Positions 1 through 59,172 of a DNA stretch of 59,172 nucleotides are shown piece after piece (position 1 is the stretch's first letter; every line of letters begins with the position of its first letter). Below the pieces are notes generated by a model. The model ran no database searches, was not told the DNA's origin, and was given only the letters and a program-made list of their open reading frames with translations. This DNA is from Rhodothermales bacterium (GTDB lineage: Bacteria; Bacteroidota; Rhodothermia; Rhodothermales; Bin80). The stretch lies in NCBI GenBank assembly GCA_022821875.1, contig JAJECV010000003.1, positions 1 through 59,172 on the forward strand. The letters run 5' to 3'. Position numbers and translations under genes: made by a program.

Positions 1-1092
1 GGCCGGATCAAAAAACTTCATCCGGGCCAGTTTCCTCTGAAACCGCTTCAGTTCGGCCGTCCTGCGGGTATCCCTGCGCAATCGCAGCCGTTCAAACTCA
101 TGGCGCAGATCATCCAGAAAGAGCGGTTCTATCACTTTCAGAATATTCTTCTCGGTCGTATAGTGTGCCCCCTGTGCGCGGCGCTGCACCGGATCCATCA
201 CCGACTGGAACAGCGCCCCGAAGATCGCAGGGGAGATGTTGGACCAATCAAACCGGCAGACATCCAGAAGTGCCTGCCGCATCGCTGAGTTGAAGGACGC
301 AATGCGAAGATCGCCTCGGAACAGCTCTCCATTCACGAAGGGGAATCGTGCCAGATCCTCATCCAGAAAAGCAAGGCGCTCCCCTTCAGGCGTATTCATC
401 ACCTGAAACAGATGCCCTAATAAGGGCCCAAGATCAAAACCATCCTCTCCTGTCCGCTCTTCAATAAAATCCAGAAAAATATCCCGCGGCTCGAAGATCC
501 CGGTGTCATCTGCAAACAGGCAGAAAACAATCCGTACCAGAAAACGCTCCAGATCATGCCCCTGATAGCCCCCCTCTTCCAGCAGATCGTGCAAGCGTCC
601 AATGAGTTCGGAAGCCCGGATATTCACGGGATCCTGATCACGGAACACCCGCCGCTCCACTCCGAGAATAAAACTGAATGCCTCCACATGCAGGTGCAGT
701 TCGGAAAGGGAAAAGGTTATTTTCCTCCGCTCCGACAGATCATGGAGCACAAAGGTTTGAAAATCGCAAACCAGAATGTAGCGGGGCCGCTGATGCTCCG
801 GGAGTGCATCCGAATAATCCCCCGCCTGCTCGTAGCCCGCCTCCAGATCACCGCCCCTGCTTTTGTGTTCCACAATCAGCAGACCCGGCCAGAATAAATC
901 AATGAAGCCCGCACGGTTATTCAACTTGGCCACATGCTGCTCATAACGGGCAACGCTGCGACGGCGGACACCGAAGATCTCAAAGAAGTCGTTGTAGAAA
1001 CTCTGCGCTTCCCCTTTCTCATACACTGCTCCATTCCATTCCTCGGAAAATTGGACGGCACGGGTTCGGATCTCGTTCCAGGAAAGACGCAT
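1..1092 (-). CDS. Type IIG/IIL-like restriction-methylase, N-terminal part (truncated by window edge)
   Basis: The frame is open from an ATG at 1092 to the left edge, giving 364 residues with no stop. The N-terminal region has a PD-(D/E)XK-type arrangement, an Asp in GFIDLFWPG followed by VEHKSRG (E-x-K), as in the endonuclease domain of MmeI-like fused enzymes. Further on come a helical region and the segment QGAHYTTEKNILKVIEPLF, the usual lead-in to the methylase domain of class I SAM-dependent DNA methyltransferases; the SAM and NPPY motifs would lie outside the window. Inferred role: one-polypeptide restriction-modification. A stand-alone PglX/DrmM-type defence methylase is the alternative. 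The methylase half is not visible, so the exact family is uncertain. Confidence 0.8.
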   Translation of the reverse strand, partial: MRLSWNEIRTRAVQFSEEWNGAVYEKGEAQSFYNDFFEIFGVRRRSVARYEQHVAKLNNRAGFIDLFWPGLLIVEHKSRGGDLEAGYEQAGDYSDALPEHQRPRYILVCDFQTFVLHDLSERRKITFSLSELHLHVEAFSFILGVERRVFRDQDPVNIRASELIGRLHDLLEEGGYQGHDLERFLVRIVFCLFADDTGIFEPRDIFLDFIEERTGEDGFDLGPLLGHLFQVMNTPEGERLAFLDEDLARFPFVNGELFRGDLRIASFNSAMRQALLDVCRFDWSNISPAIFGALFQSVMDPVQRRAQGAHYTTEKNILKVIEPLFLDDLRHEFERLRLRRDTRRTAELKRFQRKLARMKFFDPA

Positions 1093-1764
1093 CAGGTTAC
1101 GGGGACTTTACGGTAAGTTACGGGATACACATGTAAATGTGCCCTTGGGAGGTTCTTACAAAACTAATAATCCAGGATAAAAAGCGCTCCCGGATGCACT
1201 CAAATGAACAAAAATCCTCAAGATTAAGGGTTTTGCAAGAGTCCCCAGTGCAAGTTAAAGTTTTGTATGCTTGGAGATTGAGAGTACCCAGCTAAACAAA
1301 AAGATTCCCTCCATAGCAAAGGTAAGGTTTTCCATGGATAACTGTCACATGAAAGTATCCGATACATCTACCTACTGGAATAAAAATGAGATCGAATTGC
1401 GGCTACCGGGATTCGGGCTCAGATGCAGATGGTTAAGCCATCCTTTTCGGAGTTTCAACCAATTTGGGGGTTTGCAAGAGGCTCTTGGGATTGGCAAAAA
1501 CGCATCTCTCAGGTTCAGTATGCACCACGGGTTCTGAATTGGCTTACAGATGATCAATCAAAGTTAACGCAACCGCGTGATTTAATGTCCACTCACACAA
1601 ACGAATTGCGACATGATTTTTCCCGCCCCGGTTTTTCGAATGCCCAAAAATCAACCTTGATGGATGGAAACTACCGTGATCACGATGCGAATCCCAGTAC
1701 ATCTGCTACCAAATTCAAAGTTCGGCGTTCAAGCGCTACTCTCTTCAATAAACACCTATTTAAA
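1093..1764. other. Intergenic region before folD, no gene supported
   Basis: About 670 bases between the divergent methylase start and the folD ATG. Open frames here, including an in-frame upstream extension of folD from 1423, show no family resemblance and lack the compositional look of the neighbours. Two short similar strings (tttgcaagag near 1232 and 1467) occur, too short to interpret. Promoters for both flanking genes must lie here but I cannot place them with confidence. Confidence 0.5.
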
Positions 1765-2637
1765 ATGGCGATACTTATTGATGGAAAGAAGATTGCAGCC
1801 GATGTACGTACAGAAGTGCGTCATGAAGTTGCTGCATGGACATCAGACGGACATACTCCTCCATATCTTGCGGTGGTGCTTGTTGGCAATAACCCTGCCT
1901 CGGCTTCCTATGTACGAGGAAAAATAAAAGCCAGCCAGAATGTTGGGATTGCAGGGGACACCTTGAAGTTTGACGAAAACATCTCTGAAGAGGCGCTTCT
2001 AGAAGTAATTCATGACCTGAATACCAGCCCCCATGTGAGTGGAATTCTCGTACAATTACCGCTTCCAGACCATCTTGATGCATCACGGGTGATTTCCGCC
2101 CTGAATCCAAATAAAGATGTAGACGGATTACATACAGTAAATGCAGGTCGGTTGGCTGCTGACCTCCAGGGATTTGTACCCTGTACTCCGGCAGGGATCG
2201 TAGAACTGCTACGCCGGGCAAATATTAATACTGAAGGAAAGCACGCCGTCATTATTGGACGATCCAGTTTAGTTGGACGCCCGCTCGCAAGCCTGCTGCT
2301 CCGAAAAGAAAACAACGCAACGGTAACAGTATGCCACAGTCGGACACAAAATCTGCCGGAAATCTGTCGTCAGGCAGATATTCTTGTAGCCGCAATTGGA
2401 CGTGCACACTTTGTAACCGAAGACATGATTAAATCTGGAGCAACCATCATTGATGTCGGGATCAACCGTGTCGACGATCCCGCCCATGCCCGGGGGTATC
2501 GCCTTACCGGTGATGTTGACTTTGATGCGGTATCGAAAATTGCTGGCTATATTACCCCCGTGCCAGGCGGTGTCGGACCAATGACCATCGCTATGCTCCT
2601 TAAAAACACAATGGTTGCAGCTAGAGTTCTCAACTGA
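1765..2637 (+). CDS. folD: Bifunctional methylenetetrahydrofolate dehydrogenase/cyclohydrolase
   Basis: FolD interconverts 5,10-methylene-THF, 5,10-methenyl-THF and 10-formyl-THF in the cytosol, supplying one-carbon units for purines and formyl-Met-tRNA. The 290-residue protein starting at ATG 1765 (MAILIDGKKIAADV) has normal family length and shows YVRGKIKA with the catalytic-type Lys, ILVQLPLP, the NPNKDVDGLH signature, a GRSSLVGRP Rossmann loop and the C-terminal TPVPGGVGPMT motif. An ATG at 1423 in the same frame would add 114 unrelated residues, so I reject it. The stop shares one base with the next ATG (TGATG), implying coupling with the MscS-like gene. Confidence 0.97.
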   Translation: MAILIDGKKIAADVRTEVRHEVAAWTSDGHTPPYLAVVLVGNNPASASYVRGKIKASQNVGIAGDTLKFDENISEEALLEVIHDLNTSPHVSGILVQLPLPDHLDASRVISALNPNKDVDGLHTVNAGRLAADLQGFVPCTPAGIVELLRRANINTEGKHAVIIGRSSLVGRPLASLLLRKENNATVTVCHSRTQNLPEICRQADILVAAIGRAHFVTEDMIKSGATIIDVGINRVDDPAHARGYRLTGDVDFDAVSKIAGYITPVPGGVGPMTIAMLLKNTMVAARVLN

Positions 2638-3629
2638 TGCAGGTCGTATCTGAAAACACTCAGATTAGTGATACGGTACAGGTCACCGATACCACCCTGA
2701 GTACCAGCGACTCTTTGCAGATATCCGGCACTGCAGACACCACATCTGAGGCAAGCGGGACGATCCCTCAGGTTTTTGCAGATGCGGGGACACTCGTTTA
2801 CCAAGGCCGGTTCTCCGAAGCCTGGGATGCCATAACGCTGCAGATCGTAAGCGGAGTGACGGATCTGGCACCCAAAGTCGCAGGAGCCCTGCTTGTACTG
2901 GTCATCTTTTATACGGCCTATCGAATCCTGCAAAACTTGCTTCGCCGAATCCTGAAAAGAAGTAATGTTGTGCAGGCCGGCCTGCAAACGCTCGTATTGC
3001 AGGCCTTCCGGCTCCTCTCTATCGTTCTTATTGCCATTACCGTTCTACAGACCATCGGGATCGACCCCGCTGCACTGATTGCCGGAATTGGGGTTGCTGG
3101 TATCGCATTCGGTTTTGCAGCCCGGGATACCGTTGAGAATATTCTGTCGGGGGTCAGTATCCTGACCGATAAAGCCTTTCGTATCGGGGATACCCTGATC
3201 GTTAGTGACACCTATTGTGTGGTCGAAAATATTACGCTTCGAACTACACGACTCCGAACCCCTAAAAATGAGGTTCTGATCGTCCCGAATCAGCAAATGG
3301 CCAATGAACGAATTCTGAATCACACCATCGCCGGTGCCCTTCGGATCGAAATTCCGTTTGGCATTGCCTACAAAGAGTCGCCGCAGGAAGCCCGCCTTGT
3401 CATTCTGGATATCACAAAAGGGGATTCACGCTTAATGGAAGACCCTGAACCAAAAGTTGTCGTCACCAGTCTGAATGACAGCAGTGTCGACTTGAGTTTG
3501 TGGGTGTATGTGGAAAACCCAAAAGAAGAACGCCAGATTATTTATTACTACACTGAAGCCATAAAAGAAGCCTTGAACAGGGCAGGCATTGAGATTCCAT
3601 TCCCTCACATTCAACTGATCCAGGACTGA
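2637..3629 (+). CDS. Small-conductance mechanosensitive channel family protein (MscS-like)
   Basis: This inner-membrane channel family gates under membrane tension to release solutes during hypo-osmotic shock. The 330-residue protein has a Ser/Thr-rich N-terminus without a clear signal, a membrane segment around residues 80-100, a second around 118-140 and the pore-lining TM3 with the Gly/Ala-rich pattern GIGVAGIAFGFAARDTVENILSG, followed by the beta domain (FRIGDTL, VPNQQMANERILNH). The C-terminal cytoplasmic cage ends in IPFPHIQL, typical of the family. It overlaps the folD stop by one base, so expression is probably coupled. Confidence 0.93.
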   Translation: MQVVSENTQISDTVQVTDTTLSTSDSLQISGTADTTSEASGTIPQVFADAGTLVYQGRFSEAWDAITLQIVSGVTDLAPKVAGALLVLVIFYTAYRILQNLLRRILKRSNVVQAGLQTLVLQAFRLLSIVLIAITVLQTIGIDPAALIAGIGVAGIAFGFAARDTVENILSGVSILTDKAFRIGDTLIVSDTYCVVENITLRTTRLRTPKNEVLIVPNQQMANERILNHTIAGALRIEIPFGIAYKESPQEARLVILDITKGDSRLMEDPEPKVVVTSLNDSSVDLSLWVYVENPKEERQIIYYYTEAIKEALNRAGIEIPFPHIQLIQD

Positions 3630-3685
3630 GATCACGATGAAGATTGGACCGTTCAGGCATAAGGACTCCTGGTGGCCTGGAAATT

Positions 3686-3730
3686 GTTACGTAACCAGAT
3701 GGGAAATTTTACCCGGTAAACAGGACCGGG
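3686..3730. terminator. Palindrome and hairpin between convergent genes, possible terminator
   Basis: A perfect 10-bp palindrome GTTACGTAAC (3686-3695) is followed by a hairpin with stem CCCGGT (3712-3717) and ACCGGG (3725-3730). They lie between the MscS-like gene and the convergent binding-protein gene, where a bidirectional terminator is expected. There is no strong U-run directly after the stem, so the terminator call is tentative. Confidence 0.35.
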
Positions 3731-3777
3731 CAGTATACATATAATTTTGCCCGTACATGCACGAACGTCCGTAGCAT

Positions 3778-4704
3778 TCAATCTGAACTCCAGAGAATCC
3801 AGCCGACCCCCTGATGCCCAAAATCAAATTCGTCCGGGTGCAAACATTCTGCGAGGATCTCCGCTGACTCCACAACCCGGGGGCCTGGACGATTAAAGTA
3901 CTGATTACCGTCTGTGACATAAACACGCTGATTCCGTACAGCCGGAAGGTTCTTCCACTCAGGGCTTGAAGTGAGTGAATTCATCTCACATAAAGACCGG
4001 CCAATATCAAACCCGCAAGGCATAATCGCAATCACGTCGGGTTCCGATGCCGCAAGTTCGTCCAGAGAAAGGTAGCCTGAGTGCTTTCCTGGCTTACTAA
4101 GGAGATTGCACCCTCCAGCACAGTCTACCAGTTCGGGAACCCAGTTGGCGGCAATCATCAGCGGCTCCATCCACTCAATACAGGCAATGGTAGGATGACG
4201 GGGTATTTTTTGTACCCTACTGCGTAATGAATGAAGTCGGTCTTGAAGTCTTGAAACCAGCACCTTACCACTTTCTGGATCATCCAACGCATCGGCCACA
4301 CGCTGAATATCTGTCCAGACATCGCTGAGCTCCATTGGCTGAAGTGAAACAATTGAAGGGGCCGAACGCACAAGTTTACACACCGCCTCTTCCACATCAC
4401 GAAAACTTACCGCACAGACTTCGCACTGGGTTTGCGTGATAATAATACTGGGGGAAATCCTGTCCAGTAGTTCGGAGTTAACCCTGTACACCGACAGGCC
4501 ATCTCGGACCATCGTCTGGACCTGATTGTCAATCTCCGCACTGGAAGACTCTGTCCGAATCTTTGAAGATGAGCACACGGGAATCTGTGTAACCGTCGGC
4601 GGATAGTCACATTCATGCGATATACCGACAAGGTTGGACTCGAATCCCAAGGCACATACGATCTCTGTGGCACTTGCGATGAGGGATACAATCCGATGGT
4701 TCAT
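3778..4704 (-). CDS. Cobalamin/siderophore-type ABC substrate-binding protein (BtuF-like)
   Basis: A 308-residue class III periplasmic-binding-protein fold: it opens with RIVSLIASATEIVCALG, continues with VGISHECDYP and later has QTQCEVCAVS and DVIAIMPCGFDIGRS, all characteristic of the bacterial cobalamin-binding (BtuF/FecB-like) family. I chose ATG 4704 because a GGGAG Shine-Dalgarno lies just upstream and homology begins there. No signal peptide is visible, so the protein may be cytosolic or non-classically located, as in many stand-alone members. No permease or ATPase gene is adjacent. Role in corrinoid uptake or salvage is inferred from family only. Confidence 0.82.
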   Translation of the reverse strand: MNHRIVSLIASATEIVCALGFESNLVGISHECDYPPTVTQIPVCSSSKIRTESSSAEIDNQVQTMVRDGLSVYRVNSELLDRISPSIIITQTQCEVCAVSFRDVEEAVCKLVRSAPSIVSLQPMELSDVWTDIQRVADALDDPESGKVLVSRLQDRLHSLRSRVQKIPRHPTIACIEWMEPLMIAANWVPELVDCAGGCNLLSKPGKHSGYLSLDELAASEPDVIAIMPCGFDIGRSLCEMNSLTSSPEWKNLPAVRNQRVYVTDGNQYFNRPGPRVVESAEILAECLHPDEFDFGHQGVGWILWSSD

Positions 4705-5088
4705 GATACTCTCCCTTTCAAACGAAGTATTCTCGTATACACATGATAAACCCGCAAAGGACATGTCTACAAAAAACAATTCTCCGGCTCGCCCCCTGTC
4801 CCCGATTCCAAACATCCCGGCTGCCATCTGGTTATATCGCTAACTTCTGCGATTGTGCGCAGAAAGAAGAGAATCACCAGCCTTGAAATAAGACATTTGG
4901 GGCAGATGAGTTGATCCAATCATGCAGGCAAATATTGTAAGAACGAATGGGATCCCCCTCACATGAACCTGGAATCCACCATGTCAGGAATTACTCCTAT
5001 AACGGTAAACTTACCGTCTGTATAACCCTGACTTGATTGCGTGACCGGACAGTTTTGTCATTTACGCCCCCTGTAAGGTCATCTTTGA
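4705..5088. other. Divergent intergenic region with regulatory potential
   Basis: 384 bases separating the divergently transcribed binding-protein gene and the ZIP-like gene. Apart from the inverted repeat listed separately at 5002-5017 I see no gene or RNA. Confidence 0.5.
5002..5017. promoter_or_regulatory. Perfect inverted repeat upstream of ZIP-like permease, candidate operator
   Basis: ACGGTAA-AC-TTACCGT is a perfect 7-2-7 inverted repeat located 72 bases before the ATG of the metal-permease-like gene. The spacing and symmetry are those of a dimeric repressor site; a metal-responsive regulator would fit the context but none is encoded nearby. This is inference from symmetry and position only. 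Confidence 0.4.
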
Positions 5089-5706
5089 ATGGAACTCCTT
5101 GCCTATGCATTAGCCGCGCCGGTTATCGGGGTCATGCTTTACCCGGTATTGCATGACAATCCAAGACTCACCAAAATATTTGATCGCTGTATGTATGTGA
5201 TGATCCCCTTTCTGGTTTTAATACAGGTTCTGGGACATCAGATTGAACATCATGGCTGGGCCCCTGCAGGCATCTTCATCCTTTTGGGAGTCATGGCATT
5301 GGGACTCCTGATACCGATTGGCATTGAATATCTATCGCACAGTATTGCATCGAAAACAGAGGCATTGTCTGTGATTGCAGGTTTTCTTGGATTGGGGCTG
5401 CATGTCCTCCTGGAAGGCTCCAGTCTGAATACAGATTCATCCACCATCATCATTCCCCTTACGGTCCACCGTCTTGCCGTGGGGCTCATGATCTGGTGGA
5501 TATTATATCCCCGCTATGGTCTGCCTATTGCGATATTCGGAATTGCCGGGCTCTTATCCACGACGCTGACCGGATTCTTTCTGGCAGATATCCTGCCTCA
5601 CGGATTTGCAGGCAGCGACTTGTTTCAGGCATTCGTCGCAGGCTCCCTGTTACATGTAATTTTCCATGAACATCACCACGGAAACCCGCACGCACATGAC
5701 CATTGA
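5089..5706 (+). CDS. ZIP-family-like metal permease
   Basis: A 205-residue polytopic inner-membrane protein with about seven or eight hydrophobic segments. Metal-ligand-like residues sit where ZIP transporters have theirs: GLHVLLEG resembles the TM4 H-x3-E-G motif, TVHRLAVGLM the TM5 motif, and SLLHVIFHEHHH the last helix. The protein ends in a His-rich tail (HEHHHGNPHAHDH), common in Zn/Fe transporters. It is shorter than standard ZIPs and the motifs are degenerate, so the substrate is unknown. Start: ATG 5089; a perfect inverted repeat lies 72 bases upstream. Confidence 0.65.
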   Translation: MELLAYALAAPVIGVMLYPVLHDNPRLTKIFDRCMYVMIPFLVLIQVLGHQIEHHGWAPAGIFILLGVMALGLLIPIGIEYLSHSIASKTEALSVIAGFLGLGLHVLLEGSSLNTDSSTIIIPLTVHRLAVGLMIWWILYPRYGLPIAIFGIAGLLSTTLTGFFLADILPHGFAGSDLFQAFVAGSLLHVIFHEHHHGNPHAHDH

Positions 5707-5755
5707 CTTCCATATCCCCCCCCCTTAATAAGAGTCCACGGGAGCATGATAAGGA

Positions 5756-6526
5756 ATGGAGGCGTTCAATGGAGGTTACCCTGGGTTAAATGAGATGTAC
5801 CCCCCAAAGTTGAATATCCTGCTGTTTCAGATCCGCAAGCCTGATGATCCGATGCGCATCAGCGAAGTGGCTGCGTTCGCGGAATCCATTGACCGGCTCC
5901 CGGAACAGATCATCGCCGTTGACCTAATCAACGAGCCGCCAAAACCTGAGGCGCTGAGGAATGCAGATATGGTATTAATCGGAGGAGCCGGGGATTATTC
6001 AGTTCCTGAAGGAGGCGAGTGGCTGGACCGGGCCCTGGATGCAATGCGCTTACTGTACGCCAAACGCAAGCCGGTTTTTGCATCCTGCTGGGGATTTCAG
6101 GCCATGGCCGCCGCCCTTGGCGGTTCCGTGATTACCGACCCGCAGCTTGCCGAACTGGGCACACTTCAGCTCACACTCACCTCCCGCGGGATGAAGGACC
6201 CCATCTTCAAGAGCCTGGGGACCCCGTTCTGGGCACATGTAGGACATCACGACACCGTGGTGCAACTCCCTGAGGGTGCGATCCACCTAGCCGAAACTCC
6301 GCTGGTGGCCAACCATGCATTCTGCATGCCCGATGCGCCGCTCTACTGCACACAATTTCACTCAGAACTGAAAAAAGATTTGCTGATCCAGAGGCTGATG
6401 ACCTACCCCGAGTACACCAGGCATATCCTGGGAATCCCGGTAGAGGAACTTGTCAACACCCTTCGGGAAACCCCGGAATCTAATAATCTCATCCGCGAAT
6501 TTGTCCGTCACATCTTTATCAGCTGA
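5756..6526 (+). CDS. Class I glutamine amidotransferase-like protein
   Basis: A 256-residue cytosolic protein with the class I GATase fold: MVLIGGAGDYSVPE (oxyanion region), the nucleophile elbow FASCWGFQAMAAALGG with the catalytic Cys near residue 115, and the His-x-Glu pair in YCTQFHSEL. It resembles GMP-synthase-like amidotransferase domains encoded alone, which act on uncharacterised acceptors. Start is ambiguous: ATG 5756 has weak spacing to GGGAG, and an internal ATG at 5795 would remove 13 poorly conserved residues. A decayed cyanophycinase lies just downstream. Confidence 0.8.
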   Translation: MEAFNGGYPGLNEMYPPKLNILLFQIRKPDDPMRISEVAAFAESIDRLPEQIIAVDLINEPPKPEALRNADMVLIGGAGDYSVPEGGEWLDRALDAMRLLYAKRKPVFASCWGFQAMAAALGGSVITDPQLAELGTLQLTLTSRGMKDPIFKSLGTPFWAHVGHHDTVVQLPEGAIHLAETPLVANHAFCMPDAPLYCTQFHSELKKDLLIQRLMTYPEYTRHILGIPVEELVNTLRETPESNNLIREFVRHIFIS

Positions 6527-6527
6527 G

Positions 6528-6789
6528 ATGAACTTCCCCATCCGCCACTATCTCGCCCTATTGATGTTGTTCCTGCCCCTACAGGTGCAGGCAAAATCAC
6601 CTCAAAATGGTGCACTGGTGATATGCCGGCGTTGGCATTCTGGACCCGGAAATTTTCAATCGCTTCGTGGGATTAGCCGGTGGTGCTGAGAGCCGCCTTG
6701 CGGTCATTCCTGCCGCAAGTGCATCGGACTCGTTCGGCGTTGATTTTCATGGACGCCAGACATCCCGGAATGTCCGGCGTATCCGGTAA
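6528..6789 (+). pseudogene. Cyanophycinase-like (peptidase S51) remnant, frameshifted and truncated
   Basis: ATG 6528 opens a clear signal peptide (MNFPIRHYLALLMLFLPLQ, then VQA) followed by SPQNGALVI. The frame then changes near 6620-6630, and the continuing frame reads GVGILDPEIFNRFVGLAGG and RLAVIPAASAS, the start of the S51 cyanophycinase fold. It ends at TAA 6787-6789 after about 50 residues, where the family needs 250 or more; the catalytic Ser motif is missing. So the gene has a frameshift near 6625 and has lost its 3' part, apparently at the boundary with the convergent nhaC-like gene. Confidence 0.7.
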
Positions 6790-8211
6790 TCAGGCAAAAA
6801 TCCCGGCGGCCAGAAACGCACAAAAGGATACGCCCGCAATCAGTGCAGTGTATGGCAGCTGCGTATTTACATGGTCTACATGATCGCATGCAGAGGCCAT
6901 TGAGGAGATAATGGAGGTATCCGACAGCGGCGATGCATGATCCCCGTACACGCCTCCTGAGAGGATCGCCCCCAGCATGAGGGGCTCCGAGAGTCCGAGT
7001 CCCGCCGCCAGAGGCAGCGCCAAGGGAATCAGAATGGCAAATGTGGTCCAAGACGATCCCAGCGTGAACGATACCATGCAACCAATCGCAAAGACCAGCG
7101 CCGGCAGCCACCATGTCCGGATATCCTCTCCCAATATCGAAACAATGTAGGGGCCCATCTCCAGATCACGCGAAACTTTTCCAAGTGCAAACGCCAAAAC
7201 TAACAGGGCAACCACACCCACTAGACCTGAGGCCCCCTTGATCACATAATCGGTTGACTTTGCAGGTGTCAACAGCATTTCTCCCTGACGTGGAATCATA
7301 TAAATGACCATCGCCACGATCACGGCAATCCCGACCGCCCACAATACGGCAGTGGAGCCACTTCCCTGCATCAGGTTCCCCTCCCCCGTCACATAGAGGC
7401 TGACAAAGATCATCCCGATCATCACAAAGATGGGAATCAGAAAATCATAGACCCGTCCAAGCCCCGGACGAATTGGTGCCAACCCTGCCACCTCATCCGC
7501 AATCATGGGGACGGAGTCAGGACGAATCAACTGTCCAGTTGTTGCCGCCCGGTGCTCTGCCCGGCGCATTGGCCCAAAGCTCCAGCCGGTCAGTGCAAGC
7601 AGCAGCGCAAACAAGATTGCCAGAAGTGAGAAAAAATTGTAGGCGAGTGCAGCAACCAGAGTATTCACTGCGGTTGTCTGGTATCCCTGAACCAGCAGCA
7701 ACCCCAACACGAATGCGCCCCAGCCGTTGAGCGGGATCGCCATACAGACCGGCGCACTGGTCGCATCGCAGTAATAGGCCAGCTTTTCCCGCGGTAACTT
7801 CAGACGGTCAAAAAACGGGCGGCTGAGGGTGCCGACCACCAGAGAGGTGATACTGGACTCAACAAAAATAAGAAGTCCTGTAAACCAGGCGAGTAATTCC
7901 ACACCCCTCCGCGTCTTTGCGAGTCCCGCCCTCTGAACAATCCGCACAAAGGCGGCCACTCCCCCCGAAACCTGCACCAGCGCAATGAGCCCGCCGACCA
8001 AGAGGCTGAAGAGCAGGATTTTGGTATTGGAGGGCTCTGCAAATACCGCAACCATCACTTCTGCCATCTGTGCCAGCCCTCCCAACGGGTTCCCCCCCGC
8101 CAAGATCGTGGTTCCAACCCACAGCCCCGCAACCAGCGACAGGAAGACCTGTCGTGTCCACAGTGCAAGACCAATCGCCACGAGTGGAGGCAATAGAACG
8201 ATCCAATCCAT
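6790..8211 (-). CDS. Na+/H+ antiporter, NhaC family
   Basis: A 473-residue polytopic inner-membrane protein with about 11-12 hydrophobic segments. Family features include FVESSITSLVVGTLSRPFFDRL, ISREKLAYYCDATSAPV-like text (here LPREKLAYYCDATSAPV), NGWGAF, and near the C-terminus SFTLGSSWTTFAILIPLALPLA and GGVYGDHASPLSDTSIISSMAS, the strongest NhaC signature. It exchanges Na+ (possibly with an organic anion, as in malate-Na+ relatives) for protons. A GTG at 8229 would overlap the upstream gene; I prefer ATG 8211, nine bases after its stop. Confidence 0.92.
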   Translation of the reverse strand: MDWIVLLPPLVAIGLALWTRQVFLSLVAGLWVGTTILAGGNPLGGLAQMAEVMVAVFAEPSNTKILLFSLLVGGLIALVQVSGGVAAFVRIVQRAGLAKTRRGVELLAWFTGLLIFVESSITSLVVGTLSRPFFDRLKLPREKLAYYCDATSAPVCMAIPLNGWGAFVLGLLLVQGYQTTAVNTLVAALAYNFFSLLAILFALLLALTGWSFGPMRRAEHRAATTGQLIRPDSVPMIADEVAGLAPIRPGLGRVYDFLIPIFVMIGMIFVSLYVTGEGNLMQGSGSTAVLWAVGIAVIVAMVIYMIPRQGEMLLTPAKSTDYVIKGASGLVGVVALLVLAFALGKVSRDLEMGPYIVSILGEDIRTWWLPALVFAIGCMVSFTLGSSWTTFAILIPLALPLAAGLGLSEPLMLGAILSGGVYGDHASPLSDTSIISSMASACDHVDHVNTQLPYTALIAGVSFCAFLAAGIFA

Positions 8212-8219
8212 GTGCCGGA

Positions 8220-8783
8220 CTATTTCCACTTAATATTGCACCCCATGGAGGGGCGCTGGGGCATCGTCACCACGCCTAAATTCAGGAGTTCGTCTATCGC
8301 CTGTAAAAAATCTGTACCGGTCGCCTGCCCCGTTCCCGGACGGGTTTCATCAAACCGCCCCCGATACGCAAGACAGTGACTCCCGTCGTACAGAAAAAAA
8401 TCCGGTGTACATTCTGCGCCGTACGCTCTGGCCACCGACTGGGATTCGTCATACAGATATGGGAACGGATACTCTTTCTGTGCTGCACGCTTCCCCATTG
8501 CCTCAAATGAATCCTCCGGGTACCGGGACGCATCATTACTGCTGATCCCCACCATCTGTACGCCTTGCTCCCTACACACCTGTGCAACACGGATCAAGGC
8601 ATCCTCAACATGAATTACAAACGGACAGTGGTTGCACATAAATACAATGGCAAGCGGAGCGCCGCCCGCAAAATCTTTCAGGCGGAGGATGTCTTTTCCA
8701 ACAGACTGGGAATTGCTGACAGGCAGTTCAAAGGCCGGTGCCTTTGAACCCAGTTCGGTCATTTTTGAGTAGGTCAGTGCCAT
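8220..8783 (-). CDS. Thioredoxin-fold redoxin (AhpC/TSA-like)
   Basis: A 187-residue protein with a redoxin fold: SKAPAFELP, then FMCNHCPFV with a CxxC active site, VGISSNDASRYPEDSFEAM, and ARAYGAECTPDFFLYD carrying the cis-Pro. These match the stand-alone thioredoxin family of 180-190 residues found in many Bacteroidota. No signal peptide, so cytosolic; likely a thiol-disulfide or peroxide reductase with unknown partner. Gene order and spacing (58 bases from the PhoU-like gene, 8 bases before nhaC ATG) suggest membership in the long minus-strand run. Confidence 0.88.
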   Translation of the reverse strand: MALTYSKMTELGSKAPAFELPVSNSQSVGKDILRLKDFAGGAPLAIVFMCNHCPFVIHVEDALIRVAQVCREQGVQMVGISSNDASRYPEDSFEAMGKRAAQKEYPFPYLYDESQSVARAYGAECTPDFFLYDGSHCLAYRGRFDETRPGTGQATGTDFLQAIDELLNLGVVTMPQRPSMGCNIKWK

Positions 8784-8841
8784 TACGGTTCGGTAGTTAA
8801 TGAAAGTTCAAAAATAGGAAAATCGGCCATACTCGAACTCC

Positions 8842-9492
8842 TTATACATCTCCTCTTTCACGGACGCGGTGCAGAGGCTCGGTTACGCAGCGGGCAATGC
8901 TTGCCAGATGCTCCCCGACCCGACCAATCGAGCAGGCCCCGATCGTGCACACGACCGCCCGATTTGCGGGTAAATCCGAACTGGCCAACAGATCAAAAAT
9001 TCCCCGCAGTATTTCTGCGATCTTCTTTTGCTCATCCTGCACGGCCTCCGCTTTCTCTATATCTCCTTCCAAAAAACAATCCCTAGCCACATCAAACTGG
9101 GCAAGGGTCTGGTTACGCAATTCGCGGATTTCATCCACAGTGGCACCGATACGGGGATGCGTCGCCAGTAAGGCCGCCGACTCCATAACGCGTCCCATAC
9201 GCCCAATACGCTCTGCTTCCTGAGCCACGGTCAGAAGTTTCATGCACAGGACCAACTCCCGCTTGGGATCAATATTCAAGTGTTCCAGCACGGCCCGACG
9301 CACCGAGTGCTCACGCTTACAGATGACCGCTTCCTGCGCCGACAGATCTTCGTCAAGAATTTCATTTTCCAACAACCGCCCACTGGACGCAGCGAATAAA
9401 TTGCGCCCCGTGTCCAGCATCACCTTGATGTCATCCAAGGCATCCTTAATGAGCGGCGGCTGATTACCCGTAAGAAAATCTAAAAAGCCCAT
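8842..9492 (-). CDS. PhoU/DUF47-like protein
   Basis: A 216-residue, almost entirely helical protein. Segments such as VRRAVLEHLNIDP, LLTVAQEAERIGRMGRVMESAALL and RVGEHLASIARCVTEPLH have the PhoU-type E/D-x3-D/R-x-G metal-binding look with repeated three-helix bundles. Such proteins regulate phosphate or Na+/phosphate transport, but no phosphate transporter is encoded nearby, so the target is unknown. It lies 21 bases after the nadD stop in the same direction. Confidence 0.75.
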   Translation of the reverse strand: MGFLDFLTGNQPPLIKDALDDIKVMLDTGRNLFAASSGRLLENEILDEDLSAQEAVICKREHSVRRAVLEHLNIDPKRELVLCMKLLTVAQEAERIGRMGRVMESAALLATHPRIGATVDEIRELRNQTLAQFDVARDCFLEGDIEKAEAVQDEQKKIAEILRGIFDLLASSDLPANRAVVCTIGACSIGRVGEHLASIARCVTEPLHRVRERGDV

Positions 9493-9513
9493 AACACCAA
9501 AAGAGACAGATCT

Positions 9514-10122
9514 TCAATCCCCGTTATACCCCTGATAGAGATGATGTTTGCAAATGTAGCGCTGTACCGGCTCCAAGATCAAATCCTGTACCGATTTTCC
9601 CTCTGTAAACCGCCTGCGGATCTGTTCCCCGCGCAGGGATATAACCGGCGCTTCCGCAAATTGCACCCGTCCCCGCAAGTATTCAGGCAGATCCGCACCC
9701 GAAACCGGGGAATCCGCCCGAGGATAAACCAGCAGTCGTACTTTCCGGGCAATCACCTCCGGCTGTGCCCAGGTATCAAAACGGGCCAGACTGTCACTGC
9801 CGAGAATCAGATGGAATGCTGCACGGGGATGCGTCCTCTGGAGCGCGTCCAGCATCCGTATCGTGTAGGTCGGCGAATCAAGGGTTTTCTCTATCCCGGA
9901 AACCCTGAACGCGGAATGTCCTGCAGTCGCCGCACGTACCATATTGAGCCGATGTTCGTAGGGTGTGAGTTCATTTTTTGGCTTATGGGGCGGAGCGTAG
10001 GCGGGAACCCACAAAACCTGATCCAGTGCAAACTGCAAACCTATGGTCTCCGCAATCGTGGAGTGCGCAATATGCGGCGGGTCAAAACTGCCCCCGAAAA
10101 TCCCCATATTCATCGCACACAC
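9514..10122 (-). CDS. nadD: Nicotinate-nucleotide adenylyltransferase
   Basis: NadD adenylates nicotinate mononucleotide in NAD synthesis. The 202-residue protein has GIFGGSFDPPHIAHS (nucleotidyltransferase HxxH-type motif with PPH), LWVPAYAPPHK, LGSDSLARFDTW and the C-terminal signature, here ISLRGEQIRRR in place of the common ISSTxIR. Start: a GTG at 10122 is one base after the upstream stop; ATG 10113 or 10107 would shorten the protein by 3 or 5 residues and cannot be excluded. Coupled to bamD-like gene upstream. Confidence 0.92.
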   Translation of the reverse strand: MCAMNMGIFGGSFDPPHIAHSTIAETIGLQFALDQVLWVPAYAPPHKPKNELTPYEHRLNMVRAATAGHSAFRVSGIEKTLDSPTYTIRMLDALQRTHPRAAFHLILGSDSLARFDTWAQPEVIARKVRLLVYPRADSPVSGADLPEYLRGRVQFAEAPVISLRGEQIRRRFTEGKSVQDLILEPVQRYICKHHLYQGYNGD

Positions 10123-10123
10123 G

Positions 10124-10924
10124 CTACAAGGTTGGGCTGTCTGAAATCAATGCATCCAGCCTCTGTTTCGCCAGATCACCGAGCTCATTCGCCTGCCCCA
10201 TCAACTCGCTCTCTGGAAAAAGATCCAGTAACCTCTGGTAATGAGTGATTGCTTTCTGAAGCCGCTCCGGCTGACGTGCTTCAATACTCTGGGCACTGAA
10301 TTCTATGTAGCACCGCATTGCCCCCAGCAGGGCATTGTCTGCCAGCGGGGTATCTGGAAATTTATCAAAGACCACCTCATACGACAGTGCCGCTGCCTGA
10401 TAGAGTCCCCGCCGTTCATAGAGTTTGGCCGCATGGAACTGCTTGTCTGCCAATTTCTGGCGCAATTCTCCAACACGCTGAATGGCAACCCCCACTGAAT
10501 CGTGATTTGAATACAGCTGAATATACAGGTTGAATACCTCCACGCCCCTTCGCGTATTGGTCTGATCCAGTTCAATCTGCGGGGATCGCTCATAGAAGGT
10601 CATTGCCCGCTCAAACTCAGCATCTGCGACCCGTGGATCCGCTCGATAGAGTTCCGTGAACCGGGTATACTCACTTGCCGCCAGAATATAGTCCCGGTTC
10701 CTGCGATGGGAACGTGCAAGATAGAGCTGCGCATCAGCGGCCCACTCGTGCGTTCGCCCAAAATCGAATGCACCCTGAAAGTACTGCGCGGCCCGGCTGT
10801 AGCGTCCCGCATCATAATGGGAGAGTCCCTTCTCGTACGCATCACCCGGCGAGTCGTAACTCAGACGCCCGGATCCAGAACAGCCTGCCAGCAGCAGGAA
10901 TGAGATAATCAGAAATTTTTTCAT
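10124..10924 (-). CDS. BamD-like outer-membrane assembly lipoprotein
   Basis: A 266-residue lipoprotein: signal peptide MKKFLIISFLLLAGC with lipobox LLAGC, then five or so TPR-like helical pairs (DAYEKGLSHYDAGRYSRAAQYFQ, DAQLYLARSHRRNRDYILAA and so on), the organisation of BamD/ComL. BamD works with BamA to insert beta-barrels. I chose ATG 10924 because the signal peptide begins there; an in-frame start at 10990 would bury it. Length and TPR spacing fit BamD better than the related YbgF/CpoB family. Confidence 0.82.
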   Translation of the reverse strand: MKKFLIISFLLLAGCSGSGRLSYDSPGDAYEKGLSHYDAGRYSRAAQYFQGAFDFGRTHEWAADAQLYLARSHRRNRDYILAASEYTRFTELYRADPRVADAEFERAMTFYERSPQIELDQTNTRRGVEVFNLYIQLYSNHDSVGVAIQRVGELRQKLADKQFHAAKLYERRGLYQAAALSYEVVFDKFPDTPLADNALLGAMRCYIEFSAQSIEARQPERLQKAITHYQRLLDLFPESELMGQANELGDLAKQRLDALISDSPTL

Positions 10925-11027
10925 CAAGAAGTAAGCTAATTCAGGATCGCCGGATCCACTGCATTGAAACGTATGTCCCTCCGGAATCATTGTACACTTA
11001 CCCGAATGACTCCTGTTCTGTTTCGGC

Positions 11028-12437
11028 TCAGCGGACTAGTTGGGGGCCTGCCGGCGTATGTTCAAACAAATACAGTGCCGTGTTCCGTCGCGCTTCCCCA
11101 AACTGGATACGCATCCGAACCCCCTCATACAGTGGTGCACGCTGCAGATCCCCTGCCAGATCGCCGTCCCCTTCCAGATTCTCCAGCAGTAACCCGGCAA
11201 TATCATAGCCGATGTAGACCCACCGGTCCGGCTCAGATCCTCCATGCGCCTCCTTATATGCCTGATCAAACCTGCGAACGCTCATTCTGGTACTCTGGTA
11301 ATCTATACCAACATAATACACTTTCATTGCAGTGCCCAGCCTGTCAATGTTAAGTGTGAGCCAGGGGGATGGCCCCAGAATGTAGGGGGTTAACCCCGCC
11401 GCCTGGAGCCCGCTCACCCCATTCTGAACAAAGCGGGATGCCTCTGTCTGATCATCATGATAGACAGAAAAGAAGATGCCATCCGCAGATGAAAGGGTAT
11501 CACGTCCGATCAATTGGGGAAGCCTGTTCCAGTCAAACGAAGATCCCACCTTATAGGTAAACTGAGGCATTAAACCATATGCATCCAGTTCCTCTGTGAA
11601 TCCATATGCCATTTCCCGGCTTACCTCACTGCCTGCTTCTTCCACAATCCCGATGGTCTCCAGATTCATGTACTCCACCGCCTGGCGTGCGATTGAGCGC
11701 CCGCGTTCGGACAAGGTGGCATTCGCCTGAAACACATAGCGCCGACCGTCGGTAAGCGTCGGGTCTGTGGCCAATGGCGCAATCAATACCGTTCCACTTG
11801 CTTCGGTCACATTGGCGGCCGCGTGGACCTGCCCGCTGAAAAGCGGGCCGATGATGACGGACACCCCTTCTTCTACCAGAGAGCCTGCGGCAAAGCGTGC
11901 CCCTTCATCGGTGCTTCCGGTATCCCTGAACAGGATCTTTACCTTCTGCTCATGCCTTCGGTTATAGGCATCCACCGCCAACTGGATTCCAGCAAATACT
12001 GACCGTGTTATCGCCAGTTCGCCGGAGGAAAGGGGGAAGGCCAAACCCAGCCGGATGGCCCCGTCGTTCCACTCTGCATATTGCAGATCCTGCCGCGCCG
12101 CGGCAATCAGATCCCTCGCCTCCGCAAAATAGCGGCTATCGGGATATTGGGCCTGGAACTCCTCCATGAGTTGAATCGCCGGAAGGTATTCCCCCAGACG
12201 ATGCAGCGATTTTCCCGCCATGAGGTAGGCGGCGGTTGTTTTCCTGTGCACACGCCCCCGCTCATAAACATCCCTGAACAGAAGATAGGCCTCCGAATAG
12301 TCTCCCGATTCAAAGGAATCCAGTCCGGACTCAAATATCTGCTCTGGATCGGATATGCTGACGGGCTGGGCATGCGCAGCCATGCCCAGCTTCGCCGCAA
12401 ACAAAATAATCACGATCCCGATCTGAAATGATTTCAT
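11028..12437 (-). CDS. Secreted LppC/LpoA-like protein: TPR region plus periplasmic-binding fold
   Basis: A 469-residue exported protein with signal peptide ending AAHAQ, a TPR-like N-terminal segment (residues about 25-115, e.g. GLDSFESGDYSEAYLLFRDV), then a type I periplasmic-binding domain (IRLGLAFPLSSGE, FAGIQLAVDAYNRR, VSVIIGPLFSGQVHAAANV, IGYDIAGLLLENL). This TPR-plus-PBP layout is that of LpoA/YraM activators of penicillin-binding protein 1A and of Leu/Ile/Val-binding relatives. Its place directly before bamD favours a cell-envelope role. ATG 12437 is chosen because the signal peptide begins there. Confidence 0.75.
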   Translation of the reverse strand: MKSFQIGIVIILFAAKLGMAAHAQPVSISDPEQIFESGLDSFESGDYSEAYLLFRDVYERGRVHRKTTAAYLMAGKSLHRLGEYLPAIQLMEEFQAQYPDSRYFAEARDLIAAARQDLQYAEWNDGAIRLGLAFPLSSGELAITRSVFAGIQLAVDAYNRRHEQKVKILFRDTGSTDEGARFAAGSLVEEGVSVIIGPLFSGQVHAAANVTEASGTVLIAPLATDPTLTDGRRYVFQANATLSERGRSIARQAVEYMNLETIGIVEEAGSEVSREMAYGFTEELDAYGLMPQFTYKVGSSFDWNRLPQLIGRDTLSSADGIFFSVYHDDQTEASRFVQNGVSGLQAAGLTPYILGPSPWLTLNIDRLGTAMKVYYVGIDYQSTRMSVRRFDQAYKEAHGGSEPDRWVYIGYDIAGLLLENLEGDGDLAGDLQRAPLYEGVRMRIQFGEARRNTALYLFEHTPAGPQLVR

Positions 12438-12444
12438 CTCTGCT

Positions 12445-14007
12445 CTATTCCCATTCAATGGTCGCCGGGGGCTTTGAACTGATATCGTAGGTGACCCGGT
12501 TAATGCCCCGCACTTCATTCACAATCCGGTTGGCCACATATCCCAAAAATTCCAGAGGCAGTTTGGCCCAGTCCGCCGTCATTCCATCCCTGCTGGTCAC
12601 CGCCCGGAGTACACACACCTGCTCATAGGTGCGTTCATCTCCCATCACGCCGACGCTTTGGACCGGAAGCAGGACTGCAAAGGCCTGCCACACCGCATCG
12701 TAATGCCCCTGGGCATGGAGTTCCTCAATAAAGATCCGGTCTGCCTCCCGAACAAGTTCCAGAGTTTTGTCCGATACTGCGCCAAGAATCCGAACGGCAA
12801 GCCCTGGACCTGGAAATGGATGCCGTCCAATCATCTCTTTCGGTAATCCAAGTAAGGTGCCGATCTCTCGAACTTCATCTTTGAATAATTCCCGGAATGG
12901 TTCCAGGATTTCGAAGGGATGATCTTCCGGTAATCCGCCGACATTGTGATGCGTCTTTATCGTCACACTCGGCCCCTTAAAGGACACACTCTCAATCACA
13001 TCCGGATAAAGCGTTCCCTGTGCCAGGAATTTTGGCTTTGCACCTAGTGTAAAGGAGATGGCGGACATCGCTTCCTCAAAGACATGCACAAACGTGTTCC
13101 CGATTATGATTCGTTTCCGCTCCGGATCCGTAACGCCCTGCAGCCTCTCCAGAAATCGCTCACTGGCATCCACCGCTTCCAGACGGATATGAAAATGATC
13201 CCGAAAGGTTCGCTGTACATTTTCCCATTCCCCGTGCCGAAGCAGCCCATTGTTGACAAAAATACAAGTAAGCTGCTCTCCTATTGCTTTGTGAATCAGG
13301 CAGGCGGCAACCGACGAATCCACGCCGCCGGAGAGCCCAAGAATCACATTGTCTCTGCCTACCACATCCCGGATCTCCGCAATCTTCTGCTCCAGAAAAG
13401 AGGCCGGTGACCAATCACAGCTGCAGCCGCAGATATCACGGACAAAATTCTCAAAAACCCGATGGCCCTGTTCGGTGTGCACCACCTCAGGATGAAACTG
13501 CACCCCATAATGCGGGAGCACCTGATGACGCAGGGCGGCAATCGGTGCACTGGCGGTATCTGCAATCATCTCATACCCCTGGGGAACATCTAGAGGCAGA
13601 TCGCCATGACTCATCCAGACCTGCGAGCCATCTTCCATTCCTTTCAAAAGATCTTCCGCATGGAAGATATTGATCCGGGTGCGTCCGAATTCCCGATGTG
13701 CTGCCGCCTGAATCCTCCCCCCGGCTGCATGCACTAAAGCCTGTAATCCATAGCAGATCCCAAGCAGGGGCATTGGTGCACCATCGTCTCTGCACAATTG
13801 CAGAAGTGCCGGATCCAGCTGTGGCGCTCCCGCCTGATAGACTGAACTCGGCCCCCCCGACAGGACGATCCCCCGCACACCTTCCAGATCATGAATTGGA
13901 ACTGTACAGGGGAGGATTTCTGAAAATACCCCTGCCTCACGTATGCGCCGCGCAATCAATTGGGTATACTGCGCCCCAAAGTCAACAACAATGATTCGCT
14001 CATTCAT
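12445..14007 (-). CDS. guaA: GMP synthase (glutamine-hydrolysing)
   Basis: GuaA aminates XMP to GMP with glutamine and ATP. The 520-residue protein has normal family length. The N-terminal amidotransferase domain shows IVVDFGAQYTQLIARRIRE, LSGGPSSVY, the nucleophile in LLGICYGLQ and QFHPEVVHT. The ATP-pyrophosphatase domain follows with ILGLSGGVDSSVAA, and the dimerisation domain ends in ITYDIS-like text and KPPATIEWE. Seven bases separate its stop from the next gene; gcvH lies 14 bases upstream. Confidence 0.98.
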   Translation of the reverse strand: MNERIIVVDFGAQYTQLIARRIREAGVFSEILPCTVPIHDLEGVRGIVLSGGPSSVYQAGAPQLDPALLQLCRDDGAPMPLLGICYGLQALVHAAGGRIQAAAHREFGRTRINIFHAEDLLKGMEDGSQVWMSHGDLPLDVPQGYEMIADTASAPIAALRHQVLPHYGVQFHPEVVHTEQGHRVFENFVRDICGCSCDWSPASFLEQKIAEIRDVVGRDNVILGLSGGVDSSVAACLIHKAIGEQLTCIFVNNGLLRHGEWENVQRTFRDHFHIRLEAVDASERFLERLQGVTDPERKRIIIGNTFVHVFEEAMSAISFTLGAKPKFLAQGTLYPDVIESVSFKGPSVTIKTHHNVGGLPEDHPFEILEPFRELFKDEVREIGTLLGLPKEMIGRHPFPGPGLAVRILGAVSDKTLELVREADRIFIEELHAQGHYDAVWQAFAVLLPVQSVGVMGDERTYEQVCVLRAVTSRDGMTADWAKLPLEFLGYVANRIVNEVRGINRVTYDISSKPPATIEWE

Positions 14008-14021
14008 GCAGATGGAAGCGC

Positions 14022-14405
14022 TTATGCCACATGGTCCGCATACTCCTGAGCAGACAGCAGAGATTCGATCTGGCCCGGATCCGACAGACTGACTTCAATG
14101 ATCCAGCCCTCCCCGAACGGATCGCTGTTTACGAGTTCCGGATTCGTCTCCAGTTCTGTGTTATGCTGATGGATGGTCCCGCTTACCGGAAGGAAGAGAT
14201 CCGACACGGCCTTGACGGCCTCAACCGAGCCGAACACATCCCCCTGTTCCATCATCTCTCCTTCCGGCTCCAGTTCGATAAAGACGATATCCCCCAGTTC
14301 TCCCTGCGCAAAATCGGTGATCCCAATCGTCACGGTCTCGCCGTCCGCATGGATGCGGACCCATTCATGCTCCTCGGTGTATTTCAGTTCTTCGGGAAGT
14401 TTCAT
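14022..14405 (-). CDS. gcvH: Glycine cleavage system H protein
   Basis: GcvH shuttles the aminomethyl intermediate on a lipoyl arm between P, T and L proteins. The 127-residue protein starts MKLPEELKYTEEHEWVRI and carries the lipoylation motif GSVEAVKAVSDL, followed by the usual C-terminal NSDPFGEGWIIEV. No other gcv genes are in the window. ATG 14405 is the natural start; upstream in-frame sequence is unrelated. Confidence 0.97.
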   Translation of the reverse strand: MKLPEELKYTEEHEWVRIHADGETVTIGITDFAQGELGDIVFIELEPEGEMMEQGDVFGSVEAVKAVSDLFLPVSGTIHQHNTELETNPELVNSDPFGEGWIIEVSLSDPGQIESLLSAQEYADHVA

Positions 14406-14427
14406 CAATAAAGATAATCTTAAGGGT

Positions 14428-15762
14428 TTACTTGAGCATTTGTGTCTCCACGAAATGCGTATTGACTTCGCCGGACAGGAATGCCGGATGCTGTAACAAT
14501 TCTTTATGGAACGGGATCGTTGTTGCGACTCCCTCCAGCACAAATTCATCCAGTGCACGCTGCATCCGCCGGATCGCCCATTCCCGGGTCGGTGCGCAGG
14601 TGATCAGTTTCGCAATCATGGAGTCATAATGGGGAGGGATAACATATCCGGCATGTACATGGGTGTCCATCCGCACCCCCGGGCCTCCGGGGGGATGGAA
14701 CTCAACAATCCTGCCTGGGCAGGGACGAAAATTTTTACCGGGATCCTCCGCATTGATACGACACTCAATGGCATGCCCCTGGATCGGGATCTCCGACTCA
14801 GAAAGGCGCTCGCCCATGGCGATCCGGATCTGCTGCTGAATCAGGTCTGCCCCTGTGATTTCTTCCGTGACGGGATGCTCCACCTGGATCCGCGTATTCA
14901 TCTCCATGAAATAAAACTCGCCGCCTGCATCCAGCAGAAATTCCACGGTCCCCGCACCTTCGTAATTCACCGCTTCGGCACCCGCAATTGCGGCCGCCCC
15001 CATACGTGCACGCAAGTGTTCATCTACGGCAATGGAGGGCGCTTCCTCCAGTAGTTTTTGATGACGGCGCTGAATCGAGCATTCCCGTTCCCCGTAGTGG
15101 ATTGCATGGCCTCGTCCATCCCCCATGACCTGAAGTTCAATGTGTCTTGGATTCTGGATCAACTTCTCAATATAGATATCCGAATTCCCGAAGGCCCCTT
15201 CTGCTTCCGCCTGTGCCGACTGAAAATGGAGTTCAAATTCTTCCGCCTTCCAGACCGCACGCATCCCGCGCCCGCCGCCCCCTGCACTGGCCTTAATCAT
15301 GACAGGATATCCAATGGATTCTGCGAATTTCTTCCCTTCTTTCAGCGATGGCACGACCCCATCAGAGCCTGGAACGACCGGAACGCCTGCGGTACGCATC
15401 TGATCTCTGGCACGGCTCTTGTCTCCCATGACTGCGATGGTTTCCGGGGAGGGGCCGATAAATTTCAGATCATGATCGGTACAGATTGCGCTGAACAGTG
15501 CATTCTCTGCCAGAAAACCATACCCTGGATGGATGGCATCTGCACCGGTGACCTCGGCCGCTGCCATAATCCGGTCCGGTTTGAGGTAACTCTCGCCGGA
15601 TACCGCAGGACCGATGCACACCGCCTCATCCGCGTAGCGTACATGCAGCGCATCTTTATCCGCTTTAGAGTAGACCGCGACGGACTTTAATCCCATTTCT
15701 TTACAGGCACGAATTACTCTCAGTGCAATCTCACCCCTGTTCGCAATCAGGATTTTTTTCAT
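14428..15762 (-). CDS. accC: Acetyl-CoA carboxylase, biotin carboxylase subunit
   Basis: AccC carboxylates the biotin of AccB using ATP and bicarbonate, the first step of fatty-acid synthesis. The 444-residue protein starts MKKILIANRGEIALRVIRAC and contains DAIHPGYGFLAEN, the ATP-grasp Gly-rich loop KASAGGGGRGMRAV, RHIELQVMGD, RECSIQRRHQK and MNTRIQVEHPVTE. Start ATG 15762 is chosen over an upstream in-frame start at 15792 because family homology begins there and it clears the accB stop at 15776. Confidence 0.97.
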   Translation of the reverse strand: MKKILIANRGEIALRVIRACKEMGLKSVAVYSKADKDALHVRYADEAVCIGPAVSGESYLKPDRIMAAAEVTGADAIHPGYGFLAENALFSAICTDHDLKFIGPSPETIAVMGDKSRARDQMRTAGVPVVPGSDGVVPSLKEGKKFAESIGYPVMIKASAGGGGRGMRAVWKAEEFELHFQSAQAEAEGAFGNSDIYIEKLIQNPRHIELQVMGDGRGHAIHYGERECSIQRRHQKLLEEAPSIAVDEHLRARMGAAAIAGAEAVNYEGAGTVEFLLDAGGEFYFMEMNTRIQVEHPVTEEITGADLIQQQIRIAMGERLSESEIPIQGHAIECRINAEDPGKNFRPCPGRIVEFHPPGGPGVRMDTHVHAGYVIPPHYDSMIAKLITCAPTREWAIRRMQRALDEFVLEGVATTIPFHKELLQHPAFLSGEVNTHFVETQMLK

Positions 15763-15775
15763 ACGGGGATCCAGA

Positions 15776-16288
15776 TTATGCAGGATCAACAATCAGCAAC
15801 GGCTGATCATATTCAACCGCATCGCCATCACTGACAAGAATTTCCAGCACCGTCCCTGCAATTTCTGATTCCACTTCATTCATCAATTTCATTGCTTCCA
15901 CGATGCACACCGTCTGGCCCTGACCGATCCGGTCACCAACCTTTACAAACGGATCTGCATCCGGTGCCGGCTTGGCATAAAAAGTCCCTGGTGTGGGAGA
16001 CAGGATCGGGATCCCTTTTGTCGCATCAGGCTCCGGGGGGGACCCGGACACCGCCTGCAGCGGGGTATTCTGCTGCGCTGCACCGGCCGCCGGCGACAGG
16101 TCAGCAACAGCGACCCGGGTTGGCGGCGGTGCCTGCACGGCGGATGGGGCATACTTGCGAACCAGAACGCGCACCCCATCTGCCTCAATTTCCACCTCGG
16201 CGGCTTCGCTCTCCGATGCCATCGCAATCAGTTCACGTATACGATCAAAATCGGCCTTGGACCAGTTTTTAGAAAAAAATTTCGGCAC
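15776..16288 (-). CDS. accB: Acetyl-CoA carboxylase, biotin carboxyl carrier protein
   Basis: The 170-residue BCCP has an N-terminal helical domain, a Pro/Ala-rich linker (residues about 50-95) and the C-terminal biotinyl domain, with the modified Lys in CIVEAMKLMNEVESE. Adjacent accC follows after 13 bases, the standard accBC pair. The efp-accB-accC order is widespread in bacteria. Confidence 0.97.
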   Translation of the reverse strand: MPKFFSKNWSKADFDRIRELIAMASESEAAEVEIEADGVRVLVRKYAPSAVQAPPPTRVAVADLSPAAGAAQQNTPLQAVSGSPPEPDATKGIPILSPTPGTFYAKPAPDADPFVKVGDRIGQGQTVCIVEAMKLMNEVESEIAGTVLEILVSDGDAVEYDQPLLIVDPA

Positions 16289-16321
16289 GGACTTAATGGT
16301 TGATTCCTGGTGATTGGCGAA

Positions 16322-16888
16322 CTACTCTGTAACTCGCGTAATATAGTCTCCGGTGTCTGTATTGACACGGACCAAGTCTCCTTCGGAGATAAACAGTGGT
16401 ACATTGATGGTGGCACCACTCTCTAGTTTTGCCGGTTTCGTGGCTCCGGTCGCCGTATCTCCCCGAACACCGGGATCAGACCGAATGACGCGTAATTCCA
16501 CACTCTTGGGGAGTTCGGCCAAAAGCGGTTCTTCGGTTTCTGCATGAAACAGGATATCAATGGCTCCCCCTTCTTTGAGGAACTCCCGTTTCTCCACATT
16601 TTCTGAAGGGAGCGAAAACTGTTCATAGTCCTGCATGTTCATGAAATGCATCCCAAGTGCATCTTCATACAGGAATTGATGTTCCCTGCGTTCAATCCGT
16701 GCATCTTTCACCTTTTCACCGGCCCGGAATGTCTTGTCTACAACCCGGCCGGTGCGGACATTCTTCAATGTCGTCCGAACAAACGCTCCCCCCTTGCCGG
16801 GTTTGACGTGTTGAAATTTGACAATCTGCCATAGCTCACCTGTAATTTGCATGGTAAAGCCATTCCGAAAGTCTGTCGTATCTGCCAT
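16322..16888 (-). CDS. efp: Translation elongation factor P
   Basis: EF-P relieves ribosome stalling at polyproline. The 188-residue, three-domain protein has the KOW-like N-terminus with the loop KPGKGGAFVRT carrying the modifiable Lys (Lys32), followed by FLYEDALGMHFMNMQDYEQF and the C-terminal signature DPGVRGDTATGATKPAKLESGA. An internal lysine modified by EpmA-type or other systems cannot be deduced. ATG 16888 (MADTTDFRNG) is preferred to the start four codons upstream. Near-palindromic ccgtaaatatacgg at about 16918-16931 lies in its promoter region. Confidence 0.97.
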   Translation of the reverse strand: MADTTDFRNGFTMQITGELWQIVKFQHVKPGKGGAFVRTTLKNVRTGRVVDKTFRAGEKVKDARIERREHQFLYEDALGMHFMNMQDYEQFSLPSENVEKREFLKEGGAIDILFHAETEEPLLAELPKSVELRVIRSDPGVRGDTATGATKPAKLESGATINVPLFISEGDLVRVNTDTGDYITRVTE

Positions 16889-18252
16889 GACTCGTATCAA
16901 CTGTTGCGCACACGGACCGTAAATATACGGCCTGTTCGCGTATTGTACGCATGCTCCACTGTAGTTTGCGTCAAACCGGGATCTTACTCAAGTCTGGAAT
17001 TCGGCATCCCGGGTCACCATGTCACATGTCTCAACTTTGTCCTCTTCGGGACAGTTTATGCCCGGGTTCATGATTTAATGGCGGCTTATGTACATGAGTA
17101 ATCTGGAACCAGGCCCCTTTCTGGTCAAAGGTACAGTACGAATCAATCGGGGAAGTGACCTGCATTTCTTACTGCTGCACAACACCATACCCGTCTGATG
17201 CCCTACCGGTTAGAGTTTGTAAGACAAAGCCCCCCGTTGGTTCAGAGACACTGGACAGATCATCTGCGTAACACTGCTCCAGCACTCACCATCCCCTCAA
17301 CGCTTGTTATTCCAGAAACCCCGAAAATCAGGGACATGGAGCACAAGTGCAAAGGGGCCGGCAGAACAGCCGGGCAGAACCGTGCAACGGAAGTCCGGAG
17401 TAAACAGTTCCATATTGAAGGCGGGCCGGGGATTCACGGAACGCTGTTTCAGCGAACATAGAGATCCTGAGCAAAATGAATCTTACCATGCCGTCCATAC
17501 ATATGGGCGTGGCCATTGCATGTCAAAATCCGGGTTTCTGTGTCTGGTGTGTGAATAGAAATCTACGGGAATGTAACGGCAGTATCTCAATGCCGGAGAT
17601 AGATTCCGGCAAGCCTGATTATCGGCCGAATGAGATCACGCCGATGTCGGACATTTTATGGCTGAGACAAACCTGCAACCGGGCAACAGGGGATGAAACA
17701 CAAAAACTTGAATCCTTGGGGGCCCTCACGGATACAAGCCGAAAACAACCTGCCAGCAGAATCACTGAAACCAGAGTTCACCTTACCGTGACATGGAACC
17801 TCTCTGGGTAAAGTACCCAAAGCATATCCTGCGGACAACCTTCAAGCAATGCAGGATAACCATTGGCATTATCGGCAGATTATGAGAGACGGATTCAGTA
17901 TTCAGTACAATTCATGGAACCTGAATTTTGAGGTCGGGGTACCAGCGACCTGCGGCAGGGATGGCAATGTTGAAAATGAGCGTTTGTGACTCGCAGAAAA
18001 AGGCTGATGACCACAAACAGATTGCTGGAACAGTTATGCGGACAGCATCGTAACATGCAATAATAATGTTTCGTATCTTTGCAGATAATGAGGCTGTGCC
18101 CCCAATGACAGGATTTGCACTTTACTTTCTCGGTGAGAGAAATACATTCGTATGGTTGCTTTAAAGGACAGGCTGCTTCGTGACGTACGATGTTGCTCCA
18201 TCTTCGCTCGTTGAATCTCCGATTGATGAAAGGATTCCAGGATTGCAACAGG
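16889..18252. other. 1.36 kb region without a supported gene
   Basis: Longest non-coding stretch of the left half, between the divergent efp and the large secreted-protein operon. Open frames up to 111 codons exist (for example 17476-17811 +) but none resembles a family or has a convincing ribosome site. A Bacteroidota-type -7 box is present at 18074-18081. The region could hold decayed genes or regulatory RNA, which I cannot identify. Confidence 0.5.
18074..18081 (+). promoter_or_regulatory. Candidate Bacteroidota-type -7 box upstream of the usher/Exb operon
   Basis: TATCTTTG fits the TAnnTTTG consensus of Bacteroidota housekeeping promoters. The core cgtatctttgc recurs before hamA-like at 45663. 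It would leave a 5' leader of about 165 bases. No good TTTG -33 element is at the expected distance, so the call is tentative. Confidence 0.35.
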
Positions 18253-21200
18253 ATGCGCAGCATTTCAGCGATACTTGCTCTTGCATGCATTGCGATGTCG
18301 GCGTTTGGGCAGAACCCTACGAATGTCTGCCCCTCCGTGTTGACTGTGCCTGCCGGTGAGTCCAGAATGATAGACTGTGACCTTGAGCCGGACATGCTTG
18401 CATATGAGTGGGAAAGTTCCAATCCATCCTGGTTGCGGTATTTGAGTGATGTCACGGAGATGTCTCCCCATTTTAACGCACCCGCAAATGTCAGCACTGC
18501 GCAAATCTTTGAGTACCGCCGGTTCGGACGTGACGAAGAGGGAACGGTTGTAAGTCATGCATCAGTATCTGTTACTGTAAACCCGGCTGGCAGCCAGTTT
18601 CTTTGCCGTTATGACGGGGGGCCGGGTTGCCCATCGCTGGATAATACTGAGCAGCCATTGCTGGATCACCGATGGGCGCCGGACGCTCCGGATCTACCTG
18701 CAGACACTGCGCCCCCCTCTTTATACTGTGACCCCCGAGTCACGGCTGAAAGTGGCACAATCGCCGAGATTCGGTGCACCGGATCGCATCCATCAGGGGG
18801 ACAGCTAACCTACAGGTCCGAATTTGACTGGCCCCCCTACAGTGAGACCAGAGTACTTGCAGATGGATTGTTTGACTACTTTATTCGTGTGCCGCTGATT
18901 GATGAACCGGCAGCGGTTCGGATCCTTGAGATTACGGCATCCGTGCCGGGCGAAGATGTACAGGTGTCTCAGAACGTAGAACTTCATATTGTGAACCGGA
19001 GTCCGGCCCTGCTCTGTGAAGACATGCTCGTACAGGAATCTGTGGAAGCCGCCTTCCCGTGCTCAATGACATCGGATCGGGAGATTGAATATCAGTTTAT
19101 TTCGAATCCACCTCTGGTACAGCGAGGGATGTACGATTACTGGCCGACCTTCTTGGTCCCGGAAGTAGACCATGACCAATCGGTTCCCGTTATTGTACGG
19201 GCCTTTGATATCAATTCGGGGCATGTGGTTGAAGCAGAGTTTGTGGTGAGAATTCAGAATGCCTCCGGCCCGATGGATTTTTCGGTTGACTGTAATCCCA
19301 CAAATTCCGAAGTATACGAGGGGGCGCCGCCCCTCATCATCACATGCACACCAATTGATAATTCATCGCCGAGCCTGGTATGGAGTTATTCGGCAGAAGG
19401 AGATACTCCATTTTCCCCCTTCCGTTACTTAGGACGATCAGAGGGCAGCTGGAGATTTGAGTTTACTGCCCCGGCCAATGTGGATGAAGACACATTTTAT
19501 GAGTACAAGTTGACCGCCACCGATCAGGCTGATGAGACCACAGGCGTGTCCGACATTGAGATTCTGGTATTAAACACACCGCAAATTACGGTTTCCTGCG
19601 AGGATGCTTATGCGCGTACCGGCGATCCACCTCTGGAACTTTCGTGTGAAGCCGGCAACTCCAGGGAACTCCCGCTGGATTATCAGTGGACCTGGAGTCC
19701 CCGAACTCCGCCGCTGCGCCTGCTGGGAGACATAGATGCGACCCCCCTATTTGACGTTCCAACCGCTGCGGAACAGCAGCAATTGAGTTTTGATTATGTC
19801 TATGATGTAACGGTTTCGGCAGCAGGTAATGCAGATGTTCCAGATCTTCCAGAGGCTTCTACGACCGTAACCGTAACCGTAGATAAAATTCTGGGGCAGC
19901 TGGGGCTGGATTGCGTCAGCCCCATTGAGGTCTACGAGGGGGATCCCGATGTTCCCATTGAGTGTTCAATTCAGGGACTCGTCACCGAAGACATAGATGT
20001 AACATGGACCTGGCAGGCACTGGGAGAAGATCGCCTCAGGGAGGAAAACGGAACGTTTATCTTTGAGACGCCGGAATCTGTCCCTGTCACGACAACCTAC
20101 AGTTATGATTTTCAGATCGACGCACCGCCCCATTATGAGGCCTCTGAGTTGGAACGGGTTGATGTGATCGTCCTGAAGAGACCGATCCTCTCACTGAATT
20201 GTCAGGACTTGACCGTGAATGTAGGAATGCCCCCGCAACCCATCCTGTGCGAAGTAAGCAACGATCAGGATGCGGAACCGGATTACATATGGCAGTGGGA
20301 TCCGACCCTGCTTCTGTCGAACACAGATACCGGCATGCCGATCTTTGCCACCCCCGCCCGGCAGCGGGCATATTCCGAAGAATATCCGTATAGCGTTTCT
20401 GTGCGCACGGAGATTTCCGATCCTGTAGAAACCACGGTTTCAGTCACCGTGATCAATCCCGACGCAGGACCATCCGAAGAGATTGCAGTCAGCACGTCAG
20501 AACTAGACCTTGGGGTCGCCGGTCCGCAGGGGCAGATCTGGCTGGATCCGGCAACGGAGCAGGTATCCGGCCTAGTCTATGAACGAGGCGGCACGCACTC
20601 CGGGCGGATGATGATTCGGGCGCAAAGTGATGTCACCGTATCCATTGAGCAGCTTCAAGCTGCCGCCCTGCGTCAGGTAGACTCGCCGGGGAATTCGGGC
20701 GGAAGACACTCCGATGTACTGACACTTACCCCCCAGTGGGCATACTCGGAGTCCTGTATCCAGTTTGCCGCCAACACGCAAGCCAGTCAAACCGTGCAGA
20801 CGAGTCTGCAGTCCGGTGATTGTCATGTGATACGAATCGGGGGGACCGTTGAACTTGAGGGGGCAGAACCGGGCAGGTATGCAGGTGAGGTTGCAGTGGT
20901 CGTTACCGTTGACGAGTTGGACCAGCTGTATTCCATTCCGGTGGTACTGACCGTGGAAGCAGAACGGCAGGTCGTTGTTCTGGGACCGGGAGGAGTCAGT
21001 CTGCAACCGGTTTCGGCAACAACGGAAGCACTGCAGTGGAACCAGGGGATCGGTATTCAGCCGCAGGTTGCAGTGCTTGGCGCTAACATGCCTTCGGGAA
21101 TCTTTACGATGACGAATCCTTCGGTTCATTCCATGGAGGTGGAGGTGTCCACTGAATTTGGATATCGGGAAACCCGGGATGCAAATCCGTTCTCGGTGCC

Positions 21201-21732
21201 GGCAACGGATGAGCTGGGGGATCTGGCGGAGCTGGTTTCTGTACATCCAAATGTACTCCTGCTGCTGCCAGGAGAAACCAGACAGGTGCGCTACACCGTA
21301 CCTGAGCAGAAATTAGCCCAAATGGAAGATCGCGGCTACGCGGCACTCTTTAATTTCACGGTTACATCCCGTGCGTACATTGATCAGAGTCAAGCCCCTG
21401 TAGCGGAACAGTCTGCGCGCGTTACATTCCAGGCTCCCGGCGTTTATATCCCGGGGCAGGGCCCCGAGCAACTTCGTGCAACCGTAGAATCACGCACGGA
21501 TCAAGGCGCAGTGATTCTGGTTGAAACGGATACATCTCCTTTTTATGGCAATGCGATGATCGTGGATGAATCCGGAAATGAACTGGGAAGGTCGGAAATT
21601 CTGGTGTACACACGCAGTCGGGTGCGTATTGATTGGAACGCTCCCCCTTCAGGTGAGTTGACACTGCGGTTTATTCCTCAGAATCCGGACCATGTTGCAC
21701 CAAGTGATCTATCTATCCCGGCGAATGATTGA
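18253..21732 (+). CDS. Giant secreted protein: Ig-like repeats, DUF4402-like subunit region and PapD-like chaperone region
   Basis: A 1,159-residue exported protein with a signal peptide (MRSISAILALACIAMSAFGQ). Residues about 25-735 hold seven repeats of roughly 100 residues, each opening with a Cys and a second Cys some 15-20 residues later (NVCPSV/IDCDL, LYCDPR/IRCTG, LLCEDM/FPCSM, VDCNPT/ITCTP, VSCEDA/LSCEA, LDCVSP/IECSI, LNCQDL/ILCEV), suggesting Ig-like domains with a disulphide. Residues about 740-905 resemble DUF4402 pilin-like proteins (STSELDLGV, WLDPATEQV, IRIGGTVEL, GRYAGEVAVVVTV). Residues about 940-1150 look like a two-domain PapD chaperone (FTMTNPSVHSMEVEVSTEFG, VSVHPNVLLLLPGETRQVRY). 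First gene of the operon. Start ATG 18253 is set by the signal peptide. Confidence 0.7.
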   Translation: MRSISAILALACIAMSAFGQNPTNVCPSVLTVPAGESRMIDCDLEPDMLAYEWESSNPSWLRYLSDVTEMSPHFNAPANVSTAQIFEYRRFGRDEEGTVVSHASVSVTVNPAGSQFLCRYDGGPGCPSLDNTEQPLLDHRWAPDAPDLPADTAPPSLYCDPRVTAESGTIAEIRCTGSHPSGGQLTYRSEFDWPPYSETRVLADGLFDYFIRVPLIDEPAAVRILEITASVPGEDVQVSQNVELHIVNRSPALLCEDMLVQESVEAAFPCSMTSDREIEYQFISNPPLVQRGMYDYWPTFLVPEVDHDQSVPVIVRAFDINSGHVVEAEFVVRIQNASGPMDFSVDCNPTNSEVYEGAPPLIITCTPIDNSSPSLVWSYSAEGDTPFSPFRYLGRSEGSWRFEFTAPANVDEDTFYEYKLTATDQADETTGVSDIEILVLNTPQITVSCEDAYARTGDPPLELSCEAGNSRELPLDYQWTWSPRTPPLRLLGDIDATPLFDVPTAAEQQQLSFDYVYDVTVSAAGNADVPDLPEASTTVTVTVDKILGQLGLDCVSPIEVYEGDPDVPIECSIQGLVTEDIDVTWTWQALGEDRLREENGTFIFETPESVPVTTTYSYDFQIDAPPHYEASELERVDVIVLKRPILSLNCQDLTVNVGMPPQPILCEVSNDQDAEPDYIWQWDPTLLLSNTDTGMPIFATPARQRAYSEEYPYSVSVRTEISDPVETTVSVTVINPDAGPSEEIAVSTSELDLGVAGPQGQIWLDPATEQVSGLVYERGGTHSGRMMIRAQSDVTVSIEQLQAAALRQVDSPGNSGGRHSDVLTLTPQWAYSESCIQFAANTQASQTVQTSLQSGDCHVIRIGGTVELEGAEPGRYAGEVAVVVTVDELDQLYSIPVVLTVEAERQVVVLGPGGVSLQPVSATTEALQWNQGIGIQPQVAVLGANMPSGIFTMTNPSVHSMEVEVSTEFGYRETRDANPFSVPATDELGDLAELVSVHPNVLLLLPGETRQVRYTVPEQKLAQMEDRGYAALFNFTVTSRAYIDQSQAPVAEQSARVTFQAPGVYIPGQGPEQLRATVESRTDQGAVILVETDTSPFYGNAMIVDESGNELGRSEILVYTRSRVRIDWNAPPSGELTLRFIPQNPDHVAPSDLSIPAND

Positions 21733-22507
21733 GTTAATGCTCTCTGATATCTCACATTGTACCCAATTCAGGCACTTCAGAGTCAGGCGCAGCCATCCAT
21801 GGACATGGGCTGGCCCCGTTGTACGTAATCTCTGTTTTGCCGGCTGGATGATGCTCCTCACGGTTCCGGTATACGGGCAGATTGCCGAGGTGACGCAACG
21901 TGTACTCCCCGTAGCGGAATTTTCCGATGTAGAGTTCATCAGTACATTTCTTGAAGAATTTTTCATCTTTCCCGAAGACCCCAATTACACCTCGGGACTT
22001 TTTTACGATATCACACAGGATGGCTTTGGAACGAATGATCTGTTAGTCCTTTATCCATCCGAGGAGCAGTTTCAACTGGGTTCTTATCTGCCGGAGCGAC
22101 TGTCCTCTGTGCTCAATACACAGGGCTTAGCTACAGACTATGAATTGTCCACCACCCGGGCACTCACGGAAGTGATTATCGCAGAGGCTGAAAATGAAAC
22201 GAATCCCAAGAAGGCCCTGGCAGGTGCACTTCTTGCATCCATACAGAACTATTATACAGAGGGTGAATTCCAGGGCTATATTTCGCAGCGGAATGAAGAT
22301 CTGAGTATCACATTCTGGGGCTACACGGAGGATACATGGACATTTACCCCCAAAGCGGCGCAATGTGTAGAGCCGCCGGACTCCGAGTCTCTGTTGATTG
22401 TGGCTCATAAGCAGCCGGAAATACGCACCTTCCTGGATATTGACGGATGCGTGATTGTAGAATCTTCCACCGCCGGGGGAGAGGTTTCCTCCCGGGTATG
22501 CAACTAA
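21725..22507 (+). CDS. Unknown exported protein of the usher/Exb operon
   Basis: A 260-residue protein with an extended N-terminus and a hydrophobic signal segment (LCFAGWMMLLTVPVYG) followed by mature sequence from about residue 52. I recognise no family. The mature part is acidic and mixed alpha/beta, with two Cys near the C-terminus (DGCVIVES, SRVCN). ATG 21725 overlaps the upstream stop (ATGATTGA), implying translational coupling. Position between the subunit-chaperone fusion and ExbD suggests a periplasmic accessory component of the same machine. Confidence 0.65.
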   Translation: MIELMLSDISHCTQFRHFRVRRSHPWTWAGPVVRNLCFAGWMMLLTVPVYGQIAEVTQRVLPVAEFSDVEFISTFLEEFFIFPEDPNYTSGLFYDITQDGFGTNDLLVLYPSEEQFQLGSYLPERLSSVLNTQGLATDYELSTTRALTEVIIAEAENETNPKKALAGALLASIQNYYTEGEFQGYISQRNEDLSITFWGYTEDTWTFTPKAAQCVEPPDSESLLIVAHKQPEIRTFLDIDGCVIVESSTAGGEVSSRVCN

Positions 22508-22513
22508 CGAATT

Positions 22514-22903
22514 ATGGACGACGATCGTAGCGATTTATTAGTGTTTATTGACCTTGCATTCGTTCTGTTAGTGGGGTTCCTGATCCTCACAGAAACGGAT
22601 CCCAGACTGAATGTGGCACTTCCGAGTGACCCCGAGACCGAATCCAATACGGACGAGAGCGGGCCAACAATTTACAACCTGTACTTCAACGGGAGCGCCC
22701 AATTTATTGTGGAAGACAGTCAAAGCACCATATGCAGTCCGGTTGGTGTCCAAAATCTCATCGAATGCATGAGACAGGTAGCAAGTGCCATGCAGACCAC
22801 GGTGTTTGTGCTTATCCCGCAGGGAAGAGCAACCGTACAGACCATGGTGTCGATTCTGGACCTGTGCTACTACAATGACTGGACCTGTACCGTAACAAAC
22901 TGA
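22514..22903 (+). CDS. ExbD/TolR-like proton-channel subunit (first copy)
   Basis: A 129-residue protein with a short cytosolic N-terminus, one transmembrane helix (LLVFIDLAFVLLVGFLIL) and a small periplasmic domain. The helix keeps the Asp that ExbD, TolR and MotB-type stators use for proton transfer (ID-x-F-x-LL pattern). The periplasmic part, ending near VSILDLCYYNDWTCTV, is compatible with the ExbD fold. Six bases after the previous stop. Works with the ExbB-like gene at the end of the operon, by inference. Confidence 0.75.
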   Translation: MDDDRSDLLVFIDLAFVLLVGFLILTETDPRLNVALPSDPETESNTDESGPTIYNLYFNGSAQFIVEDSQSTICSPVGVQNLIECMRQVASAMQTTVFVLIPQGRATVQTMVSILDLCYYNDWTCTVTN

Positions 22904-22916
22904 CGATCTGCCTGCC

Positions 22917-23972
22917 ATGGCCCATCAATTTTCTGAGGATCTAGACCATACTAGCCGCCGTATCTCCATTGGTGTCTTTGTGGTTTTGATCGGGTTTTTC
23001 GCCGTTGCGTTCCGTTTTGTACCCGTTCCCAACCGAGATGCGGTGGACGAGTCACTGGATATTCTGATGCTGGAATCCTTTATGATGGAAACAACCGCAG
23101 AAGAAGAGGCGGCAGAGGCGGAGGAAGCACCTGTCGAAGTTCAGACGGAAACCGAGGATGAAATTGAAAATTTAGATGCCCTGCTTGAAGCATTTGGGGA
23201 TTTATCTCTGTCTGAGGTTACGCCAGAAGATTTATCCACATCAGATCCTGCTGCCGGCGACCCGTTAGGGCTTCAGGCAGATTTAAATATAGATCTTGAT
23301 TTTGGATCCAGTGATCTGGGGGGATTCGGTGACGGTCGTCCAACCGATCTCAATGCAGACCTGCTTCCACAGTCTGGCGGCGGAGGGCAGAGATTAACCT
23401 TGAATCCGAATCTGGTGTCGGGATCCACTTCCGGGAATCGGCCCGGATTCCGGACCCGGGATAATGCAGGTATCGGGAACGGTGAAGACCTTTCCGTGCG
23501 TGAAACGCAGCCGGGTGATCTGTTTGATGAGATCATTGAAGAAAGGCCGGATGAGGGATTAAACCTGCTGGAGATGCAGCGCGAAGATGCGGTGGTTGCG
23601 TGGTTTCAGGCAAATGAGGGGCCTCTGGATCCAGGTGTCCGGGCATTGTTTGAAGAACAGGCATCCGGCTCCTTCACGGCAAAAGTCTTTGCCGAGATTG
23701 GGGGGCAGACGTTTCCTGTGCAGTTGATGTATTCCCAACACAGCAAGAAACTTCATATCGCCTTCAGCGAAGATAAAGATCTATTCTATTTTATAGATCC
23801 GAAACTGCGTAATATTGCAAACTATTATAAAGAAGGCGTGGTGGTACACGACGAACAAGTAAGAATTGTAATTGTGGAGAGTGAGGAACTCTCGGTTGAA
23901 AGCCCGAATGCAGTTCGGGTATACAAACAATTTGTTTCATGGTGGATAACTCAAGTCGGACAAAATAGATAG
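22917..23972 (+). CDS. TonB-like membrane-anchored periplasm-spanning protein
   Basis: A 351-residue protein with a cytosolic N-terminus, one transmembrane anchor (residues about 17-36, ISIGVFVVLIGFFAVAF), a long acidic and Gly-rich, low-complexity span (residues about 55-210, e.g. TTAEEEAAEAEEAP and stretches of DLNADL) and a compact C-terminal domain of about 130 residues. This is the topology of TonB, TolA and GspC-type transducers, though the usual Pro-Lys spacer and TonB C-terminal motif are absent. Located between two ExbD-like genes, it is the natural energy transducer to the outer membrane. Confidence 0.6.
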   Translation: MAHQFSEDLDHTSRRISIGVFVVLIGFFAVAFRFVPVPNRDAVDESLDILMLESFMMETTAEEEAAEAEEAPVEVQTETEDEIENLDALLEAFGDLSLSEVTPEDLSTSDPAAGDPLGLQADLNIDLDFGSSDLGGFGDGRPTDLNADLLPQSGGGGQRLTLNPNLVSGSTSGNRPGFRTRDNAGIGNGEDLSVRETQPGDLFDEIIEERPDEGLNLLEMQREDAVVAWFQANEGPLDPGVRALFEEQASGSFTAKVFAEIGGQTFPVQLMYSQHSKKLHIAFSEDKDLFYFIDPKLRNIANYYKEGVVVHDEQVRIVIVESEELSVESPNAVRVYKQFVSWWITQVGQNR

Positions 23973-23978
23973 AGACTC

Positions 23979-24350
23979 ATGGATGAATCAATGGTAGATA
24001 TCGTTCTTATTCTTCTGGCAGCGCTGGTCGCAGTGGCCGTCATACCGGAATTTGACATAGAACTGCCGGTAAGTCAGGAGATTGATCAGGACGGAACGGT
24101 GTTGCGCCCCCTTCAGATCTCAATTAAAGATACGGGCCAGCTGTACCAGTTAGATGGCTCAAATCAGGAACAACCCCTCTATTATGAGCAGTTTTACGAA
24201 ATGCTGACCACTACGGAGCCGACCCGGGTCGTGGAGGTTCATGCAGACGAGGGAGCCCCCGCAATCTATCTGCTTGAGATCAATCGAGTCATTCAGAAAG
24301 CAGGCCGGAATTCGGTGTTTTTAGTGAAAGGCGGAGGAGGAGGGGCTTAA
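23979..24350 (+). CDS. ExbD/TolR-like proton-channel subunit (second copy)
   Basis: A 123-residue protein with one N-terminal transmembrane helix (SMVDIVLILLAALVAVAVI) retaining the functional Asp, followed by a periplasmic domain (FDIELPVSQE ... VVEVHADEGAPAIYLLEINRVIQKAG) typical of ExbD. It ends in a Gly-rich tail. Two different ExbD-like subunits in one operon parallel the ExbD1/ExbD2 heteromers described for some TonB systems. Its stop is immediately followed by the next ATG. Confidence 0.78.
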   Translation: MDESMVDIVLILLAALVAVAVIPEFDIELPVSQEIDQDGTVLRPLQISIKDTGQLYQLDGSNQEQPLYYEQFYEMLTTTEPTRVVEVHADEGAPAIYLLEINRVIQKAGRNSVFLVKGGGGGA

Positions 24351-25913
24351 ATGATGAAAGGTTTTATGCGATTAGCGCTGCCGCTCTTACTGGTTGTTTT
24401 TCTGTTCGGATGTGCACGGACTGCACCGATTGTTGAAGAGTTGCCCCCTGAACCGGAAGTGATTGAACCGGACTTTGTTACGCCTCCGCTGCCTGGCATA
24501 GATACGCTGATCATTCAGCAGGTGATTGATGACTTTGACAGCACCTTCGTCCAAGCGGAGGCCGAGGCCGAGGCGCAGGAGAAATTTCTGGAAGGCCAAC
24601 GACTGGTTATACATGCAGAGAGTCTGCTCACGGTGATTGGCGGCCCCTCCGTCTTTGACGGAGCGTCCACCTCGTCCGAGGTGGATACCGTTGCCTTTCA
24701 GGAAGCGGTTCAGGGAGCCCGGAGTGCGTTGGCGCAGGCTTCACAGGCACAGGCGGCACAGGACAGTGCACGGGCACAACTGCTGTTAGCCACTGCACAG
24801 GAGAGGCTTGAAGAAGCGGTGTCAATTAACCCGCGGCACGAAGAATCCCAGTACCAGCTGGCGCAGGTGTATTCTATTCGTGCGAACTATTTCCGGCAGC
24901 AGGCCGACCGGGAGCAGTCCCTGGAAATTCTTCGCGGACTGGTGGCACTTCGGGCCAATGAACATTCACTATGGGCCGAAATCTCGCTTACGCTGGATAA
25001 TCTTGAGCGCTATCCGCATGCAGCCGTGATGTGGCTTCGCGCGGCAGAAACCGTTCTGGATGATTCAAGACTTTCCTTTGATGATGCCCCGGTGGATACA
25101 AGTTCAGTCTTTACCTACAGCGTGCGGGCATATCGCTCCTTTGTTAACAGCCGGAGCGGTGAAGGGGTAGAGCGTTCCCTGACGCAGGCCCTGCAGTATC
25201 AATCCAACCCCGAGCAGTATGACTTCATCAAACAGGAACTGATCTGGTCGCAGTGGGACCACCTGAATCTGGGAAGCCGGATTGTCTTTGACAGTTTACG
25301 CCAGGCCGCGACCGAAAACCCCCTCTCAACGCTCACCGGTCTCGGTGCATTGATTCCAAGGCTGGAACGACCGGCCGCAATCTGGGAAGCCAGTTATAAC
25401 CATGCCATTCTTTCTTATGATAATGGATTCCAGGATCATGCACTGGACACCCTGAAAATTTTATGGGGACGCGTGAGCAATCTTGATTCAAGCGCAAACA
25501 GAGAGCATGTGCTGCATTCAAGTGGGGAACTGATCATGGGGGCACTGCCCTATGTCACATTCCAGGAAGATATTCGAGCGGCCTACGGATCTGTTCTCTT
25601 TGAACGGGGCCTCTCTCATGTTCAGGATGGTAATTCCGGGATGGCATTCACGTATTTCATGCAGGTTGCGGACATTGAAAGTGAATACACTGGAAAGGCC
25701 TACATTGAGGCCATAAAACTGGCCCGCTACAATCCGGAACAGGCATTGAAAATTGAATCCAGGGTGGAGGAGATTTTCGATGAACTGGAACGGGAAGATC
25801 AACTGGCATACCTGCGTGAAATTGGGAATCTCTACCGAAGACTTGGTGAAAACGAGAAGACCAATACGCTTCTGATGCGCTTCCGTACGATTCGTGACCA
25901 GACCGTCAACTGA
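24351..25913 (+). CDS. TPR lipoprotein of the usher/Exb operon
   Basis: A 520-residue lipoprotein with signal peptide and lipobox (LLLVVFLFGC) and a Pro/Glu-rich linker. Helical TPR-like repeats follow from about residue 115 (RLEEAVSINPRHEESQYQLAQVYS, EHSLWAEISLTLDNLERYPHAAVMWLRA). An Ala/Gln/Glu-rich coiled segment precedes them. Probably anchored to the outer membrane with its repeats in the periplasm, as a scaffold between the usher-like barrel and the inner-membrane motor. Function inferred only from topology and position. Confidence 0.7.
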   Translation: MMKGFMRLALPLLLVVFLFGCARTAPIVEELPPEPEVIEPDFVTPPLPGIDTLIIQQVIDDFDSTFVQAEAEAEAQEKFLEGQRLVIHAESLLTVIGGPSVFDGASTSSEVDTVAFQEAVQGARSALAQASQAQAAQDSARAQLLLATAQERLEEAVSINPRHEESQYQLAQVYSIRANYFRQQADREQSLEILRGLVALRANEHSLWAEISLTLDNLERYPHAAVMWLRAAETVLDDSRLSFDDAPVDTSSVFTYSVRAYRSFVNSRSGEGVERSLTQALQYQSNPEQYDFIKQELIWSQWDHLNLGSRIVFDSLRQAATENPLSTLTGLGALIPRLERPAAIWEASYNHAILSYDNGFQDHALDTLKILWGRVSNLDSSANREHVLHSSGELIMGALPYVTFQEDIRAAYGSVLFERGLSHVQDGNSGMAFTYFMQVADIESEYTGKAYIEAIKLARYNPEQALKIESRVEEIFDELEREDQLAYLREIGNLYRRLGENEKTNTLLMRFRTIRDQTVN

Positions 25914-25933
25914 TCACCGGATAACGTATATTC

Positions 25934-28480
25934 ATGGCGAAAATGCAGATTCAGGGCTTCTCGCTGAGATCTCTTTGGGTGCTACTCCCCGGGATATTCG
26001 CGATTTCCGGTGTCGTTGCCCAAGAGGAGCAGCCGCAGCGTTTTCGAGTCATGCAGGAATCTCCCTGGGTGGTCAGTCCCATGTCCGTTGCCTCGCTCTC
26101 CATGCGCCCTGTACAGGCTTACTGGGATCCACAGGAGGGAAACTACTTTATTGATCTGATTGCATTTCTTGAAGTGATGCAGATGTCCGTGGAGATTGAC
26201 GGTCTGGTCGTTCGGACGATCTACCGTGACACGGTCCATGAAACAGATTTTCGTCAGGGCATCGTTACGCGGTATACCGAGGAAAATATTCAGCGCTCCG
26301 ACTCACTGGAAGCCGACGGCTATGTCTATGCGGGCGGGTTTGACACCGATTTTTTTGATGCGGGAGAAGGCTTCCTCCTGACACCCCCGAATCTGCAAAA
26401 AATCTTCCCAGATGGCACCCTGTCCTATGATCAGAGCAAATTACTGATCCGGCTCTCGCAGGAATTATTTGCCGAATCGGAGTCCACTTTCCGTGCACGG
26501 GGATCCGCCCCCACACTTGGACTTGGTCCTATGTTATATGGCCGGCACCGGCGTTTTCTCGGAGGTTCCCAGATTGGATACCGACTCAACCGGATCCAGC
26601 GGTCCGGAAATGATGTCAACTATTCGGGATTCCTGAACGGGCGGGCTAGCGCCCTCTGGGGACAGATTCGCTCGGAGGGAATGATCACCTATACTGATGA
26701 TCATGATTTCCGTACCTCCTTCGGACAGTTGAACTATTTGATTGATCTGCCCCGATCCTCCTATGTTACGCAGATCGGTGTGGGCCGTACGAGAGTGGAT
26801 CAGTGGCCGGTACGGCAGAATTATGATGGAATGTGGATGAGCAACCGCCCGCTTTCAACCCGCCACCAACAGCGTGAAGCTGAAATCAGCGGCATTGCAG
26901 AACCAAACGCACTGGTATCTGCACTGGTGGGGGGCGTGGTAGCGGATCGTGTCCAGGCAGATGGGCAGGGACGTTACCGGTTAACGATTCCCGCCTACTA
27001 CGGCACCTCACGCGCAGAACTGGAGATTGTCCCTGCAGGCGGCGGAACCCCGATCAGGGAAACCCGCTACCTCTTTATCACCGAAGACCTAGTCCCGGAA
27101 AACAGGCTGTACTGGGATCTTCAAGGTGGTCGGGACCGATATGACGAAACCGCTTACGGGCATGCACAGGCCAGTTACGGGATCTCTACAAGTCTGACCG
27201 CACTCGGCAGTTACACGCTGGCCGACACACTGCAGACCGCAACCCTGGGCCTTGTTACAAACTATGCGCAGTCCATGATGGTCAGTGCCGAGGTCTCCTA
27301 TCCTGACTTTGCGACCCGGGCCACCTTGCAGATGTTTCGCAATCAGTTCCAGCTTCAGGGAGAGGCATCCTTTGCCGCAGAGTCAGGGTTCACCTTCTAT
27401 AGACAGCGTCTGATCGGCCGGGTCGGATGGAATTCCCGGCGACTGAGCACCTTTGTGTACGGAAGCCGCTTTGAATCCTTCAGCGGCAGTGAATCCATGC
27501 AGCTGGATGGTTCTGCAACCCTCCGGCTCTCCCGTCGCACCAATCTGGTCGTTGCCGCCGGTCCCCGATCTACCAGACTTGACCCCGATGCTCCAATGGA
27601 TTCACGCATGCACTGGCGAAGTTCACTCACTCGCTATGCAACCGTGGGGGCCGTACGCGGTCGAGTTGGATTCCAGGGATATGGAGGACAGTACGAGGAT
27701 ATTGATTTTGCGGGAGGAACGATTTATGCATCGTACCGGTCGGTTTCGTTTGGTGCCCGGATTGGCTATGACTTCCCGGCAGAAGGGATGAATGCTTCGT
27801 TATCCATACGCATGAATGCACCCTGGGCCAGTTTCTCAAACCACTCGTCCTTTGAAGTTGACAATCCGTACAATCAACAGAATGTATACGGATCGGTGAC
27901 ACTTGGCCGTGACCTTCATTTTTCCAGGCACCCGCAGGTCTGGAGCAGTGCACAGCTTCGCCCCTTTATTGACCGAAACCGTGACGGCCGGAAAGATCCG
28001 GGCGAAGTTCATCTGGACGGATTGGACATCAACGTTGTCCGTGCCCGTACAGAATCCATTGAATCCGGCGGGATCCAGGCAGATTTCCTGGCCCCGAGCA
28101 CCCTTTATCAGGTCGTCATTGATCCCCGTTCTCTCCGAGGGCCGGAACTGGATCTGCCAACGGGAACGACCTTCAGTTTCATTTCTGATCCAGGCACCGT
28201 AAAGCATATTGACATTCCCGTCCATGAAAACACGGTCGTTGAAGGAAAGATTGAAAACCTGCCCCTGAGTTCCCCGACCCTGGCTGTAGTGGTCTTTTAT
28301 CAGGGAGACGAGGAAGTTGCCCGGTCTGCAGTTTCGCAACAAGGCCTGTTTACCGTGTTGCTGCCGCCGGGCCCCTATCGCCTTGAAGTTCATGATTTGC
28401 TGGGTAGCGAGGATTTAAGTTCCTATACGCAATCCTTGAACATACAGGCCGTTAACACACAACAACTTGAGATCCGTTGA
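25934..28480 (+). CDS. Usher-like outer-membrane beta-barrel protein
   Basis: An 848-residue exported protein. After a signal peptide (ending GVVA) it has an N-terminal periplasmic region with repeated x-LIAFLEVMQMSVEIDG and KLLIRLSQELF motifs, then a long run of alternating amphipathic strands (residues about 190-660) with usher-type text: RETRYLFITEDLVPENRLYWDLQGG, YGISTSLTALGSYTLADTLQTATLGL, FARLTLQ-like elements. The C-terminal part has FIDRNRDGRKDPGEVHLDGL, a Ca-binding-like Sdr/usher plug-type motif, and Ig-like domains. It resembles FimD/PapC and CS1-type ushers, which secrete and polymerise pilus subunits. Evidence is pattern-based; a generic barrel remains possible. Confidence 0.62.
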   Translation: MAKMQIQGFSLRSLWVLLPGIFAISGVVAQEEQPQRFRVMQESPWVVSPMSVASLSMRPVQAYWDPQEGNYFIDLIAFLEVMQMSVEIDGLVVRTIYRDTVHETDFRQGIVTRYTEENIQRSDSLEADGYVYAGGFDTDFFDAGEGFLLTPPNLQKIFPDGTLSYDQSKLLIRLSQELFAESESTFRARGSAPTLGLGPMLYGRHRRFLGGSQIGYRLNRIQRSGNDVNYSGFLNGRASALWGQIRSEGMITYTDDHDFRTSFGQLNYLIDLPRSSYVTQIGVGRTRVDQWPVRQNYDGMWMSNRPLSTRHQQREAEISGIAEPNALVSALVGGVVADRVQADGQGRYRLTIPAYYGTSRAELEIVPAGGGTPIRETRYLFITEDLVPENRLYWDLQGGRDRYDETAYGHAQASYGISTSLTALGSYTLADTLQTATLGLVTNYAQSMMVSAEVSYPDFATRATLQMFRNQFQLQGEASFAAESGFTFYRQRLIGRVGWNSRRLSTFVYGSRFESFSGSESMQLDGSATLRLSRRTNLVVAAGPRSTRLDPDAPMDSRMHWRSSLTRYATVGAVRGRVGFQGYGGQYEDIDFAGGTIYASYRSVSFGARIGYDFPAEGMNASLSIRMNAPWASFSNHSSFEVDNPYNQQNVYGSVTLGRDLHFSRHPQVWSSAQLRPFIDRNRDGRKDPGEVHLDGLDINVVRARTESIESGGIQADFLAPSTLYQVVIDPRSLRGPELDLPTGTTFSFISDPGTVKHIDIPVHENTVVEGKIENLPLSSPTLAVVVFYQGDEEVARSAVSQQGLFTVLLPPGPYRLEVHDLLGSEDLSSYTQSLNIQAVNTQQLEIR

Positions 28481-29195
28481 TCCTTATTCACTTTACTTAC
28501 TAATGCTAATACATTTCATTGCTTTACAAGCTGCATCCGCCACGCTGGTGCAAGACCAGACCGCTCTGAGCAACACGATTCCCACATCACTGTGGGACAT
28601 GATCGCCTATGCCCGCGGGTTTGAATGGCCGCTAGGGATATTATTCGTTCTTGGTCTATTCGTCCTTACCTCTGCGTATGTCCGCCAGTGGCGTCAGTGG
28701 GGCGGAAGTCAGGGAATGTTGCAGATCGACCCGGACAATATTTCTGCAGACAGTTTTTCCCAGGCCATTCTTGAAGCCGAAACCAAACCAGGAAATCCCT
28801 ACTTTATTGCAGGCAGCAAGATTGTTGAGGAGTTCAGACGCGGTGGCACGGCACCGAGCATGGTGGATTACGCGTTCCGTTACATTGATTTGGATCGTGA
28901 GAGGTATGAGCAGACGGACCGATACATCAGCGGTGTCGTCTATCTTGCGCTCAGTCTCGGATTACTTGGAACCCTGCTTGGGATCTTTGTATTATTCATG
29001 TCCGGAGAACGTCACGAGGCATCCGACCTCGTTGGTTTGGGGATCGCGGTGGTTTCCACGATGTTGGCACTTGTGGTTCGCCTGATTCTGTGGCCGCTGA
29101 ACATCTTTTTACAGGCAACCCTCAGAAAACGATACAATACCCTGCGAAAATGGACCATTGCCTTTTCGTATGCCATCTCATCCAACCAGAGATAG
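28467..29195 (+). CDS. MotA/TolQ/ExbB-family proton-channel protein
   Basis: A 242-residue inner-membrane protein with three transmembrane helices: residues about 53-70 (WPLGILFVLGLFVLTSAYV), 155-178 (YLALSLGLLGTLLGIFVLFM) and 190-215 (LGIAVVSTMLALVVRLILWPL). The GLLGTLLGIF motif and the Thr in the third helix are typical of ExbB/TolQ. It pairs with ExbD-like subunits to use the proton-motive force. It overlaps the usher stop by 14 bases and is the last gene of the operon. A start at 28503 (MLIHFIALQ) is also possible. Confidence 0.85.
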   Translation: MRSVDPYSLYLLMLIHFIALQAASATLVQDQTALSNTIPTSLWDMIAYARGFEWPLGILFVLGLFVLTSAYVRQWRQWGGSQGMLQIDPDNISADSFSQAILEAETKPGNPYFIAGSKIVEEFRRGGTAPSMVDYAFRYIDLDRERYEQTDRYISGVVYLALSLGLLGTLLGIFVLFMSGERHEASDLVGLGIAVVSTMLALVVRLILWPLNIFLQATLRKRYNTLRKWTIAFSYAISSNQR

Positions 29196-29240
29196 TATTG
29201 CGTTTCGGGGCAACCTGTCACATTAAGCAGCGACCAAACG

Positions 29241-29396
29241 TGCACGGGTTCCATCTGGATCCGTGCATGTACAGGGAGGCGGTCCTGATGGTATTGCCGC
29301 CAAGTGGGGATTGCGGCGGTTCGCTTGGCGAAATGCCCCCCTATCCCTGATGTTTATTGCCGGATTTTGAGACAGACAGATTGATCACATGTGCCC
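29241..29396. other. Cluster of inverted repeats between convergent transcription units
   Basis: Three hairpin-capable repeats lie in the 218 bases between the ExbB-like gene and the convergent helicase gene: TGCACGG/CCGTGCA (29241-29267), CGCCAAG/CTTGGCG near 29301-29331, and AGACAGA/TCTGTCT near 29372-29404. They may act as bidirectional transcription terminators, although no long U-run follows any of them. Confidence 0.35.
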
Positions 29397-29413
29397 GGTC
29401 TGTCTGCCAGCAA

Positions 29414-32400
29414 TCATACGGATACAATCACGGTAGCAATCCTGGAGGTGACGCGGGCGGGATCCTGCGGGTTATGGGCCCGCTGCTCTTCGTAGATTGT
29501 CTGCATTTCATTTCGCAGACGCTCCGCCGACTCAAGCCTCCGCATTGCTTTGCCAGCCACGACCTTGCAGGAGGCATATTCGGGGACTTGGCCTGCTCTG
29601 ATTTTCTTCCGAATACGTATTTTTTCTTCCTTCCAATCGGGGTTCAGTAAGCGAGTCCAGTGCTCTATCAGTCGTTCCAGCGCCTGCAGACTCAACTCAC
29701 CAAACAATTTTTCGGCCAGCTGATCATCTCCTTCCTCGTCCGGTCTCAAAACAACTGCCAGTGATTCCAGAGGAGCAAGCATTCGTTCCGGTCGCAGATC
29801 CCATTCCCGGAACATGGGCAAATGATCCGTAAGTTGGTCAAGTGCCCGCTCCATTGCCTCGCTGTCCGGAGAATCCCTGTGCCGGCCAAGTTGCACAGTC
29901 CGTGCGTATGACTTGCGAAGCAGGTGTGCGCAGCGAATTTGATTTCGCACCACCTCATTGGAGTGTATTGCCAGGAGTCGCGGAGTAGAAACGTCACCGG
30001 TTTTGATGCCTCCCATCCCTTTGAGATGAAGGATCGTCGTCTTCTCACCCGATGGAAGCACCGCCAATTCTGCTCCCCAGACTCCCTGGATTCCATCCCG
30101 GTTTCTTGTCAGATCCGCCACCCTTGCATATGCTGCGGGACTCAGTTTATTACGAATTTCTGTCAGGATATCGTAATAGTTGTTCTGGCGCGGTTTTCGG
30201 GCATCCTGGATAAAATTCAGTGCATCACCAAAATTATGTGCCGTGACATCTGCCCCCTCGGCTTCTCTGGCAGACCCGGATTGCGGGCGGGCCGCCAGTG
30301 AACGGTTGATCTCTATCCGTCTGGCAGCATTGCGATCTGATGTCAGCGGGGGCGTGGGGATATCTACCAGATGATAGTGGATATCATCTACGGGGCTATT
30401 GATGCGGTCAATCCGGCCGAGCCCCTGGATCAGATGCACCATGCTGGATGCCACACTGATACTCACTAGTGTGTCACAGCTCTGCATATTTACCCCCTCC
30501 GCCATCTGATAGGTCATGAAAACAGAGACGCTTCCACTGGTACGTTTCTTCCCATCTTCCGAAAACAGGTCTTCAATCATGCTTCCGCTCCGTGAGCGTG
30601 TGTAACTTGGCGCCGTCACATTCAAAACCGCCTGGAGGGCCTCCCGCTCACCTGCTCCCCCTACATCCTCCCTCTTTGAAGCGATCACATGAACACTGTC
30701 GTGACATCCTTCCTGCGACAGGATTTCTGCGTAGACCAGAAGGGGCAGTACACGTTCCGCCAGAAACACCACGCGGGCATGTTTTTTCTGAATATCCAGC
30801 AGGGCCTTTACACATTTACCGTGCAGGATTTCCATGACCGGAGATGCCAGCAATCTGGTGAGGCTTTCGCATTCCGGGGTTGGTTTCCGGACGGGATCAT
30901 CTTCGGGAAAAATTTCAATCTGCCCGGGAGGCGGCGGCTTCCGGCGGTTGGCTTTCTTTTCAATTTTCCGAAGGTTTTTACCGATCTTTCCGTGCTGCAT
31001 TTCATACCGCGCCACGAGCGGGCTCATGCGCAGGAGGCTGATCAGGTTGCGGGCGTGAAGTGCACTGTCCCGCACCGGCTGGCGATTCAGTTCACCAAAT
31101 CTTGAGTACTGTCGGACCAGCTTTGGAGCATCTCCGGTAATGGCTGCAAGATGCTGTACGATCTGTGCTATTTTCACCTCCTGAGTGCTGGTGATCTGTG
31201 TAGCAGGATGGCGGCCATGGTTGGTGATATTCGGATACAGGCCACACCTGCCTGTGGTCTGTTTTGTTCTTGTACCGATGTCATCCCGTGAGCACAGTAC
31301 GACATACGGAGCAATCAGGTGAACCAGCTGCTCACGGATCTTTGCCAGCTTATCATTCTCCAGAATCGGATCCAGCAGCACCTCAAATACATCGGGACTC
31401 ATGGAAAGCCCCTGGCTCTTTCTGGAAAGTTTTCGGATCTGGCTGACGAAGTCATCCGGCATGAAAAGGGAAGCACGCTTTTCCTGGAAATGGACAAGGC
31501 TGTCCACATCGTGATTCCCCAACTGTGTCGCAGAGAGGAACACGGTCCAGGCCGGAGGTGCGGTTTCCATGGCTTCGGCCCGCTGTGATGTATCGGTCAG
31601 CCCCGGTGCCACCTGATGACTTTCGTCGACCACATGCACCGCGGTTCGTTCGAGCGCTTTGGGATTGGCCTTCAGTTCGGTATGGGGGATGACTTTGTAT
31701 CCATCGTCATTCTTTTTCCAGCGCTTTGCGATCCGGGGTGGAGAGATCACCATGGCTCCGCGCCGATTCATCCTGCCTGCACTGCTGCCTGGGACGATAT
31801 GATGGTAGGTTTCAGGGAGAACATAGGCCAGGTACTTCCCGACCGGTGTTTTTCCCGACCCTGCCGGAGCGCAGATAAAGGCAACCCCATGTTCATAAAT
31901 GGTTCCGGCAGCCTGATAGACGAGGTCAGCCTGATAGGGGAAAAGTTTTTCTACCCCCGAAAGCCTGTGCTCATCAAGCAGGTCGCTCCGCCAAAATGGA
32001 AACCCGGTCTGTTCTGCTATAGAGCGGGATACGGCATCCTCGGGGGACACCGTTCGCAAGAGGGTCTTCAGAATGGCAAGCACCTCCTGATTGCAGTCCA
32101 CGCTTGCTTCCTGGATCCTCTTCGCAAAGTCTGCCCGCTCTCTGGCCGCAGCCACGACCTCCGCAGAGCGCGAATCATATCTCAAGTCATCTGCGGATTC
32201 AATGTTATAGCGAAGCCCCGAGTAGGAGAAATTGGCACTCCCCTGGATCACCCCCAGCTCACTTGAAATGAGCTTGGCATGCATACGGCCCTGCCCTCTC
32301 CAGCCAAGTTTCTGCCGCGCCAGATCACCGTCAAATCCACGGATATCAATCTCGTTACGTGCAATCGCCTCAATCGCTCTCACCGCCCTCAGATCGGAGG

Positions 32401-32722
32401 AATCGTCCACCTTCAGGCCATGGTGCTGCATAAAGTGCCGGCGAACCGCTTCAGGAACGGAGTATCCTCCTGAAAAATGTGTTCGGCTGCCCGTATCTAC
32501 TCCATAGACCAACTGGATCCGGGGGCGCGGATGACGTTTCGGATCCTGAAATACTTCCGATAACTCGTCCATGATGATGGACAGTGATGACAGCAGGTCG
32601 TGGAAGCCGGTAACGATCAAACATTCTCCCGTATGCAGGTGCGGGCGCACCAGATCAATAACCGATTTATCAAGGTTGTCTGCGCGGGGAATGCGGGATG
32701 GCCGGGAGGAGAAAAATCTCAT
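29414..32722 (-). CDS. PLD-like nuclease fused to SF2/DEAD-type helicase
   Basis: An 1,102-residue cytosolic protein. Residues about 20-205 form a phospholipase-D-like domain with one HxK motif and Asn-containing tail (RMHAKLISSE ... GSANFSYSG). The helicase follows: Walker A CAPAGSGKTPVGK at about residue 285, DESH (VHVVDESHQVAP) at about 370, motif III LSATQ, and a C-terminal half with MTYQMAEGVNMQSCDTLV and HLIQGLGRIDRINSP (motif VI, arginine fingers). PLD-helicase fusions are known in restriction-like and DISARM/phage-defence contexts. The gene is isolated from the defence island at the right, so its role is inferred. Confidence 0.75.
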   Translation of the reverse strand: MRFFSSRPSRIPRADNLDKSVIDLVRPHLHTGECLIVTGFHDLLSSLSIIMDELSEVFQDPKRHPRPRIQLVYGVDTGSRTHFSGGYSVPEAVRRHFMQHHGLKVDDSSDLRAVRAIEAIARNEIDIRGFDGDLARQKLGWRGQGRMHAKLISSELGVIQGSANFSYSGLRYNIESADDLRYDSRSAEVVAAARERADFAKRIQEASVDCNQEVLAILKTLLRTVSPEDAVSRSIAEQTGFPFWRSDLLDEHRLSGVEKLFPYQADLVYQAAGTIYEHGVAFICAPAGSGKTPVGKYLAYVLPETYHHIVPGSSAGRMNRRGAMVISPPRIAKRWKKNDDGYKVIPHTELKANPKALERTAVHVVDESHQVAPGLTDTSQRAEAMETAPPAWTVFLSATQLGNHDVDSLVHFQEKRASLFMPDDFVSQIRKLSRKSQGLSMSPDVFEVLLDPILENDKLAKIREQLVHLIAPYVVLCSRDDIGTRTKQTTGRCGLYPNITNHGRHPATQITSTQEVKIAQIVQHLAAITGDAPKLVRQYSRFGELNRQPVRDSALHARNLISLLRMSPLVARYEMQHGKIGKNLRKIEKKANRRKPPPPGQIEIFPEDDPVRKPTPECESLTRLLASPVMEILHGKCVKALLDIQKKHARVVFLAERVLPLLVYAEILSQEGCHDSVHVIASKREDVGGAGEREALQAVLNVTAPSYTRSRSGSMIEDLFSEDGKKRTSGSVSVFMTYQMAEGVNMQSCDTLVSISVASSMVHLIQGLGRIDRINSPVDDIHYHLVDIPTPPLTSDRNAARRIEINRSLAARPQSGSAREAEGADVTAHNFGDALNFIQDARKPRQNNYYDILTEIRNKLSPAAYARVADLTRNRDGIQGVWGAELAVLPSGEKTTILHLKGMGGIKTGDVSTPRLLAIHSNEVVRNQIRCAHLLRKSYARTVQLGRHRDSPDSEAMERALDQLTDHLPMFREWDLRPERMLAPLESLAVVLRPDEEGDDQLAEKLFGELSLQALERLIEHWTRLLNPDWKEEKIRIRKKIRAGQVPEYASCKVVAGKAMRRLESAERLRNEMQTIYEEQRAHNPQDPARVTSRIATVIVSV

Positions 32723-32898
32723 TGAACTATCGGCGACACACGGAAAAACATATCCGGAATATCAAAAATCCGGGTCTATGCATGCACAACGCATTGGATT
32801 GTACAACTGAAGAAGTCGGAATCCAATTCATCCTGCCGGCCAAATGAATACGAAATAAAGCAATCTGGCAATGCGGTGCAATTCATGGCTGCCATTTT

Positions 32899-33864
32899 TC
32901 ATTCTTTGGCTGGAGATGGTTCGGTGAGCCAGCCGGCGTACTCGTTCATGACATAATGCGGACGGCCCTTGACCTCCTCAAAAATTCGCCCCAGATACTC
33001 CCCAAGAATTCCAAGCACCATGAGTTGGACTCCGCCCAGAAACAGAATCAGGACCACCGTGGAAGTCCATCCTTCGGGCAGATCTTTTCCACTCATAAAT
33101 ACCCCCAGTGCATAAACGAGATAACCGAAACCCAGCAGGGCCGCACCTGCCCCCAGCCATGCTGATAATCGCAGCGGGGCAGATGAAAACGACAGCAGCC
33201 CGTCCAGAGCCAACCGTGTCAGTCGCTTCATGTTGTAACTGGGCTTGCCGGCATGCCGGGCCGGACGGGCATACTTGATCCCCGCCTGCCGAAACCCCAC
33301 CCATCCGCGCAGCCCCCGAACAAACCGGTTATGCTCTGGCAGTGCATTGATCACCTCAACGACCCTGCGGTCCATGAGTGCAAAATCGCCGGCATCCCGT
33401 GGAATTTGAATATTGGAGGTCTTCTCCAGAAGGCGATAGAAATTATGGTAGCAGATGCGTAAAAACCAGGATTCCTTGCGATTGGTACGGATCCCGTACA
33501 CGACATCAAACCCTTCGCGCCATTTGGCGATGAACTGACTCAGAAGTTCCGGTGGATCCTGCAGATCGGCATCCAGAACGGCAATCAGGTCTCCCCGGGC
33601 GTGCTTCAACCCGGCGCTGACCGCGACCTGATGTCCAAAATTCCTGGAAAAACTCAGATACGCCATCTGCGGATTCGAATCGCAGGCTTTTTGCAAAAGT
33701 GAAAGCGTTCCATCGGTGCTCCCGTCATCAATGAACAGGAACCGCGTCGGGATCCCTAAATCCAATACCTTGAGTGCCTGAAGTAAGTCCGGCAGCACCT
33801 CCTCCTCATTGTAGCAGGGAAAGACGAGGCAGATCTCGGGGGCAGTCGCGTGTCGGTCAATCAT
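32899..33864 (-). CDS. Polyprenyl-phosphate glycosyltransferase, family 2 (DPM1/GtrB-like)
   Basis: A 321-residue protein with a GT-A domain (CLVFPCYNEEEVLPDLLQ, FIDDGSTDGTL, VLDADLQDPPELL, the DxD-type metal site) and two C-terminal transmembrane helices (LSAWLGAGAALLGFGYLVYAL and VVLILFLGGVQLMVLGIL), ending in EVKGRPHYVM. This is the layout of undecaprenyl-phosphate glucose, mannose or Ara4FN transferases that pre-activate sugars for envelope glycans. Substrate unknown. It overlaps the next upstream gene by four bases. Confidence 0.9.
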   Translation of the reverse strand: MIDRHATAPEICLVFPCYNEEEVLPDLLQALKVLDLGIPTRFLFIDDGSTDGTLSLLQKACDSNPQMAYLSFSRNFGHQVAVSAGLKHARGDLIAVLDADLQDPPELLSQFIAKWREGFDVVYGIRTNRKESWFLRICYHNFYRLLEKTSNIQIPRDAGDFALMDRRVVEVINALPEHNRFVRGLRGWVGFRQAGIKYARPARHAGKPSYNMKRLTRLALDGLLSFSSAPLRLSAWLGAGAALLGFGYLVYALGVFMSGKDLPEGWTSTVVLILFLGGVQLMVLGILGEYLGRIFEEVKGRPHYVMNEYAGWLTEPSPAKE

Positions 33865-34670
33865 GGGTCAGTAAAGGGATCTCCGTAGGCTCCAAGGCCA
33901 AAGAGTGCATAATCGTAGCGGGCCGGATCGTTCCGGTCGAGGTTTCGGCATGCTTCGGTGAGCTCCATGACAGCTTTCCAGTCGTTCATGTTACGGTTCA
34001 GTAATCCCAAGATACGCGCCTGACGGCCGGAATGTATATCCAGGGGCAGTACGAGTTGTCTGGGCTGGACGGATTTCCAGAGTCCCAAATCTACCGGCCC
34101 GGGTCGCACCATCCAGCGCAGATACAGAGAGAGACGCTTGCAGGCACTTCCACGGCTCGGACGGGCAAGATGTTTCTGTAACCTTGCCGGGGTGTCGGGA
34201 TGTGCGGTCATCATGCGTGTACTAAAGCGTTCTATGGCAAAATAAAGGTCGGTCTCCTGCGGCTTACATCCGAAGATATTTTCAACGGATCCAAACTGTC
34301 GAATCAGAATACTCAGGTTCTGTGTGAATGCAAGACAGTCTTCGGGTTGAAAGGTGCGGTGTACAAATGTGCGTAATGCATCACCATCCCGAACCGAATC
34401 AAAATTCATCACGAACCTCCAGGGCCGGAACTCCATCCGGGTGCAGAGCTCTTCCAGCTTTGCCAGAATCACACCGCGGGACCCCCATGCCAGTGTTGCC
34501 GCATAGAGGCCGATAATCTCCTGATCCGACGGATCCGTGAACGAATGACACAGTCGGATCGGATCATCCGCAATAAAGGAAGGAGACTCAAAGTGAGTCA
34601 CCAGTTGATTCAGGTAGAAAAGAAACGGTCTGGCACACAAAATCGGATCTATGTTATTCAGTTTGGCCAT
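33861..34670 (-). CDS. TIGR02757 (DUF2400) family protein
   Basis: A 269-residue helical protein matching the TIGR02757 family: PSFIADDPIRLCHSFTDPSDQEIIGLYAATLAWGSRGVILAKLEEL near the N-terminus, KRLSLYLRWMVRPGPVDLGLWK in the middle and LVLPLDIHSGRQARILGLLNR, then DPARYDYALFGLGAYG at the end. The C-terminal half resembles HhH-GPD DNA glycosylases, but no function is established. ATG 34670 is taken rather than GTG 34673. Eight bases after the oxidoreductase stop. Confidence 0.85.
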   Translation of the reverse strand: MAKLNNIDPILCARPFLFYLNQLVTHFESPSFIADDPIRLCHSFTDPSDQEIIGLYAATLAWGSRGVILAKLEELCTRMEFRPWRFVMNFDSVRDGDALRTFVHRTFQPEDCLAFTQNLSILIRQFGSVENIFGCKPQETDLYFAIERFSTRMMTAHPDTPARLQKHLARPSRGSACKRLSLYLRWMVRPGPVDLGLWKSVQPRQLVLPLDIHSGRQARILGLLNRNMNDWKAVMELTEACRNLDRNDPARYDYALFGLGAYGDPFTDP

Positions 34671-34678
34671 CACAGGAA

Positions 34679-35692
34679 TTAAGAGGAGATGGGAATCCTG
34701 GCCCCTCCTGACTCAAGTGATTTTTGTGCGGCATCCAGCAGGCGAACCACCGCTAGGCCGTTGCGTGCATCCGTACGCGGCGACTCACCCGTACGAATAC
34801 AGTCTACAAAATGAGCGCACTCCATACGTAATGGCTCCGACATACGGATATTGGGAATATGGATATCTCCGACGCGCATTGTCATGGATTCGGCAAATCC
34901 CACATACCCGGGCGAGTTGACTCCTTTATCATAAATACGCACCTTCTCCGCACTGCTCATCTCATCAATGACGGCCATTTTTTTACTCCCCACCAGCGTG
35001 ATCTTGCGGATTTTATGAGGATCCAGCCAACTTGTATGCAGATGTGCAAGCGCACCATCCTCAAAAAAGATCGTAGAAAATGCAACATCACAGACATCAG
35101 GCTGCAAGTACGCCTGTGCATGTACAGCGACTGCTGCGGGGTTCTGCTGCAAAAATGCCAGAGCAACCGAAAGGTCATGTGGTGCAAGGCTCTGCAGTGC
35201 ATTTTCCCGCTGACGTACAATACCAAGATTGACGCGTACACTGTACATGTAGTAGATATCACCAAGTTCCCCGCTTTGAATCAGCTTTTCCACATAATTG
35301 AATGCCGGATGATAGAGGAGCAGATGCCCGACCATACAATGGCAGCCGGTCTCATCAGACAAGGCGACCAGCGCTTCCGCCTCCTCTGCACGCTCCGCCA
35401 TGGGCTTCTCTACAAATACATGGTGTCCGCGCTCCAGTGCAGCACGGGCAATGGAATAATGGGATGGGGTCTCGGTTGCGATGACCACCCCATCCAGGTC
35501 GTCACGGGATAGAATTTCCTGAATCTCCTTGGTAACGGCAATCATCGGATAACACTCTTCGACAAACTGCCTTGCTCCAATATCTGCATCACAGGCGGCA
35601 ACCACCTGGCAGGCGGGAATTGCATCAAAATTTCTCAGCAGATTTTTGCCCCAGTAACCTACACCGATCTGGGCCAGTCGAACTTTATGCAT
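34679..35692 (-). CDS. Gfo/Idh/MocA-type oxidoreductase, probable UDP-sugar 3-dehydrogenase (WlbA/WbpB-like)
   Basis: A 337-residue NAD(P)-dependent oxidoreductase: Rossmann motif RLAQIGVGYWGKNLLRNFD, VVIATETPSHYSIARAALERGHHVFVEKPMAE with the catalytic EKP, and a C-terminal alpha/beta domain. WlbA/WbpB oxidises C3 of UDP-N-acetylglucosaminuronate. Assignment to that step rests on the neighbours: a DegT aminotransferase and a left-handed beta-helix acetyltransferase, together making a UDP-2,3-diacetamido sugar acid for surface polysaccharide. Overlaps the aminotransferase stop by 8 bases. Confidence 0.85.
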   Translation of the reverse strand: MHKVRLAQIGVGYWGKNLLRNFDAIPACQVVAACDADIGARQFVEECYPMIAVTKEIQEILSRDDLDGVVIATETPSHYSIARAALERGHHVFVEKPMAERAEEAEALVALSDETGCHCMVGHLLLYHPAFNYVEKLIQSGELGDIYYMYSVRVNLGIVRQRENALQSLAPHDLSVALAFLQQNPAAVAVHAQAYLQPDVCDVAFSTIFFEDGALAHLHTSWLDPHKIRKITLVGSKKMAVIDEMSSAEKVRIYDKGVNSPGYVGFAESMTMRVGDIHIPNIRMSEPLRMECAHFVDCIRTGESPRTDARNGLAVVRLLDAAQKSLESGGARIPISS

Positions 35693-36803
35693 GGATCAGA
35701 CGGGTTGCATGGTTGATTACCTTCTCTGCGACCGTATCCTGCTGGCTCGTCGTGAGTTCGGTATGCATGGGCAGGGCCAGCACTTCCTTGCAGGCCTGCT
35801 CTGTTACGGGAAGCACCGGCGGGCTGGAGTCCATTCCGAATACGGGCTGCCGGTGCAGTGGTACCGGATAGTAAATTGCATGCGGAATCCCGGATTCCGA
35901 GAGAGAGGAAATAAGTTCGTCCCTCTTTTTTACGCGAATGACATACTGATGATAGACATGGCGGCCCCGGGGAGCTTCATGAGGGCATACCACTTCGTCC
36001 ACATTTTCAAAGAGCGCATTATAGTACGCAGCGGCCGTCCGTCTTCGCCGGGTAAATGATTCGAGATGTCTGAGTTTTACTTCCAGGATTGCTGCCTGAA
36101 GTGCATCTAGTCGGCTGTTGAGTCCGACCATCTCATTGTAGTACTTGTGTCTTCCGCCATGATTGGTAATCGTTCGGCACCGGGTTTCCAATTCTGCATC
36201 AGAGGTAAGAATGGCCCCTCCATCCCCATATGCACCCAGATTTTTTGAGGGAAAGAATGAGCAGGTTCCCATGATTCCCAGACCGCCGGTGGGAGTCTCT
36301 TTATACGTTGCACCAATCGCCTGTGCGTTGTCTTCAATCACCGCAAGGTTGTATTTGGAGGCAAGTGCATTGATCGGATCCATATCCGCAGACTGTCCGA
36401 AGAGATGTACGGGGACAATTGCCCGTGTTTGTGAGGTAATGCATGCTTCAACGCTGACGGGATCAAGACAGAACGTGTCGGGATCTATATCGGCAAAAAC
36501 AGGCACCGCCCCTAAAAGGGCGGCCGCCTCTGCGGTGGCAATGAAGGTAAAGGAGGGGGTAATGATTTCATCCCCGGGCCCAATGCCAAGCGCCATGTAG
36601 GCAATTTGCAGCGCATCGGTCCCGTTTGCAACCCCGATGGCGTGTTCCGTTTTCGTGTATTCCGCAAGTGCCGCCTCAAAGCGGGATACCACCGGGCCGC
36701 GAATAAAGCGTGCCGAATTCAACACCTGCGCCAGTGCAGCATCCATCTCATCCTTGATTCTCAGGTACTGCCCCCTGAGATCCACCATTTGAATATCGTT
36801 CAT
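35685..36803 (-). CDS. DegT/DnrJ/EryC1/StrS sugar aminotransferase (WlbC/WbpE-like)
   Basis: A 372-residue PLP enzyme: GVANGTDALQIAYMALGIGPGDEIITPSFTF, DIDPDTFCLDP, PVHLFGQ, VIEDNAQAIGA, the Schiff-base Lys in CSFFPSKNLGAYGDGGAI, and NSRLDALQAAIL. Such enzymes transaminate keto-sugar nucleotides; here the 3-keto product of the adjacent dehydrogenase is the likely acceptor. ATG 36803 (MNDIQMVDLRGQYLR) is chosen; upstream in-frame sequence overlaps the acetyltransferase and is unrelated. Confidence 0.92.
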   Translation of the reverse strand: MNDIQMVDLRGQYLRIKDEMDAALAQVLNSARFIRGPVVSRFEAALAEYTKTEHAIGVANGTDALQIAYMALGIGPGDEIITPSFTFIATAEAAALLGAVPVFADIDPDTFCLDPVSVEACITSQTRAIVPVHLFGQSADMDPINALASKYNLAVIEDNAQAIGATYKETPTGGLGIMGTCSFFPSKNLGAYGDGGAILTSDAELETRCRTITNHGGRHKYYNEMVGLNSRLDALQAAILEVKLRHLESFTRRRRTAAAYYNALFENVDEVVCPHEAPRGRHVYHQYVIRVKKRDELISSLSESGIPHAIYYPVPLHRQPVFGMDSSPPVLPVTEQACKEVLALPMHTELTTSQQDTVAEKVINHATRLIHA

Positions 36804-36804
36804 T

Positions 36805-37521
36805 CTACTGGTTCTCCAGCCATTGATCTTCAGGAACCCTGCGAAGGAATCGTGCGGGTACCCCTGCCCACAGTTCACGCGCCGGAATATCATGCGTCAG
36901 AACCGCACCTGCGGCCAGCATTGCATCCTGCCCAATTGTTTTTCCAGGTAAGACGGTCGCTCCTGCACCGACTCGTCCACCTCGCAATACCGTGATCCCC
37001 TTGTAGTATTTTTGGCGATCTCTGGTTCGTCCAGCAAAATTGTCATTGCTGGTCGTTACGCCGGGGGCAACAAAGACATAGTCTTCCAGTCGGGAATAGG
37101 CGGTAATGTATACATTGGTCTCTAATTTACAATGTTTCCCGACCGAGCAATCATTTTCCACCGCGACACCCCGACCAATGATGGTGGAATTCCCGATTGT
37201 AACCCGCTCCCGCACCGTTGCCAGATCGGCGACCATTACATGCGTCCCAAGCGTACAGCCATGATACAGGATTGCATGATTCCCAATCAGACCATGGTCC
37301 CCGACTATGAGGGCTTTCTGATTTTCCGCTGTCGGCAGCGTACTTTGCTGCGCCCGCATGGGGCTGGCACCTAACACACAATGATTTCCAACCTGAACAC
37401 CGGCTCCCAGACGTGTTCCTGCCAGAATGGTCACATGATGACCAATTCTACAGCCTGGCCCCAGTTCAACCCCCTCCTGAATGACGCAGCCCTCGCCTAG
37501 AATGGAGTTTGATGTACACAT
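36805..37521 (-). CDS. Left-handed beta-helix N-acetyltransferase (WlbB/WbpD-like)
   Basis: A 238-residue hexapeptide-repeat protein; the [LIV]-G-x4 repeats are obvious (NSILGEGCVIQEGVELGPGCRIGHHVTILAGTRLGAG) and the C-terminus has GAGAVLTHDIPARELWAGVPARFLRRV. In the cassette it would acetylate the 3-amino group introduced by the aminotransferase. Stop and next ATG are essentially adjacent. Cassette product would feed the adjacent glycosyltransferase or other O-antigen genes elsewhere. Confidence 0.88.
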   Translation of the reverse strand: MCTSNSILGEGCVIQEGVELGPGCRIGHHVTILAGTRLGAGVQVGNHCVLGASPMRAQQSTLPTAENQKALIVGDHGLIGNHAILYHGCTLGTHVMVADLATVRERVTIGNSTIIGRGVAVENDCSVGKHCKLETNVYITAYSRLEDYVFVAPGVTTSNDNFAGRTRDRQKYYKGITVLRGGRVGAGATVLPGKTIGQDAMLAAGAVLTHDIPARELWAGVPARFLRRVPEDQWLENQ

Positions 37522-37535
37522 CTGGATTCGATCAC

Positions 37536-37569
37536 AAAAAAGCCCGTAATCCCAAGCGGACCACGGGCT
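37536..37569 (-). terminator. Rho-independent terminator of the secreted TPR gene
   Basis: On the minus strand a perfect 7-bp stem AGCCCGT...ACGGGCT (37563-37569 and 37541-37547, loop 15 bases) is followed directly by a run of T (plus-strand A at 37536-37540). It sits 29 bases after the TPR gene stop and 15 bases before the acetyltransferase start, separating the two units. Confidence 0.8.
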
Positions 37570-37597
37570 GCAATTGTTTTAGAATTTAAACAGGGGG

Positions 37598-38419
37598 CTA
37601 GAGCGTATCCAGATAATGTTCGGCTGACTGCTTATAACTTCCATAAACAGCATTCTGAAACGCTTCTCTTGCAGCATCCCGATCATTGATACTCACATAG
37701 GCTTCGCCCAGGACATAATAGATTTTTGCCTTGTCGGAACGGCTGCCGGAATGGATTTCCAGTGCCTGCCGGGCCGCAGAGATTGCGGCATCTCCTTCTC
37801 CTTTCACATAGTGTGCCTGCGCCGTATAGAAATGCACATCCGCATCGGCTTCCAGGAGTTCCGTCAAAGATGCCAGCGCAGCGAGCGCTTCATCGGCATC
37901 CGCCCGCGTGGCATTGCGCTTTCCCAGGGCTGCGGAGGCGATACTGATGAAGTTTTGACGAATTTGCCGCTCAGCCGCCAGGCTCGTCTTACGATCACCG
38001 GGTGCATTCATGACCTCTTCCCATATGACCAGTGCTTCCTCGGTACGCCCCAGTTTATTCAGGGCCTGTCCCTTGCCATAGTGATTTTTGATGTAAGCGG
38101 GATAAATACTTTCACCACTTGAATAGTATTGGAGAGCGGCCTCAAAGTCTTCCGCTTTGTACGCTGCATTTCCGAGTTTATAGTCAATTTGAGCGGCAAC
38201 ATAACGAGCACGCTGTGCGACTTCCGCATCAGATGCCGCATCCGCACCGGAGGCGGCGCTGGCAAATAGATCACGTGCAGTATCCAGCGAACCACTCTTT
38301 GCCGCTTCTTGAGCTGCATTAAAATCTTCCTTGTATTCCTGGGCACTTACCGTCACGGTAGTAACCAGGAATAGAGACAGCAGAGAAAATACGGACAGGA
38401 TAGGATGAAGAGATTTCAT
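37598..38419 (-). CDS. Secreted TPR-repeat protein
   Basis: A 273-residue exported protein with signal peptide (MKSLHPILSVFSLLSLFLV, cleaved after VSA) and about five TPR units (DFNAAQEAAKSGSLDTARDLFASAA, DFEAALQYYSSGESIYPAYIKNHYGKGQALNKLGRTEEALVIW). Probably periplasmic scaffold. Start MKSLH at 38419 is chosen over an upstream in-frame ATG at 38431 since the signal peptide begins there. It is followed by a strong intrinsic terminator. Confidence 0.85.
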   Translation of the reverse strand: MKSLHPILSVFSLLSLFLVTTVTVSAQEYKEDFNAAQEAAKSGSLDTARDLFASAASGADAASDAEVAQRARYVAAQIDYKLGNAAYKAEDFEAALQYYSSGESIYPAYIKNHYGKGQALNKLGRTEEALVIWEEVMNAPGDRKTSLAAERQIRQNFISIASAALGKRNATRADADEALAALASLTELLEADADVHFYTAQAHYVKGEGDAAISAARQALEIHSGSRSDKAKIYYVLGEAYVSINDRDAAREAFQNAVYGSYKQSAEHYLDTL

Positions 38420-38460
38420 TCTACAAAGCATTAGGTCAGTTTACAAGAGTTAACAGTTTG

Positions 38461-38478
38461 CGAACGCAGCAGCGTTCG
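38461..38478. other. Hairpin between pseudogene and TPR gene
   Basis: CGAACGC-AGCA-GCGTTCG, a perfect 7-bp stem with a 4-base loop, 42 bases before the TPR gene start. No U-run follows on either strand. It may be part of a structured leader; see the rejected riboswitch idea. Confidence 0.4.
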
Positions 38479-38909
38479 TGCCCTCCTACCGCTTTACCTC
38501 CATCAGGTTCCACGGACAGGAATTACCGGTAATTAAGCAAAAATCTTGCCGGCTACATATCTATGGGGCGGCGTTTCAGAAAAACACCCCTTCTCTCCCT
38601 GAGGTGACCACAATCGTTCCGCTCCGAAAGTACGGATAATTGCTTCAGGCACCGAGTACCGGCGAATTGTCATTCTGACCATAGTGGACCGTGTCAAAGT
38701 GACCGACTTCAATCGGGTTTCCCGGATCAGAGATGTCCACGATCCGAAGCCCCTCCACATAATTGGTCTGGTACACTGTATTGCCCCGAATGTAAAGATT
38801 ATGATCAATCGCATTGGATGGACCAAAATATTTGCCGGCCAGGATTGGATCTTCAAGGTCACTGACATCAAAGAGGAGGATACGGGTGGCTTCAACCACT
38901 TCGGTGGCT

Positions 38910-38917
38910 TCATCCCC
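38910..38917. repeat. Left copy of 8-bp target-site duplication
   Basis: TCATCCCC, identical to 41151-41158, immediately outside the terminal inverted repeat of the inserted element. Both copies are in the same codon phase of the interrupted gene. Confidence 0.85.
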
Positions 38918-39093
38918 GTATCCATCCGAAAATTGATTTATTGCTCCAATCGGAACCGAACAGAATCGTCTGATATTTCGAGAACTTCCCCGATTTCATA
39001 TGGTGTCGGAAGACAAGAGAACTGTCGCTCATTCAGTCCAACAGCAGGCCTCACGCACACCGCGTCCAACAATGCACGGGAATCACGCTGAGG

Positions 39094-39396
39094 TTATCCC
39101 GCAACCAGAGCAACGACCGTTGCCAGCACGCCCCCAAGCACGGCAAATACAATTCCAATAAACCAACGTAAATGGCTCATTTCCGCCTTCAGCCTGCGAT
39201 TCTGTGCATCCATCTTTGCCTCCAGGCTACTGTTCTGCGCATCCATCTTTGCTTCCAGACTGGATTCTAATTGCATATGACTGGACTTGATTTGCTCAAT
39301 AATAGGGGTAGACAACATGTTGAATAAGGATTTAGTGAACGCAACCGCCTCTTTGCCAGAACAACCCATCTGCTCCAAGAGAGTAAAGACATACAC
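39094..39396 (-). CDS. Small coiled-coil protein with C-terminal membrane helix
   Basis: A 100-residue protein with an N-terminal helical part, a coiled coil holding a tandem repeat (SSLEAKMDAQN twice) and a C-terminal transmembrane helix (FIGIVFAVLGGVLATVVALVAG). It resembles the DUF1640/CCDC90-like proteins common in bacteria, whose function is unknown. It lies inside the inserted element, so it is probably cargo. Confidence 0.6.
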   Translation of the reverse strand: MYVFTLLEQMGCSGKEAVAFTKSLFNMLSTPIIEQIKSSHMQLESSLEAKMDAQNSSLEAKMDAQNRRLKAEMSHLRWFIGIVFAVLGGVLATVVALVAG

Positions 39397-39877
39397 ATCT
39401 TTCTCAGTGGACGATGGGAGACCCGTTTTATTCTGTTTCGGCAGAACTGCTTAAATTCATTTCAGGGTAAACGGTTCCCTGAAACTGCATCTGATTAAGT
39501 CTCAGAAATAAACCGTGAACCGACTGCAATGGAACGTATTGAACACCCTTGACTGTTGCGACTTTGTGTTCCATCCGATTCAAATACAGTACTCATCCGA
39601 AAACCCTGTCTTGGCGATTCGTTGTTGGGGGGATGTCCAGCGACAACTGAGAAGGCGGATGATGCCGACTAAGAGGGGATTTGGCATCTGATATGTTTTA
39701 TCCATCTTTCCCGCAGGCGAGCCGGAGACTCTAATGGAACCTGCACGGTGGCAGTCTACCATACTGCGTTCGCAGGCATCACATCCCCACCACCCTTCCA
39801 CAGATGGGCAACGAGGTATAACTCCCTGATCAATCTAACAAATCACCTGACGAAGTGCACCAAACACAATCGGAAAA
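39397..39877. other. Non-coding part of the inserted element
   Basis: About 480 bases between the coiled-coil and Fic genes. A minus frame at 39580-39801 has a Cys-rich patch (WWGCDACERSMVDCHR) faintly recalling a zinc ribbon, too weak to call a transposase remnant. Nothing else is recognisable. Confidence 0.4.
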
Positions 39878-40483
39878 TTATTGGATATTGGGATCAGATA
39901 ACTGGTGAAGAAGCCCATCTGCAATTACGTAGGCTAAAGGTGCCAGCCCCCCGTCTTGATCGGCTTTTTTGAGCGCCTCAAGATATCTGGAACGATAGGG
40001 ATCTTCCCTTAAAAGTTCGGGAAGAATAGGATCTCCAGGAATCCACTTTCCCATATGGAGGCACAGTACAAAATAGCTCGAAGCTCTGGCGGTCCTGCCA
40101 TTCCCATTAATAAATGGGTGAATATGGTTGATCCGCCACAACACATATGCGGCTAGTTCTATTGATTCGGATTCCGTCCAATTTCGGTTGACGCGATTCA
40201 CCATATCATCCATAAGCGTCGCAACCCTGAAGTGCTCTGGCGGATGATACTCTCCCACCTTCACTTCGCATGGCCTGTACTGGCCTGCATGCGCGTGCAG
40301 GCACCCGATTGAATGGAAATTGAGTGCCTTAATCACCGTTTGTGACAAAAACGGAGTGTTAGAACCTAATGCGGCAAGAACCAGCGAATTCAGGAAATTA
40401 ATCTGTATTTCTCAATTGGCCACATCCAACGCCTGATATACTGGATGATCCTCATTGTGACCAACAAGCTCATGAAGAATCAT
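39878..40483 (-). pseudogene. Fic domain protein interrupted by an in-frame stop
   Basis: Fic enzymes transfer AMP or related groups to target proteins and are often toxins. ATG 40483 opens MILHELVGHNEDHPVYQALDVAN, then TGA at 40414-40412 (codon 24), and the same frame continues EIQINFLNSLVLAAL ... NFHSIGCLHAHAGQYRPCEVKVGEY and the Fic motif HPFINGNGRTAR. That motif has Asn where HxFx(D/E)GN(G/K)RxxR usually has an acid. The sequence on both sides of the TGA is clearly one protein, so the stop looks like a nonsense mutation. A shorter protein from a TTG at 40348 could still be made and keeps the motif. The ATG overlaps the upstream gene's stop (ATGA). Confidence 0.75.
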
Positions 40484-40707
40484 GGTGCCCAATAACTGCC
40501 ATACCGGCGATCAAAATCTTTGGACAGCCTTTCCCGATCTTCAGGTGTTTTGGCTGCCCCCAAAGCATAACTCTTTATCTGCCTTCGATATTCGTCCGGT
40601 GTCATTTCGGGAGCGGCCTTGATTTTGGCAGCAATTTCCGCCCTCCTTTTTTTCTCAGTTTCCGGTACTTCGATGTCACGGGGGTTGTAAACAGGATTTA
40701 TGCTCAT
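40480..40707 (-). CDS. Small protein coupled to fic, possible antitoxin or partner
   Basis: A 75-residue, charged, mostly helical protein (ETEKKRRAEIAAKIKAAPEMTPDEYRRQIKSYALGAA). Its TGA overlaps the Fic ATG as ATGA, the arrangement expected of a small antitoxin preceding a toxin. The inhibitory motif of class I Fic antitoxins (S/T-x3-E-G/N) is not evident. Family not recognised. Confidence 0.6.
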   Translation of the reverse strand: MSINPVYNPRDIEVPETEKKRRAEIAAKIKAAPEMTPDEYRRQIKSYALGAAKTPEDRERLSKDFDRRYGSYWAP

Positions 40708-41126
40708 TGTGCCATTATTGTATTCTAGATGTTTTCATGATGATTGGGACCCTCCGCCCTGTTGAATCAAATGATTGAACGCCATGTTCCGGAAAGGGTT
40801 CACGGGCGGACCGTTTATTTTCAACTGCGGGTTGATGATCCTCAAAGTGCCGACGACCGGGCGCGTTCCGGGCGGCGTGGCCGCAGCAGAACACCATCCA
40901 CATGCATCTGCACGAAATATACACCCAGAATCTCTAATGCACTGTCCACCGTAGTTAACAATCTCTGCACTGATACCAAATACATTCTATTTTCTGGAAT
41001 TTAGACCTGCCCCTGCCTCTTTCCAGATCGCAGGACGACCAATGCAGATCATCCCTTATTGTTTTGGATCCAACTTCATACCGGTACAGATCACATCTTC
41101 GGTATCCAGACATGAACATCCTCAGT
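40708..41126. other. Non-coding right part of the inserted element
   Basis: About 420 bases between the small gene start and the right inverted repeat. The N-terminal anchor-B fragment reads into it as meaningless sequence. No gene is supported; the promoter of the element's operon must lie here. Confidence 0.45.
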
Positions 41127-41150
41127 ATAGATAGATTTTCGGACGGATAC

Positions 41151-41158
41151 TCATCCCC
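41151..41158. repeat. Right copy of 8-bp target-site duplication
   Basis: TCATCCCC directly outside the right terminal inverted repeat, identical to the left copy at 38910-38917. Confidence 0.85.
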
Positions 41159-42798
41159 TTCGTCATTCAGGTAGAAATACCGGTGATCCTCGGTAAGCCC
41201 GCCCTGATGCGTGTAGGCAACATTCGGGTAGCGTGCGACGGAGAGCGCAACCGGTGCGTCTTTGTCGGTTAAATCTGCGTTGGATAATGCATCTCCATTG
41301 GAACTGAAACATATTTCCCGTCCCTTATACGCTTGATCCAGGCCATTGCAGGTCACGCACTGTGCATCATGGGCGGCCCCGGTTCCGCACCCACCGGTTC
41401 GCGTATCCGCAAAGCAGCCGGCAAACACGGGATTGAGCGGATCCTGGATATCAATCATGTGCAACGCCCCTCTAAATGTTTCGCCTCCCGAATCACTACC
41501 AGCGGCATAGGCATACCCGGTTTCTTCATTGACGATAAGATTATGGGAGCTGTCGACGCCTTTGCATAGCGCCGTTTCGGTGAATACCTGCGGTTCTAGG
41601 AGGTCTCTGAGCTGAGTAAGATCAAAAATCTGCATGTGATGTGCCCCCGCCCCGTCTGAGACAATGAACGCATGATCTTTAGACACCTTGATGTTCCGCC
41701 AAATGCTTTGATTCGCAGTGGATGTTTTTGGAAGGTCTCCCAGATAAACCGGATGATAAGGATCGGTCAAATCAATGAATGAGGTCCATCTGTACGCACG
41801 ACCAGTGCATACTCACGTCTGGTTTCAGGGTCTTCCCAGCCCCATACATCATTGACTTGAATCCCGCGCCGGGCCCCAATCTCCTGCCGGGTCAGGAATG
41901 AGATTATATCCACCTCTGCACACGGAAACATCCCCGGCGGCTCCATGCTCACACTCGGTAACCTTTCCAGTATAGATGCAATTTCACTGGCAGTATTAAA
42001 GATGACCTCATCCATATGAATCCCTTCCCCCGTAACCTGAACCGGAAAAACCGCCCCTTCATAATTATCGTGCCCCACTGCAACGAGTCCATTCCCAGCA
42101 GCCAGGCCTGCTCCGAATTCACTGCGAAACTGCAAAGCATCCGGATTGAGCACATCCGATAATTCCATCTGAGAAAGCCCCAAGTAATACACACCTCCGC
42201 GACGTTCGTTATGGCGGGCAGCCGAAATCCATAATTGGGAATCGTGAACTGCCAATTGTTCTCCAAGTCGCTAGACAAAGCCATGTTCATCACGAGAATA
42301 CAGATACATATCACCTTCCGGGGCTGCGCCTCCTGCCGTGCCTATCAGTAGACGGTCTCCCTTCAGTGCTGGAGAAGCACCAAACTGATCATGGGGCCGG
42401 GTAAGTGTTTCGGACAATTCCCAGGAACCATCCTCAGAGCGAGAATAGAGATACACTTCACTTGCGAGCGGGGCACCGAATGCCAGCGTTGTGTGTTCGG
42501 CAGCAAGGCTTCGGCCAAAGCCTGCGGCAACTTCTCCACCGGGCGTGAGAACCTGCATCTCATTCCACGTACTGTCTTCGGCCAGTTCGTGAACAAAGAC
42601 ATTATCTGGAAGAAGGAGTTGTCTGGCTTCACCGACAAGTATCTGACAATCACTGGCGGCGACCGAGCCACCGAACTGAAGTGCATATTGAGCATAGAGT
42701 GTCTCCGGGGTGCACACAGTGATCAGTCTAAAGGCAGAAAAGGCCTGTCTCATGTTACAGTGAGCAGATTCGGAACCTGAAATACGAATCTCAGCCAT

Positions 42799-43175
42799 AA
42801 CATTGATTTATCCCGCGGACAAATTCGGGAACTGAAGCCGAATGGTTCCAGTCATTCCGAGACTCGGCGGCGGCACCGCCCCCGATTATCGCTCCATATC
42901 CATGACGACCAGGACGCAGTTCCGAGTGTGGGCATCCAGTTCCAGACAAACAATTTCGTGCATGTGAGTAAAGATTTGATGAAAGATAATTGACAATGCA
43001 AAACGTGCCCTTCTTTTCGTCAGCCCCCTACCAAAATTTCCAAAGCCCACCAAATCTATTAAACCATTCAGTTTCGCCATCGTATCATGCCGCAAATCCC
43101 TGCCGACTTTGCTTAGTTTGCTTAGGAGGTTTCCAAGTCACAATAAGTTTGATCGGCGTTTTAAAGGTAAACATC
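42799..43175. other. Intergenic region at left border of the defence island
   Basis: 377 bases between the start of the anchor-B pseudogene and the divergent ATPase gene. Open frames in both directions show no family features. Promoters of both genes presumably lie here. Confidence 0.45.
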
Positions 43176-44570
43176 ATGAAAATAACCATACAGAACCTGG
43201 GTGTTCTAAAAAAGGCGGCATTTGAGCTCGGTGACCTGACCTTGATTTGTGGATCAAACAACACGGGCAAGACATATGCGACTTATGCCCTGTTTGGTTT
43301 TCTACTTAACGGGAAGAGATTCATGAGAACCGAAGTTTCTAATCAAGAAATAAATGATCTCATGAATAACGGTGCAACGCAGATTGATATTGCAAGACAC
43401 GCCAAAGGGGCGAAGAATATTCTTTCACAGAGCTGCCAGACATACACTCAGTATTTGCCTCGAATCTTCGCGTCCAATCCGAAACATTTTGAGGAAGCCC
43501 AGTTCAAGGCGGACTTGGAACTGGATTTGGAATCAATCCTACCCTCCCCTTTCGAACGAAAAATAAGGTCTAGAAAAAGCGAAATTCTCTCATTTAGAAA
43601 ACCTAAGGGGAGCCGTGATTTGGTGGTTTCCCTGTCGGCGGAAACCGAAAAAATCGGGCTCCCCACAGAGATCATTAAGGAGGAAATCTCGGAGGTCATT
43701 AACGAAATAATCTTCGGACAGTATTTCCCTACTCCCTTTATCGCTAGCGCGGAGCGTACCGGTGTTGCAATATTCAGCAAGGAGCTTGATTTTGCCAGAA
43801 ATCGGCTACTTGAGGAAATGGCCCGATCAGACAAGGATATTGACCCAATGGAGTTGCTTTTTAAATCCTATAATGATTATGCTTTGCCGGTGAAGGCAAA
43901 CGTAGATTTTACGCGCAGGGGTGCAGATATCCGCAAGGAAGATAGCTTCATTGCTAAGGAACATTCTCCGGTTCTGGAGGAATTCTCCGATATTATTGGC
44001 GGTGAATATATTTCAGGGAGCGACAACTCAATTTATTTCAAGCCTTCGCGCAAACGCCTCAAGCTGACTATGGCAGAAAGTTCGAGTGCAGTGCGCTCTA
44101 TGCTGGATATTGGTTCTTATTTGCGTCACATTGCAAAACCAGGTGACTTGCTGATGATAGACGAACCGGAATTGAGTCTGCATCCTGAAAATCAGCGCCG
44201 AGTTGCCCGGCTTTTCGCTCGGCTGATAAATCTTGGAATTCGAGTTTTCATAACCACTCACAGTGACTATATCATCAAGGAGTTGAACACATTGATTATG
44301 CTTAATCAAGATAAGCCCTATCTAAAGCGAATTGCCGAGAGAGAGGGGTATCGGAACGAAGAACTTGTTGACCCCGATAGAGTAGAAGTTTATATAGCAG
44401 AAAAAGCTTTGATGAAAACAAAGAGCAACCATAAAAGGAGAAGCCTGCACTGGACCCTAAGGGAGGCGGAAGTAAGCCATGAACAAGGAATTGATGCCCG
44501 CAGTTTTGACGAGACCATAGATAAGATGAACGAGATTCAGGATGCCATTATATGGGGGGATGGAGAATGA
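43176..44570 (+). CDS. AAA ATPase of a two-gene ATPase/nuclease system
   Basis: A 464-residue cytosolic ABC/SMC-like ATPase of the AAA_15/AAA_21 type: it starts MKITIQNLGVLKKAAFELGDLTLICGSNNTGKT (Walker A GSNNTGKT, residues 26-33), with a long coiled and helical insert, a signature-like AESSSAVRSMLDIGSYL, Walker B LLMIDEPELSLHPE and the H-loop FITTHSDYI. Similar ATPases act in OLD, Septu, PARIS and AbiL-type defence. ATG 43176 is supported by AAAGGT nine bases upstream. The stop overlaps the next ATG (ATGA). Confidence 0.85.
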   Translation: MKITIQNLGVLKKAAFELGDLTLICGSNNTGKTYATYALFGFLLNGKRFMRTEVSNQEINDLMNNGATQIDIARHAKGAKNILSQSCQTYTQYLPRIFASNPKHFEEAQFKADLELDLESILPSPFERKIRSRKSEILSFRKPKGSRDLVVSLSAETEKIGLPTEIIKEEISEVINEIIFGQYFPTPFIASAERTGVAIFSKELDFARNRLLEEMARSDKDIDPMELLFKSYNDYALPVKANVDFTRRGADIRKEDSFIAKEHSPVLEEFSDIIGGEYISGSDNSIYFKPSRKRLKLTMAESSSAVRSMLDIGSYLRHIAKPGDLLMIDEPELSLHPENQRRVARLFARLINLGIRVFITTHSDYIIKELNTLIMLNQDKPYLKRIAEREGYRNEELVDPDRVEVYIAEKALMKTKSNHKRRSLHWTLREAEVSHEQGIDARSFDETIDKMNEIQDAIIWGDGE

Positions 44571-45154
44571 ATTCAGACCTTGATATCTTGCGAGAACTGA
44601 TCAAAGACGAAGCATTGGTGACCACCAAGGAGGGTTGGAATGGCAAGAATTTTCTCGAACTGAAAGAACGTGGAGGAAGGAATACATCCGAGTACAAAAT
44701 AAAGATACGCAACATACCCGAAGATACCATCGCAATCAAATCTGATATGTTTCCTCCCCCAAGAAACGTTTTTAGAGGCAACAGAGGCGAATGCAAGAGG
44801 GCGGATTTTGTTATTATCGCCAGGGATGGGGAAAGAAATTGGATAATTTATATCGAAATGAAGTGCGGTAAGTATGGTCAAGAGCGACATATAAAACAAC
44901 AGCTTCAGGGATCTAGATGTTTTGTTGATTACTGCCGCATAGTTGCCCGAACGTTTTGGAGGAAACCAGGATTTCTTGAAGAGGGGGATTATCAACAGCG
45001 ATATGTTAGTGTGAAAAACATTGGTATGGACAAAAGGCCATCAAGGACAATCAGAAAACCGTCCCTACACGACTGTCCTGAAAACATGCTTAAAATCAGT
45101 GCGCCTCGTTCAAAGGGTATCTGGTTTAAAGAATTGGTAGGGGCGGCAAATTAG
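44567..45154 (+). CDS. PD-(D/E)XK nuclease-like partner of the ATPase
   Basis: A 195-residue protein with a plausible restriction-like active site: Asp80 in CKRADFVIIA and Glu97-x-Lys99 in YIEMKCGKYG, followed by a Gln-containing helix (KQQLQGSRCFVDYC). The motif spacing fits a PD-(D/E)XK core. Translationally coupled to the ATPase (ATGA), so the two likely form a complex in which ATP hydrolysis gates the nuclease. The pair is not one I can assign to a named defence system: it differs from PtuAB (HNH), AriAB and Gabija (Toprim). Confidence 0.65.
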   Translation: MNSDLDILRELIKDEALVTTKEGWNGKNFLELKERGGRNTSEYKIKIRNIPEDTIAIKSDMFPPPRNVFRGNRGECKRADFVIIARDGERNWIIYIEMKCGKYGQERHIKQQLQGSRCFVDYCRIVARTFWRKPGFLEEGDYQQRYVSVKNIGMDKRPSRTIRKPSLHDCPENMLKISAPRSKGIWFKELVGAAN

Positions 45155-45202
45155 ATAAATGTGTATGCTATGATACACATGGACTCTGGTCGCATAACGA
45201 CA

Positions 45203-45588
45203 TTAGTCTAACTGCAAGTTATTGAGATTCCTCTCATAGATATTATTGCGGGGGTATGCCTGCGTGACAGGCTGCCTTTCAGACACCCCTGCGCCGTACT
45301 CCTCCCACGTCACGCCGTCCACTCCGGGGGCCGCATCACGCTTAATCACGCAATACGCCGCCTTCAGAGATTCCTCGTTGATATGGTGGTGCAACGTTGT
45401 AAGTTTCTCCTTTGGATTCCGCTCCACATACTGCCGTAGCCACTCCTTCCGTTGGTGCACACGCACCCAATTCTGTGCTTGGTGTGTGGGTCGGTCGTTG
45501 TGGCTTCCCCTAGGGTGAAGGCCTTCGCGCCCCATGCTCCGCCGGTTGCCCGTTCCCCTCCTAAATTAAGACTTTTGAGCGACCGCAA
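45203..45588 (-). pseudogene. Group II intron reverse transcriptase/maturase remnant (N-terminus only)
   Basis: The minus-strand reading contains the standard start of bacterial group II intron-encoded proteins: ATGGAWG-type leader, GLHPRGSHNDRPTHQAQNWVRVHQRKEWLRQYVERN, then LTTLHHHINEESLKAAYCVIKRDAAPGVDGVTWEEY. It ends at 45203 after about 110 residues, well before the RT catalytic YADD. The leader is in another frame. No domain V was seen. It marks past intron insertion between two defence modules. Confidence 0.75.
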
Positions 45589-45662
45589 AGAATAAAGTTA
45601 TTATCGTTAGACAGCGGGGAGCAATTATTTTCCCAGAAAGCCTCAAATTACTCGGAATATCG

Positions 45663-45670
45663 TATCTTTG
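45663..45670 (+). promoter_or_regulatory. Candidate -7 promoter box before hamA-like gene
   Basis: TATCTTTG, matching TAnnTTTG, ends 26 bases before the ATG, a good position for a short leader. The surrounding cgtatctttgc is also found at 18072-18082. No TTTG is seen at -33. Confidence 0.4.
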
Positions 45671-45696
45671 CGAACTGAGACAGGGAACGTCCAACC

Positions 45697-46488
45697 ATGG
45701 CCTCTTTTATTGGTGCGATTTATTCAAATCACGATGGGCAGGTTTTCTGGTATGGTGTGGAAATGACAGAGGGGGATGATTTCAATAGATTCCTGACCAA
45801 AAATGTAGCCTCCCGTCTTTATGATGAGGAGGGGCAGTCTGAATTTGAAACTCATCTGAGGAGCCTTGGAGATAGCGGTTTTGTGCAGGGAAATCTGGAC
45901 GGTCTTGTTACATCCAGCACGGAGGAAATTGGGACTGGTTGGCGCGTTGGCGAAGCCATTGCGGAAGCATTTCTGGCCCAAGAGCACAGTATTGTCTGGC
46001 CGTGGAATATGAACCGTGACCGGCGAAATTCCAGAGCCAGTCTTCCCGGTGCGGATCTGGTTGGATTCAAGGTTGACGGTTCCAATGTCCAATTTGCGTT
46101 TGGAGAAGTAAAAACATCCAGCGACTCAGGTAGTCCTCCTGGAGTTATGAAGGGGGACAAGGGCATGACGAATCAACTCAAGAATTTGTCGGAAAACTAC
46201 TCACTTATAAGAAGACTAATCGAGTGGTTGTTTTACCGCTGCAGAGGGGGGCCTTACGAAGATTTTTTTAATTCCGCAATGAGCATGTTTGTCGGATCAG
46301 GGAAAAAGGCATTTTCCCTGTATGGTGTCTTGGTTCGTGACACGCAACCCAATGAAACAGATCTGAGTCAAAGCGGGCAAACACTGGCTAGGATCCTGAA
46401 CCATCCAACCATTTGTCATTTGTTTGCAATTTATATTCCCTGTACAGTTGATGGCCTTCCCCATCGGGTAACTGGAGTTAAACAATGA
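45697..46488 (+). CDS. HamA-like (DUF1837) nuclease effector
   Basis: A 263-residue protein with a PD-(D/E)XK-type site: Asp in LPGADLVGFKVDG and Glu-x-Lys in FAFGEVKTSSDSG. This arrangement, together with an overlapping helicase gene, fits the DUF1837 proteins called HamA in Hachiman anti-phage systems (and AbpA in AbpAB). In Hachiman the helicase HamB holds the nuclease inactive until it senses damaged or phage DNA, then HamA degrades DNA broadly. Start ATG 45697 has GGGAA upstream and a promoter-like box 26 bases before. Confidence 0.65.
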   Translation: MASFIGAIYSNHDGQVFWYGVEMTEGDDFNRFLTKNVASRLYDEEGQSEFETHLRSLGDSGFVQGNLDGLVTSSTEEIGTGWRVGEAIAEAFLAQEHSIVWPWNMNRDRRNSRASLPGADLVGFKVDGSNVQFAFGEVKTSSDSGSPPGVMKGDKGMTNQLKNLSENYSLIRRLIEWLFYRCRGGPYEDFFNSAMSMFVGSGKKAFSLYGVLVRDTQPNETDLSQSGQTLARILNHPTICHLFAIYIPCTVDGLPHRVTGVKQ

Positions 46489-49400
46489 GTCTTGAGATCC
46501 TTGGTCGGTTAAGTGATTTACGGCAGCAAGCCTTAAAACAGGCACAGCACGTACAGGTTTCGCAAGAACTGCTGGAATTTCCTTTTGATGCTGATGATGA
46601 CTTGCTACAGAGAGCGGCAACACTTCTTGAGGTTGCTGTGCATGATCTTATTCACAATGGGCAGGAGGAGGATGATAAGAATCAACAAGAATTAAGACAT
46701 ACCGCTGCGGATGCATTTCGATTGTTCAGGACTTTGCCCAGACCAGATGATAAATTGGAAGCGGGTATATTTCTGCTGCAAGCGGGAGCAATCGCGGTTC
46801 TGGGTGATAAGGGAGTAGATGCGGCTCGTTGGCTTCGGGAAAACACCTGGCCGGACCTACCGGTTGAGTCACAAGACTGGGGGGAGCGAACCTGGGCAAC
46901 AGTTATCGATGTATGGCTTAGACTGATCCGTAAAGACGGTTGGACTGACCGTGACCTCGTACTTGAGCGAATCTCCAGTTTACGGGAGGCGCAGTTAATA
47001 TTTGAAAGAGAGTATTTGCAGAGTCTGGACATCTCGGACGCGAAAGCGACCGCCCTTGAGTTGATCGGTCTCTATCATCTAGCCAAAGCCGCAGAAATCC
47101 TCGCCCATTACATAACCGACGGTGTTGTAGACGGAGAATATCAAATCCAAGAATTACTGGAGACTCGTTTTGACCGGGTATTGGCTATCTGCGAGGAAAC
47201 ACAGATGATTCAATTGGAACCGTTGGCCAGACTGCTGGCGGCCAGTGCTGCTCAGATGGCCGAGAATTCTATCTGGACGGTCACGAGGGGCGTTAATTCT
47301 CGTGTGAGCCATTTTGTCAGGAACCTTGTTGATAGAGGTCGGGGGGATAAGGCTATATTTGATGTACTGCCACCTCAGCGGCGTGTTCTGGCAGAAAAAG
47401 GATTGCTTGGTTCAAGTCGTCGTGCGGTTGTAGTCAACTTGCCCACTTCAAGTGGCAAGACGATGATTGCCGAATTCCGAATTCTCCAGGCCTTGAATCA
47501 GTTTTCTATGGACAGGGGATGGGTGGCGTATCTGGTGCCGACGCGTGCACTGGTTAACCAGATTTCCCGGCAGTTGCGCAGAGACTTGGGCAGTCTTCGG
47601 ATCAACGTTGAGCAGGTTAGCCCGGCACTGGAAATTGATAACGTAGAATCGGAACTCTTGTGCCAGAACGATCCCGAAAACAAGTTTGATATTCTTGTCA
47701 CGACTCCCGAAAAACTGAATCTCATGCTGCGTCAGGGTTGGGAAACGAAAATCGGGCGCCCGTTAACTTTGGTGATCGTAGACGAGGCACATAATATTCA
47801 AAATGCGACCAGAGGACTCCATCTTGAGCTTTTATTGGCCAGTATAAACAGCGAATGCCAATATGCTCAATTCCTGCTGCTTACCCCATTTATAACGAAT
47901 GCCCGTGAAGTCGCCAAATGGCTGGGTGGTCACAGTTCCGAGGATATCAGTCTGGCCGTGGATTGGCAGCCCAACGACAGAGTAATTGGGATTATTCAAG
48001 CCGAAAAAACGGAGGAAATACGAAAGAACAGCTTTGATTATCGAGTCCGCATGGAAACCGTCCACACGTCAGAGAAAACGCTGGTGGTGGATGATTTGCT
48101 TGATCTCCAGAACAATCAGGAAATTGCCTCTACCTACAGTCAAGCATCCAATAATGCTTCCACGCTGGCCGTAATCGCTGCTCAAAAATTGCAGCAACGC
48201 GGACCGGTTATTGTCATGCATATGCGGCCGGATTTGGTCTGGTCCTTGGCTGACCGACTCAAAGTAGGCCTTAATAAGAAAGCACCGACCGATAACATTT
48301 CTCTGGTTCAGAAATTTTTGGAACTGGAACTCGGCCATGAGACTCCTTTGATTGATTTGCTTTCCTATGGAATTGGTGTTCATCACGCCGGGCTTCCTGA
48401 CGAAGTGCGCACTCTTGTAGAATGGCTGTTTGAGGAGGAAGAACTCAATTTTCTGGTTGCAACCACCACGATAGCCCATGGGGTTAACTTTCCGGTTTCA
48501 GGGGTTGTGATGGCCTCCCATCAATATCCCTACGGAAAAGATATGCCGCCGGAAGATTTCTGGAATATCGCCGGGCGTACCGGGCGGATCTCTCATGGAA
48601 CACTCGGGGTTGTGGGACTTGCCGCTAAAGATGACACCAAAGCAAAAAAATTGCGGGAATTCATCAACCAGCAGTCCGGCGAACTTAATTCTGCTCTGAT
48701 TGAATTAGTTCTTGAGGCTGGTGAGCATCTGAGTGATCTGACGGGGATTGTCAAAGAAAAGCCTGAATGGTCTGCGTTTGTTCAATACTTAGCACACACA
48801 TATCGGCAAATGGGGCAGCCGGAAGATTTTGTCACCAAAACAGAGCAGATACTTCGCAGTACTTTTGGCTTCAGGAAACTTAGGACAGAAGCCCCGTCCA
48901 TCGTGAATCGTTTTCTGGAAGGTGTACGTTCTTACGCCCAATATATTCAGAAATCTAGACAGACGGTCAAACTTGTTGACAATACCGGCTTTTCCCTAGA
49001 GAGTGTTCAAACTGTATTAAGTGCATCCAAACAAAAAAGTATTGGAATAGGTGTGTGGAACGCGGAGTCACTTTTCAGTTCTGGGAACCGGGATCTTCAG
49101 AATATGATGGGGATTCTGTTGGATGTTCCTGAGTTGAAGGAAAACCTGAAATCCGTCATAGGAGGGGCAGGCCCAGATGGCGACAAGTTATCTCGTATCG
49201 TCAAGGATTGGGTCAACGGTGTGTCTATTGCTTCAATCGCCCAGGGGTACTTCATGGAGGATGGTGACGATAACGCAGGGCCGGTCACTACAGAAGCTAT
49301 GACGAAGTGTGCACAGAATTTATTCGGAAGCCTGATACAGACTACGGCCTGGGGGCTTGGGGCCTTACTTTCCGTTACGGGAAGCAACCTGACCGAGGAG

Positions 49401-49676
49401 GAATTGCGTCCACTGAGCAACCTGCCTTCGCGCGTCTATTACGGAGTGAATGACGACCGGGCAATTGCATTGAGGTTACTTGGCGTTTCCAGATCAGTTG
49501 CAGTAAAACTCGCCGACAGTATGGGCCATCTCCTGGATCAAGGTCAATCACTCCCGAAGATACGGAGTCATCTGCGTGATATGGATAAGCCAACCTGGCA
49601 GCAGGTATTAGGCGAACAGAAAGGTGAAGTATATAGAGGTGTGTGGCGTATTCTTGAAGGATTACCACCAGATTAA
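46485..49676 (+). CDS. HamB-like SF2 (Ski2-like) helicase
   Basis: A 1,063-residue protein. After an N-terminal helical region of about 280 residues comes a Ski2/Hel308-like helicase: NLPTSSGKTMIAEFRIL (motif I), LVPTRALVNQIS (Ia), LVIVDEAHNIQ (II, DEAH), LLLTPFITNA in place of SAT-type motif III, then GIGVHHAGLPDEVRTLVEWLF, VATTTIAHGVNFPV and WNIAGRTGRISHGTLGVVG (motif VI). Its ATG overlaps the HamA-like stop by four bases (ATGA), supporting a two-protein complex. AbpB is the alternative name. Confidence 0.78.
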   Translation: MSLEILGRLSDLRQQALKQAQHVQVSQELLEFPFDADDDLLQRAATLLEVAVHDLIHNGQEEDDKNQQELRHTAADAFRLFRTLPRPDDKLEAGIFLLQAGAIAVLGDKGVDAARWLRENTWPDLPVESQDWGERTWATVIDVWLRLIRKDGWTDRDLVLERISSLREAQLIFEREYLQSLDISDAKATALELIGLYHLAKAAEILAHYITDGVVDGEYQIQELLETRFDRVLAICEETQMIQLEPLARLLAASAAQMAENSIWTVTRGVNSRVSHFVRNLVDRGRGDKAIFDVLPPQRRVLAEKGLLGSSRRAVVVNLPTSSGKTMIAEFRILQALNQFSMDRGWVAYLVPTRALVNQISRQLRRDLGSLRINVEQVSPALEIDNVESELLCQNDPENKFDILVTTPEKLNLMLRQGWETKIGRPLTLVIVDEAHNIQNATRGLHLELLLASINSECQYAQFLLLTPFITNAREVAKWLGGHSSEDISLAVDWQPNDRVIGIIQAEKTEEIRKNSFDYRVRMETVHTSEKTLVVDDLLDLQNNQEIASTYSQASNNASTLAVIAAQKLQQRGPVIVMHMRPDLVWSLADRLKVGLNKKAPTDNISLVQKFLELELGHETPLIDLLSYGIGVHHAGLPDEVRTLVEWLFEEEELNFLVATTTIAHGVNFPVSGVVMASHQYPYGKDMPPEDFWNIAGRTGRISHGTLGVVGLAAKDDTKAKKLREFINQQSGELNSALIELVLEAGEHLSDLTGIVKEKPEWSAFVQYLAHTYRQMGQPEDFVTKTEQILRSTFGFRKLRTEAPSIVNRFLEGVRSYAQYIQKSRQTVKLVDNTGFSLESVQTVLSASKQKSIGIGVWNAESLFSSGNRDLQNMMGILLDVPELKENLKSVIGGAGPDGDKLSRIVKDWVNGVSIASIAQGYFMEDGDDNAGPVTTEAMTKCAQNLFGSLIQTTAWGLGALLSVTGSNLTEEELRPLSNLPSRVYYGVNDDRAIALRLLGVSRSVAVKLADSMGHLLDQGQSLPKIRSHLRDMDKPTWQQVLGEQKGEVYRGVWRILEGLPPD

Positions 49677-50046
49677 ACGGTAGGTTTCAAGTACAGAGTG
49701 CAACAGAATATACAGTTCTGGTGTGTGTTGGATTACTATTCCGATGAAAGCAGTCACTGATTGCTTTGTCTGTGACACTCACAATAAGAAGTCCTGTTAC
49801 AAAATCCTCGAACCAACCCCCGCGAAGCAGCAATGGAAATGGGGGCGATCAAGGTGGGTAACATCAATCTGATTACCCGGGCAACATCAATCTGAATCTA
49901 CACACATTCTACGGGGATAAAAAATTCACTGCATCTCAATAACATCAATCAGTTTTCTTACGAGAACCCGTACAAGGCATCCCTAGCACAGCAAGGATCT
50001 AATTCTTGATTCCCCTCACCTATCTGATCTTGCGCCGTATCACGAA
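49677..50046. other. Non-coding gap with short direct repeats
   Basis: 370 bases after the helicase gene. AACATCAATCTGA occurs twice about 22 bases apart (around 49859 and 49881) and a shorter AACATCAATCAG near 49941. No gene is supported. Repeats are too few and close for a CRISPR array. Confidence 0.45.
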
Positions 50047-50538
50047 TTATTCCTGGATGTACGGAAGAATCCCTTTCAGAGCGTTCTCCTTCGTATCTTC
50101 ACCCTGAATGGGACGCACCCCACTTTTTCTACCTCTAGTTGCCGCAAACGTAACCTTACCATCAGGCAGGAATTTCATTAAGGCAGAACCTTTACTCAGG
50201 TGCCATTCAGCCTGTAATAATCCGTTGGGGCATATTCCAATTTCAGGATAAGGGATTGAGATGTTATCACTTGCGAAGAATTGAGCAAGTTCGCGTAACG
50301 AAGATAACCGCATGGGAGGATCTTCTGGGTCGTTATCCGATGTTATTTCGTGCAGATATCTGAGACGTGAAACGATTTTGGAACACCATGTGAGACCATC
50401 AAGAATGTTAAATACATCTTCATGGCAAGTCGCGTCTCTAATTTGAGCGATACGATTGGTCCATTCCTCAGCAATACTCTGTTCAGAAGCTTTGGGTACT
50501 CCGTGAGTATTGTGACCTGATTCATTAACTGATGTCAT
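50047..50538 (-). CDS. Uncharacterised protein, second gene of a two-gene unit
   Basis: A 163-residue soluble protein with a helical N-terminal two-thirds (SIAEEWTNRIAQIRDATCHEDVFNILD, RLSSLRELAQFFASDN) and a small C-terminal beta unit (GICPNGLLQAEWHLSKGSALMKFLPDGKVTFAATRG) that looks like a sheet wrapped around an EW motif. No family is recognised. It follows the 111-residue gene by 16 bases; a defence-linked accessory or toxin-antitoxin pair is possible but unproven. Confidence 0.65.
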   Translation of the reverse strand: MTSVNESGHNTHGVPKASEQSIAEEWTNRIAQIRDATCHEDVFNILDGLTWCSKIVSRLRYLHEITSDNDPEDPPMRLSSLRELAQFFASDNISIPYPEIGICPNGLLQAEWHLSKGSALMKFLPDGKVTFAATRGRKSGVRPIQGEDTKENALKGILPYIQE

Positions 50539-50554
50539 AAGATAGGATTACCAT

Positions 50555-50890
50555 TTAGATTGTCTTCTCTGCTAATGGAGTCTGTCCAGATAGCGATAGA
50601 GTCCACTTTCGAACCGACTTGTCTGGCGGAGAAGATAGAGGCCTAATGTCCTCATTGTAATTTGCTGAGTCAATATCTCGATCACCGAAAATGGCCTGAT
50701 CGACATTCATCCGATGGTCCTGATTTTGAGAATTGTCCTCAGCACTAAAGATGTCTGATATTTGCATGAAAGTTGCATCTCTGTCAAAAGGTAGACCCGC
50801 TGCTACTAGATCTGCACTTAAATGATCCATCACGCGGAGAAAAGGAAAATCATTGCTTATGAAAGGAGACAAAGCTTGGTCAATTTCCAC
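50555..50890 (-). CDS. Uncharacterised protein, first gene of a two-gene unit
   Basis: A 111-residue acidic protein beginning with a GTG at 50890 (MEIDQALSPFISNDFPFLRVMDHLSADLVAAGLPF). In-frame sequence extends upstream for about 16 further sense codons (VWVGYYRIRFLNTV) without an ATG, so the true start may be non-canonical or the 5' end may be damaged. The family is unknown. Paired with the 163-residue gene. Confidence 0.55.
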   Translation of the reverse strand: MEIDQALSPFISNDFPFLRVMDHLSADLVAAGLPFDRDATFMQISDIFSAEDNSQNQDHRMNVDQAIFGDRDIDSANYNEDIRPLSSPPDKSVRKWTLSLSGQTPLAEKTI

Positions 50891-51396
50891 GACCGTGTTA
50901 AGGAACCGTATGCGATAGTAGCCAACCCAGACCTAAAACGAAATGACCTCGACCATGAATACTGCACAACCTAACAGCCCACTGTTAACATCCAGATGTT
51001 GTACTCCGTAGGCCCCGTGAGCCGTCAGGCTGCACAATAAGTTCAACTTGCATTCACTTTCCGTCAACAAAGAACTGTGGATCAATCGGTCCCAACTGAC
51101 AGAAATAGTTCATGTAAACATCGGCCGACGACGATCCAAATACTATGCCGGCAGACATGGCTTGACCGGGATTATGAAGTCAACACATATATAGTGATAG
51201 CGAAGAACTTCTATCATCTTTTCAACCGAATCAACCAAGCCAAACCCGTATCCAGTAAAATTGTAAGCTTATCGTTCCTGTGATCTATACTTTCAACTCC
51301 ATCTCTGGCTAGGAAGATAAGTCGCTATGCATTGGTCAATAAATTGGGGAATTATATAGAAGACTGTAGGTCTCACTTAGTATTTCCTCTTTTCAC
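50891..51396. other. Non-coding stretch
   Basis: About 500 AT-rich bases without a supported gene on either strand. Short open frames (for example 51077-51283 +) show no family features. Confidence 0.45.
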
Positions 51397-51588
51397 CTAC
51401 CCAGATTTGATCTTCGGAGTTCTGCCGCTGCGCAGAAATTCCCGGCGCATATCCTCACGTATTGCCTCCCCGCCGTATTTTGGATTGGTTACGGGTTTAT
51501 CTAGAATTTCGTAGGCTTTGCCTGAGCGGTGATGTGGAGTTGAATGACTGGTCGATTTCATGCGAGAATTATTGTGGTTAAATTTCAT
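51397..51588 (-). CDS. Possible small gene coupled to the EcoRV-like endonuclease
   Basis: A 63-residue basic, polar reading frame (MKFNHNNSRMKSTSHSTPHH, then RSGKAYEILDKPVTNPKYGGEAIREDMRREFLRSG). Its ATG overlaps the endonuclease stop (ATGAAATTTAA). No family recognised. The overlap favours a real gene, the odd composition argues for caution. Confidence 0.4.
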   Translation of the reverse strand: MKFNHNNSRMKSTSHSTPHHRSGKAYEILDKPVTNPKYGGEAIREDMRREFLRSGRTPKIKSG

Positions 51589-52307
51589 CTGGATTGTTTT
51601 CACGTTGTAACTGTTCACAGGTTACACGAAATTCGTGGATATTGGAATACGATAATTGGCGTTCCTGTGCGGTACGTTTATATCCCCGCCAGTATTCAAG
51701 AAATTCTTCTTCTGAGTGAAAAACACCATTCCCCATTTCAAAATCTTTCATGACACCATTGATGCTTCCAATATTGGCAGTATTGCCGCTCCCTGCCCGA
51801 TCTCCTGAAATCCGCCATTTTTCCTGCATAAATACTTCCACATTATCAAATGGGACAGGGATTTGTTTCAGCGTGTCAAATGAGTAAATACGACTGCTTG
51901 TGACTTGTTTCTGCTTAATTCGTCTGTAAACAAATCCAATTACCCAGTGCTGGCCATATTCATTGAATGGATAAACAATATTTTTCCCTCTCGTCTCAGG
52001 GTGAATGTAGCTGGTGTAACTGCCAAGAGTGTACTGAAATTTGGATTGCCCTCCTTCTCGATATGTGGTTTTTACATCAAGGGCGATTTTATCTTGATCT
52101 TCCTCATTGTGCATCAAAGTGAAATCAGGATAATGGTTCTGTTTTTCAGGTTCAATCAACTGAACGCCTATTGATTCGGCATACGCTGCAACTGCCTGAC
52201 GAGCAACAATCTCAAATAGGGTACACACGAGATTTGCGATCAATAACACCGCATAGAGAATATCCATTTTGGACTTCTGCCAGTGCATTCAGAATAAAAT
52301 TCTTCAT
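51578..52307 (-). pseudogene. EcoRV-like type II restriction endonuclease, frameshifted near the N-terminus
   Basis: ATG 52307 overlaps the methylase stop (ATGA) and opens MKNFILNALAEVQNGYSLCGVIDRKSRVYPI, matching the EcoRV N-terminus (INALYDENQKYDVCGII...KIYPL), then TGA at 52214-52212. The rest continues in another frame: LFEIVARQAVAAYAESIGV, EPEKQNHYPDFTL (catalytic Asp), KIALDVKTTY (Asp-x-Lys), LGSYTSYIHPETRGKNIVYPF, EKWRISGDRAGSGNTANIGSI (recognition-loop region) and EEEFLEYWRGYKRTAQERQ. About nine residues present in EcoRV (the GSDTKVLST area) are missing at the junction, suggesting a small deletion that shifted the frame. A truncated protein from an internal start would lack the first 40 residues. 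Confidence 0.85.
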
Positions 52308-53140
52308 CCTACAACGAGAGCTTCAGTCATTCCGTTTCGTAAATTCTCCGTAGATCCCAAATGATAAAAATGCGAAAAAATCTTAATTGTATAATCTGAA
52401 AATTCACTATGTAGGTGTGTGTGTTTCCTGTACTTGTTTTCAGACCACATAGAATAGATAAACGGACATGGTAAAGATTTTAATACATTCTCCATATCAG
52501 ATGAATTTTTATTACTCCAAGAATTAAAATAGTCCGTAAAACGTCCGGAATATGGCGGGTCACAGTAAACAAAATCTTTATTATTTGCTTCCGAAAGGAG
52601 GTTGCGCCAATCAGAACAAACAAACTCCCATGATTTCCCCATTATGGTACTGGCTGCTTTCTGAACTTGATTGGATATTTTCGTGATATAGGCAGGGCGG
52701 AAACGTTCTGGTTTTCGACAGAAGGGAGTATTAAAATATCCCCGACTGTTGAAACGCATTAGACCATTGAAGCATGATCGATTCAGAAACAGGAAATCAT
52801 GCGGATCATGTCTTTCATTAAAACGTGCACGAATTCTGTAATAATGCTTCTCGCCATCATGCAATAGATTATCTCCCTCATGCTCAAGAAATATGCGGAC
52901 AGTGTCTGGAGTTACATCCCCTTTTTGTAACGCCCGATAGAACCGGATAATATGAGGATTCTTATCTCCAAGTAACGCTCGCTCTGGTTGGATATTGAGC
53001 GGGACAACTGCAGAACCAAGAAAGGGTTCTATCCAACGTCCAGATTCTCGCCAAACAATACTGTCGCGAATAAATGGGATTGCCTTTGTTTTTATGCCCT
53101 GTATTTTCAGTGGTGGGGCTTGAACGGTACTTTGGTTCAT
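52304..53140 (-). CDS. EcoRV-like DNA adenine methyltransferase (Dam family)
   Basis: A 278-residue Dam-type N6-adenine methylase: PPLKIQGIKTKAIPFIRDSI, WIEPFLGSAVVPLNI (SAM motif), LFLNRSCFNGLMRFNSRGYFNTPFCRKPERFRPAYITKISNQV, and the catalytic VYCDPPYSGRFTDYFNSW. The text follows M.EcoRV closely, including the C-terminal EALV. It should methylate the first A of GATATC. ATG 53140 (MNQSTVQAPPLK) starts homology; an upstream in-frame GTG/ATG would run into IS1595 debris. Its stop overlaps the endonuclease ATG. Intact, unlike its partner. Confidence 0.92.
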   Translation of the reverse strand: MNQSTVQAPPLKIQGIKTKAIPFIRDSIVWRESGRWIEPFLGSAVVPLNIQPERALLGDKNPHIIRFYRALQKGDVTPDTVRIFLEHEGDNLLHDGEKHYYRIRARFNERHDPHDFLFLNRSCFNGLMRFNSRGYFNTPFCRKPERFRPAYITKISNQVQKAASTIMGKSWEFVCSDWRNLLSEANNKDFVYCDPPYSGRFTDYFNSWSNKNSSDMENVLKSLPCPFIYSMWSENKYRKHTHLHSEFSDYTIKIFSHFYHLGSTENLRNGMTEALVVG

Positions 53141-53150
53141 GACTGCACCA

Positions 53151-53393
53151 CTATGCGGTAAGGTCTTCAAACTTGCACCGTTCCCCGACCATACCCTGAA
53201 CGATGGACTTCGTCTGATCAATCGTATCCTGTTCGCGAATATTATGTTTCCCCGTGAACTGGTTTGTGTACCGGTTCAGGTGCTTGATACTCATACAGTG
53301 GTACGTACTGGGGAACGCTCTTTTTAGTACAGTCCAGAAACTCTCTGCTCCATCCGTATGAGCAAGATGACTGATGATCGTAGCTTTTACCAT
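53151..53393 (-). pseudogene. IS1595-family transposase, C-terminal fragment
   Basis: The reading HTDGAESFWTVLKRAFPSTYHCMSIKHLNRYTNQFTGKHNIREQDTID matches the conserved end of IS1595/ISXO2-type DDE transposases (HTNGxESFW, HKMSxKHLxRYxxEFxGRHN). The rest of the transposase is absent. It sits 11 bases upstream of the methylase ATG and could be the scar of an insertion before the R-M operon. Confidence 0.82.
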
Positions 53394-54568
53394 TTCCCCT
53401 TGCTGTGATTTACCCAGAAGTGTTCCGTATGTCCCTGACAGTTTTGGTGCTTACCGGTGAATACTAGCGACATGTGGAGGGTGCCCTTCGTAACACGTTG
53501 AATCAACATCTCATCAGGGCTTACCGTAGTACTCATAATTCATACCTTCAATTAACTGGATATATTTTCAACAGGACCAGCACCCGTACTGGTAAATTAC
53601 GCAATTCTACGAATATCGTTCATTCCACTCATAAGGCACGAGCCCGTAAGAGTCTAACGACAGCAACAGATTCCGTCGGTGTCACTGAAAGCCTCCTGAC
53701 AGGGACTGCACGGCGGTCTCCCCATCAATGTCCCTAACAGCCGGCCTCCGAATGCTCCAAGATGGGGAATGTCTGGCACCCGAAACTTCATCCACGCAAA
53801 TCTTATCGGGAAGTGCTTCTTCTCTTCGGTCAAGTCCACATGTTACCGCACGTTTTATAATCCCATCCAATCACCGGCCAGCTCACACCCACTTAACGGG
53901 CTACCGCCGAGATCGTCTTCGTCTCCTGCCATAAATCAATCCCCATTGCCTCAAACTCATACATCACACGAGTACACGCAGAAAACCACGGAACGGTCGT
54001 CGTGCAAATTTCACAATCCGGACACTTTACACAATGGATGCGACTCACACACGCGTTATGTAACTCCCCGTATCCAGATGACTTCACATACGCTTGCAAC
54101 GATCCTACACTGGACATATCTCCCACACTTCGGACAACGAAGCTCCGACTCATCCGTGCAACGCACATGAGATACACCTCCTCTTTCTATGATCCGCCGT
54201 GATCTCCCGAATCTCCCACGGAGACCGTATCCCATATACCGTACTGATCTGTTTTGATTCTATTTGCATTCCATGAACGACAAATTAGAAATTCGATCAC
54301 ATAGAGCCAACGGAACATCCCCGAAAATTTAGCACTGTTCCGCAACCGACACCAGACCAAATGGAATGCTGTTTCACTATATTTATCAAAAAGCTTCTAA
54401 TTAGAGGGCTATGGAATAATTTTGAGTGAATAGAGTTGCATTCCCAAACTTCAATCGACAATGACACAATCCCCCAGGGATATGGAACCTAAGAATTCGG
54501 AACAGCTAAAACAACGACAGAATTGATCAGGTGATGATCTGCCGTAACGCAACTGGGAGGCTAATGGT
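53394..54568. other. Decayed mobile-element debris
   Basis: About 1.2 kb with no intact gene. On the minus strand scattered short frames carry Cys-rich text (ELRCPKCGRYVQC near 54140, HCVKCPDCEIC near 54010) and fragments around 53650-53870, which together look like transposase zinc-ribbon and core remnants, but no single family reads through. The last 330 bases, up to the next gene, contain nothing I recognise. Confidence 0.45.
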
Positions 54569-55042
54569 ATGCCTTTAACACTTGTTAAGTCGGAAATTGA
54601 GTCCTTGCTGATAGAACCCAAGATTCTACCTAGCAACTGGGATACTGCGATTAACCTTCGGGCCAAACGCGGCCATTATGAATGTCAGTTAGGCGTGACA
54701 GGTGAAAATTCAAACAGATTCTTTTTAATGCTTCGAAAGAGCATGTGTAACGAGTTGGACTTCTCTGTAATTCTTGCAGTGCAGCGACCTCAATCTAACC
54801 GATTTTTTAGACTTCGCAGATATAATGGACTAAGCCACGAGCACACGAATCGCATTGAAGGTGAAACCTTCTACGATTATCATATTCATTATGCTACTGA
54901 ACGGTATCAAGAAATAGGAATGCATGAAGATTCATTTGCAACTCCTACCGACCGTTACGCAAACTATGAAGGAGCCATAGACTGTGTAATATCTGATGCC
55001 AAATTTGTGATTCCACACGGTACACAATTAAACCTGTATTAA
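54569..55042 (+). CDS. DUF6978-like protein, partner of a DUF1828 protein
   Basis: A 157-residue soluble protein, mixed alpha/beta, with RAKRGHYECQLGVTGENSNRFFLMLRKS and a His-rich middle (SHEHTNRIEGETFYDYHIHYATERYQE). The position, three bases before a DUF1828-like gene, and the general pattern (Phe/His-containing beta strands) fit the DUF6978 family that pairs with DUF1828. Function unknown; such pairs are seen near defence and plasmid genes. Call is from memory of the pairing. Confidence 0.55.
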   Translation: MPLTLVKSEIESLLIEPKILPSNWDTAINLRAKRGHYECQLGVTGENSNRFFLMLRKSMCNELDFSVILAVQRPQSNRFFRLRRYNGLSHEHTNRIEGETFYDYHIHYATERYQEIGMHEDSFATPTDRYANYEGAIDCVISDAKFVIPHGTQLNLY

Positions 55043-55045
55043 TTT

Positions 55046-55840
55046 ATGCCAACGATGAACTTGACGGATATAGAGCACTCATTTCACGAAAAGGTGTCCA
55101 GGAAGATCAGAATTCAGCAGGAAGGCCTTGATAGATTTCGTGTATTTACCCCCTTCATGTTTGACGACGGTGATCATCTCCTGGTTGTATTACGCTCCAG
55201 AGATGACCGGATTGTGTTGACGGATGAGGGGCATACCTATATGCATTTGACTTACTCCATGAAAGAGAGAGAGTTACTGACGGGTACACGCAACACAATC
55301 ATATCCAATACTTTGTCCACATTCGGGGTCCAAGATATTGGCGGTGAATTAATTCTTGAAGTTCCAAGCCATCAATATGGAGACGCATTGTTTTCATTCA
55401 TTCAGGCTGTTCTAAAAATATCAGATGTGTCCTTCCTTCAACGTGAACGTACTCAATCTCTCTTTATGGACGACTTTCGATCCTTGCTTATCAATACCGT
55501 AAACCAAAAATATTTAGTATTCGACTGGAATGATCCAATTCGAGATCCAGCGGGAAAGTATGTGGTTGATTGTCGAATTAACGGAACAACGGTTCCGTTG
55601 TACATTAGTGCCCTTAATAATGACCGTAAGACCAGGGATGCCACGATTACCTTGCTACAATTTGAAAAATGGAAAGAACCTTTCCGGTCAATGGCTATTT
55701 TCGAGAATCAGGAAGCGATCAATCCTAGGGTGCTTGCCCGATTCACAGATGTATGTGACCGACAATTTTCAAGTCTTGCACTAAATCAGCATCGTATCCA
55801 AGATTTCTTGACTATGAACGTCGGATCAAATTTGGCATGA
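55046..55840 (+). CDS. DUF1828-domain protein
   Basis: A 264-residue protein with the DUF1828 N-terminal pattern (RFRVFTPFMFDDGDHLLVVLRSRDDRIVLTDEGHTYMHLTY) and a C-terminal DUF1829-like half (FLQRERTQSLFMDDFRSLL, VPLYISALNNDRKTRDATITLLQFEKW). No catalytic residues are established for the family. Coupled to the preceding gene. Inferred defence-associated or toxin-antitoxin-like pair. Confidence 0.75.
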   Translation: MPTMNLTDIEHSFHEKVSRKIRIQQEGLDRFRVFTPFMFDDGDHLLVVLRSRDDRIVLTDEGHTYMHLTYSMKERELLTGTRNTIISNTLSTFGVQDIGGELILEVPSHQYGDALFSFIQAVLKISDVSFLQRERTQSLFMDDFRSLLINTVNQKYLVFDWNDPIRDPAGKYVVDCRINGTTVPLYISALNNDRKTRDATITLLQFEKWKEPFRSMAIFENQEAINPRVLARFTDVCDRQFSSLALNQHRIQDFLTMNVGSNLA

Positions 55841-55885
55841 CGTACATGATACGAGCCCCGTCAACTTGATTAACTGTGACTAATC

Positions 55886-56139
55886 ATGGTGCATCCCCTC
55901 CCCTCCTATATCAGGGAGAAGTTCAGACATAACTGGAATGAAAGCGGTCAGGCAGGTTTCGTACCCACGGGAAAGAAGTGCCTTTGTATTACGCACAACG
56001 GATCATGACCAAATATGAAGAGCTTCAGGGAGTGAGTCAAAATTCTCAGATGGCTGAGATCATATCAAAAGGCTCGATGATATTTGCGGAGTTCCCGAAA
56101 GGAGTTCCGGTCACCTCCGAAATAACACCAGAGTCTTAG
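55886..56139 (+). other. Two short overlapping reading frames before the Argonaute gene
   Basis: ATG 55886 gives a 40-residue frame (MVHPLPSYIREKFRHNWNES onward) whose TGA overlaps ATG 56005 of a 44-residue frame (MTKYEELQGVSQNSQMAEII onward, ending at TAG 56137-56139). The coupling is suggestive, but both are short, have no recognised family and could be one damaged gene. The rest of 55841-56400 shows nothing else. Confidence 0.3.
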
Positions 56140-56400
56140 GAAATCATCCCCAAGAGGCTCCTGCCAAACCCCCTGCGAATCCCGTCACCTGCAACCTTTG
56201 CTGTACTTCCAAACACCAGTTAGGGCTCCAAGACCTCGCAATTCAAACAATCGCATGGTTTGGGGGTTATGTAAGATATTCAAATACACAGCGATATTCC
56301 GACGTGGTTTTTCTGCAAGATCCTGACCATTGAGCCCATGGTTTCTATGTTCTCAACGGCAGGGATGTTATAGTCAACCTGAGAAGTCACAAAAAAGGCG

Positions 56401-59172
56401 ATGCCTGACCCTAGAAAAGTTTACGAGGATCCATCAAGTTATCTGGAGTTCCTCACCAGCGGCTCTGATGACAAATTCGAAAGTCAGCATTTTGAACGTA
56501 AAGAAGTTAGCCGGAACAACATTGATGTTACACCATCGGAGTTAAACAACGTGCGCAATGGGATCACCAAGACAGTCTCAGCTTTCGCCAACAGCAATAC
56601 TGAAGGGGGACTGCTTGTTCTTGGCATTGCTTCTAATGGCACCATCTCTGGTATTGATCATCTCTCGGAAAGTCAGAAAAACAATCTGACCGATTTCGCT
56701 TCCCTGCTCCATCATCAAGCAGCGGAGGCCAAATTCCACGAATGTAACGATAGTTCTAGCATCGGAAAAACCATTTGCCTCATTTTCGTCCCTTATTCAG
56801 GAACAGGCATTTGTGAAACGCCAGGACAAAACCCCAAGGCCTGGATCAGGCAAGGACCTCAAAATATCTCCGTAACGCAAGATATGCGTGACCATCTAAG
56901 AGACCGCAGGCGGCTGCTGGATTTCGAGAAGGATCTTTGCTGCGAATTTAATCCTGATGATGTAGACAAAGGCATTCTAAAGGAATTCCGAAGCGTATTT
57001 CGCCCTCAAGCAGCAATAGAGTTTGATGACGAGCGCCTTCTTCGTGAAGCTGGAGCCATACTTCCCCGGGATGGAAAGTATTGGTTTACGCACGCGGGGC
57101 TCCTGTTTTTCGGAGTAAATCCACAGAGGATCCTGCCAGGGGCATATATTCGCCTGCTTCGGTTTGAAGTTCCTTGCAGCAAGTTCCAGCAAAGGGGGTT
57201 GCCGACTTTTGAACGAAAATTTACGGGCCCGCTTACAAAACAAATCCGAGATGCCCGTATATTTTTCAGAGAGGCAGCCTTCTTCAAGCGCTATCAGAAG
57301 AGAAGATCTGGTGGCGGCTTCATTGAGGAACCAGAATTCCCTCCCACGGTAATTGACGAAGCAATCGTAAATTCAGTCGCCCATCGTGACTATAGGACAG
57401 GTATTCCGATTGAATGTGAAGCGTATCAGGATGCCTTCATCGTAAAAAATCCAGGACGAATTATTCAACGAAACAAGGATTTGCCAGATAGTTTTTCACT
57501 TTCCGACATAATTCTTGACTCGACACCAAGAAACACCCAATTGCTTGAGTGGCTCAAGGTCATGAAATATCCTGACGGTGCTGAATATGTCCAAGCGATA
57601 AGTGAGGGCACAAAACAGATGCTGAGGGAGATGAGAGGCCTTAACCTTCCAGTACCAGAATACAGGTTGGGGAGACACGAAACTCTTCTTAAGCTCGAAA
57701 ACAACTCCGATGAACGTGAAGCTGCTATTCGTGTCGCAAGCCAAATCAAATCCACAGAGTTTGCAAACCTCTTCCCGCTGTGCATCAGACGGGGGGACAG
57801 TCCCGTTACCCATGAAGTGCTCAGTGCTCATTACGGGGAGTTTTTAAAGACACTGCGTGATGTTCTGAGAGGAAAAGATTGGTACATAGACCGGTTCGGG
57901 TTCAGTCGCATAGTGGCACACAGGCGAGGTGATGAGCTTGATACCCCTCCTGATGTCAAAAGAATACTGCGGTTCTATCCTGCTTATGAGTTTCAGATCC
58001 GGCAATACCTTGAACATTTTTATCTGTGTCTTGACTACAAATGCCAAGTACATAACACTCAACGCCTTAGCGCTGTCGGCAAACAGTTTGAAGAAGACAA
58101 ACTGACCAATCGTCCCTGTATCGTAAAAGACATTGGCTGGAGAGAGGGGAAAATCGTGGAATTCAATTCGGAGTTCGCCAGAATTTTCTTTTTCGATACA
58201 GAATCAGAACAGTGGGTTGAAACGAACTCGGTCATACCACACTGTTCACTGGAAATGCTAAAGATGTCACTTCAGGAAGCAGGGGTCCCGTTTGACCTCT
58301 CGCGGACCATCAAAGAGTACAGTCTTGCCTCAAGAAAAGGTTCCGCCAGAGAGAGAATCGGCAAGATAGAGTACATGGCCGGCCATATTGCGAAAACTTT
58401 GTTTCCCGTGCAATTCAGCGACATACTCGTTGATATTACCACGGAACCCTTGCGACTTGTTGAACACGGGGAGGCCACGCGGAAAACTTTCACAGTTCAT
58501 CGATTGCCTGAACCGAAAGTAATGTTCAGAGAATCTCACTCGTCTCCCGATGTTCGTAGCGGTATTACAGAGTACGGAGCCTATGATACCGATGAAAATA
58601 GAATTGAGATCATACCGGTCTGTCTCAGATCAATGACCAGCAACATGAAGGAGTTGATCAAACGCCTGCAATTCGGGAAATTCAGATATCGAGGGGCTCA
58701 GCATACATTTACCACGAAATTTTCATATCCGTCGATTGTGGGCGTGGACCATGTGAAAGATACCGAGGCAGAGATCAACCGTCTGCTGGAAGAGCATCCA
58801 GACTGGGAAGGCAACACCAGATTGGACCGTATTTTTCTGGTTCATGTTCCAGAACATAACTACGCAAGAGATGACCATACATCCCCTTATTACAGAGTCA
58901 AGCGTCTCCTGCTCGAAAAGGGGGTGCCTTGCCAAATGGTTAATACTCCAACACTCCAGAATGCTGACTGGAAGGATTTAAACCTAGCGCTTAACATCGT
59001 AGCAAAATGTGGTGTTCGGCCATGGGTGCTGCCGGATGCGATCCCTGACGCGGACTTTTTTATCGGACTTTCATACACCCAGTCACGAGACGGCCAGCGT
59101 ATCATGGGATTCGCCAACGTCTTTAACAGTTACGGAAAGTGGGAATTCTATTCCGGCAATACATCTTATTTT
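56401..59172 (+). CDS. Schlafen/AlbA_2 ATP-binding protein fused to Argonaute MID-PIWI (truncated by window edge)
   Basis: The frame is open for 924 codons to the right edge. Residues about 25-160: AlbA_2/Schlafen-like (FERKE, AFANSNTEGGLLVLGIAS). Residues about 180-420: GHKL-like C-terminal part seen in AlbA_2 regulators (GLLFFGVNPQRILPGAYIRLLRF, TVIDEAIVNSVAHRDYRTG, VKNPGRI). Residues about 460-700: linker with a PAZ-like stretch (YLEHFYLCLDYKCQVHNTQRLSAVG, IGWREGKIVEFN). From about 720: Argonaute MID and PIWI, with Tyr830, Lys834, Gln845 and Lys869 at the spacing of the 5'-phosphate pocket, then KCGVRPWVLP and FIGLSYTQS, where Ser891 replaces the first catalytic Asp. So it likely binds guide strands but may not cut. 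ATG 56401 has AAAAAAGG just upstream. Confidence 0.82.
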   Translation, partial: MPDPRKVYEDPSSYLEFLTSGSDDKFESQHFERKEVSRNNIDVTPSELNNVRNGITKTVSAFANSNTEGGLLVLGIASNGTISGIDHLSESQKNNLTDFASLLHHQAAEAKFHECNDSSSIGKTICLIFVPYSGTGICETPGQNPKAWIRQGPQNISVTQDMRDHLRDRRRLLDFEKDLCCEFNPDDVDKGILKEFRSVFRPQAAIEFDDERLLREAGAILPRDGKYWFTHAGLLFFGVNPQRILPGAYIRLLRFEVPCSKFQQRGLPTFERKFTGPLTKQIRDARIFFREAAFFKRYQKRRSGGGFIEEPEFPPTVIDEAIVNSVAHRDYRTGIPIECEAYQDAFIVKNPGRIIQRNKDLPDSFSLSDIILDSTPRNTQLLEWLKVMKYPDGAEYVQAISEGTKQMLREMRGLNLPVPEYRLGRHETLLKLENNSDEREAAIRVASQIKSTEFANLFPLCIRRGDSPVTHEVLSAHYGEFLKTLRDVLRGKDWYIDRFGFSRIVAHRRGDELDTPPDVKRILRFYPAYEFQIRQYLEHFYLCLDYKCQVHNTQRLSAVGKQFEEDKLTNRPCIVKDIGWREGKIVEFNSEFARIFFFDTESEQWVETNSVIPHCSLEMLKMSLQEAGVPFDLSRTIKEYSLASRKGSARERIGKIEYMAGHIAKTLFPVQFSDILVDITTEPLRLVEHGEATRKTFTVHRLPEPKVMFRESHSSPDVRSGITEYGAYDTDENRIEIIPVCLRSMTSNMKELIKRLQFGKFRYRGAQHTFTTKFSYPSIVGVDHVKDTEAEINRLLEEHPDWEGNTRLDRIFLVHVPEHNYARDDHTSPYYRVKRLLLEKGVPCQMVNTPTLQNADWKDLNLALNIVAKCGVRPWVLPDAIPDADFFIGLSYTQSRDGQRIMGFANVFNSYGKWEFYSGNTSYF

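Follow-up and report, generated by a model that had tools for sequence, protein, structure and literature searches.

In a Rhodothermales MAG, an outer-membrane usher is encoded in one operon with an ExbB protein and two ExbD proteins, and this linkage is conserved across two families. The operon occupies positions 18253-29195 of the window, by which we mean the whole stretch of 59,172 nucleotides that was analyzed. Classical chaperone-usher assembly proceeds without a periplasmic energy source; it is driven by the energy of the folded subunits. An earlier note on this DNA had inferred a surface-fiber or secretion system driven by the proton motive force (PMF), and this is supported as the best reading, as an inference for which no energized step, fiber or movement has been shown. 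In the form preferred here, the operon would encode a chaperone-usher-derived surface fiber with its own PMF motor doing mechanical work on the anchored fiber. With force transfer, export and movement all inferred from sequence comparisons alone, we give this proposal about an even chance of being right.

Gene content of the operon and identity of the usher

All eight tightly packed genes of the earlier note are present in the ORF list as described, on a single strand, where neighboring genes overlap slightly or are 0-20 bp apart. The features are as follows; type-II loci are those with the second operon layout described below.

18253..21732, + strand: gene A, secreted, with signal peptide, Ig-like array, pilin-like domain and PapD-like domain (ORF and conserved layout)
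20452..20970, + strand: DUF4402-like pilin domain of gene A, homologous to free DUF4402 pilins of type-II loci
20971..21729, + strand: C-terminal PapD-like chaperone domain of gene A, aligning with free chaperones
21692..22507, + strand: gene B, secreted, fold unknown, start codon uncertain (alignment and distribution)
22514..22903, + strand: gene C, ExbD (PF02472, match to E. coli ExbD, invariant Asp)
22917..23972, + strand: gene D, TonB-shaped, presumed transducer (alignment)
23979..24350, + strand: gene E, second ExbD/TolR (PF02472, match to TolR)
24351..25913, + strand: gene F, TPR lipoprotein with lipobox LFGC (sequence, sub-threshold TPR matches, operon conservation)
25934..28480, + strand: gene G, outer-membrane usher with barrel, plug and C-terminal domains (hhalign, K-12 usher HMM)
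28467..29195, + strand: gene H, ExbB, with TTG start and a 14 bp overlap with gene G (PF01618)

For gene A, whose longest ORF begins at 18190, a start at 18253 would provide a signal peptide and is therefore plausible. In the Pfam search with the window proteins, ExbB and both ExbDs scored above the curated cut-offs, and nothing decisive was obtained for the other five. The layout is common to independent genomes, which rules out an assembly artefact, and a scan of viral contigs found nothing.

As a single sequence, the window usher has no usher match in Pfam or PDB; it is detectable only through profiles and relatives. As yardsticks, we took proteins of E. coli K-12, namely seven ushers, nine chaperones and ten pilins. 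When the K-12 usher HMM was run against the 2,649 ORFs of the fetched loci, the usher family filled all ten top ranks. By hhalign, this family matched the seven K-12 ushers at 98.9% (E 2.4e-17, 533 columns), and the wider usher family did so at 99.2% (E 2.5e-19, 550 columns) in a collinear alignment covering barrel and plug and reaching into the C-terminal domain. With the same query, the TonB-dependent receptors FhuA, FepA, CirA and BtuB as well as LptD, serving as controls, all stayed at 0.1%, and a TonB-dependent receptor or LptD is thereby ruled out as the identity of the barrel. Also, the Pfam Usher model matches members of the wider family (best 6.3e-8). The earlier call of an usher-like barrel is borne out by this profile-profile comparison, according to which gene G is a true usher homologous to FimD/PapC. 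An AlphaFold model of the usher was too poor (pLDDT 25.6), with the only alignment partners being 99% and 96% identical.

Gene A and its chaperone domain

The N-terminal part of gene A consists of Ig-like repeats of ~100 residues with paired Cys. The order of Ig array, pilin domain and chaperone is kept in the window-type loci with gene A from independent genomes, and gene A, where whole, measures 973-2246 aa in window-type loci. The pilin-like and PapD-like parts proposed in the earlier note gained their support via relatives. About 170 residues before the chaperone domain are homologous to small secreted proteins of type-II loci. The free pilins of these loci match DUF4402 (best 5.9e-10), while the window pilin domain itself reaches only a Pfam E of 0.037. 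No match of the DUF4402-like subunits to the FimA family was detectable by profile comparison, and no mention of DUF4402 was found in the literature searched, which comprised open-licence PMC text only.

In relatives, free proteins of about 257-330 aa are encoded directly upstream of the usher, and the C-terminal 250 residues of gene A can be aligned with them. This chaperone family matched FimC at 90.2% (hhalign, E 1.6e-6) with the controls silent; its commonest Pfam match was PapD_N, every match being weak. At the aligned positions of the family, where the alignment is weak, the basic anchor residues R8 and K112 of FimC have no counterpart, and since they are not conserved, the chaperone may work in a non-canonical way. 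AlphaFold modeling of the chaperone domain was too poor to confirm the fold (pLDDT 49.1), and Foldseek with this model returned only generic multi-Ig matches with a TM of about 0.2, to which we give no weight. The fusion of the chaperone to a pilin domain was not pointed out in the earlier note. In its predicted domain layout, gene A resembles a two-domain tip adhesin carrying its own chaperone.

The usher with plug and C-terminal domain, the PapD-like chaperone and the small Ig-like subunits are shared with chaperone-usher pili of the E. coli Fim type, as is the pilin-chaperone-usher gene order in type-II loci. Differences are the dedicated PMF motor in the operon, the DUF4402-type subunits without detectable FimA relationship, the fusion of chaperone and pilin domains in type I and the non-conserved R8/K112 anchor. 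Chaperone-usher systems of the CS1/TcfC type were seen only as weak Pfam matches.

A multi-Ig protein whose built-in chaperone could hold it as an adhesin also allows for an explanation in which proton flow regulates the retention, release or activity of the adhesin and drives neither movement nor export. This would be similar to SiiAB of Salmonella, a Mot/Exb/Tol proton channel tied to the multi-Ig adhesin SiiE, where loss of SiiAB does not block secretion (PMC12607715); channel type and multi-Ig adhesin are the features shared with the window system (PMC12607715). However, SiiAB comes without a TPR lipoprotein, a second ExbD or a B-like partner, SiiE depends on type I secretion with an ABC transporter and on no usher or chaperone, and the type-II operons resemble those of multi-subunit fibers. 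We consider such adhesin control rather improbable.

The motor and its partners at the outer membrane

The identification of one ExbB and two ExbDs in the earlier note holds. Gene H passed the PF01618 cut-off of 22.9 bits with 29.1 bits, and genes C and E passed that of PF02472 (25.4 bits) with 28.4 and 30.1 bits, respectively. In the profile comparison with E. coli, the gene H family matched ExbB at 92.9%, the gene C family ExbD at 90.3% and the gene E family TolR at 75.6%. The retention of the Asp in the ExbD helices and of the ExbB core was confirmed as well, the membrane-helix Asp being invariant in 14/14 sequences and GLLGTLxGI being invariant in the family alignment. The window genome contains four MotA/ExbB-family genes, two of which adjoin its two ushers.

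For gene D, the description as TonB-like is valid only with regard to topology and layout: according to the alignment, a single membrane helix at the N-terminus is connected by a variable linker to a conserved periplasmic domain at the C-terminus. Homology to the TonB or TolA family was not found (0.2-0.4% in the profile comparison, no Pfam match). Protein D is presumed to be the transducer, a role inferred because of this layout and its company with the motor in complete loci. The TPR Pfam matches of gene F are sub-threshold, the gene being kept in the operon across loci, and gene B is always present with the motor module in complete loci. Ton and Tol share the ExbB/TolQ and ExbD/TolR homologs with this system, whereas D lacks TonB or TolA homology and the partner is an usher instead of a receptor or Pal.

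An usher is present in 16/16 genomes of the window's family and, elsewhere in the same order, in five genomes from a single further family. ExbB lies inside the operon in 34 of the 36 usher loci, in two families and two layouts, which rules out a chance neighborhood and answers positively the question of whether the eight genes are conserved together. The remaining motor genes follow ExbB in the usher loci where the contig extends. In the type-I layout, that of the window, the order is A, B, ExbD, D, ExbD, F, usher, ExbB; in some genomes, gene A is relocated beside the usher, and type-I operons contain no pilin gene besides gene A. The type-II layout, with its free DUF4402 pilins and free chaperone, was not part of the earlier description. 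It consists of B, two to four pilins, the free chaperone, usher, ExbB, two ExbDs, D and F, often with a further pilin downstream of the usher. The motor-linked ushers form one clade (SH-aLRT 100). Exceptions without motor are the loci L037 and L159; their genomes (G006 and G003, respectively) each hold another, motor-bearing copy, so L037 and L159 may be in decay or may be supplied with motor function in trans.

Usher-free copies of the module (ExbB, ExbD(s), D, F and B) were found as well, located behind a PorP/SprF-like protein (PF11751, best 2e-6) and a large surface protein, for which FG-GAP, CARDB and a CHU_C sorting domain were identified in the one member scanned. In a PorP/SprF search of the window genome, the controls themselves were silent. 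Taking the usher loci and the PorP/SprF-type loci together, the ExbB/ExbD module would serve outer-membrane barrels bearing surface proteins. The PorP/SprF-like barrel and the CHU_C-sorted surface protein are shared with type IX and gliding adhesins, where SprB is paired with SprF (PMC9127263). Differences are the ExbB/ExbD-like motor in place of GldL/GldM, for which no dedicated search was made, and, in the window, the usher in place of PorP/SprF.

Both the usher-free module and the two usher loci without module would be expected if the ExbB/ExbD set had an unrelated envelope job, Tol-Pal-like or in uptake, and were merely co-transcribed with the usher genes. This is very improbable in our view, as the genes are tightly spaced, the linkage is kept across two gene orders and two families, and in the contexts examined the module is partnered by an outer-membrane barrel plus surface protein and by neither a nutrient receptor nor tolB/pal.

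Homologous operons for pilin, chaperone and usher are present in other families of the class. In many of these, the usher genes are followed by a rotor protein of 510-735 aa and then by a TPR lipoprotein, after which most operons encode MotA and a MotB with OmpA domain. In the two members scanned, the rotor protein matched FliG_C and FliG_M and, weakly, the C-terminal part of FliF. No flagellin was found in 13 of the 21 searched genomes with a relative of the rotor protein, including the single-contig genomes G056 and G108. This coupling of homologous ushers to a flagellar-type motor in relatives is a further observation beyond the earlier note. For more distant ushers of the phylum, no linked motor was present in the stretches examined. 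Motor-linked and motor-free ushers are intermixed in the tree, which therefore leaves the number of origins of the flagellar-type coupling unresolved. Judged by gene neighborhood, ushers of the class are linked to two distinct types of ion motor.

Proposed mechanical work on an anchored fiber

In the proposed mechanism, ExbB and the two ExbDs would turn or pull protein D, and the force would be passed on to the outer-membrane usher by D together with protein B and the TPR lipoprotein F. Gene A, built like a tip adhesin with an N-terminal Ig stalk, a C-terminal pilin domain and the attached chaperone, would pass to the outside through the usher and remain docked there, resulting in a single-protein fiber anchored on a powered gate. 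Such docking is suggested by the fused chaperone together with the lack of any other pilin gene in type-I operons. The motor power would most likely move, tension or turn the anchored fiber, rather than serve export alone.

Mechanical work is favored since force on a surface structure held by a barrel is common to both motors and to the PorP/SprF variant. The pairing of barrel and surface protein in the usher-free module is typical of gliding adhesins, and homologous ushers are coupled to FliF-FliG/MotA/MotB in genomes among which many are without flagellin. FliF-FliG/MotA/MotB are torque parts and are not known to have a role in export. Several points stand against the mechanical reading: it has no support from structure, interface or experiment, D is without TonB homology, and an usher can persist without motor, as in L037, L159 and the distant ushers of the phylum. 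Furthermore, the non-conserved R8/K112 positions mean that the chaperone may not act canonically, and ordinary fibers could be what type-II loci, with their several pilins, produce.

If export alone were energized, the motor would open the usher plug or drive the long Ig arrays through the pore without any later role. The plug domain, as in TonB receptors, the size of gene A relatives of up to 2246 aa and the location of the motor genes within the assembly operon are compatible with this. Yet homologous ushers in the phylum have no linked motor, classical assembly is established to run on folded-subunit energy, and the FliG-type rotor of the sister systems would be hard to explain, so that a role limited to export appears unlikely.

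PMF motors acting at the outer membrane have precedents, among them Ton, Tol, Agl-Glt (PMC3169522) and SiiAB (PMC12607715). Agl-Glt of Myxococcus xanthus has one ExbB-type and two ExbD/TolR-type motor proteins; from the parts lists only, it shares with the window system this motor set, a membrane transducer, a TPR envelope protein and outer-membrane proteins (PMC3169522). It differs in that its GltG carries a genuine TonB motif together with an FHA domain (PMC3169522), and in having no usher, chaperone or pilin.

No report of a motor linked to a chaperone-usher system was found in the open-licence PMC literature, an absence that is weak evidence. An usher joined to its own proton motor suggests a powered surface fiber undescribed in the literature searched. 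The dedicated and conserved proton motor in the operon either challenges the picture of assembly without energy source or shows that the usher has been made part of a powered machine. Homologous ushers with two ion motors represent a testable system for inner-membrane force reaching an outer-membrane protein channel, and the natural chaperone-pilin fusion provides a simple test of donor-strand exchange. More tentatively, as a possibility that we rate as somewhat doubtful, the ushers of the class may be the outer-membrane bearing of motor-driven fibers that are rotated or pulled, by an ExbBD-type motor here and by a FliF-FliG/MotAB rotor elsewhere. If true, this would be an organelle of a new type, serving motility or force generation.

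Genes beside the operon

A defence island occupies window positions 42990-55840, in which PADLOC identified:
Within 42990-55840: PDC-M47 pair
Within 42990-55840: PDC-M23 pair, with a helicase
Within 42990-55840: type II restriction-modification pair
Within 42990-55840: PDC-M24B-like gene

Positions 29414-32722 encode a protein of 1102 aa with weak PLD-like and helicase matches, for which PADLOC returned no match; open reading frames of about this length border several related operons (loci L036, L040 and L043).

Variation among ExbB-type loci

One genome, G010, carries four near-identical operons of the window type (L045-L048), each with an Ig-repeat/LRR protein of 1490-1678 aa whose gene ends 10 bp upstream of gene B. 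The ExbB motor is missing from two usher loci, L159 and L037 (935-10227), the latter of which keeps the usher and genes A, B and D but no longer has ExbB, the TPR gene or either ExbD. At L114-L122 the same ExbB-ExbD-D-TPR-B module as in usher operons has no usher with it and follows the genes for a PorP/SprF-like barrel protein and for an FG-GAP/CARDB surface protein that is CHU_C-sorted.

Ushers joined to a flagellar-type motor

Among the ushers that lack a linked motor, some are exceptionally long, at 1157-1466 aa (L093, L096, L099, L100, L103); those with a FliG-type motor, in contrast, bear a C-terminal TPR stretch (L091, L102, L124). SPOR domains were found in some members of the wider usher family.

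In other families of the class, homologous pilin-chaperone-usher operons are followed by a FliF-FliG fusion and then a TPR lipoprotein, and most also contain MotA and MotB. Pilin-chaperone-usher loci with FliF-FliG were:
L097, 11502-15772
L102, 11589-16535
Further loci: L124-L133, L091, L092, L098, L104

Flagellin was absent from 13 of 21 genomes with a relative of this rotor protein. The coupling of ushers to FliF-FliG, MotA and MotB possibly outranks the ExbB-usher linkage as a finding.
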